Below, one piece after another: positions 1 to 64,000 of a stretch of DNA of 64,000 nt. Source of the DNA: Sabellastarte sp. h YS-2021 (Eukaryota; Annelida; Polychaeta; Sabellida; Sabellidae); the NCBI GenBank assembly GCA_964017235.1, contig OZ024929.1, positions 21,573,464-21,637,463 on the forward strand, read 5' to 3'. The notes below the pieces were generated by a model that worked only from the letters and a program-made list of their open reading frames with translations, had not been told where the DNA came from and did not search any database. Positions within the stretch are counted from its first letter, which is position 1. Every line of letters starts with the position of its first letter. A program made the position numbers and the translations under genes.

Positions 1-225
1 AGTGAATTTTTGACCCGCAGGGTAGTACAGGAGTATTCAGTTGCAATATTAAAAATTTCAAATTTTACAACTTTTGGCGGCCATCTTGAATTTTTGCGGA
101 AAATGAAAAATGGCAAATATCTCTGAAACTGTCAGAGATAGAGCGATTTCGAGCGAATTTTGGACCCGCAGGGTAGTAGAAGAGTATTCTGTTGAAACAT
201 GAAAGTTTTCAATTTCACATGGTCA
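1..225. repeat. ~151-bp tandem satellite, left part cut by window edge
   Basis: The phrase GACCCGCAGGGTAGTA occurs near positions 12 and 163, giving a period of about 151 bp. The array therefore continues to the left of the window. The unit contains a TATCTCTGAAAC segment like the core of the neighbouring satellites. No coding potential is seen. Confidence 0.7.
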
Positions 226-1556
226 AGTTTCAGACCCATAGCTAATTACTCACCTACTCAAAATGAGTAACTGCGAATTATCTTTAAAAGTATTGCAGAT
301 AGCCTATTTTTCTCAAATAACTCATTCACCTACTTTTAGAAGAGCTTTCACTTGGTGAAGTTTCAGACCCGTAGCTAATTACTCGCCTACTCATAATGAG
401 TAAATGTGAATTATCTCTAAAAGTATTGCAGATAGCCAATTTTTCTCAAATAACTCATTCACCTACTATTGGGAGAGCTTTCACTTTGTGAAGTTTCAGA
501 CCCGCAGCTAATTATTCACCTACTCAAAATGAGTAAATGCTAATTACCTCTAAAAGTATTGCAGATAGCCAATTTTTCTCAAATAACTCATTGATCTACT
601 TTTGGGAGAGCTTTCTCATGGTGAAGTTTCAGACCCGTAGATAATTACTCACCTCAAAATGAGTAAATGCGAATTATCTCTTAAAAGTATTACATATAGC
701 CAATTTTTCCCAAATAACTCATTCACCTACTTTTGGAAAAGCTTTCACATGGTCAAGTTTCACACCCATAGCTAATTACTCACCTACTCAAAATGAGTAA
801 ATGCGAATTATCTCTAAAAGTATTGCAGATAGCCAATTTTTCTCAAATAACTCAATTCACCTACTTCTGGGAGAGCTTTCACTTGGTGAAGTTTCAGACC
901 TGTAGCTAATTATTCAACTACTCAAAATGAGTAAATGCTAATTATCTCTAAAAGTATTGCAGATAGCCAATTTTTCTCAAATAACTCAATTCACCTACTT
1001 CTGGGAGAGCTTTCACTTGGTGAAGTTTCAGACCTGTAGCTAATTATTCAACTACTCAAAATGAGTAAATGCTAATTATCTCTAAAAGTATTGCAGATAG
1101 CCAATTTTTCTCAAATAACTCATTCACCTACTTTTGGAAGATCTTTTGCATGGTGAAGTTTCAGACCCGTAGCTAATTACTCACCTACTCAAAATGAGTA
1201 AATGCGAATTATCTCTAAAAGTATTGCAGATAGTCAATTTTTCTCAAATAACTGATTCACCTACTTTTGGGAGAGCTTTCACTTGGTGAAGTTTCAGACC
1301 CGTAGCTAATTATTCACCTACTCAAAATGAGTAAATGCTAATTATCTCTAAAAGTATTGCAGATAGCCAATTTTTCTCAAATAACTCATTCGCCTACTTT
1401 TGGGAGAGCTTTCACTTGGTGAAATTTCAGACCCGTAGCTAATGACTCACCTACGCAAAATAAGTAAACACCTATTATCACTAAAAGTATTGCAGATAGC
1501 CAGTATTTCTCAAATAACTCATTCACCTACATTTTGGAGAGCTTTCACATGCTAAA
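226..1556. repeat. 133-bp satellite array, ten copies
   Basis: The phrase AGTTTCAGACC recurs at 226, 359, 492, 625, 756, 890, 1024, 1157, 1290 and (as AATTTC) 1423. The spacing is 131-134 bp. Every monomer has a small inverted repeat, ACTCA-AAA-TGAGT, followed by TTATCTCTAAAAGTATTGCA. Copies differ by a few substitutions, so the array is moderately homogenised. No ORF of interest. Confidence 0.95.
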
Positions 1557-2395
1557 GTTTTTTTTATGAATTTTTAAAATAATTTTTAATGCGTTAAAAT
1601 TAATGAAATCATGCACTAAATCAATTATAACTTGAAAAGTATTGCATTTAGAGCACTTTGTTAAAATATGTTATTCAGCTACTTTTTCCATAGCTACAAG
1701 ATGGTGAGTAACTTGGGTGTCTATCTCAATAACTAAGTGAGTAATAGCTACCTTTGGATTTTTCACTAACTTCCATCATGAGTAAAATCACTTGTAACTT
1801 GAAAACTATTGCATTTACAGAATTTTGTGCAATATGTTATTCATCTACTTTTGGGTCAGCTATAACATAATAAAATTACAGACCTCTAGCTCATGGCATA
1901 GCTGAGTAATAGCTACTTTTAGGTTATCACTGTTGGGTAAATCACTTATAACTTGAAAACTGTTGCATTTAGATTATTTTGTTTCAATATGTTATTCACC
2001 TATTTTGAGGCAGCTATAACATAGTAAAATTCCAGACCTATGGCTCATTGCATAGCTGAGTAATAGCTACTTTGAAGTTCTTACTCAACACTAAATCGTT
2101 TATAACTTGAAAAGTATTGCATTTAGAGCATTTTGTTAAAATATGTTAGTCAGCTACTTTTTCCATAGCTACAACATGGTGAGTAACTACACTATCTCAA
2201 TAGCTAAGTGAGTAATAGCTACTTTTGGACTTTTCAGTAACTTCCAACATGAGTAAAATCACTTGTAACTTGAAAACTATTGCATTGACAGATTTTTGTC
2301 CAAATATGTTATTCACCTACTTTTGGGTCAGCTATAACATAGTAAAATTTCAGACCTCTAGCTTGTGGCATAGCTGAGTAATAGCTGCTTTTGCC
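1557..2395. repeat. 154-bp satellite array (variant of the 133-bp family)
   Basis: The phrase ACTTGAAAA plus TATTGCATTTA recurs near 1631, 1797, 1951, 2105 and 2266, spacing 154-166 bp. Shared phrases such as ATTCACCTACTTTTGGG and TTTCAGACC align this unit with the preceding 133-bp monomer, with an insertion or deletion of about 21 bp. The same 154-bp unit forms the array at 14.55-15.74 kb. Confidence 0.9.
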
Positions 2396-2985
2396 TTTGC
2401 CGGTGGATACATTTTGCATCTGGCCACATCTTGGTCTAGTTTTCAAGGGTTTGTTCACAAAAAATGATTTGTGTTGATGGTTTAAGTCGAGGAATTCCAT
2501 TGGCCAGCAGATTTCGAGGTTAACCAATGAAATCATGTCTTTCATAAACTATGTTTCTGATGAGCGATAATAAGGGAAGTTGAGTTTGTTGTTAAATATT
2601 CGATTAAATACTTCCCATTTTCCAGCTGTTTCTAATGTAATTTAATTTTTAAACGTTCATACATCTTAATTCCTTGCTTCAAACACTTGGTAGACCGATG
2701 GGCCACAAACTCTGAAGAGTTACTGGACCGTCTTCATAGTTGGTGGTCTCGGGCTGACGGACCAGGGTGAGTTTCGACAACTGCCTAGTGCAATGGAATG
2801 GGTTACCTGATGAAATTTATGCTTCCTTCTATATTGACTCCTGGATGAAGCCTAAATCTCACCTTATTTTCGAAGCATATCTGTCAATTGTAGTCTGTTA
2901 ATCCCATGTTTCTATGGTGTTTATCTTTGTCCCCTAATATTGTACTGACTGTTGCGATGCAGAGTCGGCTTTTTGCGGTAGATTA
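2396..2985. other. Unique-looking AT-rich spacer
   Basis: No repeat, splice-supported exon or recognisable protein is seen between the satellite and the TIR at 2986. Short ORFs here look random. Confidence 0.5.
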
Positions 2986-3839
2986 ATGGGGCAGTTCCAC
3001 TGAAGCCGACCGGTCGGTAACTAGGTGTTTTTGGAGAGTCGGGAATAATGTTTACATGGTCGTTTAAGGTCAGTTGTATTTTCCAGGCCTGTCGGCAAGT
3101 GTTGGTGAAATATCAAACATGTTTGATATTTCTTCGACTGTTTCCAACCCTTGTTACAGACCCTGATTTCATCCACCTAGCAACAGGCCCGTCGGTTAAT
3201 TTAAGGGCCTGTCTGTTTCACTTCACGGCTTGTTGGTTAACACAACAGGCCTGTGTGTATCACTTCCAGTCTTATCCTTATCACTCCCAGGCTTGTTCTG
3301 TCATGAAGCCGGCCTGTCTTTTACAATTTAGTACTGCTCATTTTTATGCCATTTCCAGCATTATGTTAGGTTAAAATATGACGAAAAATTTTGTTATGAA
3401 TGACAAAAAACAGTGCAAATGTTGAAAATGTTGAAGTTAACAGATGGTAAAGGTGCACATGTATGCTGTAAGAAATTAATAAATGTGAAAAAGTGTTTTA
3501 TTTGGTCATTTTAATAATCAAATTCTCAGCCTATTTCACCAGAACATTTACTGTGAAAAAAGAGGAATAAGTGCTGACCAGTCAACAAATCGAGAAAATT
3601 AGGTCAAGGACAGTCGACAAACTATCTGGATCCCATCACATATTAATTTTTCTCAATTTTTCTTAAAAGCCAGCAACAAACAAAGAGCCTACATTGACAC
3701 GTGAGATATTGTCAGAAGAACATCTCTCTCTGCTTGTTTCAACAGTATATAACATTTTTATTGAAAATTTTATATTTTAAGTGGCTTTTTCTTTCATAAT
3801 CTGAATCAGACATACCTTTATTGTGTCACCAGCATTTAT

Positions 3840-5830
3840 GCTGAGTGGCATATAGGGATCGCTTTGTCATCCAATTTTGTGGCGTCGTCTGCGTCGTCTG
3901 TCGTCACACTTTGTATTCCGGACAGTATCTCAAAAATGGCTTGTCAGATTTAATTCAAACTTGGTATGTGGATGTAACTGGTCCTGGGGGTGTGCTGTAT
4001 AGTTTTGTGACCTTAAACTCCCACTAGTAAAATACTTAAACTCAATTTAAGTTTTTTAGTTTCCGGACAATATCTCAAAAATGGCTTGATGGATTCAATT
4101 CAAATTTGGCATGTGGTTGTAACTAGTTTTGAAGGTGTGCCCTATTTTAAGGTGACCTTAAACTCCCTTATATAAAAAAATTATGTGCAGTTTACGTTTT
4201 TTCTTTCTCCATGGAGTATACTGAAAGTAACTTCAGAAATTTCATTCAACTTTTGGAACTATATATACCTGGCCATAGGTAAGTGCCACACAATAAGGTG
4301 ACCTTAAACTTCCATTAATAACAGAATTATTTCACTTTAAGTTTGCTAACTTTTGAACAATATTTCAAATATTGTGCAATTCTAGGCGTTTCAGTTGTGG
4401 ATGTAACAAACCTTGAACAAAACTTTCAAGAAAAGATTACCTTAAACTCGCTAACATACAGCAGTGCAAACAAACTTTGAGTTGAAGGCTGGGGCAATAT
4501 TTTTGGTGTTTAGAAGATATTTTATATGCTAATTAGGACTTTTTACATCAATATTCATCATGTACATATATATCCACCAAAAATGGTCTCTTTTGTAAGG
4601 TTATAGTAAGTTGCTGATATTTTATAAACTAATGAGTTTAAGGTTGCATTATTTTGTGTCACTAACAGCTTTGATGGAAGACATGCATGGTCAGAGTAGT
4701 CTTCACACTTACTTTCCAGAGAGTATCTCAAAAATGTCTTGATGAATTAAATTCCAATTTGGCATATTGATGAAACTTTTCCTCAAGGTGTGCCCTATTT
4801 AAGGTGACCTTAAACTGACAGTAGTAAGATTCTTATATTGATTTGAAGGTTTTTTGTTTCCAGGCGGTATCTCAAAAATTTGTTGATGGATTCAATTCAA
4901 ATTTGGCATGTGCTTGTAACTGGTTTTCGAGGTGTGCCTTAAACTCTCATGTCGTAAAAGGTTATATTGAGTTTACATTATTTTTCAATAGAGTATACTG
5001 GGAACAACTTGAGAAATTTCATTCGAATTTTGCATGTATATGTAACTGGCCACAGGTAAGTGCATTTCAATAAGGTGACCTTAAACTCCCAGTAATAACC
5101 AAATTATCTTCACTTTAAGTGTGGCAATTTTTCAACAGTATTTCAAACACTGTGCAATTCTAAGCATCTTTCAAGTTGTGGATGTAACAAACCGTGAACA
5201 AAACCTACAGGAAAAGATTCCCTTAAACTCTCTCACATCTGCAAACTAACTCTTTGAGTTTTTAAAAGATATTTGATGTGCTAATTAAGACTTTATTCTT
5301 TGATATTCATCATATATATCTGTTTACACCAAAAAAGTTCTTTTGTAAGGTTATAGTAAATTCCTGATATTTCATAAACTTATGAGTTTAAGGTTGCATT
5401 TCTTTTGTGTCACTAGCAGCTATGTTTGAGGACAAGTATGGCCAGTGTCGTTGTCACACATCCTTTCCAGAGAGTATCTCAAAAATGGCATGATGGATTA
5501 AATTCCAATTTGGCATGTGCATGTAACTAGTTCTCAAGGTGTGCCCCATTTTAAGGTAACCTTAAACTCCCAGTAGTAACATACTTATATTGAGGTTAAG
5601 GTTATTCATTTCCAGACAGTGTCTCAAAAATGGGTTGATGGATTCAAATTCAAATTTGCCATGTGGTTGTAACTGGGTTTCAAGGTGTGCCCTATTTTAA
5701 GGTGACCTTAAACTTATACATATTAAAACAGAGTCTACATGGTTAACATGACCATAAACTCTTAACATTTGCATTGACTTACATTCAGTTTAAGGTTAGG
5801 ACAAATTTCTGTGATGTTTTGGCAATATTA
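3840..5830. repeat. ~145-bp satellite in 750-800-bp higher-order units
   Basis: TATCTCAAAAATG occurs at 3926, 4071, 4723, 4868 and 5474, with a diverged copy at 5619. Degenerate monomers fill positions near 4214, 4361, 4993 and 5139. The monomer is therefore about 145 bp, and blocks repeat every ~797 and ~751 bp (3926 to 4723 to 5474). Units contain GGTGTGCCCTATTTTAAGG and TGACCTTAAACT. No protein is encoded. Confidence 0.8.
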
Positions 5831-6059
5831 AAGTGATAGTTTAGAGTTTTTCATTTAAATTAAACATGTACATGTGTCTAGACCAAAACAGGATCTTTAT
5901 TGTAATGTTACCATAAAAACCTGAAAGTTAAAAAAGTAAGTATAAAGTTACAACTTATTTTAATTATTATATCCATCCTGCTGGACATGGATATTATTTT
6001 TATTTTCCATCTGAATCACCCTTCATTGCTGCTCATTTACAGGTACAGTATTTTATGTG

Positions 6060-7440
6060 TCTCAGCTAAATTTGGTGTGGAAGTTTAATGGCATGAGAGT
6101 TTGTGTGTGATTGCTTTCTTGGCAATATCTGGCAACAAGTGTTGCCGTGAGCTTTAATATCTTTTGGGGAGTTCTTAGCATTCCAAACCCCTGCATGGAT
6201 TGGAGCTGATTAGTTTTATAATGATAACTGGCAACAGGTGTTGCCATGGCAACACTTATTTCTGTTTCTTGGACTTATAAATATTTTATGGGTTCTTTGC
6301 TTTCCATACCCCTGCATAGACTGGAGTGGATTATTTTTTCGGCAACACCTGGCAACAAGTGTTGCCATGGCAACACTTTTTTTTGTTTCTTGGACTTAAA
6401 ACGTTTTTCTCGGGTATCTTTGCATTTCAAATCCTTGCATTGATCTTAGCTGATTAGTTTTTCGGCCACACCTGGTAATGGCAACACTTTTTTCTGTTTC
6501 TTGGGCTTATAAATATTTTTATGGGTTCTTTGCTTTCTATACCCCTGCACAGATAGGAGCTGATTAGTTTTTTGGCAACACCTGGCAACAAGTGTTTCCA
6601 TGGCAACACTTTTTTATGTTTCTTGGGCTTAAAACGTTTTCTCGGGTATCTTTGCATTCCAAATACTTGCATTGATTTTAGCTGATTAGTTTTTCGGCAA
6701 CACCTGGTAATGGCAACACTTTTTTTTGTTTCTTGGGCTTATAAATATTTTATGGGTTCTTTGCTTTCCATACCCCTGCACAGACTGGGGTGGATAAGTT
6801 TTTCGGCAAACCTGGCAACAAGTGCTGCCATGGCAACACTTTTTGGGTTTCTTGGACTTGTAAATATTTTTATGGGTTCTTTGCTTTCCATACCCCTGCA
6901 CAGACTGCAGCTGATTAGCTTTTCGGCAACACCTGGCAACAAGTGTTGCCATGGCAACACTTTTTTCTTTTTTTTTGACTTGCAAATATTTTTTATGGGT
7001 TCTTTGCTTTCCATACCCCTGCACAGACTGGAACTGATTAGTTTTTCGGCAAACCTGGCAACAAGTGTTGCCATGGCAACACTTTTTTTGTTTCTTGGAC
7101 TTGTAAATATTTTTATGGGTTCTTTGCTTTCCATACCCCTGCACAGACTGTAGCTGATTAGTTTTTCGGCAACACCTGGTAACAAGTGTTGCCATGGCAA
7201 CACTTTTTTCTGTTTCTTGGGCTTATAAATATTTTATGGGTTCTTTGCTCTCCATACCCCTGCACAGACTGGGGCGGATTAGTTTTTCGGCAAACCTGGC
7301 AACAAGCATGACAACACTTTTTTTCTGTTTCTTTGACTTTTATTCCTGTGGATTTTTTGCATTCCAAACCTCTGCATGAATAGGAGCTGGTTAGCTTCTT
7401 CAGCAATATCAGGCAGCTAGTGTTGCCATGGAAACAGTTT
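6060..7440. repeat. ~120-bp tandem array with an X-box-like palindrome in each unit
   Basis: About eleven units of 115-121 bp contain CCTGGCAACAAGTG, then a palindrome centred on CCATGG, then TTTCTTGGACTTATAAATAT and CCATACCCCTGCACAGACTG. Several long ORFs on both strands arise only because the unit length is often a near-multiple of three; their peptides are themselves repeats. Some units lack part of the palindrome (near 6475, 6712 and 7307). Confidence 0.92.
6240..7435. promoter_or_regulatory. Cluster of RFX-type X-box palindromes
   Basis: The perfect 14-bp palindrome GTTGCCATGGCAAC lies at 6240-6253, 6361-6374, 6945-6958, 7067-7080 and 7188-7201. One-mismatch versions lie near 6593, 6825 and at 7422-7435 (GTTGCCATGGAAAC). 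In most perfect copies the symmetry extends to 22 bp. Established knowledge: RFX winged-helix factors bind palindromic X-boxes of the form GTNRCC-N(0-3)-RGYAAC. That these sites are bound here is inference; they may be only sequence coincidence amplified with the repeat. Confidence 0.6.
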
Positions 7441-8000
7441 TTTTCTGTTTCTCTGTTGTGCATATAAAAAGTCCTGAAGAAACCTGTATGGTAAAGTGAC
7501 CTAACACTCCACAAGATTAGACAATGCTCGTTTGCTGTCCCACAAAATAGTGGACAAATAGCTGTCATACTTTCCTCAATGAAGAGACAAGGCAGACAAG
7601 ACATGACCCATCTTGTACAATGCATTTACATGTATTATGACTAGCTGAGCATGCTTTACTAGTGGATTATCAGTGCAGAATTGATAGACAATGATCTTGC
7701 TTGTTTGCTCTCCCACAAAATGGCGGACAAATATAAGCCCTTCTTTCCTCTATGAAGAGAGGAGTTGAACAAATAGAAGTCCTTCTTTGCTCCATGAAGA
7801 GGGGAAGCAGACAAGAAAGGACATCTTGCACAATGCATTAATTTGTATGGTCATATGACTAGCAGTTTAAGTTATATTTTTCAACAAGGTGGGGCTTCAC
7901 CATGACTCAGTCCTTCTGAAAGATGGTCTGGATTTGCAAAAATGCTGCACGTCAACTATTTTTGTCTACCTGGCATAAGTTATGTCCTTTCAAATTTCAT
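7441..8000. other. Spacer inside the 5.6-kb element, with a short internal duplication
   Basis: The phrases CCCACAAAAT-GG-GGACAAATA and CATCTTG-ACAATGCATT each occur twice (7540-7625 and 7712-7840), showing a diverged ~200-bp duplication. No gene. Confidence 0.5.
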
Positions 8001-8585
8001 CCGCTTCAGTCTTTAACCAAAGCTGGTGACACAGTACAACTCTGTTTAATTCTTGTTTATTTATTGTATAACATTAATGCAAAAACCTGAAAAAAATAAT
8101 AAAATAAATTTGGACATTTTGGTCACATGATGGGATCCAAATATTCAGCCTTGACCTAGTTTCAGATTTGTTTATTGGTCGACACTTGATCCTCTTTTTC
8201 CCAGAAATTCATCAAACTGTAATGGCAATACCGACTGCAAGTCTGGTCGTGGTGAGTCTATATCTTTCTCCAATCCTGTCTGTTAATAGGGCTTGTCGTG
8301 GCCTGATATGGCTTGTCTGTTAGGGCTTGAGGCCTTGTCTGTTAGGGCTTGTCCTGACAGTTTCCAGACCAGTCTGTACAAAACATCCCAACCCCATGGA
8401 AGGTCGGCCTGTAGATACAGACAAGCCTGGATGTATCACGTCCTGTCGGGAAGTTTAAGCCAACCCAAAAATTTCCAGCTCTTTTTTGTGGATTTTTGTC
8501 CCCGACCCCCTGACTTTTGCAGCCGACCTTATATATATACAGAGTTGTAGGGTCGGCCTCCAGTGGAACGTCCCCATAAGTGCTA

Positions 8586-8665
8586 TGTATAATAATAATA
8601 GAAATCTTTATAGAGCACAAAATTGATAAAAATCCTCTAATTTAAAAAGGAAATCCTGGAATTCA
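8586..8665 (-). mobile_element. 3' tail fragment of the CR1/L2-like LINE family
   Basis: On the minus strand this reads as the LINE 3' end seen at 10840-10905: TTAGAGGATTT, then CAATTTTG, GCTCTATAAAG and an ATT repeat. Only the tail survives. It lies just outside the right TIR of the 5.6-kb element. A SINE with the same tail is the alternative. Confidence 0.55.
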
Positions 8666-9320
8666 AAAATCGGAGTCAAAAACCAGGCAGAGGTCACAAC
8701 CAAATAAGCATCTACAAAGGTTGTTAGATACAATGACCTTGTATCTTAAGTAATACTTTATGCTCCACATGAAGGTCTGTGTTACATATTCTTAACAGGC
8801 CATGCTTTCCTGTTAATAATGGCAAAACAAAATATGGTTATACCTATCCATGGGTGTGCCTTGGAGGAACCAATTCCAAAAATTTTTGTGGTCTACGTGA
8901 GCTGCAAAGCCATCAGAGATATGGATAGTGCACTAGAATTTATGAAAGTTTGACGACAAAAATTCCAAGTCAGAAACATCACATACGTTGCCTAGAACTC
9001 AAAAGCTATAAACCATCAAAGTCCATATTATAAACTATAAAAGTCCATATTATATTAGATGCTGTAGGAGGATTTAAAGTCTGAAGTCAGGAAACTACTC
9101 AGTAAATGAAACACATTTATACAACTGACTTTTTTTGGTTAAAGTAATAAGTCCAAGAATCATGCTTTTTTATAAATAAAAAGTCTGATATCCATAGATA
9201 TGCATAACTCCCCCACCAAGATGTCCAACGTTAACTTTAAAAGATTAAAAAGCTTTTTGTTTTGTTTAATAACTATAATATATATAAGTGAGTATGTAAA
9301 AACAATACAGGAAAGTTACA
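8666..9320. other. AT-rich spacer without recognisable features
   Basis: No exon, repeat family or RNA gene is recognised here. Confidence 0.4.
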
Positions 9321-9392
9321 TCACTGTAGTGACTTTGTGTTGCTGCTCACAATTTGATGGCTGTTGCGTTCATTCAAAGTGTAACTGCACAT
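9321..9392. repeat. 72-bp flank of the LINE (left copy)
   Basis: These 72 bp match 10972-11043 with four differences and end exactly where LINE similarity begins. They are either an unusually long target-site duplication or one unit of a pre-existing tandem repeat into which the LINE inserted. Confidence 0.75.
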
Positions 9393-10905
9393 GTCACCCC
9401 CCTCCATAAGAAGCCCAGCCTTGATAGAAATAGCCTCAAAAACTATAGGCCAGTGTCAAACCTTAGTTTTATATCGAAGCTTATTGAGAAAGTTGTGGCA
9501 AAGCAGCTAAATGAATTCATTTCACATGAGGGTCTCTTAAATGTCAACCAGTCTGCTTATAAGAGTTCCCACTCCACTGAAACTGCGCTGTTGAAAATTC
9601 AAAACGATATAGCTTTCTCAGTGGACTCAGGAAAGGCAGTGGCCCTGACATTATTAGACCTGTCAGCGGCGTTTGACACGATTGATCATTCCCTTTTATA
9701 TGACTGCTTGCATGACTGGTTTGGTCTAGATGGTACTGTCTTGTTGTGGATCAAATCATACCTTTCAAACCGAAAACAAAAAATTAAAATAGGTGATAGT
9801 TTCTCTGAGTCGGTAATTCTCCCTTTCGGAGTCCCCCAAGGATCCGTATTGGGCCCTCTCCTTTTTACCCTTTACACTAGTCCCCTCAGTCAAGTTATTT
9901 CTAAATTCAAGGTTACTCATCACCTATATGCTGATGACACTCAGATCTACTTAGCAGTTGACTCCAGGAACTTTGATTCTAGCATGGAAGAGCTGACCGA
10001 GTCTCAAGTCAGTACAGGAGTGGATGGTTGGTGTTAAGCTAAAACTAAACCCAGAAAAAACTGAATTTATCATCATAGGTCAAAAAGCCACCAGAGAGTC
10101 GCTTGCACCAAATTTCCCTGTCCCACTCCTCCAAAACAATATCTCTCCGTCAGTGGAAGTAAAGAATTTGGGTGTTACCTTTGACTCGGACAACTCTTTT
10201 GACAATCATGTTGCCAAGGTTTGCCGAGCATGTTACTATCATCTTCGTGATTTGCGACGAATTCGCAAATTCCTTAGTGACGAAACTGCAATACTTTTGG
10301 CAAATGCTATGGTCAGTAGTCGTCTGGACTACTGTAACTCTTTACTATATGGGGTAAGCAAGTCCAACATAGCTAAACTACAGAGAGTCCAGAATGCTCT
10401 TTGCCGCATAATCTTCAGACTTGACAAAATGAGTCATGTTACACCCTTTTTAGAAAAACTCCACTGGCTTCCAATTCAACATCGTATCCTTTTTAAGTAT
10501 AATCTCCTGGTATTCAAGGCTATCAATCTTTCACAGCCCCCATATCTCTCAGCTTTAATAAGATCGAGCAGTCTCACTTGCGGCAACAGGCTATCTGTCT
10601 CCTCAACCCGCCCTAAGAAGCACATAGGCAGGCGAGGCTTTGCAGTAGCTGCACCAGCGGAATGGAACAAGCTGCCACAAACTGTCAGATCTGAGCAAAC
10701 AATAGATCGTTTCAGAAGTCAGCTAAAGACTCACTTGTTTATGCTGGCATACCCCCCACCTTAGTTATACCCTGGCGGGCGCTTTTTAGATGTCGACCCA
10801 TGCCTGTCCCTGGACTCTCCCTTCTTGGACTTAAGCGCATTAGAGGATTTGCATCAATTTTGCGCTATATAAATCCTACTATTATTATTACTATTATTAT
10901 TATTA
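9393..10905 (+). mobile_element. CR1/L2-like LINE, 5'-truncated, reverse transcriptase region
   Basis: A non-LTR retrotransposon reverse transcriptase spans two frames. The first part (to about 10037) has [50 protein letters not shown] and the catalytic YADDTQIY. The second part (10024-10764) has KLKLNPEKTEF, NLGVTFDSD and [13 protein letters not shown], ending with the usual C-terminal WNKLPQTVR motif. A frameshift near 10020-10040 separates them. The endonuclease domain is absent. The 3' end reads GCGCTATATAAATCCTA followed by an (ATT)n tail. The copy is not functional because of the truncation and frameshift. Motifs place it in the Jockey-superfamily CR1/L2 group; the exact clade is uncertain. 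Confidence 0.9.
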
Positions 10906-10906
10906 T

Positions 10907-11120
10907 ATCATAAATGTGAATCAAATACATTTGTATAAGAAACAGATAAAATGTGTTTGGGAGGACCCTTGTCACTGTAGTGATTTTGTGTTGCTGCTCA
11001 CAATTTGATGGCTATTGCGTTCATTCAAAGTGTAAATGCATATCATAAATTACAAATGTGAATGAAGTACATTTGTACAAGAATCAGATAAAATATGTTT
11101 GGGAGGACCCTTGTCATTGT
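10907..11120. repeat. ~135-bp direct repeat, one and a half copies, right flank of LINE
   Basis: Sequence from 10907 (TATCATAAATGTGAAT) to 11040 begins again at 11041 and runs to about 11120, sharing TTTGGGAGGACCCTTGTCA. The inner part, 10972-11043, is the partner of the 72-bp repeat at 9321-9392. Confidence 0.75.
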
Positions 11121-11385
11121 GCAGTCCATGGGCAATTTACTCTGTGTGCTTTAAAAAGTTAATTGTCGCAATTAACTTCTATTTTCTAGTGTATTAGTTG
11201 TGTGTTATCAGAAATAAAAATAATGATATATCATGAGATATATAAAAGGACAAAAATAAATCAAGGTATGGGCATTTATTTTATTTTGTTCTTTCATACT
11301 AGTTCTTTAATTTACAATTTTTTATTTAAAAGAAAAAAAAATATTTAAAATAAAAAAATTACAAAGCACACACATATAAATAAAC

Positions 11386-11391
11386 TTTATT
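11386..11391 (-). promoter_or_regulatory. Poly(A) signal of the ZIP gene
   Basis: AATAAA on the minus strand, about 40 bp past the stop codon at 11431. This implies a very short 3' UTR. Confidence 0.6.
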
Positions 11392-11430
11392 CATAATTTC
11401 ACCAAAATGTCTTTGAGTTTCAGTAGGTCC

Positions 11431-11565
11431 CTAATGAGGGACGTATAGGTGTTCAAGTATAGATATGACCAGCATGATAGCAAATCCAATCAAGACACCA
11501 ATATTGATCATCAGTAGAACATAGACTGGTCTGTACAGCTTGAAGTAGTCCATTAATTCAGGAAC
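11431..11565 (-). CDS. ZIP terminal coding exon 9 (TM8)
   Basis: 135 bases from the AG at 11567-11566 to TAG at 11433-11431. Encodes VPELMDYF followed by TM8 and the C-terminus [11 protein letters not shown], like other LIV-1 C-termini. A poly(A) signal follows at 11391-11386. Confidence 0.94.
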   Translation of the reverse strand, partial: VPELMDYFKLYRPVYVLLMINIGVLIGFAIMLVISILEHLYVPH

Positions 11566-14500
11566 CTAAAAAAATTACAGTGAAAATATTTTCTTTCTGT
11601 TACCTCTGTACACTTGCCTAGCTTTTCTGAGTCCATATGTTTGAATTGTGGCCACTGTCTTAAGTAGGAAAAGTAACAGTGGCCGATGCCCAATGGGTTA
11701 GTCTGGAACTATATTTGTACTTGCATAGTACATACATTGTGTACCATGCATGTAAGAGTAGAGTTTGTAGTGGTTGGGGCTCCATATATACCAGAAATTG
11801 TTAATTTATGCCAGAAATATGTGTATATGTGTCCACATATAGAAATATTTAAATTACACCTGAGAGATATTTTTTGGTTAAAAGTGTCCAATATCTTTCA
11901 CTTTTGGGCAGTGGTGTTACTCTGTGATTTTGGTCATACATAGAAGCCACTTTTACACATTTCCAAAGAAACACTTACATTTATTTCAACTAAAATTATC
12001 ACAAAACCCCCAAAATACACACCAGAGATATAGGAATGAAAAGTAAGGATGTTAAAAACCCCTTTAAAATTACAAATTAAGGAATAGGTGTAAGTTAAAT
12101 AAGTTAATAGCCTCGTACGTGTCCAATATTGGAAAATAATAGATTGTTGACTCGTTCCCTTCAGGACCTCGTAAACAATCCATTATTTTCTAATATTTAA
12201 CACTTACTTGGCCATTACCTATACATATGGGGCATAGGTGAGATCACATTAGCACTGCACACTAGTTTGTGTATAAGAGTGAACTTTCCACATTAGAACT
12301 ATCCCCTTAAAGTACATACACATCTATGCGGCTTACAACATCCGACAGCAGATTTGTGACAGCGATGTTTTTTTCCTTCTTCTCATTTATGGTTGTTTTC
12401 AAGTATCTGACATCCGACGCCTGATACGCGATGGTGATTTTTCCACTCTGAGAGGGAAAAAATTGGATGACATATGAATTTAGATGTACAGTTTGTTTAC
12501 AAAATGTTGAGAATGTCAGGAAAAAAATTCACCATCGCAAATAGGCCATCGGATGTCATAAGCCGCATACATGTGTATGTACACATAGTAACATTTTAAA
12601 GGAAACATCTAAAGACTCACCACTTTAGCTCAAGCCTCCCCACTTAGTATTTTCCCTCTTTGTACACCCACTACCTTGAATTATTGACCCAGGCAGCCCT
12701 TTAACAGTTTTGCCATATCATTCTTTTGTTACCTCACAAAATGCTTGTGAACTTTACAGTGAAAAGAAGGGATATAAGGGACATTATGGGATATGAAGGG
12801 ACATTATGGGCTCCTACATCTTGGATTTCGGGATGAGTTGTATATATGAATTATTTCAATAAGGTATGCTTGCTGGCCATGTTTTAGAATTTTATACATG
12901 ATGAGGCCTATTTTAAACTGTAACCTGTATCTAACTGGAAGCAAATATTGTTTTTCTAGTTGTGTGATTATATGGAAATACCTGTAGGAACGTATGGTAA
13001 CCCTGCAGAGGGAGTTTTGTAGATACATATAATTACAAAGCTGACACTAAATAAGAAACTTACTATATCACAGAGAGCTACATAAAGGAACATTCCAGCT
13101 GCCAACATGAGGATCCACTGAGTGGCGCCCTCAGAACTCTCAGCCACCGGTACACCAATGCACAGACCCAGAAAGGCAAAGGACTGTGACACAATCTGCA
13201 TCAGAATGACACGCTTCCAGGTCCAGCCCACAGAAAACATTGCCGCCACATCACCTATTAAACATATTTTATAAATGTTTTGTAGAAATATGTAGTTATT
13301 TTATATATATAATTTATTTATTTATTTGTTTGGGGTTTTACGTCGCTTTCAACACTGTATAGGTCATATCACGACGCGTAGTTAGAAGGGCAGAGGAAAC
13401 CAGTACATACAGTTCATTTGGGTTCTGTACTGTAAACTGCCGAGCAACTACCAGCTTTCCCACTTGAGGCCGTGCCGGGAATCGAACCCCGGCCTCAGAG
13501 GTGGGAGGCGAGAGTGTTACCACTCTGCCACCGTGGCCCCTTTTGTAGGTATAAACCTTTACTTCCAATTTATAACTGCTGAAGTCATGTGGCAGTTCAG
13601 GACAGAGGACCGTACTCAGTTCTAAAGTACCACTTGACCATGAATGCACTCTTATATATTTGTACAGCTTGCAACTTTGCATTACAATATGTTACATTAT
13701 TCCTCCATCTTGTTATGCCATATCATCCATTCTCAATACTTTGCCTTGCTGGCTGCAACTTTTATTTGTTAAAATTCCGTTTACATTTTTACAGTTGTTC
13801 CTGTTTGAACTTACTTTTGCTTCCACCTGTTTATATTGTTTGGAAATCTTCAGGTGTTTATAATGTCAATTAGTGCATCAATGTTTACTGACCATGAGGT
13901 GACATGTCACTTTAATTGCCTATGGTCAAACATCATGAAGAAATTTAGTGACATTGTTTCTTAATTGCCTTGATATGTTTATAAATATAACTGGATTAAA
14001 GTTGTGTTGGTGATAAAAAATAATAATCCAAATTTCTCTGTCAAAGTATTTTGCTGGATGCTTCTGCCTACATAGTTCCAAAGATGTCTCAAAAAATAAA
14101 TTTGGGTGATCCCCGCTGCACTGAATTTGAATATATGGATTGCTGATTAGCATAAATCAATATGGCTGTTACACCGAATCAGGACACTGATCCAGAAATT
14201 TGCTTTGGATCTAAAAGTGCACAAATCATTTTTACGTCATGACTCTGCGGTGTTGGCGTCTGCATGAACAACTTCTCCAAAACTACAAGGCCCAGAGATA
14301 TGCTGTTTTTTCAAAAAATACCTTATCTATTGAGGATGAAAATTTGTTCAAGATATGCAAATCTGTTCCTTTGTCTGTTTGCTAGAGCCATTTCAAGTGA
14401 GGTACCCCCACCAAAAGTGTGAAAAGTTCAACACTTTATCACAATTTTCTCATTGACTATTGCAGGGAGTTTTCTCTTATCTTGCATATATGTACTAGTA

Positions 14501-17500
14501 GATTCCCTTTGTATGAATATCAGGCCTGGAATTTTTTATGAATGTTTTAAATAAATTTTAATGCATTAAAATTCATGAAATCATGCACTAAATCACATAT
14601 AACTTGAAAAATATTGCATTTAGAGCATTTTGTTAAAATGTGTTATTCAGCTAGTTTTCCTATAGCTACAACATGGTGAGTAAATTGGGAGTGTATCCCA
14701 ATAGCTAAGAGAGTAATTTCTACCTTTCATAATTAATAAAATCCCTTGTAACTTGAAAACTATTGCATTTAGAGAATTTTGTATAAATATGTTATTCAGC
14801 TACTTATGAGTCAGCTATAACATAGTAAAATTTCAGACATGTAGCTCATCGCATAGCTGAGCAATAGCTACTTTAAGGGTCTCACTATTGAGTAAGTCAC
14901 TTATAACTTGAAAACTATTGCATTTAGAGTGTTTTTGTAAATATGTTATTCACCTACTTTTGGGTCAGCTATAACATAGTTAAATAGCAGACGTGTAGCT
15001 CATTACATAGCTAAGTAATACCTACTTTCAGGTTATCACTGTTGAGTAAATCAGTTGTAACTCGAAAACTATTGCATTTAGAGTGTTTTTTTAAATATGT
15101 TAATTTCCTACTTTAGTGACAACTACAACATAGTGAAATTATAAACCTGTAGCTCATGGCACAGTTGAGCAATAACTACTTTCACGTTCTCACTGTTGAG
15201 TAAATGAGTTGTGACTTGAAAACCATTGCATTTACAGTATTTTTTTTAAATATGTTATTCACCTACTTTTCAGTCAGCTATAACATACTGAAATTGCAGA
15301 CCTGTAGCTCATAGCATAGCTGAGCAATATCTACCTTGAGATTCTCACTGTTGAGTAAATCAATTATAACTTGAAAACTATTGCATTTCTAGTATTTTCT
15401 TTAAATATGTACTTCATCCACTTTTGGGTCAGCTATAACATAGTGAAATTGCAGACCTGTAACTCATTGCATAGCTGAGCAATAGCTACTTTGAGATTCT
15501 CACTGTTGAGTAAATGAGTTGTAATTTGAAAACTATTGTATTTAGAGTATTTTCTTTGGATATGTTATTCACCTACTTTTTGGTTAGCTATAACATAGTA
15601 AAATTGCAGAGCTGTAGCTCATTGCATAGCTGAGCAAAAGCTACTTTGAGATTCTCACTGTTGAGTAAATCAATTGTAACTCGATTCAAAAACTATGGCA
15701 TTTACAGTATTTTGTTGAAATATATTTTCCACCTACTTTTTACACCTTAACAGTTAACTTGGTACTTTACTTCTGAATACTATTTGCAGGGCTTAACTTT
15801 TGTGTCCTTTTTACCCCACAGCCCTTAAGGGCTGACGGGGTATTGTTTTCACCCATGGTGTCCGATGGGTGGGCGGGCGACCGGAAGAAGTTCGTCTGGC
15901 CTGTATCTCGAAGACCGTAAGGTGTAGGAAGTTGATACTTGGTAGGAACATTGGTTAGGGGGTGTAGGTGTGCAACGTCATGGTGTGACCTTGATCTGAC
16001 CTTTGACTTTGCTGTAGTGACTTTGAGTTTGAAAATCTTGTCTGGGCTATATCTCATAAACCGTAAGGTGTAGGAAGTTGATACTTGGTAGGGACATTGA
16101 TTGGATTGTAAGTGTGCAATGTCATGGTTTGACCTTGATTTGACCTTTGACCTTGCCGTAGTGACCTTAACCTATAAAATCTTGTCCGGGCTATATCTCG
16201 GAAACCGTAAGGTGCAGAAAGTTGATATTTGCTAGGGACATTAGTTAGGGGGTGTAGGTGTGCAATGTCATGGTGTGAGCTTGATTAGACCTTTGACCTT
16301 TCTGTAGTGACCTTGACCTATAAAATCTTGTCTGGGCTATATCTCGGAAACCGTAAGGTGTAGGAAGTTAATACTGGGTAGGGACATTGGTTAGGGGGTG
16401 TAGGTGTGCAACGTCATGGCGTGACCTTGATTTGACCTTTGACCTTGCCGTAGTGACCTTGACCTATAAAATCTTGTCGGGGGTATATCTCGGAAACCGT
16501 AAGGTGTAGGAAGTTGATACTGGGGTAAAGACAGTGGCTAGGGTGTGTAGATGTAAAATGTCATGGTGTGACTTTGATTTGACCTTTGGCCTTGCCGTAG
16601 TGACCTTGACCTATAATGCCTTATTTGGGCTATATTTCGGAAACCATAAAGTGTAGGAAGTTGACATTTGGTAGAGCCACTTGTCGGGGGTTATAGGTGT
16701 GCAACGTAATGGTGTGACCTGGATTTGACCTTTGATCTTGCATATCTGATCCTATTTTATCTCTCTATGGGGATATCTAATACTATTTTATCTCTCTTAT
16801 ATCTCTCTTCTATCTTTTTACTTGAATCTTAGTTGTTGCACCTTTGGGTATCTTTTGATGTACATTAAGCACTGTTAAAGTAATATTAGAATTCATTAAC
16901 CATTTTACTTTTGCAACTTCCCATTGTAACAGATGGTATTGCATCAAGTGAGCCACAGGTTTTGCGGAACTCCGCATAAAAGCATATATTGCCACATCTG
17001 TATGTATGGGTAATATTCAAAACATTCAAACCATAATTCGACCACACAAATGAATATCAAAATGGGAGAAGTGTTAAAGCTTCATAATTTTTAGTTTACT
17101 GAATTGTCTTGTTTTAATATGTAATCTTTACATGCAGTTTCTTTCTCTTAGATGTTATTTTCTCTACTTAAACATTATTTGGACACTGACACTGCTCTGA
17201 AAGTATCCCAATCCCTGTACTGTTTCACTACTTCTATATCTCATGGTGTTGAAAACTATTTTCCCAGGCTGTGGGGTACGGGCATCTCTGATGCTATTTT
17301 CTTCTTTCACTTCTACTCTGAAACTCAAAACTCACAGTCAGCTGACATAGAGCCCGTTCATGGGCACTGATTGCTTGTTCTAATCTGCAGTCAAACAAAG
17401 ACAACCAAGGTAAAACAATATATTTGAACCAAATACATGAACCCATTGACATATGAATCTGCATCAACTCACCAAATTCATGCGGCAACTCATGACAAAA

Positions 17501-20500
17501 CACTGCCACAGAGGTGCTGAGTCCCAGCTGCCAGCTGTCAGTGAATGCCGCCCCAATAGCCAATCCATCTGCAAAGTTGTGAAAACTGTCCCCAATCACA
17601 ATCATCCAGGCAAGGGATTCGGGTGCTGAAAGGAAATAGTGGATCTTTAATAGAGATGCCATTAAACTGGTTTAAGCATACATGAATACACACGTCTTTT
17701 TTTTGTTTGTATTTTTTGCATTGTGTATTTATACTCAGCGCAATATCTCCATATACTACAGGACTCAAAGCGCTATTTAACCAATCCAACTGTACAGGTA
17801 CAGCCCCAACTCACAAGTAACTGACATTCCCCTAACTGGAAGATAGAGGCTCAAGGATGACCATTTATCAACGTTCTTGAGGTTCTTTAACCTGCCACTG
17901 GGGATAGGACCCAATGACAGAGGACCGCCATTTTAAGTGGTCATCCGAGGCACTATGTATCTGCCTGTACCTGGGATTGAACCCACGTCCTCTGAGTTCC
18001 TAGACAAGTGTGTTACCCGCTAGGCCACAGTGGCAGTACAGTCTTAGTACCTCATTGAGTCATTGACCATGACCTATCACTTAAGGAACAAGTAAATGCC
18101 ATATGCAGATCCTGTTATGGTCACCTAAGGTCCATCATTCCTGACTAAGTCTGCTGCACACACAATAGTACAGTCACTCATATCTTCCAGATGGGGCTAT
18201 TGTAACTCTCTCCTAGCTGAACTCCCACAATATCTTATTCATAAGTTGCGGAAAGTACAAAATTGGGCTGCCAGGATAGTTTTGAATCTCAAGAAACATG
18301 ATTCTTTATCGGTTCACCTGCATCAGCTCCACTGGTTGCCTGTTAGGTTTCGGATCAAATTTAAAATAAATCTACTAGTATATTTACTAGTTTGAAGCGA
18401 CAGGCACCATCGTATTTGACATCAATGCTTAAATACCAGTAACACCAATGCACTACAAGATTGGCAAGACAATCATACATGCTACAAGAAAAAAGATCAA
18501 AACTCGTCTCTATGGGTGACTGTGCCTTCAGTGTTGTGGCACCAAAGTATTGGAATGAACTGCCAGATGATATCAGGAACATTGAACTTCCACTGGACAT
18601 CTTCAAAAAGAAACTAAAAACTCATTATTTTAAACTAGCATATTGTAGAGAAAAAGCGCAATGATTGTTTATTTTTAAATAGAATTGCACTATATAAATA
18701 TGTCATGTTATATTATGTTATGTTATTGAGTGGTTAACACACTCCAACCTGCCATCTATTTTGCCACTACTCTAACCTTTTTATTCGTTAGGCTGTGCGT
18801 CTGTACACAACACTTACAAAATGCATGTGTTCCACTGGAGCTGACCGGTCGGTAACTATATCTTTTTTGAGAGTCGGGATCAATGTTTACATGGGCGGTT
18901 ACAGTTGGTTGCAGTTTCCAGGCCTGTTGGCAAGAGTCGACCGTTTCTGACCCATGTAACAGACCCTAATTTCAACCACCTAGCAACAGGCCTGTCGGTT
19001 AACTTAACAGCCTGTCGGTTACACTTCCTGGCTTGTTGGTTAATGAAACAGGCTGTATCAAGTATCGAGCTTGTCCCAAATATGGAGTTCCAGAATGTAC
19101 TTGAAGACAAACAGACTGTGCGGGAGAAATAACCTTAGTTGGTAAGTTTAGCCAGCCTGTCTGTAAATGTTCCCGACAGACCTGTAACAGTAGCAGACCA
19201 GACGTGAGGCATAACTGACAGGCCAGAAATATATTTTTGTCTTACGGCCTGATGGTTTCAAAATCTGTGGCTATAAAAGGGCCAGTCATCACACGCACTT
19301 CATTCATTTGGGCTTTGACTGTTGAGAGACATCTGGTGTGCTGCTTTTGAGTTTTAAGTTTTCATTTTTTTAGCAAATTAGCTTAAGCACTGAGCTAGGC
19401 TTTTGAGTTTTAAGTTTTCATTTTTTTAGCAAATTAGCTTAAGCACTGAGCTAGGCTGGACTGGCTGGGAGTGAATTCTGTTCTATGAGGTTTCACTTTT
19501 TAGTTTAAGTTTTTTTTTGAAGAAGCTGTACATATAATTGATCAGTATGTCAAGGGGCAGAAGGAGAGAGATTGAAGTACCTTCAGATACTCAATCACAG
19601 TTTGAGTTAGGAGATACTGCTGGGGATATAGAGAGAAGAAGAAGGGAGAGAAAGGAGAGAGAGGAGATGGAGAGGCAAGGGCAGGAGGAGAGGGAGAGAG
19701 AGAGGTTGGAATGAGAGAGGCTAGAAGGGACCGAGCAGCAACCTCAAATGGCCAAGATACGGATCCAGAATGCACTCAATCCCAGGCAGAAGAAGGGGCA
19801 AATGAAGTCTATTTTTCTGAGTGATACTGATGAGGAAGCCATTGTGGATTTTGTTAAACAGCACAATGAACTCTCGTTTGAAGACAAGCAGAGGAAAGAG
19901 GGACTCTGTGAAACAGTAGCAGCTTCCAGGAACTTATCTGTCAACACTGTCAAGAAGTGGTTTGAGACTCAATGTACCAGATATGGCAAGCTCACACAGA
20001 CAAAGTCAGGACAAACTGCAGCCAAGAACACCGAAAGACAGACCTGGTTGAAGGACAGTTTCAGTTTTCTACGAGGTCACAGGAAAGGAGTGTCTTCCGC
20101 ATTCAGGTCACCACTAAGACCTTTAGGGGCCACAGCCTCAGTTCCAGACACTTCACAACAGACTGAATCTGAGATGGAAATAAGCATGGCATCAGATGTT
20201 ACTCATCAGCTGTCGACCACAAGCCCTTCATGCTGACCAGCTGCCGTCGCCACTATCACTGCTGAAGATCCAGTTTTAGATCAGTTCCTGCAGATGAGGT
20301 AGATGATTTCCAGTTTTTAGGTGCCCGCAGGACCCTACTCAAGTCCAAGACAGTCGTTCTGCAACTATCTCCACTCCGAGATTGAACACCTGGAGGAGCT
20401 AAACTTTTTGACCTTCAGGAATGAGTGAAACTTCTCAGTGAAATACAGTACAAGCCTGAAGAATGCAAGAGACGGGTCACAACAAGTTAACAGGTCACCA

Positions 20501-23500
20501 CATTTCAACTTCCAGAAGCAACACAGGCCACAGCAGGAAGTGAATACATACTCACCATACCAGATACTCAACCAGTCTCCATACCGGTTGTGAAGCCTAC
20601 TCAGATAGCAACAACACAGCCTGCTAGAGTGATTGCCAAAGTACAGCAACCACCGAGGCCAGCATCAGCACAGCCAGCATCTTTCCTAGTTGTGGATGAC
20701 CAACAGCCTGGGACTTCCAGAAAACTGATGTTTACTTTAAGACCAGTAAAGACAGTTAACCTGCCTTCCGTTGCATCAGAATAACAGGAAGACAGTCAAC
20801 ACAACACTTCTGGATTTTCAAGGCTCTTTGGAGGGATTCCATTTTCACCCTCTCAACTTCAACCAGCACCGTTACCAGTGCCATCTTCCACTCAGCATGA
20901 ACAGTCAAGACCTCCCAGCCAGTCCAGCCAGCTGAGTCAGCTTAAAAACAGATCAGTCTGCATTAAGTCGCGCCAAAAAGCCCTTATAAGGGTCACCCGA
21001 ATCTTTCCAAAACAATTATTTAGCTTATTATTTACACTTCCCCAATGTACATATCAAAAATTGTGTGAATGAGTGAATGAATGTTTGACACAAAATAGTA
21101 AAATTCTAACACACACAGGAACCAAAGAAATTTTAAACACACATCCCCCCAAAAAATAAAGTTTCAACTCCCCCCCTCCAAAAAAAAGGAAAAATTTATC
21201 ACGCACACCAACTACCCAACAAATATCAAACACACACAAGACCTAAAAAATATTAAGTAATATGAATGTGTGGATGGACTGAAAGACAAACAGGCAGTGT
21301 TACAAACCAACACCTCACATGTCACACACATTCCATGACAAGACTGATAATTGGGTGACTGACAGACTGACTTAAATGTTACGTTATGGCCAACACCTCC
21401 TGGTGAAATTTCTGTAGCCTGGTGTGTCAGTTGTGATTAGCTCGTCCAAGATTGTTCTGTATCAACCTCTCTCCTCTCTCTGCAGTATCCAGGGCATAAC
21501 CCATGGATTCTTTGGTTTCCTGCTCTACGTGCTGGGTTCTGTTGTCGGTTACACTTCCTGGCTTGTTCTGTTGAAAAACACCCTCAACTTGTCCAGCAGT
21601 TCCTCTTGATGTGTTGCTATCATCTTTGCAGTGTGAAATGAGTGACACACACCTGGTAATAGGGGTTTATATAGTGTGATATGGATCCTGATTCTGGATC
21701 CCGACTATAGATACCGACCCACAAAATCAATCAGTCCTGCCGGCATGGGTCGGAAACATGTTCCCGGCTTGTCTGTTTGTGATGTGGCTTGTCTTGTTAG
21801 GGGTTTAGGGCTTGTCGTACTACTTCTATGTCTGACCGTGCAAATAAATGTCCCTGACCCTGCATCTTGTCGGGGTAGTCATGACGTCCTGTCTGTAAGT
21901 GTAACATCCTGTTAGGGACTTCTAAATGGACTCAGCATTTTTGTGCCTTTTTATATACGATCCCATGATTTTTACAACCGACCCTACAGTTGTAGGGTTG
22001 GTTGCAGGGTTGGTTCCAGTGGAACACCTGCATAAACAATAGTACTCGGACAGTACAGACTTCCACAAAGGCATGTATGATTTTTACATTCCCCAGGGGG
22101 CCAAGACAGCCAAAGACAGCCATGGGGTTAATATACATTTTATTTTACTGCATACACTTATACATTACTAGCATGTTAGAGTCCAAATAATAAATTAATA
22201 AATTAACCTCTCATTATTATTAATCTGACAAAAAGTAGGTTTGGCCTACACTTGTATGGGTTCTCTGAACACAGTCCAATCCAATCTTATTTAACAGAAC
22301 TTTATCTATATAATAGCAATTTGTTTCATGTTGGATTTCTGCTGAATGCTTGTATCTTACCCTTCTTGAAGTAAGTGTTTTCTGGAGTGGTAGCACTGAG
22401 GTCCACATCACTGAAGGCTTTGTTAACGGATCCACTGTCTTCATTCTTCTTTTCCATTACAGCAACGGTAGGTGTGACTGCATTTTGAGAAGAATGCTTC
22501 AAACACAAAACGGATCAGTAACTGTAAAGTAACGTGTCCATGTGTAATAACAAGTGAGGAAGGATCATGGTTTAGGGTACATCAAAATATCTAGGGCATT
22601 ACGGGTATGGACAATATTGGATAAAGATACAAAAATTAAAGCAAGAGAGCTGAAATTCCCATTATAGCACAGTTAGCATTCAATCTCTAAATAATTTTTC
22701 AATTGTACATTATTAAATGCTCTAGCTAAGCAATTCCACGGAAGAGATTTCACAGCAGTTGACACTTTTATTTTTTTAAGTGTTTTTAAAAAGATTTTTT
22801 TATCTCATTAATATATGAGTTAGCCAACCTGAATATACAAGTTAGTAACTGGAATGTACAAGTTACTAACTTTAACATACCAGTTATCCAACTTGAATAT
22901 ACTAGTTACCTAACTTAATATACCAGTAAAATAACTTGAATATAAATGTTAGACAGCTAGAATATACCAATTAGAAATTGGAAGATATGAGTTACTAACT
23001 TGAATATAGAAGTTATTAACTTGAATATGCGAGTTAGTTAACTTGAATATACCAGTTAGCTAACTGGAATATATACAAGTTGGCTAACTGGAATATACTT
23101 GTTACTAACTTGAATATAGCAGTTACCTAACTTGATATATGAATTAGTAATTTGAACATACGAGTTGTTAATTAACTGGAATACATGAGTTAGCTAACTT
23201 GAATATACAAGTTTATTTTTGGTCATGAACGTTTCAACAACTTTTCTGTAAAATATCCACAATCTAAAATAATCCTTGATATAATCAAATACATAAACTA
23301 TAAACAATGATTTATTCTAACTCTGTACACTGACTTCATTGACTTAGTTTGTACTTTTTTGATGATATACACTGAAAGGTAGTTATATATAAATAATGGT
23401 ATTCACAGTTTGCCTACATTAATGTCAGTTGCATCATCACTGTCCAATTAATTATTTTTTACAATACATAAACTTATTGAAGTGACTTGTACCTCTTCTT

Positions 23501-26500
23501 TTATTTGTAAGTAGGAGAACAACATCTGAAGGTTTAGGAAGCCCAAGATGATGAGACAAGTACAGAAACTCTTCCACACCCCTATGTCAATTGAAGCTTC
23601 TTCATGGGAATGACCATGACCGTCATCAGTTCCATGTGCATGAAGGCCTAGACCCTAAAATTGACAGTAAGGCAAGAATTGGGTTTTATGAACATCCTCC
23701 AGGGTGTTGGCTTGAAATTAATAATTATCCTAGGTTTTGGTGATGCAATATGCTGGGGTTAAATCAATCTCAGTTATATTTATTACAATGCAGCTACAAT
23801 TACAGCTTTGGGGGATTTGTCGTAGTGGCAGTGACTGCTTTGCCCTGTTGGTAAGGTATTGGATGGCCGAATCATTAGGCTATACTATGGACATCTTTCA
23901 CTGTCACTTTAGTATCCATTTAATATAACAGTTCAATAATTTTCATACAGTGATAGTTGTAGCAGAGACAGATGGTTAAAGAAGCGAGAAAGACTGAAAG
24001 TGTTTATATGATGGGCATTCTTCAGTCTGCTTGTATATTATATGTATATTAACTTCAAAGGTTATTGGTATCATCGGCAACAACATGGTTAGTATTGATA
24101 AGATCCTAGCTGCATATAAACACTCCTGACTGAAATAGTAAATTAGAGCTCTTAACAGTAGCACTAAAATATCTCTTGGCTAAAGTACATGCAAGACTTA
24201 CGTAAGTACTCTCATCGGTTGTGGTACCACAATATTATTTATTATTACTACATCCAAGACTTACTTAAGTACTCTCATCGGTTGTGGTACCACATTATTA
24301 TTTATTATTATTACTATTGATTAAGCATTGCAAATGTAAATTGATTAATATGCTCTCCAAGAAGTCCTGGGAGTGGGCCTAACATTTGTAAAACAAAGAC
24401 TTTAATATGGCCGCCATAAACATTTCTCCATTTCAAAATTGGAAATAAAGTATAAGTATATAGAATATCTTCCCAATGTAGTTTTTGTAAGTTTTTTATG
24501 TGGCTACAAGGTTTTCTGCTGAAAATGCATTTAGATAAATGCCTCAAACAAATGATATATGTCACCAGTAGTATATTTTGGGGTAGAAATAAAAGGTCAA
24601 ATAAAGGTTGTTTGATAAATCACTCCAAGCTCAGTCTTATACACCATTGACCCTGCAGGCGAGATCCCCGTCGGTAGTCCTTTGATCACAGCCTGACGTC
24701 CATTTGCAAACTTGCAAGAAAATGACCCACCATCCTAATCCTTGCCCATCCCATAGAAGTTTTAAAATGTTTAAAATTTCCGCATTTCCCCATGAGTCAC
24801 CGTCATTCACCTTCCTGTGTCAGTACCACCAACGTACGTATAACCCTGTCTCTCCCTGTCAGTGGGAAACAATGCACATATATTTTTGATGTAATGAGAC
24901 AAGGTGAAATAAGGTACGACTCAGTGGCCCACAAGTTATTCTTGTTTCATTTTTTTCTTAATACCTAATTTCAGGTACAGGCAGATGAAAGTGTCACAGT
25001 GATGTTCTTCCTGCAGGGCCTTTATTCCAAATTTTGATGATGCCCTTCCACCTGTGTCAGCACATGTTTGAATGTATTGGTTTTTCTTGTACTTTCAGTT
25101 GAAACCTGTGTCTAAACCTAGTGTACTGGCTGTTGCCACGGGTTCAGCCTCCACTTCTGCAACTGACCCAATAACCCCGTTACTAGTTCCTCACTTCTCT
25201 AGCAGTTCTGTTGGCTCTGCTGTTCCTGAGGATGGTGAAGAAGAGGTATTGGCAGGGTTAGTTGACCAAATACCTCCTTCATCCATGATTAAATCTGAAG
25301 AGATTCTGAATCACTTAAAGACTGGCAATGAATGGATGCAGAAGACCCTGGAACTGATTGACAGTACCCTGTCTGCTTATGCTCCTGACATGAAGATGTC
25401 CTGGAACCTTATGATGGAGACATATGTCAAGGAGATTGACCCATTCTTGTGGAGGTGCTTCAAGGACCAGTCTTACCAGATGATCACACAGTGCATTGAC
25501 CAATATGCAGCTATTAAACAGACTCCAGGTGGGGGGGGGGGGGGGCAGTCACAGCAGCAGTACATCTTGTCCTATCATCCGACAGCAGGTACCTTGTCTG
25601 TTACCCAACTACCATACAAGAGGGTAACCTGTAACTTTTTGTGTTGGGTTTTTTACAGTTGTTCGTACTACTGTTGGTTTAATTGCAAGTGTTAATATTT
25701 AGAGTAACTTGGTTACTGCTGACAGTGTTACTGTTGGCTAGAGTAATGTTTTTATAACATTTTCAGTAACAATGGTTATTGCTGATGGTTATTGTTGTTG
25801 TCTTCTAATTTTTTTTCCTATGTCAAGTAATTATTGCTTGTGGTAGCACTAATGGTATACTTGTTTTTTTTTTGCATTGGTTATATGTAACACCAAAGGG
25901 ATTCAGTGCTGTTGATACTACTATTGCAAGTATAAGTAAAATATTTCCAGCTGATGGTTTACACTGTTGGCCCATTGTAATTCTTTTAAGTGGTTACAAC
26001 TGGTAGTAGTAATACTTGTTTGCTCTATACGATTTTAAACATTTGCCAATCTGGTGTTTACTTTTACATCTGGCCATGTAGTTGTTGGCTTGTCATGTGT
26101 TTTAGGGTAATTTTTTACACCCTTTTAGTATACCTATGTTCTGAGTTGTAACTTGTCACTAAGGGTGTACTGCTTACACAAATGTATAATATAACTACTG
26201 TAATGGTAAACACTAATCAGCCATTACCGTCTCAGCCTTGCTAGTGTATTTTTTAAAAGTATGCATTATAACATTTTTTAAAGTGCTGTAATCATGCACT
26301 TTATTTTTTAACATGAATGGTTTCATTTTTTCCCTTTTTCTTATGCTCCTGCTTTAAAGTTCTCCACAGTTTTGGGCACCCGAGAGGTTTTGTATATGTG
26401 TTGTAAATACTATTGTTTTGTTTGTCATTCTTGTAACATTATGTTTCATGTAGACTACTTTTGAAAAAATTTTTTATTCATTTTAATCTAAATTTTTATT

Positions 26501-29500
26501 CATTTTAAACTAAATTTTTATTAATGTCAAACTAAATTTTTAATTATTTTTTTTTGTATCTTTGGTTTACTTTTTCTTTGGCTGCTTACTTTAGGCTTAC
26601 ACTTTTTATTTATCTATTTATTCACAGTTGATTTATTATTACTCCTAAGTTGTGATACCTTTGTTGTTCAGTGTTGTTCAGTATTACATTAATTTATTTT
26701 TCATTGGTTTATTATTGTTATGATTTGTCTTTTTGATATTTGTAATGAATTTTGTTTCTCCTCTATGGCTTTTCTGTTAATTTTTGTGTACTTGGTTCTT
26801 TTTTGTTGTAAAATTAATAAAATTTTAAAAAATATATATAATTTTGAGTTTCAATTAACTTATCTGATCAGTTCCACTCTTGTCATAGTGCAACAGATGA
26901 ATTAAATGTAATACTGAGGTGCGATGCTTTAATATGACCTCCAATGTGACCTTTGACCAAAGAAGTGAATGATGACATTTCAGCAGTTATACAAAATAGT
27001 TGGCCTTTTACCAGATTTTACCTTTGGTTTCATCTATCATGCTTAATTTATTCATGTAATTGTCACTAAAATATAAACAAGAAAGATAAACTTTTATTAT
27101 AAATTAACAAATTACTTTATAGCACTTATTACTAAATAACGCTTTACAAATTAAAATTACTTTGTGTAATTAAAAAAACAGTCCTGCAAGAAAAGTTCAT
27201 CACAGTCCTTGAACAAGATCATATTATTCTGCCAATGAACAGCCCCAACCAACGGGGTTGTTATAGTAATGTTTAAAATAATGTCTCTTGGATGCCAGTT
27301 TCCCCATTCTGCTCCTCCAAGGTCACCTGTCTCCAGATACCTGGGATGTGCCTGTGATCATTGTCCTCCTCATCTGCTAGTCCTGGATGGCCTGCCCAAT
27401 AACATGTCCTAAAATGTTGTGCAAGGTCACACAAGCCAGAACCACCAGTGTGACATTGTGTGCATCTGTGCAAATGTGGTCACTAGGCATCTGAAATGAT
27501 TGGCTAATATCATGAAAGCATTCTCCATCACCCCTCTGACTCTGAACAGTCTGTAGATGAAGATACGTTCCTCATCATTCAGGTTTCTTCCAGAGAAAGG
27601 TTCATTGGCAAAGTCCTCAATTGAAAGGCATCATCTGCCACAATGAATTGTGGCATGTCCCTGTCATCACCTGGCAATGGATCAGCATCTGGAAAACCTA
27701 TGGTCTCATCAAGGATGCTCTGCTTCAGTTGACACTCGTTGAAGATCTGGGCACCATTACTCCCTACATCTGCCCACAGAAACCTGCAGTCAGTGTCCAC
27801 AACATCACTGAGTAGAAGCCCTTGTAGTTGTAATATTTAGACCCTGACTGCCTGGGATTTCTTATGGTTACATGTTTCCCATCTATGGCTCCCACAGCAT
27901 GATGGAAGTTCCACCTTTGATCAAAGTGCACTGCCTTCTCCCAACATTCTTGTGTGGTACTTGGACACTTCAGCTGCTCTTCCCTATAAACTTGATAGAT
28001 TGCCTCACACACCTCTATCACCAAGAGTGATATGGTGTTGAAAGCAACCCTGGAGCCATACATTAGGGTCTTGCAGGAGTCCCCAGTGGCTAGGTATCTC
28101 AGGGTGATGGCTACCTTCAATCTAGTAGGACAGGGTTCATGAAATCTTGTCTTCTCCTTCTGAATTACTGGTCCAACTCTTTCCACTAGTTCTCTGAAAA
28201 GTTCTGCAGACAATCTCAAAGCCGTATAAGTCAGAATTCAGCAGCTGGTCTATCAAAACTCCATACTACCCAAGGAGTGGCCTTTCCAGTATCCAGTTTC
28301 TAACCCAACACAGTCTCAAGCACCTACGTCTTCCATGACAGGCCAAATCAAGATGAACTGCAAGATTTTGCATAAGTCTATCATTCTGGAGTTGCAGAAT
28401 CCCACAAAGCAGTCTTAATCTGTCAGCTGGCTGAATATTCATAGTGATGTTGCTCACTCGAAGTCAAAGGTGGAGAAATAATGGTGGTCGACTGTGATGC
28501 ACGGTTTTATAGGCATTTGGGCACCCTACTGCAGGTGAGACATGACTGTTAGTAGCAGTAGCATTACAGAACTATAAATGTACATCACCTACAGACAACC
28601 TCCATTCACCTTGCTTCATGTTACATAACCATCAGAGTAGCACCTGTTACCAAATCCAGAACACATCAAAACTTTCAAAGGCAGTAGGATCACAGTGCCT
28701 CATTGTCGTACACCATGATTTATTTATTTAGGGTTTTACTTCACTTTCAACACTGTACAGGTCATATCACGATGGGTAGTTTAGTGGGCAGAGGAAACCA
28801 ATGCATACAGTTGGTCAAGGTTCTGTACTGTAAACTGCCGACCATTGATAAGAAACAACCAACTCTCCCACATAATGTCCAGGGTTTGAACCGCCAACCT
28901 CAGAGGTGGGAGGCGAGTGTGTTAGCACTGCGCCACCATGGCCCCTCATTGTACACCATAAAGGCCAGTGACAAACCTTGTGGAAATCCCTTTCACCGTG
29001 AATTGATTACAGAAACCACTGAGATGACAGTAGCTTAACCATGGGACCTGGGAGGTGGTTCCACCACCTTGGAAAACCTGTAACAGCAAGACATACCACC
29101 AGTAGTGTGAATGGGCCCTTTTTGTGAAATCCTCTTGAACCCAAAACATAGCCAAAATAAAAAATCTTAGATTTAAGTTTCAGACATAGATAAAGACTTT
29201 GCCAAGCCTTAGACCCTTTGTAAAACTGGCCACTGAAAAAAATGAGATATTGACTTACATGAGGTATCAAATGCATGATGGCATCCCCTGCCAGAGTACC
29301 CACTGCCAAGGCAAGCATGACCGTGAGGATGTACTTGAACATAGGACTGTTCTGCCACCTGGCCATTGGAACACTCAGCAAAGAGAAAGCACTGATGATC
29401 AGGACAGCAAGTATTGTATAACCCCAAGCTGTGAAAAGAAAAACAGATTTACTAACATCCAAAGCCCTGAATACTGACCTAGAGTTTCCCTTGACTATCA

Positions 29501-32500
29501 CTTTTGGTCAATTCTTTTGTAAGCTTAGCACAATGAGTTCGACCATGTCAGGAAGATATTTACTTGGGTTTAGCATCACTTTCAAGTTGCATCACATTTG
29601 TATGGGTGGTATTATGACTGGTAGTTCCTCAAAATTCCGTACTGTAAATCTACAGCAGTCAGTAAGCAAGTACCACCTTATCCACATAGGGTTAGGTCTG
29701 GGGTTTGAACGGCTGACCTCAGAGGTAAAAGGTAAGTGTGTTAACCACTGCACCACCGAGTCCCCCATGACCCTTGACTGCTCCAGTGCATGTAAACACT
29801 GTTACCTTCAATGATCTTCGCTTTGTCTATCTGTCTGTATACTGTAAGCATCTATCAAGAATATCTGTGATGTTTTCATAAATAATTTAGTGATTTATGT
29901 CTTTTTGTATGGTGTAAGTTATCTTTGAAATGCAGAATCAGAATTATATCTTTATATATTAGTAATGAAATAAAGCTATAATTGGTTCGGTAAGTTTTTT
30001 TTTAAAAAGGAAGAACTTAGTGGTAATGAATGATTTAAACCTGATTCAAATTTTCACTTTAAGATGAAACTTTTATAAAATGATTTATCCGATAACATTA
30101 AACAATTATATCAAAATGTGTACACTATACTGCAAGAAAGACACATTATGTTTAACCCCTTCTGCACTGTTGCTAGGTGATGCTAGAAAAGGACTTGTCT
30201 TTAAAAATGGCAGCTGATATTGGACCCACAAGAAAATTGTTGTGGAAACCAGACTAGTAAAAACCAAACTGTGATACTTAACTTACTTAAACCTGATTCA
30301 AATTTCCACTTTAAGATGAAACTTTTATAAAATGATTTATCCGATAACATTAAACATTATATCAAAATGTGTACAATATACAGCAAGAAAGACACATTAT
30401 GTTTAACCCCTTCTGTACTGTTGCTAGGTGATGCTAGAAAACGACTTGTCTTTAAAAATAGCAGCTGATATTGGACCCACAAGAAAATTGTTGTGGAAAC
30501 CAGACTAGTAAAAACCAAACTGTGATACTTAACTTACTTTCACCGGCTGTTGGTGGCGGATCAGTGACCTCATCATCATGGCTGTGTACACATCCATGTA
30601 GCACCTGCTCCAAAAAAGTTGGAGCGATCTCGATGAAGTCAAACTCAGTGAGTCCGCCATCCTCGCTTATGTTGTGAATATGGAGCAGGTCATGTCCATC
30701 ATAGCACTGTAAAATATACAAATCCTATATTTAGAACTACCACTGTCATGTGACAATTATATTATATTAATATGTATCACTTAACAGTGCTTAATGAGAA
30801 TTCGAGTCTTTTACAAATTTCTTACTTTGTAAACAAGCATTGGTTTGGAGTAATACTGTTATAATTTTTCCTTCTGACCAGCACAACGACATCTTGTTTA
30901 TTATCACAGGCCCATGTTGCTGGGAGTATGCACTTGTAAAAGTTTGTAGGGTGAACATGACAGTTGCTGAAGAATTATGTAAAAACCTAGGAATATTATT
31001 GGCTTCTTACCAGCCCAGTAACATGTTGTTGGTCCTGTGTTACACTGTGAATATCAGCAAGTGATCGTGTCAGTTGTGGAAGAAACATGTCTAAAAATCT
31101 TTTCAAGTATCAGCTGTATCTGTGTTATTGTGTACTGGGGATTTTCACTTAAAAATAAGTAATATTTGACTCCCCAAATTTCTTTAAAAGGAAAATCTTA
31201 TTTTGTGAGTGATAATGAATGGCTTCTAACTGATGTCAATTTGTCATTTAAATAATACCAAATAAGAGGGTATTAATATAAAAACTGTGCACCTTTTTCT
31301 GTGCTATTGCTATGAGTAACTACTAATGCTATTTATCCAAAATGGTGGCTGGACCCTTAGCTGGATATGACTAGAAGAAACGTTATTTGAATAACAATAT
31401 TAGTGAATTTGGGTTAAGAGTATCTTGCTTGGACAACAACTGGTGTCAATTACAGGTCTAAAATGTGACATATTGGTGTTGTGAAGCACAAACGTGAAAA
31501 ACACTTGAAATAGGACTAATATGTGACAGAACCTCTGAAAGAGACAGATGTCCTAATTGGATATGACAACCTTTAGACTATCACGCAGTGAGCTGGCATA
31601 TATCAGTCTGATATCATGGATATTTATTCTTATCCACTGTTTGACTAAGAAGGGATCAATAGATTAATTAATGTGAAAGTTTCCATGTTATGTAAAACAC
31701 TTTGCCACTGGGATGATTGGTTAGCATTTAGTAACAAATTACATTTGCAGATATTTTACACTATATCAAATAAATGCTGTTTTATTGTCAAAAAACATTA
31801 CACACTGATCAGAATCTTCCATAATACAATCAACAATAACGACGTTTTCCCTCAGTGACAGCAACTTTCACCACTTTCATATTGTATGACACATTTGTCT
31901 TGAACCTTTAAACACATCAGGCAGATGGCCAAACTTCTTTGTGATTTTCTTAAGTTTCGTAAAATTTCATCATGATATTGCTATGCATAACTGCTAATGC
32001 CATTCATCCTAATGAAATCTTATTTTAAAAAGGGAATAATTTTTGAGAATAACAATATTAGTGAATTTGGGTTAAGAGTATCTTGCTTGTGCAAAAACAG
32101 GTATCCAATACAAGTAATGTGACTCATTGGTGTTGTGAAGTACAAATGTGGAAAACGTTAATTAGGACTATTATGTGACAACACCTCTGAAACAGACAGG
32201 TGTCCTAATTGGGTATGACAACCTTTAGACTATCACGTAGAGAGCTGGCATATATGATTCATGGATATTTATTCTTATCCACTATATGACTAAGAAGGGA
32301 TCAATAGAATAATCAATGTTAAAGTTTCCATGTTATGTGAAACTCTTTGCCACTGGGGAGAACTCGTAACATTTAGGAACAAATTACATTTGCAGATATT
32401 TTACACATGTCAAAAAAATGAGTCTTTTTTATCACAAAGTCATTTCACATTTGATCAGAATCTTCCACAATACAATCAACAATAAGGAGGTTTCCCTTAG

Positions 32501-35500
32501 TGATAGCAACTCTTACCTACTGTAATGTATTTCACATTGCATGACGCATTTTTCCTGAACCTACAAACACCTCAGGCAGTTGGCCAAACTTTTGTGATTT
32601 CGTAACTGCAACATTGCATGATTTAAAAAAACACTTCAGGCAGTTGGCCAAACTTTTGTGATTTCTTAACTGCAACATTGCATGATTTAAAGGATGTCCC
32701 AAAAAGTGGTTTAATTTATCTATTTTGATACAACCTTGGTTGTGCTTCACGTACTATTCTAATCTAATAATATTTTATAGGGCTTAATCTCGATAACAAA
32801 GTCTAACCTCTAGAAAGGGCAACAAACAACTGTCATACACAGAATGACTTTGCAAAATGCATCATGACAAGCTAAATATGCAAGGAAAACAAACGTTTTT
32901 ACACCACCACCAGTGGGAAGTAACCTGGGTAGTTATGGACCTAATATAGCAGTGCCTGATTTACATTTATTTATTTATTTTTTTTTGAGGGGGGGACTTT
33001 ACATAAGTATAAATCTGTTTTGGAGTTCAATATGTAGGAGCATTTTTTTGGCGCAAACTGTATCGTAGTAAAATGTATTGAAGTAAATTCAATATACCAA
33101 TGTCTAGCCTATCTAGACCAGGTGGGTAGTCATGTTGATGTACACAGGCTTTGGTTTGAATGTATTAATACAGAAATTGACTATCACGTAGAGAGCTGGC
33201 ATAAATATATCTGTGGGTAAATGTTTGCTTCCTTTTAGTCAAAGGTTGGGCCTTATGCCTGCTGATCACTAAGTTATGAGCCTAGAGATTACGGATCATT
33301 GCATTAACACTACTGTCAGGTAATATATGACTTTGATTGGCTTATCATTAAGAGTTCTCTAAATCAATGCACAGAAAAAAGAGAATATTTTCACAATTAC
33401 AAGTAAATAATCTAACTTTTGTACATGATTCTGTTTAAAACTTTAGTACGTTTTGAAATGTCTGAATACACGTTTCTTTAAGTCACACCTAGATTCTGTA
33501 CTGCATTTGTTTTTTTTTTGTGTATCATGAATATTTCATGTTGGGAAAATGTTTTCGAGCCTAGATCAAGATTATTCTGGAACAAACAAATGTACAGACA
33601 TGCACCTTAATTGACTCCAATATTATTGCCAATTTAAAATTGCTAATTTCATAGACTTAGGGGTAAGATATATATTATCAATTGTGTTAATTTTGAAAAG
33701 ATGATGGGAATGCAATTGAGGATTAAAGTGTTTAAATTTGATTACTTAATATCAGACCACATGTCTCTTCATATATAGTAGAGGGGCCACGGTGGCAGAG
33801 TGGTAACACTCTTGCCTCCCACCTCTGAGGCCGGGGTTCGGTTCCCGGCACGGCCTCAAGTGGGAAAGCTGGTAGTTGCTTGCCATTGGTCGGCAGTTTA
33901 CAGCACAGAACCCTGACGAACTGTATGTACTGGTTTCCTCTGCCCTTCCAGTGAATATTGGCCAAGATCAGGTGTTTAGTATTTTAATGTTATGTGAAAC
34001 ATTGGTGTTGTGAAGCAATTAAAACTCTGGACTTTGATATCACAAATGTGAAACACTTAATACAGGACTGTTATATATGCGAAAACCTCTCAAACAGACA
34101 GATATCCTAATGAGGTAACACCACTTTATTCATTGTCCCGTAGAGAGCCGACATATATCAATCAGATATCATGAATATTTATTCCTATCCAATGTGTACT
34201 AACTGATAAGGAATCAATACATTTATCGCTGTTAAATTCTCCACAGTATGTGAAAATTTTCGCCATTGTGGAGAGCCCCTATTATTTTGAAATAAGAAAT
34301 AAAATTTGCATACATTTTACATATTATCACATAAATGATATATAATACTAATATAATCACATATTTGATGAAAAAATGTCATAATTAAACCAATAATAAT
34401 ATGGAGGGTACCCCAGTGATGGCAACTTTCACAAAGTGTGGAATATTTACATTCTCTATTCAGAGTGGTATGATGTATTTGTCTTGAACCTTCAAACACT
34501 TCAGAAGTTTTCCTAATCCTTTGTGATTTTGTTAAGTGCAATGTGACATGATATCAAAACAACATTGATAAGGTGTTCTATTTAATCACTTTTGATACAG
34601 CCTTACTTGAAAGTATTTTAACTTCAAATAATGTTCCAATCTAACTATATTTTTATACAGCTTAACCTCTATATGAGTATGTTCCAAGGCACTAAAACAT
34701 ACCTTTCAAAGATGAAAATTCATTAAGTCATTGAACCTGTCTCAGTTGTAAACCAGAGAATGCAGAAAACTAGGAAAAAAAACAATTTAGTTGTAAAAGT
34801 TTTTCATCTTAAGCCTCTTACGATGAAATATGTTATGAGATAAAACACAGAATAAAAAGAGTTGTTCATTCTGGAATGGATAGTCCTGATTAATGGGATC
34901 TATGTTGGACAAAAACCCATCTCCCGACTTAAATTTAGTATTTGCGTAATCCTGCAAACAAACAAATAGACAAACAAATAAACCTCCTTGGTGGAGAACA
35001 TGAGAGGGAAATGGGGTATAAAGGTGCGCCATATAAGCTGAACAAACACGTTTTTGTTGTTGTCCCATTATCGTTACTGCTGCAAAGTGTTACTACCTAT
35101 GCATAACTAAGACAGTAATATCAAATACAACTCCAGTAAAAAGATCATTGTTGTTTAGTGTTATCTAGAACAGTGTATATATCTAGAATCTCCATCATTC
35201 CAATTACATTTAGTTCACACAAAGTAGATGATAAAAGTGGCCATGGCAATACACATATTTTTAAATTTTGACTTAAATAGTTTCAACCAGTTGTGTGTGG
35301 TGAAATATTTGACATATTTGAATATGTCATATTTGAATATTATATTGTATTTATACTCAGCTCATGTACTGTATGACTTGTTTTTATATACAGTACATAC
35401 GCCCTTTAGTTATTTACTCCTTATTGCAAAGTGGTCTAGTTTATGGTACTTGCTTATACTTGCTGTAAAATGATGAAAGGTGCTAGAAGGTTTGAGTTAA

Positions 35501-38500
35501 TTATTGTGTTTATTATTGTTCCAGAAAGCTTGGCAAGAACTAAAATGAAACAAGTCCAATACCACCGAGATGCCAGATAGAGTGTATGCTAAGTTGGGAA
35601 AGCCTTTTGAAGAGATACAATTTTAACCTTTTTTCTGAAACAGGTGAGAGTTGGGGCAGACCAGACCTCATCAGGTAAATCATTCCAAACTGTGAGAGCA
35701 TCGAAAACAAAGCTGTGATCAAAGTGGGTTTTTTTTGTAAATTTATGTACAGATGGATAGAATTGCAGAACCTCCAACAACCTTTTATCTGCATGGTTGT
35801 ATCTTGTACTATATCGTCCACAATGACAGGGCACCGATGTAACTGGGATGACCATTGCGAAGAAACTTGTAAACTAAAGTGGCGGTTTTAAAGATGCAGT
35901 GAAATTCAACTGGGAGCCAATGGAGTCATTAGATGTCCATGTATATTTGTTACAGCTAGTGACAATCCTAGCAAGTGTGTTTTGAGTACACTGAAGTTTG
36001 AGCATGTTGAGACTGGACAGACTCCTGAAGAGAGAGTTGAGAGTTTCTCAGTGGCCTAGTGGTTAGCAAGTTTGGCATCTAATCACAGGCTGTCACCTCT
36101 GTGTGTGTTCGACTATCTTAAGTAACAATGCTGAAGACCTGTCCCAATATGACCCTGGCTGTCAAACAGGACGTAAAACCCCCAACTTTGCCTTTGAAGA
36201 GAGAGTTGCAGTAATCAAGGCAACTACTCACCAAGGCATTAGACGCAAGGATAGCAGCCTAATTTCTAATTTCATGAGTTGAGCATGCGATCCATGATGA
36301 GAAACTCTGTTTTGTCGGGGTTTAATTTGAGCATTTTTCACGACATCCTTTCTTGAACATCTAGAAGACATGAATTCAGTTTGTCAAAAGCTAGGGCTGC
36401 ATTTTGGGAGACATATGAATAAACAACTGCGTGTCGTCTGCATAAAAGTGGATTTGATTCCAGGGTGCATCCCAATATCCTTATTCAAATTTGTGGTGTA
36501 TCAGGAGAACAGCAGAGGACCAAGAACTGAGCCTTGTGGCACTCCAAATAGCAGCTCACACAATTCAAAGAGGGTTGACCCAATTTTAATTGCTTGGAAT
36601 CGGTGGCTGAGATAGGACGTGAACCACTTTAAGGCCATGCCACACACACTAAGCCATGACAATTAAGAAGCGTAGTGTGGTCAGTTGTGTCGAATGCAGC
36701 AAACAGATCAAATAAGACGAGTGCAGTTGGCTTTCCATGTGATAGTGAGAGATGAAGTTACTGATTATTATTAACATAATATTTATATGTTTCTGTTTCA
36801 CATTTTAACTAGAAAATAATTTCAACCCAGTAAACATTAAAAACATTTTAAAATGGTTTAAACATTTTAAAAACGTTTTAAAAACTATTTAAATCCTATC
36901 TTTTGGGTTACTGAACATTTCAAAGTAAATGTTTACAATGTAATGTTTAAAAAACGCTTTATAAACATTCTCTATACAAATGTTTTTGTTGAAAACAGGT
37001 TTGACTGGAACATTTATTACATAGCTAAAGAAATTAAGGTTATGCTGAAAATGTTTTTAAACATGAAATGTTTGATAAACAGTATACATAAAACATTTAA
37101 ACAACATTTGTTGATAATGTTTTGTAAATGTTTGATCTGAGAATGTTTTACAAATGTTTAATAGCAACTAGTTTTCATTCCTATCATTTAAAAACGTTTT
37201 TGAAATGTTTTATATCAAATGTTTTGAAAACATTCTATCGTAATTGTTTTATACCCATGTTTCAGAATGCTAAATGCACACTTGACTTCAAATATTTCCA
37301 AACAAAGATGTCAGTGGGCAATAAAAGGGGATTTTAATGAACTTTGTAAAAAATTGAAACCCCATGCAGTATCCCAAAAGTAAGAATTGAATTGGGGAAC
37401 AATTTACAAGCCACTATCTTACAATTTTAGACATAACAATAATATTTTCATTAGTGAACAACCTAAAAAAATATCGAATTTGACCGCTGACCCCAATGAA
37501 GGTTAATATTGCTAAGCAATTCCAAAGTTCATTTGTGACGTTTTTCTGACATTTGTCATTAAATGTTTAATAGACAATATACTAAAGACGTTTTGAAAAA
37601 TTCTATTATTAATTGGTTTCGTACCCATCATTTTTTAACCTTCGCCAAATGTTTCCTTTCAAATGTTCGCAAAACCCAAAAATGGTTATTGGGAAAATCT
37701 CTTATCCACATTATGTAATCTATGCCTTTATCATAGGCACTGGTAAATACTGAAATGCACCATTGAATACTTAAATTTTATTTTAGCCTTTCAAAATAAT
37801 TACTCAGTTTACATCTTATAGTTTATAGTTTAAAAAGTCATCAAATTATTCAGTACAATAGAAGCAGAATGCAAGCATTTGAGAGCGACCTGTCAAACAT
37901 CCTAAAACTATAAAAAAAAACTTACTGTGGCGTGATCGTGTCCCCCATCATCGTGAGGAGCTGTGTCATCATGGGTTCCAATGCCAAGGTCATGTAGAAT
38001 GTCATGATAACCTTCAAGAAGAATAGAGGTCACTACATTTAATCTGCTAAAATTACTGCTCCTCGCCTTAAGTTGGCACAGTTTGGACACTGGAGCCTTT
38101 TTGTGTATGTTTTAAGAGTGGTAACATAGATTTCATAAGATTCATTGGCATAGCCTTGCTAAGGGCTGAAGTATCTTTGTTATTAAGGAAATCATACAGA
38201 AAGAAAGTTCAAGTTTGCATAATGTATACACATACCTGATTTTAAGCAAGCTTACAGTTAATACAGATACTCTGCTGAACTTATATCTCCTAACATGTAT
38301 GGGTGCTTTACACCAAATATCTTTAACAGGTAAGAACAAAATAAGTACAAGTTTGAGTCTTAAGCAAGGCTAGCATTAACGCAAGTAAAGAATTGCTATG
38401 TCTAAAATAAAATAAAATCAATATACTTTTTACAGTGATTTGAAGGATCGATGATCAAATTTCCGCTTGAAATCGGCTGCAGCCCACCCTAAAATTGGCA

Positions 38501-41500
38501 CAAATCATGGTATTTGTACCTAGATACTTCTAAAACACCGACAAAATTTGTGTCTGTCGCCAATTGGGCTTAGATGGTATTGATACATCCCCGAAAATGT
38601 CTGTCTGTTGCCAGTGGCATCCCATTGCTTATTGTTCAACTGCTAAATATGAGCTTAGAATATATTTCCACATTGTGCAAAGTTGCCTTGTGTGATAGTT
38701 GCAAACAAGGGAATGGTCTGTGTAGACTCTGTCAGGATGTACTTTTTATTGATTTTTCTTTCCCTGAATAGAAACCCTATGTTTCATACTTTGTTTTTCG
38801 GATAATGATGCAAAGGTCACACACTGGAGAGGTTACTACGATCATCTTAGAGGAGAAGAGAGAAAATGTAAATTGAAGAGGTTACTACGATCATCTTAAA
38901 GGAGAAGAGAGAAAATGTAAATAGGAGTGGTTAGTACGATCATCTTAGAAGAGAAGAGAGAAAATGTTAATTGGAGAGGTTACTACGATCATCTTAGAGG
39001 AGAAGAGAGAAAATGTAAATAGGAGTGGTTAGTGCGATCATCTTAGAAGAGAAGAGAGAAAATGTTACTTGGAGAGGTTACTACGATCATCTTAGAGGAG
39101 AAGAGAGAAAATGTAAATTGGAGAGTTTACTATGATCATCTTAAAGGAGAAGAGAGAAAATGTAAATCCACCAGCATTTTCAAATAAGAGAAGAGAAAGT
39201 GTGGTCACATGATTAAAAAACTAGGACTACAATGCCTTTTTGGATGTTCTTTGACTGTCCTGAGATTAAGCCTCAACAAAGCTAGATAAACTGAGAATTC
39301 CCTACGAACTGGTGAAGATATTTGGCAATTTTCCTACAATTACCCAATGAATTAGCTATGGGTAGGTCAGAATCAATGAGTGCTGTGAAGTTTCATCTGC
39401 CACAAAGAAAGAATTAGCTGACAACAAGGAAGAACATCCAGTAAATTTGCTAAGAATAAGAAATTAGCACAATTTGTTGGCGACTGGAAGGAGTTACGAC
39501 CTTGAAGAATATGGTTTTGAAAAGTTTTTACATGTAATGTCTCTGCTCCTTTTGAACAATTGCATTTAGGGGACTCTCACTGAAACAATGTCTCCAAAAA
39601 TAAACATAAAAATAAGTAGCAAAGCGTGGAGACAGCTGAACATGTATGGTCTGTTCACACTCAAATTTATTTTGTATTTGTTTTAATTATTTATATGCAT
39701 TTTTGTTTGCCATTACTTTAAACTATTTGTACAGTAACATAACCAGGAATAAATAGTGCTTGAATTAAATTTTGCAGTTTTTTACATGGTTTCTTTTTTG
39801 TAAAATGTATTGTGTAACTGTTTCCATTTTAATGCAACATTCAGCTACAATTCAGATTATTATACAGTGCACTTTATTAATCCCAAGAGTTTTACCAAAG
39901 TTAAGAGGTAAAGCTCAAGTTGAGGTTAAGTCCATGGCCAAGATCTAAAGTATGAGCAAAATTACTTGAACAGTTTGAGGAAATTTTATTTACATATTAG
40001 TATGCACAGTATGCAAATACATTCCAGAAATTTTAAACCTAAAGTTTCAAAGCACTATCAAATCATATGAAATACCATATAATGTCAACGGTACATCTCA
40101 TAAACTCCATTCATTTAAAGATACCTATTGTGGCAAATTATCCTTGCAAACTTCAAAAGGGCATCATGAACACCAAAAAAATACTATTTGGAGATATTTG
40201 CCATTTAAATTCGCCACTGTGTAACCTGGGCATTATATCTGTACATACATTGATCATGCTTAACTGTTCAATTTACTTGTCTTAACACTGCCCAGAAAAC
40301 TACACATGCCATTTCACAGATGTAATATTTTTTATGTAAGTGGGATATCAAACCAAAGACTTATAGGTAATCAGATATGACTATAGTTTTTTCAGCCATA
40401 AGACTTTTGACTTAGTTGAGTTTTGGGCGTAAGTGTACTTCACAGAATGGGACTTAGCTAAAACCTAGCGTAGACTAATTTATAAAAACAATATGACTAT
40501 AGTTTTTTCAGCCATAAGACTTTTGACTTAGATGAGTTTTGGGCGTAAGTGTACTTCACAGAATGGGACTTAGCTAAAACCTAGCGTAGACTAATTTATA
40601 AAAACAATATATATATACATATATAGCATCAAATATGTTTTAAGAAAAAAAGGCAATTATCAAAGTAGAAATATTACATTGCGTTTATGTAAAGATTATA
40701 TATAAAATGTGACAGACCCATATTTAAAAAGATTACAAATGTACCGCATATTAAGTTATTGTAATCATGTTCTATGTAAGGTTGATCTCCAAAACAGGTT
40801 TCATTAGTAATAATAAGTAGCAAAAAGTAGTTTGTCTTGCAAGAAAAAGTGGTTTTTGACACAGAAGAGATACAATGAAAATGCAGTCTTTCAAAAACGT
40901 AGATCTTGTACACTAAGTAGAGCTTGTACACTAAGTCTTGGGTTGTGTAAAAGATAAGAAAAGCTAAAAGTGTATTGTAGGTCGATTGGTAACTAAGTAT
41001 GTTTGTGGTTTGTTTTGTTATGGTTGTGTAACAAACAGTAAGCCGATATAGAAAATAATATACACCAAAGGTGGTCATGTAAATGTAACATAACCTTTTG
41101 AAATGTACACTGTTTTTCTACTGTAGCTATGGAGACGTAACCTACAGAGATCTTATGATTAGAAAGTGATTTCTTAAATAGGATTTAGACAATTGATTGT
41201 TAAGTCACAGATTCATTTTTGAATTAAAACAACTTATACAAGGGAATACCATTATAAAAATACAATGTAGGTTATACAACTCTAGGTTAGTGTAATTCAA
41301 AGTGAATATATCCTCTGATGCACTGTCTGAATTGTATTGCTTTTGGAACTAAAAATATGATTTTTTAAAAAGAAATGATAAAAATTAATGATGTGTTTTC
41401 AGAAAGGTTTCGTTGTACTTGAGTTGTGGACAAAATGTTGTGGTTAAGTAATTGTACCTGACACAGTCTATATTTTCTAGATTCTAAGTTGTGGAATTCT

Positions 41501-44500
41501 GAAATTTGACCTTTGCACGTGCAACTAAAAAGTACAACTGGTTTCTACATTATATACTGAAAAATTGAAACATTACTGAATAGTAATTAATTCTAACATA
41601 TCTTAAAACATCTGTACAGTTACTAATTTGGTTTGGCCTGAGTATAGTCAAACTTGTAAAGATACACCAATGGCCCAATGACAAGCAAGTGTCATTGTAC
41701 TGTATGATGAAAATTATGTTGAAGTGTACCTTTTTCTATAGGTGGAACTCTACAATAATAATGTGAAACTAAATTCCTAAAAGCTGTCGCTCAAACTAAA
41801 GAAAACCCCGGAAAGTTAAGAGAATGCCAAAAACACTAAAGGTGATAATATAAAAAGTAAACACTGTTTACTTCTACTGATATGTAAATGTGACTAAATG
41901 TGCAGTTGTATAACTAAATAAACACACACACAAAAATATAGACGGGAACCTGTGTTTTCAAACAAAGAAATGTCCCAAGAGTTGAGTTTGTGTTTTATTG
42001 TGCTTAATTTCCCTTTACATTTCCCTTTACATGGGCAACCAGTTGTAGTATCCAGGGACAGAAAAGAGGTCAATCACCACAAAAGATGACAATGTCTAAG
42101 GGCAAAATATCACTAAGGTTTCATTGTGCCATCTGTTGAGTTGACGATTTTGTGGTAATGTAATCTAAATATAGTATGTGGGTGTGTACATCTTCACCTT
42201 TTCGTAGACAATGATCTTGGAGTACATCATGCTTAGAAAAACCGCTGGTCTCTACAAAGCATACTAAAACAATCGTCTGAATGAGTAAATTAACTCTGTT
42301 TAAAATGATTATTTATTTTGTCTAAAGATGTTTACAAGATGTATAATCAAAGGTTTTTAAAGTCACTAATTTATCATTAATTTTCTCTGGCCTAAATATT
42401 GTCAAACTATTTCAGGTACATTGAAAATTATAAACAACAATGACCCGAAAGTTTTATTAACAGTAATTCTAAGATTTATGGTTGTGTAATAAACATTAAA
42501 GCTAAAGGTGAGAGTTAAAACTTGTTACTTGTGGAGAGTATAATATATATATGTGATAATTGATTCAATTTCAACATAACCTATACTGGACTTTTTTGTC
42601 CTTTTGGCTTGTAATATGGCTCTCACACAGACATGGTAATTTTTAAGGTGGTAATTCAGAGAGGTTTAACTGAATTGTCTGTATCACTATTATCTACATA
42701 AAACCAAGGGAATCAATGACTTTTTTATCATATAGAAGTTTTACTATGTAAATATGGTCAGTTTAGTAGCTTTTAAGATCATCCTTGGTTGTAAAAGATA
42801 CCTTTAGAAAAGGGACTATTAGTACTGTACAAAAATATTTTGTAAAGTTTATGTAGATTTACTCTAATGAGATAAACTAATATTCAAAAACTGGTTTAAG
42901 GGTAAAACCAAGTAAAATTTGGCAGGATAATGTGACTCTACAGAGCAATGTGGCTGTAGAAATAATTTAATATCATTATATTGATTTGTTATTTTTTGCA
43001 TATTTGAAAATATAACTTGAAATGAACATGTAAGGAAGAGTAAATACACAAAATGACATTATGTTGCAAATGGTTCATGTTACTGAAAGTTCAATTGGTA
43101 ATGACAATTAGAGATATGTCTCTGCTAATCATGGGCTTCCTATATATATAATGAAATAATGTCTGATACATCTAAGATGTGTCTACATACAACTGTCGTA
43201 GAAATATTAATGAAAATAATTACAGAGAAAAAAAGAATATTGAAAATAAATATTTAGAGCTCATGGTGTTCTAAATTTTGGAGCAAACTTCTTGGGATAC
43301 ATACAACTTCAGTCAAACATACCAATGCTGTACGCAAATGACCTGGGTTTTGTAATGAAAATAAACAGGTGGATGTACTCAGTTACCCAAATGATATAGG
43401 GGCAAGAATAATATGCCTTAAAAGACGCATTTAACAGAACAAGATCTTCACCAAATTAAAGCAACATAGAACAATAAATGTTACCTACATGGCAAAAAAT
43501 AGGCAATACATGAGGTGTTGGAATTCTAAGAAGCAACAATTTTGAGCATCAGGTTATAGAATATTGTAAAGGTACAAATGGTAATTATCTACAATTAATA
43601 ATGAAAATCCAATCACTCAAAAGTAACTTAATAACTAAAAATACAGAAAGATCAGATATGTTGACATAGATTTAGAGATTTAATAGAGTTTTTACAGTGT
43701 ACGCCAGTGAAAAGTAACCTGGGTAGTTACCTGCCTAATATGGAAGTGCCTGATTCACATAAAATTTGAGGGGTGGAAACCTTATGTGTGTGCAAATCAA
43801 TATTTGTGTAAACATCCTGAACTGCATTGTATTGTCTGTTGGAATATTTTAAGGACTGACCAGTATTAAGACATCCCAAGTTGCTGGCTATGGAAAGTGT
43901 GTGGTGCCTGTTTTTTTGTGACTATTTTATAAATTAGTGTGTGTATTCTTACTTAACTGTGATCATTTTTGTGAGCCAATGGAACACTTAATTTTTATGA
44001 ATGATTGGAATTGAAACTCTAAATTGAGAGTTAATAATTTCATTGTAACAGTTGGGTAAATTAACCATTGGAGTTTCGAAAGTTAAGTTATCAAATTTCA
44101 TAAGTATTATGCCTGCCACTTAATTGTTGATTGAAAACTGAAAAAAAAACGAACAAAGAAAAACCCAGAAGGGGAAAAGCCCTACAGTTTTTGATACCCA
44201 TGCAGAAAAGCAATCTACCATTTTTCTAGATCGGGGAGAAAGCCCTATATACCACGTTTAGTTTACTAATGAAAGGGTTGATCATTACTTAATGGGTATT
44301 TCAATTGCTATTCAAACTAATCTATGCTATAATTTTTAATACCAATGTCCCTTTGTATTTTTAGAAACAGTAAAATAGATTACTTGATTAACAATTTGAA
44401 AGCCACTCTGGATTGCAGTTAATTAACCTTTAGATGATACAATTGCAGTAAAATCTTCAACTGGAAATGGAGTGCCACCAAACAGTTTCATTCCAGATTT

Positions 44501-47500
44501 TTTTTCCAGTCAATTGAACTTAGAATTTGTTTCTGAAGATTGGGATTTGATATTTTCCTTTCTTTATTAATACAATGAATGTGTTGTCTCATATGTTATT
44601 TGTAATATGAATGTTAAAAGTAGTTCCTTTTATATTTTTGTTTGTAGAAATATACTAGTTCTATAGCAAATAGTAAAAGCAATAATAATTTTGAAATAAA
44701 AAGTAAAACATAACTTTGAAACAGTTTTTGTTTATACTTTGTATATTCAAACAAGGACTTTTATCCACAATCTCAAAAATGGTGTTATACTTTTCTCCAC
44801 AGTTATCAACCAATTGTATAATTTTTCTCTGTGTGGAATTTTTCTGCGCGGAGCTTTTCTCTATTGTATGAAATTGGTTAAAAGGGAAAGGTATATTTGG
44901 TTGAAATTGAAAAGTATCAATCGCAATACTTTACATGATGTGGTGCAAGATATTTTGGAAAAATGAAACACCAAGTAATTGTTATATGTTTAACTTGATC
45001 AATTTTACACACCAATCAGATATGTATTAGCCTTAAAGTTCTGGGGTATTTATTTTAGGCTGTGAAAAGTAAACATGTTTTCCAAAACTTCACAATGGTA
45101 CAAGTAATATTTCAAAACACTGACCCCACACTCTGATGTATAACATCAATTTAATGCATCAATACATCTAGCCCTGCCTATGGGCTGTACCAGAGCCCCT
45201 CGCAGAGTGCACAAAATGCTGTAAGTTTGGGCAAAAGTTATGCTGACTTTTAAACGAGACAGAAAAACTAAATATTTGACCTTGGACCTTAGCTGATAGG
45301 CTTTGGTTACAACTAAGTAAAATGTAACATTAGTCAAACTAATGCCTGCTCAACACTAAAGTGCTGACACCCTTTTTAAAATTAAGTATGTTTTCTAAAG
45401 GTCAGATTGTTTCTTTCAGACACACTTAGTTCCAGCATTCAATATGCTATTCATGGATATTTCCTGTGGGTAAAATATAGGAGTATATAAAAATATAATA
45501 AAATATCAGAACTGATCAATAATCCATCTAAAGAACCTGATACTCTACAAACAATATCACACCACCTTGTCGACCCTTATCGACAAACATGCTCCACTAC
45601 ACACTAAACATACCAAGGCAAAGTACATCCCAGGATGGGTTAACGACACTGTAATTGCAGCAAAAGAGACCAAACGTTTGTTTGAATGCATTTGGCGAAG
45701 AGATAAATCCACCTTCAATAGATCCTGGTACATGCAGAAAGTTCATCAATATAATAGAATCTACATGCAAGCCAAATCTCAATTCCTTAAAGTGAAGATT
45801 CAGGACAATCACAACAATCCACAAAAATTATGGCGTGTCCTGGGTGATGTCTTGCACACACTTCCAGCCAAGATCCTCCCATCGATAAAGCCCCCTCAGC
45901 TTTTGGCTGACAGGTTCGTGGAGTTCTTCACAGAAAAAAATAGAAAAAATATGCTCAACATTCTCTGTTTCTGTCAATTTGCAACACATCACCCCTGACT
46001 CTCCTCCCCCCATGTTATCTACTTTTTCTACTGTAACAGAGAATCAAGTCACTAAAATTATTACCAATTCTCCTAGTAAATCATGTTCGCTAGACCCTTG
46101 GCCTACCTTCCTTGTTCTTGATTATCTGGATATTCTCATTACCCCCATCACCTCAATAATCAATGCTTCTCTTGAGCAAGGTAAGTGTCCAAACTTTTTA
46201 AAGCAGACCCACGTTACCCCTATCCTAAAAAAAATCATCCTTAGATAAAGAAGTTTTTAAAAAATTTAAACTTTATCTCAAAGATACTTGAAAGGGTTGC
46301 AGCCGTCCAGCTACAAACTCATCTTGATGAAGCCGGTCTTATGACTGGCTTTCAATCGGCTTATAGAAAACACCACTCTACTGAAAGCGCCCTCCTCAAT
46401 ATTCAAAACGACATTCTTCTCAACATGGCCAAAGGTTCTGTCACTGCCCTCACCCTTCTGGATCTATCCGCCGCTTTCGATACCACTGACCACACCATTC
46501 TCCTGGACAGATTCAATGTTTATTATGGAATCAGTGAACTAGCACTTGGTTGGTTCAAATCATACCTGTCAGGAAGGACACACTCGGTCAAGGTAGGTAG
46601 TACACTCTCCCATCCTGCTGTGCTCTATTATGGAGTACCCCAGGCCTCTGTCCTTGGACCAATCCTTTTCTCTCTCTACACCAACCCAATCAGCTCAATC
46701 ATTCATTCCCACAGTAGCATCAACTACCACTTTATGCCGATGATACCGAGCTATACATTACACTTTCACGAGAAAATTTCTCCCATTCTATCCAAAAACT
46801 AAAGAACTGCCTAAACGACATTCAAAATTTCATGTTTGCAAATAAGTTAAAACTCAACCTTGACAAAACTGAGTTCATTCTCATTGGCTCCCAAAGAAAT
46901 CGTAACCAACTCCTCCCTCACTTCCCTATCAATATTCTGGGAAATTAGGTCTCGCCAGCACAAAGTGTCAGGAACCTCGGAGTGGTGTTTGACTCTAATT
47001 TCAATTTCTCAAACCACATGTCACAGGTCATTAAGTCCACTAGAGTACATACAAGAGACCTCTACAGAATTCGCCCCCTTTTAGACATGAATACATCAGT
47101 CCTGCTAGCGAATGCTTTGGTGAGCAGCAGGCTGGACTACTGCAATTCACTCTCAACACCACTCTTATCCCTCACTGATTTTGAGTTAAGGAGATTGCAG
47201 CTAGTCCAAAATTCACTGTGCAGGATTGTCACCCATTCCTCTAAATTCTCTCACATTACCCCTCAAATAAAAAACTCCATTGGCTACCAGTCAGATACAG
47301 GGTAAAATTCAAAATTGGTCTTATTACATACAAAATTCTCAACCAGGGTCAACCAGTTTACCTAAGAGAATTAATCCACCCCTACTCCTCTTCCAGAAAC
47401 ACAAGGCGAAGTACCCCAAAACTCAAGTTCCTTCAAACCCCCAACTTTGATCGCAGAGTTCACAAGTCAATAAAACACTTTTCTAACTCCTTTAGTCACT

Positions 47501-50230
47501 ATGCCCCTTCCCTTTGGAACTCTTTCCCTTTCCATGTAAGAAATACTCCCTCTGTTGCATCTTTTAGGAAGCACCTTAAAACTCACCTCTTCAGCTCTAG
47601 CTTCCCAACTAAGTCTTTCTTCCCTCCCGGTCACACCCACAATCCTGGATTGCCGACCTTGAATGTCCCTCGACTTCCCTAAGATTATGATTTTGTTTGG
47701 TTAGCGCACTGAGTTCCCCTTCGTGGGGAAGATATTGCGCTTGCAAAGCAGTAGATTAGATTTAGATTAGATTAGATAAAATATAGAAAAAATATATTAG
47801 GGCCTAGAACAAGACTATCTAAAATCAATGCCCCCATTACTATTCATACGTGCTACTTTGAGTTAATCATTTGCCCAGTGAACTCATAATTGACCCTGTT
47901 GTTTGGAAAAGGTGTACTAGGTCCTTCATCCCTCAAACAAAATGGTTCATGTTGAACATTTCTTAGTTTATGAGCTTAGATACCCCTTCTGCACCACTGA
48001 CCACCCATACTACCTTTATGGGTAACTTGAGCTCTATCCACATGGTTAATGAATGATTTATGTAGTAATGTACTGACCTCTGTAGGTATGGTGACACTGT
48101 AAAATCTCTAATTGAGAACAAGACCTGCTAGACAATCTGTAATCTGTGGAGATTTTAACCAAATTTTTGACCCTCAGATTTACAGTATGTATAACAAGTT
48201 ATTGACCATCATAGATCAAGACAAGTAGTGCTTGACACTATAAGCAAATTAAATTTTATCGATAAATTTCATTTTCCTATCCAAACAGAAAAAATCAGAA
48301 TCTTATAGTCAAAGTTGGGATTTTACGTCCCGTTCACCAGCCAGGGTCATATTGGGACAGGTCCTCAGCAGTAGTAAAGGCTGAGTCATTCAGTCTTTAC
48401 TACTCTCAGCATTGAAACTTGTAGGACTCAAACCCACAGAGGTGACAGCCTATTAGTAGATGCCAAATTTGCTAACCACCAGGGCACCAATGACCTCCAA
48501 TAGTAGAATCATATAAAGCAAGCAAGACTGGATTATTTCCTCACATCAAATATAATGAGTGATATTATTGATAACTAATTGTGGAACTCTGCATCATTTT
48601 AAGTAATTTTCTAAAAAAAAATGGAAAACAGTGTGGAATTGAAATTCTGGCGTGTTAAAAAACGGAATTGGTAACTAAATGAATAAAATAATAGACAATA
48701 AAAACCAAAATGACAAAAAGCACAACCTGACTTTAACACGGAATATGTTAAATTAAGATTGATCCAGGCGAATTTCTAGAGATGTTGTATCTTAGAGTAA
48801 GAGGTGAAAAAGAGACAAAAGAGGTAAAATTTGGATCACAGCTTAAGAGGGAAAAATATTTAAATTGAAATGGAATTTATTAAATACTTTGAAAATAAGC
48901 AGAGCCCGGAGAAATTCAATGCATTGCAAAATCGAAATCAAATAATGATGTACTTATTCGAGTTTATGGTTTAATAGTCATATTTTCAAGGAACTTCTGT
49001 TAGTTTCCCAAACTGGGCAAAACACAGAAAATATGCATAGTGGAAGTTTAGTAGATCAGGAGGCAAAAATATACAGTACAAATAATCGTATGTGTCAGTA
49101 TAATTCTAATATGAATATCATGGACTACTTTATACTCAGATCACTTCTACAAACATTTATATCAAAAGTTTCAAAGTAAAAATCACTATGACCGTATGAC
49201 AGTTACTGAAATAGAGCAGCCAAGAAGATGTAAAACCCAGTGGTGTCCAAAAATTTAATGTATCTTTGAATACCAGTAATTTATAAAATGTGTAACAAAA
49301 TTAAGACAACAATATGGTTCTAATGCAGTATTCTACATAACATTTTATCCAAAAGGAGCTGTTTCTATAAACATCTTGATTCTGAGTTATGCAGCCGTTG
49401 TAGATAAAGTGCAAAAAATACTCTATTCACAGAATGCTCAAAAGTGCAAATTACTAAAAAGTAAGACAATGGCTTTTTTGATAACATTTATATACAGACT
49501 GAGACAAGAAACATTTAAAAATATATTTGGCTATGTTATTCAGGCCCAAAACTTTGGTCCACAAAAGTTTTATTCTTCTCATTGCGAGAAAAAATGTATT
49601 CCAGTGTTAGCCAACAAAAATATTTACATATTTTAACCAAAAATGGTTAAATGGTTTCCATATATGGTCATAATCATTGAGTTGAACAGCGGTCCATTAA
49701 AAATCAAAAGCACTCATAGACTGCATATCTCCACCAAAATCATTTCAAAAGGTTCTAGATCAAGAAGTGGTTGCGTATGATTCCCCAAATTAAATCAATT
49801 CTATGTTAGTCCCCGCCTACTGTGATAATATAATCTAAATCCCTACAGAAGTTTTTCTCGTAATGGTGTTTACATGCAAACAAATAAACTTCAACTATCT
49901 CATAACCTCTTTGGCTGAGGTAAATTTTGGGCCCTTTTAACCAAACGAAAAAACCCCAGATTTAGAATCTAATTGGAAAATATACAATAAAGTATCAAAC
50001 ATGTACAAACCATCATGATCTATGGTGCAGCTGGCGTTGTCTCCATACATAGAGAATATAGTCTTCAGAAAGTCCTCAGGATGTGGCAAGGCGTGGCTGT
50101 GGTTGTGATCAGCATGATGATCGTGGTCATGGTCGTCATCACACCATTGCGTTCTCAACTGAGCTTGAGTGGTAAATGCAGTCAAACTGATGGCAAAGAG
50201 TCGCAAGATAACTTTACACCCTACAGCCAT
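11431..50230 (-). CDS. ZIP (SLC39) zinc transporter, LIV-1 subfamily; nine coding exons
   Basis: ZIP proteins move Zn2+ (some also Fe, Mn or Cd) into the cytosol. Joining 50230-50011, 38011-37926, 30706-30538, 29428-29259, 23654-23493, 22496-22361, 17625-17473, 13254-13064 and 11565-11431 gives 1422 bases, 473 residues plus stop, with no phase conflict. Residues 1-23 look like a signal peptide. The ectodomain (24-158) has His/Asp-rich runs, N-glycosylation sites at N65 and N114, and a weak CPALLY-like segment (APTFLEQ). Eight helices follow, at about 160-180, 189-212, 242-264, 318-340, 345-367, 382-402, 411-428 and 443-465. Metal-site motifs are HNFADG (330-335) in TM4 and [10 protein letters not shown] (358-367) in TM5, split by an intron. 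The HELPHE form fits LIV-1 rather than the EEXPHE of ZIP8/14. The TM3-TM4 loop (about 265-317) is short and nearly lacks histidine. The exact vertebrate counterpart (ZIP4/5/6/10/12) is undecided. Confidence 0.93.
12085..12230. mobile_element. Inverted-repeat MITE-like element in intron 8
   Basis: The left arm (AATATTGGAAAATAATAGA and onwards) and the right arm (its complement around 12168-12198) can pair over about 60 bp around a small loop at 12150-12165. Outer matches extend to ATAGGT at both ends. No ORF. Confidence 0.6.
12312..12583. repeat. Nested inverted repeat with a duplicated left arm
   Basis: The minus strand of 12518-12583 reads TGCGGCTTATGACATCCGAT and then GCGATGGTGAATTTTTTTCC. 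It matches two places to its left: 12312-12371 (TATGCGGCTTACAACATCCG) and 12409-12445 (CATCCGACG and GCGATGGTGATTTTTCC). The whole can form alternative hairpins. Confidence 0.6.
12595..12690 (+). mobile_element. LINE 3' fragment (same family as 45.5-47.8 kb)
   Basis: Similar to 47565-47660: ACTCACC, then CTTTAGCTCAAGCCTCCCCA, TTTTCCCTC and CACCCAC. A short relic of the C-terminus and 3' UTR. Confidence 0.5.
12804..13028 (-). mobile_element. LINE reverse-transcriptase C-terminal fragment
   Basis: The minus-strand peptide contains [31 protein letters not shown] and SSRNPR. It parallels the C-terminal part of the LINE at 45.5-47.8 kb. It stops about 36 bp from the donor of ZIP exon 8. A 5'- and 3'-truncated relic. 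Confidence 0.85.
13064..13254 (-). CDS. ZIP coding exon 8 (end of TM5 to TM7)
   Basis: 191 bases; acceptor TTTAATAG, donor GTAAGT. Encodes residues 366-429. The first codon completes PHEFGD, and the exon ends in [11 protein letters not shown], a typical ZIP TM7 motif. LINE debris lies directly beside it in intron 8. Confidence 0.94.
13318..13540 (-). mobile_element. tRNA-derived SINE, family 1
   Basis: On the minus strand it begins GGGGCCACGGTGGCAGAGTGG (A-box region) and has a perfect B box, GGTTCGATTCCCGG. A conserved body follows, and the end is CGACGTAAAACCCCAAACAA plus an (AAAT)n tail. Other copies are at 28.7, 29.6, 33.8, 51.3 and 61.7 kb. Confidence 0.9.
13541..14520. other. Intron 7 spacer without recognised features
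   Basis: Ordinary AT-rich intronic sequence. No conserved coding motif or repeat is recognised. Confidence 0.4.
14540..15740. repeat. 154-bp satellite array in intron 7
   Basis: The phrase ACTTGAAAACTATTGCATTT or a close variant recurs at 14751, 14906, 15060, 15214, 15369, 15524 and 15679, spacing 154-155 bp. It is the same family as 1.56-2.40 kb, more than 12 kb away. Confidence 0.92.
15880..16760. repeat. 146-bp satellite array with DR1-like motifs
   Basis: CCGTAAGGTG recurs at 15915, 16061, 16205, 16351 and 16497, with a diverged copy at 16644. The period is 144-147 bp. Units contain TATATCTCGGAAACCGTAAG, GGTGTGCAACGTCATGGTGT and TGACCTTTGACC-type direct repeats. No coding potential. Confidence 0.93.
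16761..17472. other. Intron 7 spacer
   Basis: Contains a short imperfect repeat of TATTTTATCTCTCTAT-like sequence at 16750-16810, and no other feature. Confidence 0.4.
17473..17625 (-). CDS. ZIP coding exon 7 (TM4-TM5 metal-site helices)
   Basis: 153 bases between TTTCAG and GTGAGT. Encodes residues 315-365, including [17 protein letters not shown] and CHELPHEF. These are the signature helices carrying the binuclear metal site, and all expected His, Asn, Asp and Glu ligands are present. Confidence 0.96.
17722..18034 (-). mobile_element. tRNA-derived SINE, family 3
   Basis: The minus strand starts TGCCACTGTGGCCTAGCGGG (A-box region), has the B-box-like GGGTTCAATCCCAGG, and ends in GGAGATATTGCGCTGAGTAT. 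It aligns over its whole ~315 bp with the copy at 57.41-57.74 kb. Its last bases match the 3' end of the LINE at 47.7 kb. Confidence 0.88.
18060..18725 (+). mobile_element. LINE 3' fragment, CR1/L2-like
   Basis: Plus-strand peptides around 18240-18360 recall the LINE C-terminal region ([14 protein letters not shown]), and 18461-18664 has [19 protein letters not shown] and [11 protein letters not shown]. It ends GCACTATATAAATATGTCA and a (TATGT)n-like tail. Frameshifts and stops break it. Confidence 0.8.
19272..19279 (+). promoter_or_regulatory. TATA box of the TIR element
   Basis: TATAAAAG within GGCTATAAAAGGGCC lies about 270 bp before the MADF ORF start. It is the only strong TATA-like site beside this ORF. 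Promoter activity is inferred. Confidence 0.45.
19345..19456 (+). repeat. Perfect 56-bp tandem duplication
   Basis: Two identical head-to-tail copies (19345-19400 and 19401-19456) between the TATA box and the ORF, beginning TTTTGAGTTTTAAG and ending TGAGCTAGGC. Perfect identity implies a recent event. Confidence 0.9.
19547..20236 (+). pseudogene. MADF/Myb-like DNA-binding protein of a TIR transposon, one premature stop
   Basis: The frame opens with [16 protein letters not shown], passes a highly charged Arg/Glu region, hits TGA at 19712-19714, and continues in the same frame from 19715 to the stop at 20236. The region after about codon 85 looks like a MADF domain: [15 protein letters not shown], then [27 protein letters not shown] and [12 protein letters not shown], with the spaced aromatic residues of that fold. 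MADF proteins bind DNA, and in PIF/Harbinger elements they act as the transposase partner. Downstream, 20500-20784 contains a second open segment ([23 protein letters not shown]) probably joined to it before frameshifts. The family assignment is from motif pattern only. Confidence 0.6.
21486..21609 (+). CDS. Possible orphan terminal exon encoding a membrane segment (uncertain)
   Basis: A very pyrimidine-rich acceptor (CCTCTCTCCTCTCTCTGCAG, 21466-21485) precedes an open frame encoding [18 protein letters not shown], then [17 protein letters not shown], ending at TGA (21607-21609). AATAAA follows at 21842-21847. It lies on the strand of the MADF ORF and inside the same TIR element. Part of the sequence (21544-21567) is a 24-bp copy of element-arm DNA at 19014-19037, so it may be repeat sequence rather than a gene. 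I do not recognise the protein. Confidence 0.25.
22035..22360. other. Intron 6 end, no recognised features
   Basis: AT-rich sequence between the TIR element and ZIP exon 6; nothing recognised. Confidence 0.4.
22361..22496 (-). CDS. ZIP coding exon 6 (cytosolic loop)
   Basis: 136 bases; acceptor GTTTGAAG, donor GTAAGA, ending in phase 1. Encodes residues 270-314, a polar Ser/Thr/Glu-rich stretch with a single histidine. In LIV-1 proteins the TM3-TM4 loop is usually longer and His-rich, so this short loop is distinctive. Confidence 0.85.
22800..23220. repeat. ~21-24-bp minisatellite in intron 5
   Basis: About 18 degenerate copies of an AACTTGAATATACAAGTTAG-like unit, alternating CTTG/CTGG and ACCAGTT/ACAAGTT. 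Many junctions form the palindrome GTTAGCTAAC. It occupies the middle of the 1-kb intron between ZIP exons 5 and 6. Confidence 0.9.
23493..23654 (-). CDS. ZIP coding exon 5 (His-rich TM2-TM3 loop, TM3)
   Basis: 162 bases, phase 0 to 0. Encodes residues 216-269: the loop [15 protein letters not shown], then a hydrophobic TM3. TM3 contains two close cysteines (SFCTCLI) and lacks the glutamate often present near its end in LIV-1 relatives. Confidence 0.92.
23655..24180. other. Intron 4 proximal spacer
   Basis: No feature recognised beyond the exon 5 acceptor at its left edge. Confidence 0.4.
24190..24310. repeat. ~65-bp tandem duplication with two palindromes
   Basis: CAAGACTTAC-TAAGTACTCTC and ATCGGTTGTGGTACCAC occur twice, each followed by a TTATTTATTATTAC stretch. 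GTGGTACCAC and, in copy one, ACTTACGTAAGT are perfect palindromes. Confidence 0.85.
24311..24950. other. Intron 4 spacer, possible left part of the Harbinger element
   Basis: No clear TIR, exon or SINE is seen. The left boundary of the Harbinger element must lie in or near this interval, but I could not place it. Confidence 0.35.
25099..25695 (+). pseudogene. C-terminal exon of a Harbinger-type DNA-binding (ORF1) protein
   Basis: Opens after acceptor TTGTACTTTCAG. It encodes a Ser/Thr-rich linker, an acidic segment ([12 protein letters not shown]), then a helical region [20 protein letters not shown] and a [12 protein letters not shown] tail. This arrangement is typical of the dimer-forming C-terminal half of transposon MADF/Myb proteins. 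The N-terminal DNA-binding exon is not found immediately upstream. A 15-base G run at 25531-25545 encodes a polyglycine tract and is likely unstable. It is convergent with the transposase at 27.3-28.5 kb, the usual two-gene Harbinger layout. The family call is inferred from context and pattern. Confidence 0.5.
25696..26930 (+). other. T-rich 3' UTR-like region of the Harbinger ORF1 gene
   Basis: Very T-rich, with three copies of a TAAATTTTTATTCATTTTAA-like unit at 26480-26550 and AATAAA at 26816-26821. No ORF of note. It separates the two convergent transposon genes. Confidence 0.5.
27260..28457 (-). pseudogene. PIF/Harbinger (HARBI1-like) transposase, frameshifted
   Basis: The minus strand starts [14 protein letters not shown] at 28457. 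The DDE nuclease follows: [16 protein letters not shown], then the first catalytic Asp in [23 protein letters not shown], the second Asp in [10 protein letters not shown], and the Glu in [15 protein letters not shown]. The C-terminus recalls HNILRTCYW-type ends. All three acidic residues are present. The frame shifts near 28220-28260, 27790 and 27600 and again near 27470, so the gene is dead. Transposases of this family cut at short TIRs and usually duplicate a 3-bp TWA target. No TIR pair was identified. Confidence 0.88.
28458..28718. other. 5' region of the Harbinger transposase gene
   Basis: Minus-strand leader sequence, including TATAAAACCG near 28507 as a possible TATA box. The right transposon end is probably here but was not resolved. 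Confidence 0.35.
28719..28945 (-). mobile_element. tRNA-derived SINE, family 1
   Basis: Full-length but diverged copy. Minus strand begins GGGGCCATGGTGGCGCAGTG, B box GGTTCAAACCC, tail AAACCCTAAATAAATAAA. It lies next to ZIP exon 4. Confidence 0.88.
29259..29428 (-). CDS. ZIP coding exon 4 (TM1-TM2)
   Basis: 170 bases between TTTTCACAG and GTAAGT. Encodes residues 159-215: TM1 starting [13 protein letters not shown], and TM2 ending in the family motif [14 protein letters not shown], whose Asp and His are conserved across ZIPs. Confidence 0.93.
29561..29766 (-). mobile_element. tRNA-derived SINE, family 1, old copy
   Basis: Minus strand has GGTGGTGCAGTGGTTAACAC and B-box GTTCAAACCCC, with the family body strongly diverged (TACAGTACGGAATTTTGAGG). 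It sits in intron 3. Confidence 0.75.
30041..30540. repeat. 252-bp tandem duplication touching ZIP exon 3
   Basis: CTGATTCAAATTT starts at 30041 and again at 30293. The two copies are about 96% alike and include the donor-side sequence AACTTAC. Copy two ends exactly at the exon 3 splice donor (30532-30537), and copy one carries a duplicate GTAAGT on the minus strand at 30286-30281. Confidence 0.93.
30538..30706 (-). CDS. ZIP coding exon 3 (membrane-proximal ectodomain)
   Basis: 169 bases; acceptor TTTTACAG, donor GTAAGT. Encodes residues 103-158 and the first base of codon 159. It carries HNIS (N114), and the segment [13 protein letters not shown] resembles the CPALLYQ-type motif before TM1 in LIV-1 proteins. 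A tandem duplication abuts the donor on its intron side. Confidence 0.9.
30722..31385. other. Intron 2 spacer
   Basis: No recognised feature. Confidence 0.4.
32935..33010. repeat. Dispersed repeat shared with 43.71 kb
   Basis: AGTAACCTGGGTAGTTA, then CCTAATAT and AGTGCCTGATT, followed by a GAGGGG run, recur in the same order at 43713-43790. Element type unknown. Confidence 0.6.
33783..33951 (+). mobile_element. tRNA-derived SINE, family 1, 3'-truncated
   Basis: Starts GGGGCCACGGTGGCAGAGTG, with B box GGTTCGGTTCCCGG, and stops inside the body at TTTCCTCTGCCCTTCCAG. This is close to the family consensus, so it is a young copy. Confidence 0.9.
34621..35500. other. Intron 2 spacer
   Basis: AT-rich, with a small dyad GACATAT-TTGA-ATATGTC near 35310. 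No gene. Confidence 0.4.
35510..36770 (-). mobile_element. LINE reverse-transcriptase fragment interrupted by a SINE
   Basis: On the minus strand, RT motifs run from [16 protein letters not shown] (near 36700) through [12 protein letters not shown] (near 36520), the catalytic FYADDTQLF (near 36440) and [11 protein letters not shown], to the C-terminal [19 protein letters not shown] and [15 protein letters not shown] (35589-35855). Stops and frameshifts are scattered. A family-2 SINE splits it at 36040-36194. Jockey-superfamily type, distinct from the LINEs at 9.4 and 45.5 kb. Confidence 0.88.
36040..36194 (+). mobile_element. tRNA-derived SINE, family 2, with 14-bp target-site duplication
   Basis: The body has A-box-like TGGCCTAGTGGTTAGCAAG and a B-box-like GTGTTCGACTA, and ends ACGTAAAACCCCCAACTTTG. 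The direct repeat TGAAGAGAGAGTTG flanks it at 36026-36039 and 36195-36208. It is inserted in LINE sequence. Confidence 0.9.
36826..37260. repeat. Degenerate ACATTTTAAAACGTTTT-type low-complexity repeat
   Basis: Dense overlapping copies of AAATGTTTT, AACGTTTT and their complements. The region is self-complementary and could form many weak hairpins. No clean period. Confidence 0.7.
37261..37925. other. Intron 2 distal spacer
   Basis: No recognised feature before ZIP exon 2. Confidence 0.4.
37926..38011 (-). CDS. ZIP coding exon 2
   Basis: An 86-base exon, entered after AG at phase 1 and left in phase 0 at GTAAGT. It encodes residues 74-102, rich in His and Asp (for example [16 protein letters not shown]), continuing the His-rich ectodomain. 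Its composition and exact phase fit make a chance match unlikely. Confidence 0.88.
38012..38825. other. Intron 1 spacer
   Basis: No recognised feature. Confidence 0.4.
38826..39170. repeat. 49-bp minisatellite, seven copies
   Basis: GGTTACTACGATCATCTTA or a variant starts at 38831, 38880, 38929, 38978, 39027, 39076 and 39125. The spacing is exactly 49 bp. Copies three and five share AGGAGTGGTTAGT, giving a partial two-unit pattern. Confidence 0.95.
39171..40374. other. Intron 1 spacer
   Basis: No recognised feature. Confidence 0.4.
40375..40606. repeat. 116-bp tandem duplication, one mismatch
   Basis: 40375-40490 and 40491-40606 are head-to-tail copies beginning ATATGACTATAG. The only difference seen is TAGTTGAG versus TAGATGAG. 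A recent duplication. Confidence 0.95.
40607..45480. other. Long repeat-poor AT-rich stretch of intron 1
   Basis: No exon, LINE, SINE or tandem array recognised, apart from the dispersed repeat at 43.71-43.79 kb. ORFs here (for example 40674-41078) have no recognisable motif. Confidence 0.4.
45485..47790 (+). mobile_element. CR1/L2-like LINE, 5'-truncated, multiply frameshifted
   Basis: The pre-RT linker ([33 protein letters not shown]) is followed by RT motifs: [47 protein letters not shown] and the catalytic ADDTELYIT, read after a one-base frameshift near 46735. Then come [31 protein letters not shown] and WLPVRYR, with a C-terminal [11 protein letters not shown]. The 3' end is GGGAAGATATTGCGCTTGC, then a (TTAGA)n-like tail. 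Frameshifts near 45990, 46250, 46735 and 47290 plus stops make it inactive. The endonuclease is missing. Confidence 0.92.
48308..48495 (-). mobile_element. tRNA-derived SINE, family 2
   Basis: Minus-strand copy of the 36.0-kb SINE: CCTGGTGGTTAGCAAATTTG, GGTTTGAGTCC as B box, then AACGGGACGTAAAATCCCAA. It carries an extra palindromic insert around AGTAGTAAAGACTGAATGAC and its complement (48373-48407). Confidence 0.85.
48496..50010. other. Intron 1 distal spacer
   Basis: AT-rich; no recognised feature before ZIP exon 1. Confidence 0.4.
50011..50230 (-). CDS. ZIP coding exon 1 (signal peptide, His-rich N-terminus)
   Basis: Starts at the ATG at 50230 and ends at a GT donor (GTTTGT) with phase 1. 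It encodes residues 1-73: a hydrophobic leader followed by the metal-binding-type run [16 protein letters not shown] and glycosylation site N65. The reading frame past the donor is intronic. Confidence 0.9.
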
Positions 50231-50260
50231 TTCACCGGTTTTTATAATTCCTGAGTGTGT
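50231..50260 (-). promoter_or_regulatory. 5' UTR segment and probable splice acceptor of the ZIP gene
   Basis: Minus-strand sequence TTTCTTTTAACATTTACAG ends at 50261, 30 bp before the ATG. It is a pyrimidine-rich acceptor, so the start codon is probably in the second exon and the promoter lies further right (above 50.3 kb). Confidence 0.55.
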
Positions 50261-51257
50261 CTGTAAATGTTAAAAGAAACTCCAATTTTAGTGTGGTTGT
50301 AAAACTGCTTCAATCCTAAAAGGCCACACCTGAACATAAATCCATAAAAAATATCGAATGCAAATAATAAACAGTACAGCAGTAAATGTATTTCAAATCC
50401 CCAAAATATTTCACTGGAAAACTATAATACAATTGTTCTAAATTCCGTTTTTCTTCCGAAGCTGACCAGTAACTGTTTTGCTTTGTAATGTTCATGCAAC
50501 ATTTTACACAAACACCTATCTGATTGCATGAAACATTAAGCTTTATGCCTCAAAATAAGATTAATACTGCTTTTAGTTACAATTGATGTTTTATCTTATA
50601 CGTTCACATATAACAAGCAATTAAACAAAGTAGGTAGATTAAATTGAAGCAATCTGGTTCATATATCTTCGCCGTAACTTAATCTCCTATTTTCAAGGTC
50701 TTGCCAATGCCAAGTAGTTTAGTACAGAAGTCTGACCACTTAGTAAACAAAGAAAACCTCATGTATCCTCAGTTCTTTTGCTACTTTGTGGTTGAATTTT
50801 GATAATTTTTATGCAAATGCATTTGGACCTTTGTGGTTATTTCTAATGTGTAGCTTTGTTTCAGTGCTGAAACCTAAAAAGTCAGTAAAAAGTGCTTAAC
50901 AATGATTGAAGTAAGTTTGGCGAAAGTATTAAAACACAAGGTCCACAGTTTAACCATAAATAACTTGGTTACATTTTGAAAAAGAAGAGACTTATTTGTG
51001 TGAACAAAACAAACCGAAAAACGATAAGCCAAGTCTTAGTACTCACTTGCATATTTTGTTTTTAAAAAGTTTTTCCTTTTATGGTCTTATCACACCTTTC
51101 CTTACAGTTATATCTGTACTTAATTTCCTTTCCAGTTGACAATCTCATACATATGGCTCCACAAAGAAACTCTTGTATCTTCAACTACACCTTGAATAAT
51201 GAGCCACCCCTAATATTCATTCTACGGCCATAACCCTAAAGCATGTATATTTATGTG
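50261..51257. other. Upstream region of the ZIP gene
   Basis: Probably 5' UTR intron and promoter territory. No first exon or core promoter can be fixed from sequence alone. Confidence 0.35.
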
Positions 51258-51480
51258 AATTTATGTATATGAGTTTTAACGTCACTTTCAACACTGCCTA
51301 GGTCATATCATGACGGGTAGTTTTATGGGAAGGGGACAGTACATACCGTCAAGGTTCTGTACTGTAAACTGCCGACCATGGGTAAGGAACTACCATCTTT
51401 CCCACATAGGGTCCGGGGTTTGTAAATGCAGACCTCAGAGGTGGGAGACCAGTGTATTACCACTGCATCACCATGACCGC
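51258..51480 (-). mobile_element. tRNA-derived SINE, family 1
   Basis: Diverged full-length copy. Family phrases TTTCAACACTG, GGTCATATCATGACGGGTAG, TTCTGTACTGTAAACTGCCG and GACCTCAGAGGTGGGAG are present, and the B box is damaged (GGTTTGTAAATG on the plus strand). Confidence 0.85.
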
Positions 51481-53780
51481 CATACAACTTGTGAAGGTGA
51501 GAGGCTTTTTCCAAAATTTTTGAAAAGAAGTCCTGTATGCAAAACATTATCCAAGTTGTGTCAAAGGTCAAAGAGGATGTCCTATCCAAATTGGAATGCT
51601 AATGATGGCATCCCACCAAAAAATATAGACTTTAATACAATTTCAAATGTGATTAGATAGATTCCCCAATAACAAATATGGGCTCATATCTCTGACCATC
51701 CCGATTCATTGGAATTTAACCGTTAGCAGATGGCAACACTCTACTCCATTTTTCAGCATTTTATCAAAGTTGGGGTCAGCAACTACCCTACAGTTACGAA
51801 TTTTAATACAATTGGTATATATGGCTGGACATATTTGGGGTGGGACATATCTTGAGACAGTCGCAATCCCTATGATCTGACATTAGTATAAGTTGGGCTG
51901 GAGATCTAAATTTTGAAGGTTGGCAAGCAAAGTTGCCATTTTTCAGTGTTTTTTTTTGTCTGTGCATAGAGTGCCTGTCTCTTAACTGACATTATGCGTC
52001 AACGGGCTACGTCAGTCATGGGATGGGTGACTGCTTCAGTGTACTACTCGTTTCTCTGATGACCCTGCATATTCCTGACTTTTACTGACCTTCACAAATT
52101 AGCTTCCTGACCAATACAATCACCAAAGTTTTGATCCTGACTTCAAAGCCGGAAAGAGTTGGGACCAAAGTCATGAATATGAAACCACCACTTTATGTTA
52201 CATAAAAGTTTTATACCAAGCTTTCATATTCGTTAACTTCTCTTTTTTTCTGTTTGCTTAACACAAAGGAAGTGGATTCTCCAAACTTTTAAATTTCAGA
52301 AATCCTCTTCTGTATCATCTTTATTCCAATGTTTCAAACTACCAATACTAACCTTTTAATCCAACCAAGTCTGATTACTTATGCAGTGAAAGTGTCGCCT
52401 GTGAAAATGTTTTATTCTGTCTGAGGTGTATGCATATGCAAGACAAACAAGGCTGAGATATTGTGAAGCATCTTCACATTAGGTCTTATCTTGAGGCAGG
52501 TTTCAAAGTTTCAAAACACCGATAAAGAGATGACAAAGCAGGTTTACAGTACAGAAAAAATAACAAGAGGACTTATGGGCAACAGAAACACTGAAATCAA
52601 TTAAATTGTGAATTATCCAATGGCAGTTGTGTCCTGAGAGAAATTTTAAGTAAATAGTAAATGCTTGTAATATACCAGCAATCAATATTCATTTTGATAT
52701 GGAAAGGTTGGCCACATTACATGTGATTTGGCTAAAGACAAAAATAAACTGTCCCTTTGGGTTAATTGACTTTCTTGCTTTTTATATGTCACTACTTTAT
52801 ACACATATACAGCCGACTAACAAAGTTCGACAAATGGTCACTTGCCTCTCTGCTCACTGGTTCTAGGTTCAAGTCAAGATCATTACACCACTTGAGATCT
52901 AATTTTGAATGTATTTTTGTAAGAAAAGTGGGTCTATGCATTTTTTCAAAATTATTCTCTCATTTTACAGCAAAAGGGCAAATAATGCATATACATATCT
53001 GTTAAACCATATTGTGATGCAGTTAATTAGTTGAATATGGAGAATGCCCGAATGTTATCTCTCAATAAACCAATAAATAATGAAAGAAGTGACTTCACAT
53101 TTGAACATAAGTGATTACTTCACATAGATAACAGTCAAATTACACTTTGATTTTAGTCTGAGATTAACAATCGCATTGGTTCAGAATGAAGACAGGTAGG
53201 TCAATGTTCACCAGGATAACAAATAGCCTCTTCATGTGAAGCATCTAATGTGATAAATTGCACTGCAAAGACTACTTAGCCACAAATTGATTGATGTACA
53301 TTTTCCAGGGTTGAAGTCAAACTTGAGATCCTGGCAACCTTAAAATCCTTAGGATCCTAGATTTGGCTAACATCAATCATATGGCCTGGTCAATATTAAC
53401 ATGGGACATTTATAATAGCACCATTGATTTTAATTCTATAGTACTTACTAAGTTTTGAAGGTCAATCCACTGGAGAAGGTAATGGTAAGTAATCCAATTA
53501 CGTTTGTCTTTGAGTTTGCAATGAAGATACAGCACATAAGTAAATTCAACAAAATGTAAATGCTATGATTTCATTATCCATTACGCTTTATGTGACCTAA
53601 ATAAGAGTATATACACATTTTTTTTGGTATTACCGTGAGCCACATACTATGCATAATTACCATTACAAATTCGTCAACTAGTGCCGATGGTATTTCAATA
53701 CATCAATACAACCTCCACATTTTTAAAGCCATAAACTTGTCATTGTCTCAGCTGTGAAGAGTCATAGAAGTTATTATAAA
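51481..53780. other. Intergenic AT-rich sequence without recognised features
   Basis: No exon-like ORF, tandem array or SINE/LINE motif recognised. Confidence 0.4.
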
Positions 53781-53784
53781 AATT

Positions 53785-54500
53785 CCCAGATTGGGATAAT
53801 ATATATTTTATTCATATACAAATATCTAGATTTATGTACAATTATAAGCAATTAATGACTGGTGATAATTATTTTCTGAAAAGGTAAGGCCACCTTAAAG
53901 TGAAATGTAAGAGAAAGTATTACATAATAAACTTAAGTCACCAAGGTGACCAGAAAATTTTAATAATAAAAATAAATAGATTAGTTTTAAATCAAGTATA
54001 AATTAAGGTTTAAGGTGGCTTTAACTTGAGGAAAATAGATAATCAGAATGTATCTAAAGCTTTGTAAGCGTACAAATGTCAGGAGATTATTACTATACTA
54101 AGTGAAAAGGTTAAAAATTTACTAAAAATATTTAAGAAGAAAGATCCCCACACAAAGTCCATTGGGGATAAGTTTTGCAATTAAGTACAAGCACGTGAGC
54201 AACAATTGTACATTGTAGTTTAGTGTATCAAGGGTGAGACCCAAGCCCATATTGTTTTAAAATTGGAAGATAACCTTACAATATTTAAATTTACAGAAAT
54301 CTTTGTGTACAATTATTAATAATTACAATGCCATTATCGTTGTGCAACACCATTTAGATGCCGGAATATACTAATTAACTGATTAATACAGTAAGACCCT
54401 GTCTTTACTCTTCAACATCATAAGTTATCTAGAAACTTTGTGCTAGTAATACATGAAAGCACACAAGAGTGCAATATAGAAAACTTGACAGCACTTTAAT
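53785..54500 (-). repeat. Probable terminal-repeat sequence related to 62.72-63.1 kb
   Basis: Ordered similarity to 62720-62960: ATCTAGATTTATGTACA versus ATCTAATATTTATATACA, AAGGCCACC versus AGAAGCCACC, and TTAAGGTGGCTTTAA versus TTAAGGTGGGCTAAA. It may be the end of the minus-strand YR element that the 6.3-kb element interrupted. Divergence is high. Confidence 0.35.
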
Positions 54501-54561
54501 ATGGCATCTACAACAACCAGTTATACTAAAATTATAAAAGAAAGCCTAAGTAAGTAGGATT

Positions 54562-54766
54562 TGGGAAGCACGGCCTGGTAGGGGCCTGCTTGGTCAGTTG
54601 TTGATGTTAAAAGTTTAGGTATAATTGTTTTGCCCTAATTTCAATGATCGACCTTTCTGCTTCATTGATTTTATATGCAGGGGTTCTTAGTTAGGTGAAC
54701 AGAGGAGTCACTTTGAATTTTTCATTGAAAGGACAAGCTCTTACATGGAAAGAAAGATTAATTTTT
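54562..54766 (+). repeat. Split direct repeat A1
   Basis: Begins TGGGAAGCACGGCCTGGTAG and is colinear with A2 at 60138-60342 (same internal spacing, few mismatches). Left terminus of the retrotransposon. Confidence 0.92.
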
Positions 54767-55362
54767 TTATCAAGTTTTTAGTAAAGATTTTAACTTTTAT
54801 GTCAACATTTATCATGGGTAAAAAGAAAACGGTACAATCTACAGTGAAGGGGAAGGCTGGAAGCAAAGGCAAGACGAAGTCGAAGCACATAGATATAGAC
54901 AGATCCTACTTATCTCCTCATCCTACGACCAGCAGTGTGGTGGACACAATGCAAAGTAATTCAATGTCATCTCCCTTGCCGCAGTCGGATGTTGTCTCCC
55001 TTCTTCATAGAATTGAACAATCCGATAAAGAACTTATTCAGCGAGTCAAAAAGATGGAAAAACAGAATGCATCTGTGACGCGTTGTATTTCCCCTGTCAC
55101 AGTGGCATGAGCTGGTGTGAACTCGCAGAATGTGTTGCCTGCAACTACCTCGAACCTTGGTGGGCCCGCCGAACAACAGGGGCACCCCATGGCTGTAGAT
55201 CCTACTGGGTGGAGACAGCAAGCCCAGGGAGTCGGGCAGGATGTGGCTGTAGGGCAGCAAGCAGGTTCAAGTCTCAGACCACCTCCCACATTAGAAGCTG
55301 TTAGATCATCTTCAGATATATCCAGGGCGGTGACGCGTTTGCTGTCTTATTATGCAAGGTAA
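54745..55362 (+). pseudogene. gag-like ORF, N-terminal part, one in-frame stop
   Basis: A basic Lys-rich N-terminus (GKKKTVQSTVKGKAGSKGK) is followed by a coiled-coil-like stretch (LLHRIEQSDKELIQRVKKM) and, after TGA at 55108-55110, the same frame continues with a Gln/Gly/Pro-rich segment to 55362. The next segment is in another frame. Position and composition fit the gag-like ORF of YR retrotransposons. No catalytic motif. Confidence 0.65.
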
Positions 55363-55948
55363 GGGCCCATTTGGTTGTAGGAAATCTGGACGTTATAATG
55401 TAACTGATACTACGAATGTTAAACCAGAATTTAAGTGGCCCAATGAAGGTTATATCACCAACTCCAGTGTGAAGAAACCAGCCTATGATGACTTGAGTAT
55501 GGCTCAGTGGGTAGCAGGTCAGTTACATAACATTTTTCAAGTTGAAGATCTAATGTTAGTGAAGCTGATGTTACAGCAGGTGACTCTGTGTATTAGGGAT
55601 GCAGTTGCCATTCCTTGGGCTGCAGTTAGGGCAGCTTGGGGCGTTTCAATGACCCAGTTGGAGGAAGGTCGCCTTCAGTGGTCGGATCAGACTCAGTGGT
55701 CGCTGAACAGGATTAACAGCTCGCAGATTGCTGTGTTGAATGGGCAAGCAGTGAGTAATGTATCCAACAAGTCCAGATTGTGTAAATTTTTCAACGAGGG
55801 CTCATGTAGTCACGAGTCGCATCATGGTGTTTATCGACACTTCTGTTCCAGTTGCTTTAAGCATGGACGTTCTCTCACACATCCAGAGGTTAAGTGTTCT
55901 GTGAAGTTGTCTTTTAAACATCAGGAGAACGCAGTTCCTCTCAGGTAG
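55352..55948 (+). pseudogene. gag-like ORF, C-terminal part with Cys/His zinc-finger region
   Basis: Encodes PNEGYITNSSVKKPAYDDLS, a helical central region, and near the C-terminus CKFFNEGSCSHESHHG followed by FCSSCFKHG and HPEVKC. This Cys/His cluster resembles the nucleic-acid-binding finger found before the pol region in many invertebrate YR retroelements. It probably formed one protein with 54745-55362 before a frameshift near 55350. Confidence 0.65.
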
Positions 55949-57180
55949 GATGATTTGCCACCACATGGACATGCTCAACGCCACCAGGAATGGACTCTGT
56001 TAACAAAGACAATAATTTAATTAAGTTCAATAAAATTGCAAATACTGACATGAACTGTAAAAATATTGATAACTCAGTTAATTCAGTAAATTTTACTAGT
56101 AATGCTTCAGTACAGTTGTTTGATGATAATGTTTTTGAGTTCGGTATTAGTAGACTTTTTGTGCTGGCAGAACATGCTGGTACTTTTACTCAGCAATGTA
56201 GTAAAAATAGTGAGAATAATAATGTACTTGCCTTTGGTAGTTGTGTTCATCCTGCTGTTGAAGCAAATGTAAAGATCTTTACCATGAATCGTGGCTTGAC
56301 AAGTATAATATACAGAGTGGAAGAGGGAATAGTACTTTTCTGTTGTGTGATCTAGCTGGTGTATTGGTGGGTACTTGTACACGTTCATTGCCAAATTTGG
56401 GGATATTGGGGATATTTTTGGCTTTGGATGTGGTTATATTGTCCAAATTAGAGGATCTAGGCACCAGCATGTAAATAGGGTTTATCATATATGTTGGAAT
56501 GATGGTTTGAAGGCTTATGTTTTTCAAATAAAAGTGTTGGAGTGGGGGGTTCATGCAGCTGGTAGACGCATTTCCTATTGTAGTTAGGCGTACTCAGTTG
56601 TTTGATAATAAAATTGACACTAGGCTTCATTATGACAACTATTGTAAAGATATGCAGTGTTTTCAGTACCATGGTTGTTCATATACGACCTTTGTTACTC
56701 ATATAATTGATTTATTGTGTCACCATGATGATAGTTACGGAGTGGCGTTTCCTGATGATGACCGTAGTCATAGGGGCGTTCGTACTTCTGACTGTAGTAG
56801 TCAGTTTCAGTTGTTTCCGTCCTGTCAATTGGATGAGGGTCGTGCCTTAGACCCTAAGTTTCGGTTTCCTCATGGAAACCTAGTATATGTTAATTTTTCC
56901 AACAAGACCAGAGGTCACTTGGTTCATGCTGACACTTCTTTTCGAATTGTTGGCCCTGACAGGGATTTGGTACAGATTGACTCGGTTCAGAAGTGCCTTG
57001 AGGTTGCAGATATTATACTAGGTATGGGTCTGCTGAATTATAGGATGGCTTGTATTCTCATTAAGTCGGGATTGCACTTAAGGGCTTGGGAGCGACAACT
57101 GATAGATTACTGTGATCAGCATCTTTTGCAGTACCTTACCTTTGGTTTTCCTCTGTCTATCGACGAACCCATAAATTAAA
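55949..57180 (+). pseudogene. Pre-RT region of the YR retrotransposon, broken frames
   Basis: Several open segments in different frames (55990-56355, 56375-56587, 56553-57179). The last encodes KFRFPHGNLVYVNF and then LHLRAWERQLIDYCDQHLLQ and YLTFGFPLSID, the usual lead-in to RT in this element type. The 56.0-56.9 kb part is not recognised. Confidence 0.5.
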
Positions 57181-58971
57181 CAATAAAAATATTGTTAATC
57201 ATTTCTCAGCTCCTCAGTTTCCGGATGCAGTTACAGAGTATTTGCATAAAGAGATAAAAGAACGTGCTATTATAGGACCAGTGTCTGAGGTTAACCATCC
57301 AGCATTTCATTGCTCTCCTTTGTTGACTAGGCCTAAAGATGGTAGCAAACACTGAGTCATTATGGGCCTGTCTTACCCTAAGGGCAATGCTGTCAACGAT
57401 TTTGTAGATGTATTGTATTGTGTATGTATTTGGTTTTTATACTCAGCACAATATCTCCATATACTACAGGACTCAAAGCGCTATTTGACCCATTCGACCG
57501 AACTAAGTACAGTCCAAGCTCATAGTGACTTGCATTCCCCTAACTGAAAGACAGAGGCTCAAGGATGACCATTTATCAACGTCCTTGACATTCTTTAGCC
57601 TGCCACTGGGGATAGGACCCAATGACAGAGGTCGCCATTTTAAGTGGTCATCCGAGCCACTATGTATCTGCCTGTACCTGGGTTTGAACCCACGTCATCT
57701 GCGCTCCTAAGCAAGTGTGTTACCCGCTAGGCCACAGTGGCAGATAAGGATGCGTTCGATGGTACACAGTTTACACTTCGGTTTCCCACGGTTGATGATA
57801 TTGCAGATGATATAATTGCTTGTAGGGACGAACCAGTTCTGTTTAAGATCAACGTGGCATGTGCCTTTCGTAACCTTCGAATAGATCCTGCTGATAGTCT
57901 AAAATTTGGTATTCAATGGCAAGAAAACTTGTATCTGGACGTAACGATCCTGTTCGGCTGGACGCTTGGGATGGCGGCGTTCCAGTTATGTTCAGACGCA
58001 ATTGCGTTCATTATGGCAAAACAAAATGTTAAACTTCATTGTTATATTAATGATTATGTGGCAGTAGTACCTAGGGCTAGGGCTGAGGCTGCGTTTCAGT
58101 GTTTGCGTACACTTCTTCAAGATTTAGGATTTCCTGTTAATCCAGATAAGCTCACTCCTCCCAAAAAATGACTTGCATGTCTGAGTATTGAAGTGGACAT
58201 TGAGGCTAATGTCTTGTGTATTGCCCTGATAAGTTATATGAAATTCACCAAGAATATGTCTTGGTCCCTCAAAAACGCATCTTACCAAGAAACAATTTTA
58301 GTCCCTTCTGGGCAAGCTTTTATATACAAAAATGTATTAAGCTGTCTCGTATATTCTTAAATAGAATTCTTGCTTTGTTTAGATCTCATGCTGTTGACAA
58401 AAGAATACAACTTACTGGTGAATTTTACCAGGATCTTGACTGGTTTCTCAAATTCCTTCCTTATTTCAATGGCGTCACTTATATCTCTAAGAAACTTATT
58501 GATGAGAGTTAATCTCTTTATCTTGACACATGTCTTACTGGTATGGGTGCAGTATGGAGAGATAGAGCATATGCTACTCCCATTGTCCAGATACCCAACT
58601 TTATATTAACCATAGCTCACTTTGAGATGCTGAATGTGGTTATTGCACTTCGTACTTGGGCCAAATACTGGCAACACACTAAGGTCGTATTCTTCTGTGA
58701 TAACTTAGCGGAGGTCCATGTGGTGGAGACCAATAGAACCAGGGATGAATTCTTGGCATTATGTTTACGTAACATATGGTTACTAGCAGCTCTCCACGAT
58801 GTGGCGATTGAACTTAAGCATATTCCAGGGAAGGAAAATATAGAAGTGGATGTGCTATCCAGGATATACTCTGATAGCCCAGTAGATGAGGGTGTATTAA
58901 GGCATCTGAGGGAAAATTACATTTGGGACAATATTCCAGTTCAACACTTTGACCTTGACCTTCATTTGTGA
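57181..58971 (+). pseudogene. Reverse transcriptase and RNase H of the YR retrotransposon, inactivated
   Basis: RT starts near 57181 (HFSAPQFPDAV, IIGPVSEVNHPAFHCSPL), with a TGA where Trp is expected before VIMGLSYPKG (57354-57356). After the SINE it continues with DAFDGTQFTLRFPTVDDI. Motif A reads KINVACAFRNLRIDP, with Asn for the expected Asp. The active-site box reads YINDYVAV, with Asn for the first Asp of YIDD. The RT thumb and RNase H follow (FYQDLDWFLKFLPYFNGV, LTGMGAVWRD, HFEMLNVVIALRTWA, FFCDNLAEVHVVETNRTRD, HIPGKENIEVDVLSR). Frameshifts lie near 58170 and 58510. The loss of two catalytic Asp means no RT activity. Confidence 0.88.
57410..57743 (-). mobile_element. tRNA-derived SINE, family 3, inserted in the RT region
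   Basis: Whole-length match to 17722-18034. The minus strand starts TGCCACTGTGGCCTAGCGGG, B box GGGTTCAAACCCAGG, ending GGAGATATTGTGCTGAGTAT. AGAT occurs at both junctions (57406-57409 and 57742-57745), a possible 4-bp target duplication. The RT reading resumes directly after it. Confidence 0.9.
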
Positions 58972-59946
58972 TTACAGGTGCGGATTGCTCAACGTCAGAT
59001 TATTTCAAGAAGGCTCTCTCCTGTACCAGGTCAGCTTACAGACCTTCAACATTGGCAGCCCAAAGAACGCACCTCAGGACATATCTTGCTTTTGTTACAT
59101 ACATGGGCATTTAGCCACAGTTCACAATTCAGACTGTCTTATCTTTCTTAGAATTTTTGTATTCGAATGCAGTTTCACCTCGCGTTATTGCAAATTATGT
59201 TTCTTCTTTGAAAACAGCAGCAAAAAAGTATAAATGGGACTCTGAACCATTGCATCACCAATTGGTTTCTGCTTATCTTAGAAGTATTTCAATTAACTCC
59301 ACTTTTACCCCACCCCTAGAGGTACTTTTGGCCTTGAAACCTTGACTGGCATATCTAAGGCTTGTGACAGGTTACAGGACCCTGTGTTATATAGGGCAGT
59401 ATTTCTTACTTCTTTCTTTGCATTTCTGCGCATGTCCAACATTGCCCCCACTCTAGGGCCAGATTTGACCCAGGTAGACATTTATTAAGACAGGACATCA
59501 TATTTGCCACCCCTGGTGCTCATATCCTTTTGAAGTGGAACAAGACCATGCAGAATCGAACTGCTCACCAGTTTGTGCAGATTCCACAGCTTCCAAACTC
59601 TGACCTTTGTCCTGTTACCGCTATCCAATCCTTGCTAGATTCCAGACCTTTGCCTCCCACTTCACCTTTATTTGTACATGAGAAACCACATTGCCTGGTT
59701 GTTATTGATACCACTATTAGGGATGCTTTTAAGAGTGTTCTTTTGCACATCGGGCATCCTTCAGAAGGCTTTGGTTTTCATGCTTTCCGTAGATCTGGGG
59801 CCACTGTGGCTTTTGACCATCAGGTACCTCTTGAACATATTATGGCTCATGGCCTTTGGAGGTCTAACGCTGTATGGAACTATCTTCAAACTTCCTCAGT
59901 GGCCCCTTTTTCTGTGCCATTGGCTTTTGCTTCCCTTATTGGCTGA
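58972..59946 (+). pseudogene. Tyrosine recombinase of the YR retrotransposon
   Basis: The N-terminal SAM-like part is at about 59157-59340 (SPRVIANYVSSLKTAAKKY). After a frame break near 59345 come the first catalytic Arg (FFAFLRMSNIAP, near 59420-59455), then WNKTMQNRTAHQFVQIP and PVTAIQSLL. The main ORF (59530-59946) holds HAFRRSGAT (His-x-x-Arg), AHGLW (His/Trp) and the nucleophile Tyr in AVWNYLQ. The recombinase signature is thus intact at residue level although the frame is broken. Its stop (59944-59946) lies just before repeat B1. Confidence 0.9.
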
Positions 59947-59952
59947 TTGGGC

Positions 59953-60137
59953 TTGGTGTCTGGAAATTCTCATGTTTGGGTTTTCCGTGACCTTTATATT
60001 TTAAATAATTCTAATATTTTACTAATGTGTAAATAAAATATCCCAAATGTCAGCTTATCTGCTTTTGACCTTTTATGCTTGAGTTTGACCTTTGACCTGA
60101 ATTGAGGCATTGGGTCAACTTTGATTGTTGACAACTG
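59953..60137 (+). repeat. Split direct repeat B1
   Basis: Starts TTGGTGTCTGGAAATTC, ends GTTGACAACTG, and is colinear with B2 (60664-60848) over 185 bp. Contains TTTGACCTTTGACCTG, a DR1-like direct repeat. Confidence 0.92.
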
Positions 60138-60342
60138 TGGGACGCACGGCCTGGTAGGGGCCTGCTTGGTCAGTTGTTGACTTTAAAAGTTTAGGTATAA
60201 TTGTTTTGCCCTAATTCCAATGATCAACCTTTCTGCTTCATTGATTTTATATGCAGGAGTTCTTAGTTAGGTGAACAGAGGAGTCACTTTGAATTTGTCA
60301 TTGAAAGGACAAGCACTTACATGGAAAGAAAGATTTATTTTC
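60138..60342 (+). repeat. Split direct repeat A2
   Basis: Abuts B1 without a gap and matches A1, with the internal landmark ATGGAAAGAAAGATT at the same offset (183 bp). Confidence 0.92.
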
Positions 60343-60663
60343 CCACCTTCCCCCCTGATACATGATGTGAGATTAGGCAGGGTCAGGCATTTCCCTGATT
60401 CCCCCTCTCGATTTAAACTTGCAACATTTGGTTCAGGGCTCGATGGGCTCTAGGTAGGGCCAGGCAATTCCCTGGTAGCCCCCTCTCAGTGACTGAAACT
60501 ACGACTCTTGAGTTCTGCTGAATTAGGGATATGGTATCCTTGCTGTCTATGTGCTTCACTGATGATCTGTATTATTTTCAGTGAAGAAGTTATCATACAT
60601 TTGTTATATGTTATATAATGTTAAACAAATATTGTGTATTGCCACCAGTTGGTCCTTTTAGTG
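60343..60663. other. Spacer between A2 and B2
   Basis: C-rich segments (CACCTTCCCCCC, TAGCCCCCTCTC) with the phrase AGGCAGGGTCAGGCATTTCC and its near copy TAGGGCCAGGCAATTCCC (60376 and 60456). No ORF. Its presence between A2 and B2 is not part of the usual plan. Confidence 0.5.
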
Positions 60664-60848
60664 TTGGTGTATGGAAATTCCCATGTTTGGGTTTTCCGTG
60701 ACCTTTATATTTTAAATAATTCTAATATTTTACTAATGTGTAAATAAAATATCCCAAATGTCAGCTTATCTGCTTTTGACCTTTTATGCTTGAGTTTGAC
60801 CTTTGACCTGAATTGAGGCATTGGGTCAACTTTGATTGTTGACAACTG
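60664..60848 (+). repeat. Split direct repeat B2
   Basis: 185 bp colinear with B1, ending GTTGACAACTG. Right terminus of the retrotransposon. Confidence 0.92.
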
Positions 60849-61690
60849 AGTGCTATAAGTGTTACTAAGCAATCATAATAAGATACATTAAGATCTACTT
60901 TAAGAAACTAAGATAATAGTGTAAGATAATAGCTAGAACTTTATATGTATGACATAAAACACCGAATAATGCATTATGAATTATTCAACAGAACTTAATA
61001 GAAGATATCTAGCAAAGTTACACTAAGATTATAAAAGAACATACGTAATATGCACATAAGAGACAGGTTACCACGATAAAGTATACATACCCATAACACA
61101 GAAGATGTGCATTTGTTAATGCCATGTAATGACAAGAAATAAGTGTATCACAGTACTTAAGTTGTAAATAACAGTGCATGTTTACCCATCAAAGTGTATT
61201 ATAGATTACTACACAAACCTATTTACGGCATCTGCCTATAAGATACACTAAAAAGAAATATTTTTTTTTACAATACAAGAAGCATAATTAATATGCTCTA
61301 CTGTTAACATAAGCAAGCTATTGAGCACAATACTTTAAACATAGTCATTGGTTAAAATATAAAAGTTTCTTTAACGTACACAGTAGTTAGAACTTAAACA
61401 GAAAAACAACCAAAATGTAAACATACAGACAATAAACTGCACAGATACCTAACATTTAACATGGGCCAATACACATACACCCTAAAACACAGCAACACAA
61501 CATTTCCGCCCATTCAAATGCTAAGAATAAAATGTTGCAAATAATTAAGTACGTAACTTGAATTACAGTTAACAGTACATATCCGAGTAATGCAAGTAAA
61601 GCCTTGCTACACTACTGTAACCAATATACAACTCTCTTTCCTTTGTTATATTTCATGTGTCCCAATAACTACTTTTAAGATTACATTTGA
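60849..61690. other. AT-rich spacer right of the YR element
   Basis: Rich in short AAGATA/ACATA words; no feature recognised. Confidence 0.35.
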
Positions 61691-61693
61691 GGC

Positions 61694-61760
61694 TATTTAT
61701 TTATTTATTTGGGTTTTTACGTTGCTTTCAACACTGTACAGGTCATATAACGACGGGCAT
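61694..61760 (-). mobile_element. SINE family 1, 3' tail fragment
   Basis: Only the (AAAT)n tail and the conserved end (GTTGCTTTCAACACTGTACA, GGTCATATAACGACGGGCAT on the plus strand) remain. Confidence 0.8.
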
Positions 61761-61952
61761 TTGAGGCTAAACCCAATTTCAAATTACTACGGACATGACA
61801 TGAGACTGCAGAAAGGAAAGTCAAGACTATAACCTACTAAAGCAACCAACACGCATAAAAATTAAACAAATTAATTATCAATGATGACACTGAAGAAACA
61901 TTGAGAAATACCCATTAATAATAAATCCCTAAATTTTGAAAATTTAGAATTG

Positions 61953-62165
61953 CTAGGCAAAGTCCTGTCTAAAGATGAAAAGATGCTGAGAGAGCAGCCT
62001 GAGGCATCCTCCAGGACCATGGACGCGACTTTCAGCCAGCTGAACCGAGGAGATGAGGAACAGCAGGCCTAGGGTAAGCACTAGGCAAGGGCTGTAGAAA
62101 GCCCGGGGAAGAGGACAGAAGAATACACTTGACGCAGAGGATGACGCTGTAGGAGAGTGACGCAT
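61953..62165 (-). CDS. Hypothetical small ORF with a signal-peptide-like start (uncertain)
   Basis: ATG-initiated 70-codon ORF. After a Ser-rich start there is a hydrophobic stretch (LVLTLGLLFLISSVQ) and a plausible cleavage region (LAES), followed by a short tail containing one Cys (RVHGPGGCLRLLSQ). It could be a first exon of a secreted peptide or a chance ORF. There is no clear donor, promoter or relative I recognise. Confidence 0.2.
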   Translation of the reverse strand: MRHSPTASSSASSVFFCPLPRAFYSPCLVLTLGLLFLISSVQLAESRVHGPGGCLRLLSQHLFIFRQDFA

Positions 62166-62700
62166 GTCACATGTGTAGAAACACCCATGGGTTCAAACCA
62201 CCTTGGGTAGACTCTCCTGGAGGCACTGACCAGTTGCCCCAAGGGATTGTAAAGGTTACAGTAAAGCCAATAGCTCTACTGACTTGACTCTTACTGTCAA
62301 CCAAAGCATATGGTCACTCAACTTCACGGTCAGGAGCACAGAGGCCAGCAGTTGAACCCAATCCCACGGGGGACATGCAGTGACCTGAAAATAGAATACA
62401 ATAGTACTGGAAGATGATATAGGGTGGGTTTGGGGTTTGGCGTCCTCGCTGCTTGTCTTTCCTTTCAGAAGTGAGGTATTTAAACTTCCTAGTGGGAAAG
62501 ATTGACCTGAGGTCAGAGGTAAACCAATAAATAGAAGACACGAATTAACAAGAAAATCTTTTTACAAAACAACTGGGGCAATGAGAAGTGTACAACTTTT
62601 GGATGTACACCAGTATCCTACCCCATATGTGACATCGCTGATCAAGTGTAGTAGTTTGACACGTGGATACACATTGCCTCAGATTCAGAAGTTGAGTAAG
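62166..62700. other. Spacer, no recognised feature
   Basis: Short tRNA-B-box-like word GGTTTGAACCC on the minus strand near 62189-62199, but no complete SINE was recognised. Confidence 0.35.
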
Positions 62701-62719
62701 TTAGTTAAAGGCAGATGTG

Positions 62720-63110
62720 GGGTAAAATTTTTAATTTATTTACAGTAAAGACATCTAATATTTATATACATTCAGAATTACTAAAATAAGACTTTAGGCG
62801 GATACTCTTAAGGATAGAAGCCACCTTTACTTAATTTTTTTAGGTTAACCCAAGCGGGTTGACTTTAGTGTTTATGAGGAGAGGGTGAACTTAAGGTCAC
62901 CCTAGATTTGAAGAGACTCAGAGTAAGTTAAGGTGGGCTAAAGATGAGAGTATCCAAATGTTTTGAGTTTAAGATTATGTTATGAATTATAAGGATTATT
63001 AAGGTATTATATTTGAGTTTAAATAACAATGAAGGGGACATATACTGAGTTATTGTCCATAAATTAAGTGCCCAAACCCCAATTAGGAAATGGTAGGTAT
63101 GTGTAGGTGG
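62720..63110 (-). repeat. Probable 3' terminal region of the second YR element
   Basis: Lies directly downstream of the minus-strand recombinase and shares ordered words with 53785-54010. Possibly one arm of that element's terminal repeats. Confidence 0.35.
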
Positions 63111-64000
63111 CTCTGAAACGCTAGTGCCACTTGGTCAGAAGCATTATGATCAAGTGTGATATATCTCCATACACATTCTGACGTCTAGGTGCCCATGGCT
63201 CTGAATATGTTGAAGGGCCACATTCGAGTTAAAGGAGTAGGTGGCACCTGAACGTCGGAAGGTGTGAAAAGTAAAATTGGAATTGTGGAGATTGAGTTTT
63301 TTAAGAACTAACTTAAAGTGACGTCTTACCTGGTTGTCTGTCATTGGATACCAACCTTTGGTTGTTTTATACTGGAAGAGTGGATGATTGTTATTACCTG
63401 GGGTTATGGCCAAAACGTTTTTAATGGCTTGCACTGGACATATAGGATTTTTACCTATGGCTGGAATTTTTAAGATTTTTGCAACATTTTTTGTCTGCAG
63501 TGTTTTGGACTATTTAAGTATTAAGTGGAGTCGGGGGGGGGGGGGGGGGGGATAATGTCACCTCTGGTCAGGTGGAAGAGAGGTGAGTACAACAAGGTTA
63601 GATAGTCTTAAAAAGGAAAAGTATGCCAGAGTGTAGATTGCCTTGAAAACCTGTCCCATATACATCGTATCACAAAGGAGAACCAGTGTGAACTGTAGTG
63701 TGGGAATGTCTATTATGCGTTTGAGGGCTACTTTGAATAGTCTGTGCAGCAACATTGCTTTTTGGAAATACTTTATTCTGGGGTCTTAAAAAGGTTGTAC
63801 AGAAAGGCCCAACAAGGCCAACTTGGCCTTTATTGCTGACAGATGGTTAGCTATAGCTGAAGCTGAAGTTTGATTAGTCTCCAGGAACTGGAGGTAAGCC
63901 ACGAGGGCCAGAGGAGAAAGTTTGCATACATTAATTTTCATAAATATGGTGAAAGCTATGAACAGTCTAAACATACTTTCATAATTTCTGGATGTGGCTG
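63111..64000 (-). pseudogene. Tyrosine recombinase of a second YR retrotransposon, cut by window edge
   Basis: On the minus strand, starting beyond 64000: MKINVCKLSPLALVAYLQFL and SAIANHLSAIKAKLALLG (SAM-like domain), then AYFSFLRLSNLV with catalytic Arg, and after a 19-base G run on the plus strand (63533-63551) SKTLQT and ICPVQAIKNVLAITPG. HTFRRSGAT follows with HIQSHG. The last part (CVWRYI, with the candidate Tyr) needs a frame change near 63190. A TAG replaces the expected Trp before SKTLQT, and another lies after SHG. DIRS/Ngaro-type recombinase, distinct from that at 59 kb; any RT lies outside the window. Confidence 0.85.

Follow-up and report, generated by a model that had tools for sequence, protein, structure and literature searches.

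Palindromic X-boxes of the RFX type in the central tandem repeats of a dispersed HINE-like mobile element

By analogy, the closest kin of the repeat array analyzed here appear to be the Caenorhabditis Helitrons that spread heat-shock elements. These Helitrons harbour the majority of C. elegans heat-shock elements, and their describers speculate that they make selfish use of the stress response (PMC6927752). They resemble the present case in being rolling-circle-type elements with several copies of one transcription-factor motif each; they differ in that HSF-1 binding and expression effects were measured, whereas here the motif is an RFX X-box whose binding is a prediction, and the carrier is a HINE-like element with satellite arrays. 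ISX, which spread dosage-compensation sites in Drosophila (PMC4384637), likewise has a different motif and a measured function, while the evidence used below is sequence. HINEs are non-autonomous Helentrons with a layout of subterminal inverted repeats (subTIRs), a left hairpin and microsatellite, and central repeats (PMC4067079, PMC7492417). The Pacific oyster element Cg_HINE (PMC7492417) shares with the element studied here short subTIRs, a left inverted repeat with a GTC-type microsatellite, satellite-like central repeats and many dispersed copies; it sometimes contains two arrays per element, and its microsatellites are GTCY, GTCC or GTCK. In contrast to that element, which was compared by its published description, the central repeats found here hold a perfect X-box, and the term 'transcription factor' is absent from the main text of PMC7492417. 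Within the literature collection searched, no paper combined RFX and its X-box with transposable elements, whether or not satellites were included.

A pattern scan of the window (C3:21573464-21637463, the whole stretch of 64,000 nucleotides that was analyzed) located the X-box 14-mer GTTGCCATGGCAAC in five exact and three one-change copies between positions 6240 and 7435. Exact copies were also picked up by a palindrome scan:

6240..6253, + strand, exact X-box, 18-bp symmetry (pattern and palindrome scans)
6361..6374, + strand, exact X-box, 22-bp symmetry (pattern and palindrome scans)
6594..6607, + strand, one-change X-box (pattern scan)
6824..6837, + strand, one-change X-box (pattern scan)
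6945..6958, + strand, exact X-box, 22-bp symmetry (pattern and palindrome scans)
7067..7080, + strand, exact X-box, 22-bp symmetry (pattern and palindrome scans)
7188..7201, + strand, exact X-box, 22-bp symmetry (pattern and palindrome scans)
7422..7435, + strand, one-change X-box, variant GTTGCCATGGAAAC (pattern scan)

An initial sequence-only reading had reported five exact palindromes, symmetry extending to 22 bp in several units and three further copies with one or two changes. The exact copies were recovered at 6240, 6361, 6945, 7067 and 7188 as four perfect 22-bp palindromes and one of 18 bp, and the three further copies exist, each with exactly one change. The whole array comprises 12 units (u0-u11, 6052-7470) of ~121 bp each, with a further period of 243 bp. 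Four of the 12 units lack the X-box, namely u3 and u5 (one common deletion of 12 bp), u10 (a deletion of 6 bp) and the degenerate u0. Variant GTTGCCATGGAAAC is present in the last counted unit at 19 of the 28 loci described below and is apparently a terminal-unit variant inherited together with the right module.

With up to three mismatches allowed, the window scan gave nine matches, eight inside the array and one outside at 35237 (two mismatches), against a mean of 2.60 and a maximum of 7 in 100 dinucleotide shuffles of the window; the eight array copies are tandem relatives and thus not independent events. The exact X-boxes of the array make up 5 of the 13 perfect palindromes of at least 14 bp in the window. 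For a single monomer, 20,000 dinucleotide shuffles of one consensus unit yielded a perfect palindrome of at least 14 bp 103 times and a 22-bp palindrome once, and their best approach to the X-box was two mismatches (29 times), never closer. A chance origin of the X-box is ruled out by the window and unit shuffles together with the genome-wide count given below.

The 14-mer is the classic palindromic RFX site, and all 14 of its positions agree with the published palindromic consensus (PMC3414849), in line with the RFX match claimed earlier. By arithmetic, a random 14-bp palindrome would match this consensus once in 16,384 cases, a figure that takes no account of how many palindromic motifs are known. 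The same genome encodes RFX DNA-binding domains (PF02257; six matches, at five places, exceed the Pfam cut-off). Given the classic-site match and these encoded domains, binding of RFX to GTTGCCATGGCAAC in vitro is predicted with high confidence. In many functional X-boxes just one half-site is strong (PMC3414849), so a perfect palindrome does not prove that the site is used.

To judge by the anatomy of the region, the array is almost certainly a central tandem repeat of a HINE-like element that is nested in a TIR element:

2987..8576, no strand assigned, outer TIR element hosting the nested HINE (coordinates taken from its printed ends)
~3821..8056, + strand, HINE-like element (non-autonomous Helentron) carrying the array (edges of similarity among copies)
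3822..3833, + strand, 5' subTIR TGTGTCACCAGC, 12 bp, exact inverse of 8022-8033
3840..3852, + strand, inverted repeat pairing with the 5' subTIR as a hairpin (fold with RNA parameters, -16.8 kcal/mol)
3884..3905, + strand, GTC-type microsatellite-like stretch of the left module
3900..5714, + strand, first central repeat region, ~145-bp unit, without X-box
6052..6165, degenerate unit u0 preceding the 11-unit array
6166..7470, + strand, second central array, 11 units of ~121 bp (tandem-repeat and unit alignment)
8022..8033, + strand, 3' subTIR GCTGGTGACACA

As expected of a HINE, identical subTIRs of at least 11 bp lie near both ends and are also present in the copies L003 and L013, an inverted repeat (3840-3852) by the 5' subTIR accompanies a microsatellite (3884-3905) in the left module, and two arrays form satellite-like central tandem repeats. 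The 3' subTIR is located 23 nt from the end, whereas this distance is about 38-60 in mite HINEs (PMC4067079). On the question of the palindrome that HINEs have near the 3' end, folding gave -5.9 kcal/mol for the commonest right-end sequence and only -2.1 for the window copy. On the right, among the 27 further loci, similarity to the window ends at 8051-8060 in 21 and at 8065-8073 in two, while the remaining four end earlier (two) or have no match (two). On the left, two of three copies fetched in that direction start at 3818, with TTGTGTCACCAGC. HINEs insert in T-rich DNA and leave no target-site duplication; inspection of the insertion sites by eye revealed many flanks that start T-rich and no clear duplication, and the terminal bases of the ends are ambiguous. 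These ends common to copies rule out a satellite outside mobile DNA and bear out the earlier placement of the array inside a mobile element.

The TIR of the outer element reads TGGGG(NN)GTTCCACTG, with TAA flanks at 2984-2986 and 8577-8579. TWA target-site duplications mark Harbinger elements, and the combination expected of PIF/Harbinger, TIRs plus a 3-bp TWA duplication, is found here. A relative of the outer element (18829-22025) has the flanks AAA and TAA and no clean duplication; of its two scanned ORFs, the 173-aa ORF at 19715-20236 had no Pfam match at E<=10 and the ORF at 20491-20781 had only two DUF matches (E 0.65 and 1). The outer element is called a TIR element here, and its PIF/Harbinger membership is left open. 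It was rejected as the primary carrier because most copies stop at the inner boundary and differ beyond it. Its left arm contains a 26-bp perfect palindrome, GAAATATCAAACATGTTTGATATTTC, at 3107-3132.

Several other features of the window were recorded. Satellite-like arrays free of X-boxes (none with up to three mismatches) are located at 213-1560 (133-bp unit), 1776-2392 (154), 14739-15740 (155) and 15894-16741 (146), the last preceded by the palindrome CAGCCCTTAAGGGCTG (15819-15834) in what looks like another HINE left end. At 22810-23213 a unit of 21-22 bp is repeated about 18 times, and positions 23052-23067 within this array form a perfect palindrome of 16 bp. Retroelement pieces lie at 9333-10764, 45516-47682 and 54691-59946; reverse transcriptase was matched at 9333-10037 and 46245-46799 and, with a score below the cut-off, at 57731-58168. 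Two ORFs with matches to ZIP zinc transporters (17294-17671 and 29007-29507, - strand) are probably exons of one gene. Scans of the window with Rfam (gathering scores) and for tRNAs gave no match.

The 1.786-Gb assembly (647 contigs) was searched to obtain the distribution of the motif. The exact 14-mer occurs at 7,443 sites, compared with about 2.3 expected from the base composition of the window and none for the control pattern read backwards. The first 50 listed of the 7,443 sites, which all fall in the first 11.5 Mb of C1, were retrieved as parts of 30 loci, and their surroundings were compared with the repeat units after exclusion of the palindrome; a match was defined as a score above the maximum of 600 base shuffles. 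Matches were obtained for 49 of these first 50 sites, 19 to the ~121-bp unit and 30 to a ~155-bp unit. Two of the 49 (L032, and L053 at 2057) barely exceed the shuffle maximum and look like further diverged forms, and the one remaining site (L033) equals the 99th percentile of the shuffles. The ~121-bp and ~155-bp repeats are homologous but diverged families, and the HINEs that house them differ in their ends: of 17 loci with ~155-bp arrays, judged by eye, about 10 show AACCCCAGCC and, after six bases, GGCTGGGGTT or a close variant of it, followed by a GTCC-like stretch. The suggestion of the sequence-only reading that a transposon spreads such arrays thus agrees with the 7,443 exact sites and with the homologous repeats around 49 of the first 50 listed. 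Viral contigs scanned for the extended motif gave no matches.

Conservation was analyzed in 28 loci of the ~121-bp family, namely L001-L030 without L011 and L012, which overlap L002 and L008; L001 is the window's own locus. The loci were drawn from 40 scored of 1,882 candidates and were found by whole-array similarity, not by the X-box. After 31 of 296 units with fewer than 100 columns were left out, 265 units were used, of which 157 carry an exact X-box, 55 have one mismatch, nine have two or three and 44 have a gap. Every one of the 28 loci contains 3-12 exact X-boxes; the earlier concern that other genomic copies might consistently lack the palindrome therefore does not hold in these loci. 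Substitutions amount to 87/3407 (2.6%) in the palindrome versus 2634/27335 (9.6%) elsewhere in the 265 units. The palindrome ranks third among 109 14-bp windows, the lowest windows being the palindrome and its neighbours, and a fraction of 0.0001 of 20,000 draws of composition-matched random columns was equally low. Gaps run in the opposite direction (8.2% in the palindrome versus 2.9% elsewhere), and with gaps counted the rank is 45/109. In the window array, ten core units gave substitutions of 3/123 in the palindrome versus 104/1055 elsewhere and gaps of 17/140 versus 25/1080; with gaps counted the palindrome ranks 80/109 and is exact in five units, against up to eight for other 14-mers.

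Only one of the 56 subfamily-diagnostic columns (variant at 4% or more; 122 columns in total) falls within the 14 positions (hypergeometric P 0.0014), and the longest diagnostic-free run is 12 columns (P 0.02). These P values are optimistic, since common variants are few events common to many units, and the column tests overstate independence because units share ancestry. Rare substitutions are not depleted, at 63/3407 (1.85%) in the palindrome versus 299/27335 (1.09%) elsewhere, an excess that may partly result from misalignment beside deletions. We take this split between common and rare variants to mean that the X-box was conserved during multiplication of the element and that single copies then decayed freely. 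Exact counts of rival blocks in the 28 loci were 161 X-boxes, 145 ACCCCTGCACNGA and 46 GAGCTGATTAGNTTT; the corresponding counts were 50, 18 and 28 in the 30 loci that had been selected through the X-box.

The signal in the ~155-bp family is weak. Of its 30 loci, 13 scored below 250 and were set aside. The 17 loci used contain 81 units, 51 of them sufficiently complete, and removal of 16 ascertained exact units left 35. Substitutions were 32/468 (6.8%) in the palindrome versus 473/4757 (9.9%) elsewhere (rank 27/143), and 12 of the 35 units are exact after one ascertained unit per locus is dropped. The consensus sequences of the two families are identical at 14/14 positions in the palindrome versus 51/89 outside, a comparison biased upward because the ~155-bp loci and their consensus were obtained via the exact X-box. 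Besides the palindrome, the families have other blocks in common, for example AGCTGATTAG and ACCCCTGCA. When the ~155-bp family was queried by DNA in an X-box-blind manner, no candidates were returned, but the search skips very common words and this outcome therefore carries no weight.

RFX is the master switch of cilia genes. The explanation that we place first, at a little less than an even chance, is that the X-box was retained because RFX binding helped the element. Host RFX proteins would bind the X-box and, in cells that express RFX, flagellated male germ cells among them, this binding would open the chromatin or promote transcription. It would thereby have raised the copying chance of the element or of its source locus, and the X-box would have stayed intact while the surrounding units diverged. 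Individual dead copies would mostly not be kept for RFX function and would decay like the rest of the unit, while some may still be RFX-responsive elements or dilute RFX.

A possible, if unlikely, alternative is that the dyad matters for its structure: palindromic hairpins or cruciforms would promote unequal exchange, amplification or junction formation, and the X-box identity would be incidental, although RFX might still bind. Three 51-nt palindrome stretches fold as DNA hairpins more stably than most shuffled versions (z -2.5, -2.4 and -1.8), unlike a deleted unit (z -0.5); a whole unit stands out less (z -1.4, equalled by 21 of 200 shuffles). Deletions cluster on the left arm, with one 12-bp deletion in 20 of the 265 units, and palindromes are present in other arrays of the window (e.g. 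22810-23213) and have been described in bivalve satellites and HINEs (PMC5139131, PMC7492417). Such a role requires symmetry and not a particular sequence, yet both families have the same 14 letters (in a biased sample), no pair of compensatory changes occurs among the 30 commonest palindrome variants listed, and units without the dyad are still amplified in dimers.

Slightly less likely again is an inert motif that the ancestral unit already possessed and that was carried along as the unit spread, its apparent conservation reflecting few subfamilies and ascertainment rather than function. The undepleted rare changes and the weak signal of the ~155-bp family would be expected of such a passenger, as would the sharing of AGCTGATTAG by both families and the number of exact ACCCCTGCACNGA blocks in the ~121-bp loci, which almost reaches that of the X-box. 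The main observation against it is the substitution deficit at 14 prespecified columns of the ~121-bp family, in loci that were not chosen by X-box. Finally, it is very improbable that many copies are now RFX enhancers under host selection, despite the precedents of Helitron-borne sites and ISX rewiring responses (PMC6927752, PMC4384637), as the undepleted rare (recent) palindrome changes count against an enhancer role of individual copies, the window copy lies inside another mobile element, the nearest ZIP-domain match among the ORFs scanned (17294-17671) starts more than 9 kb away, and a source that is conserved while its copies decay is more in keeping with retention that serves the element.

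Retention through RFX binding might be extended to the improbable proposal that HINEs in this lineage exploit the host RFX circuit, with arrays driving activity in flagellated germ or ciliated cells and dispersed sites having recruited or buffered RFX genome-wide. If true, this would be a ciliary counterpart of the heat-shock elements spread by Helitrons. Apparent conservation in the multiplying lineage together with decay in single copies is a pattern that tells selfish exploitation of a host factor apart from co-option by the host. On the scale of a genome, this provides a concrete case in which the sequence of the site bound by an ancient regulator of cilia is present thousands-fold above the expectation from composition, mainly via one class of mobile element.
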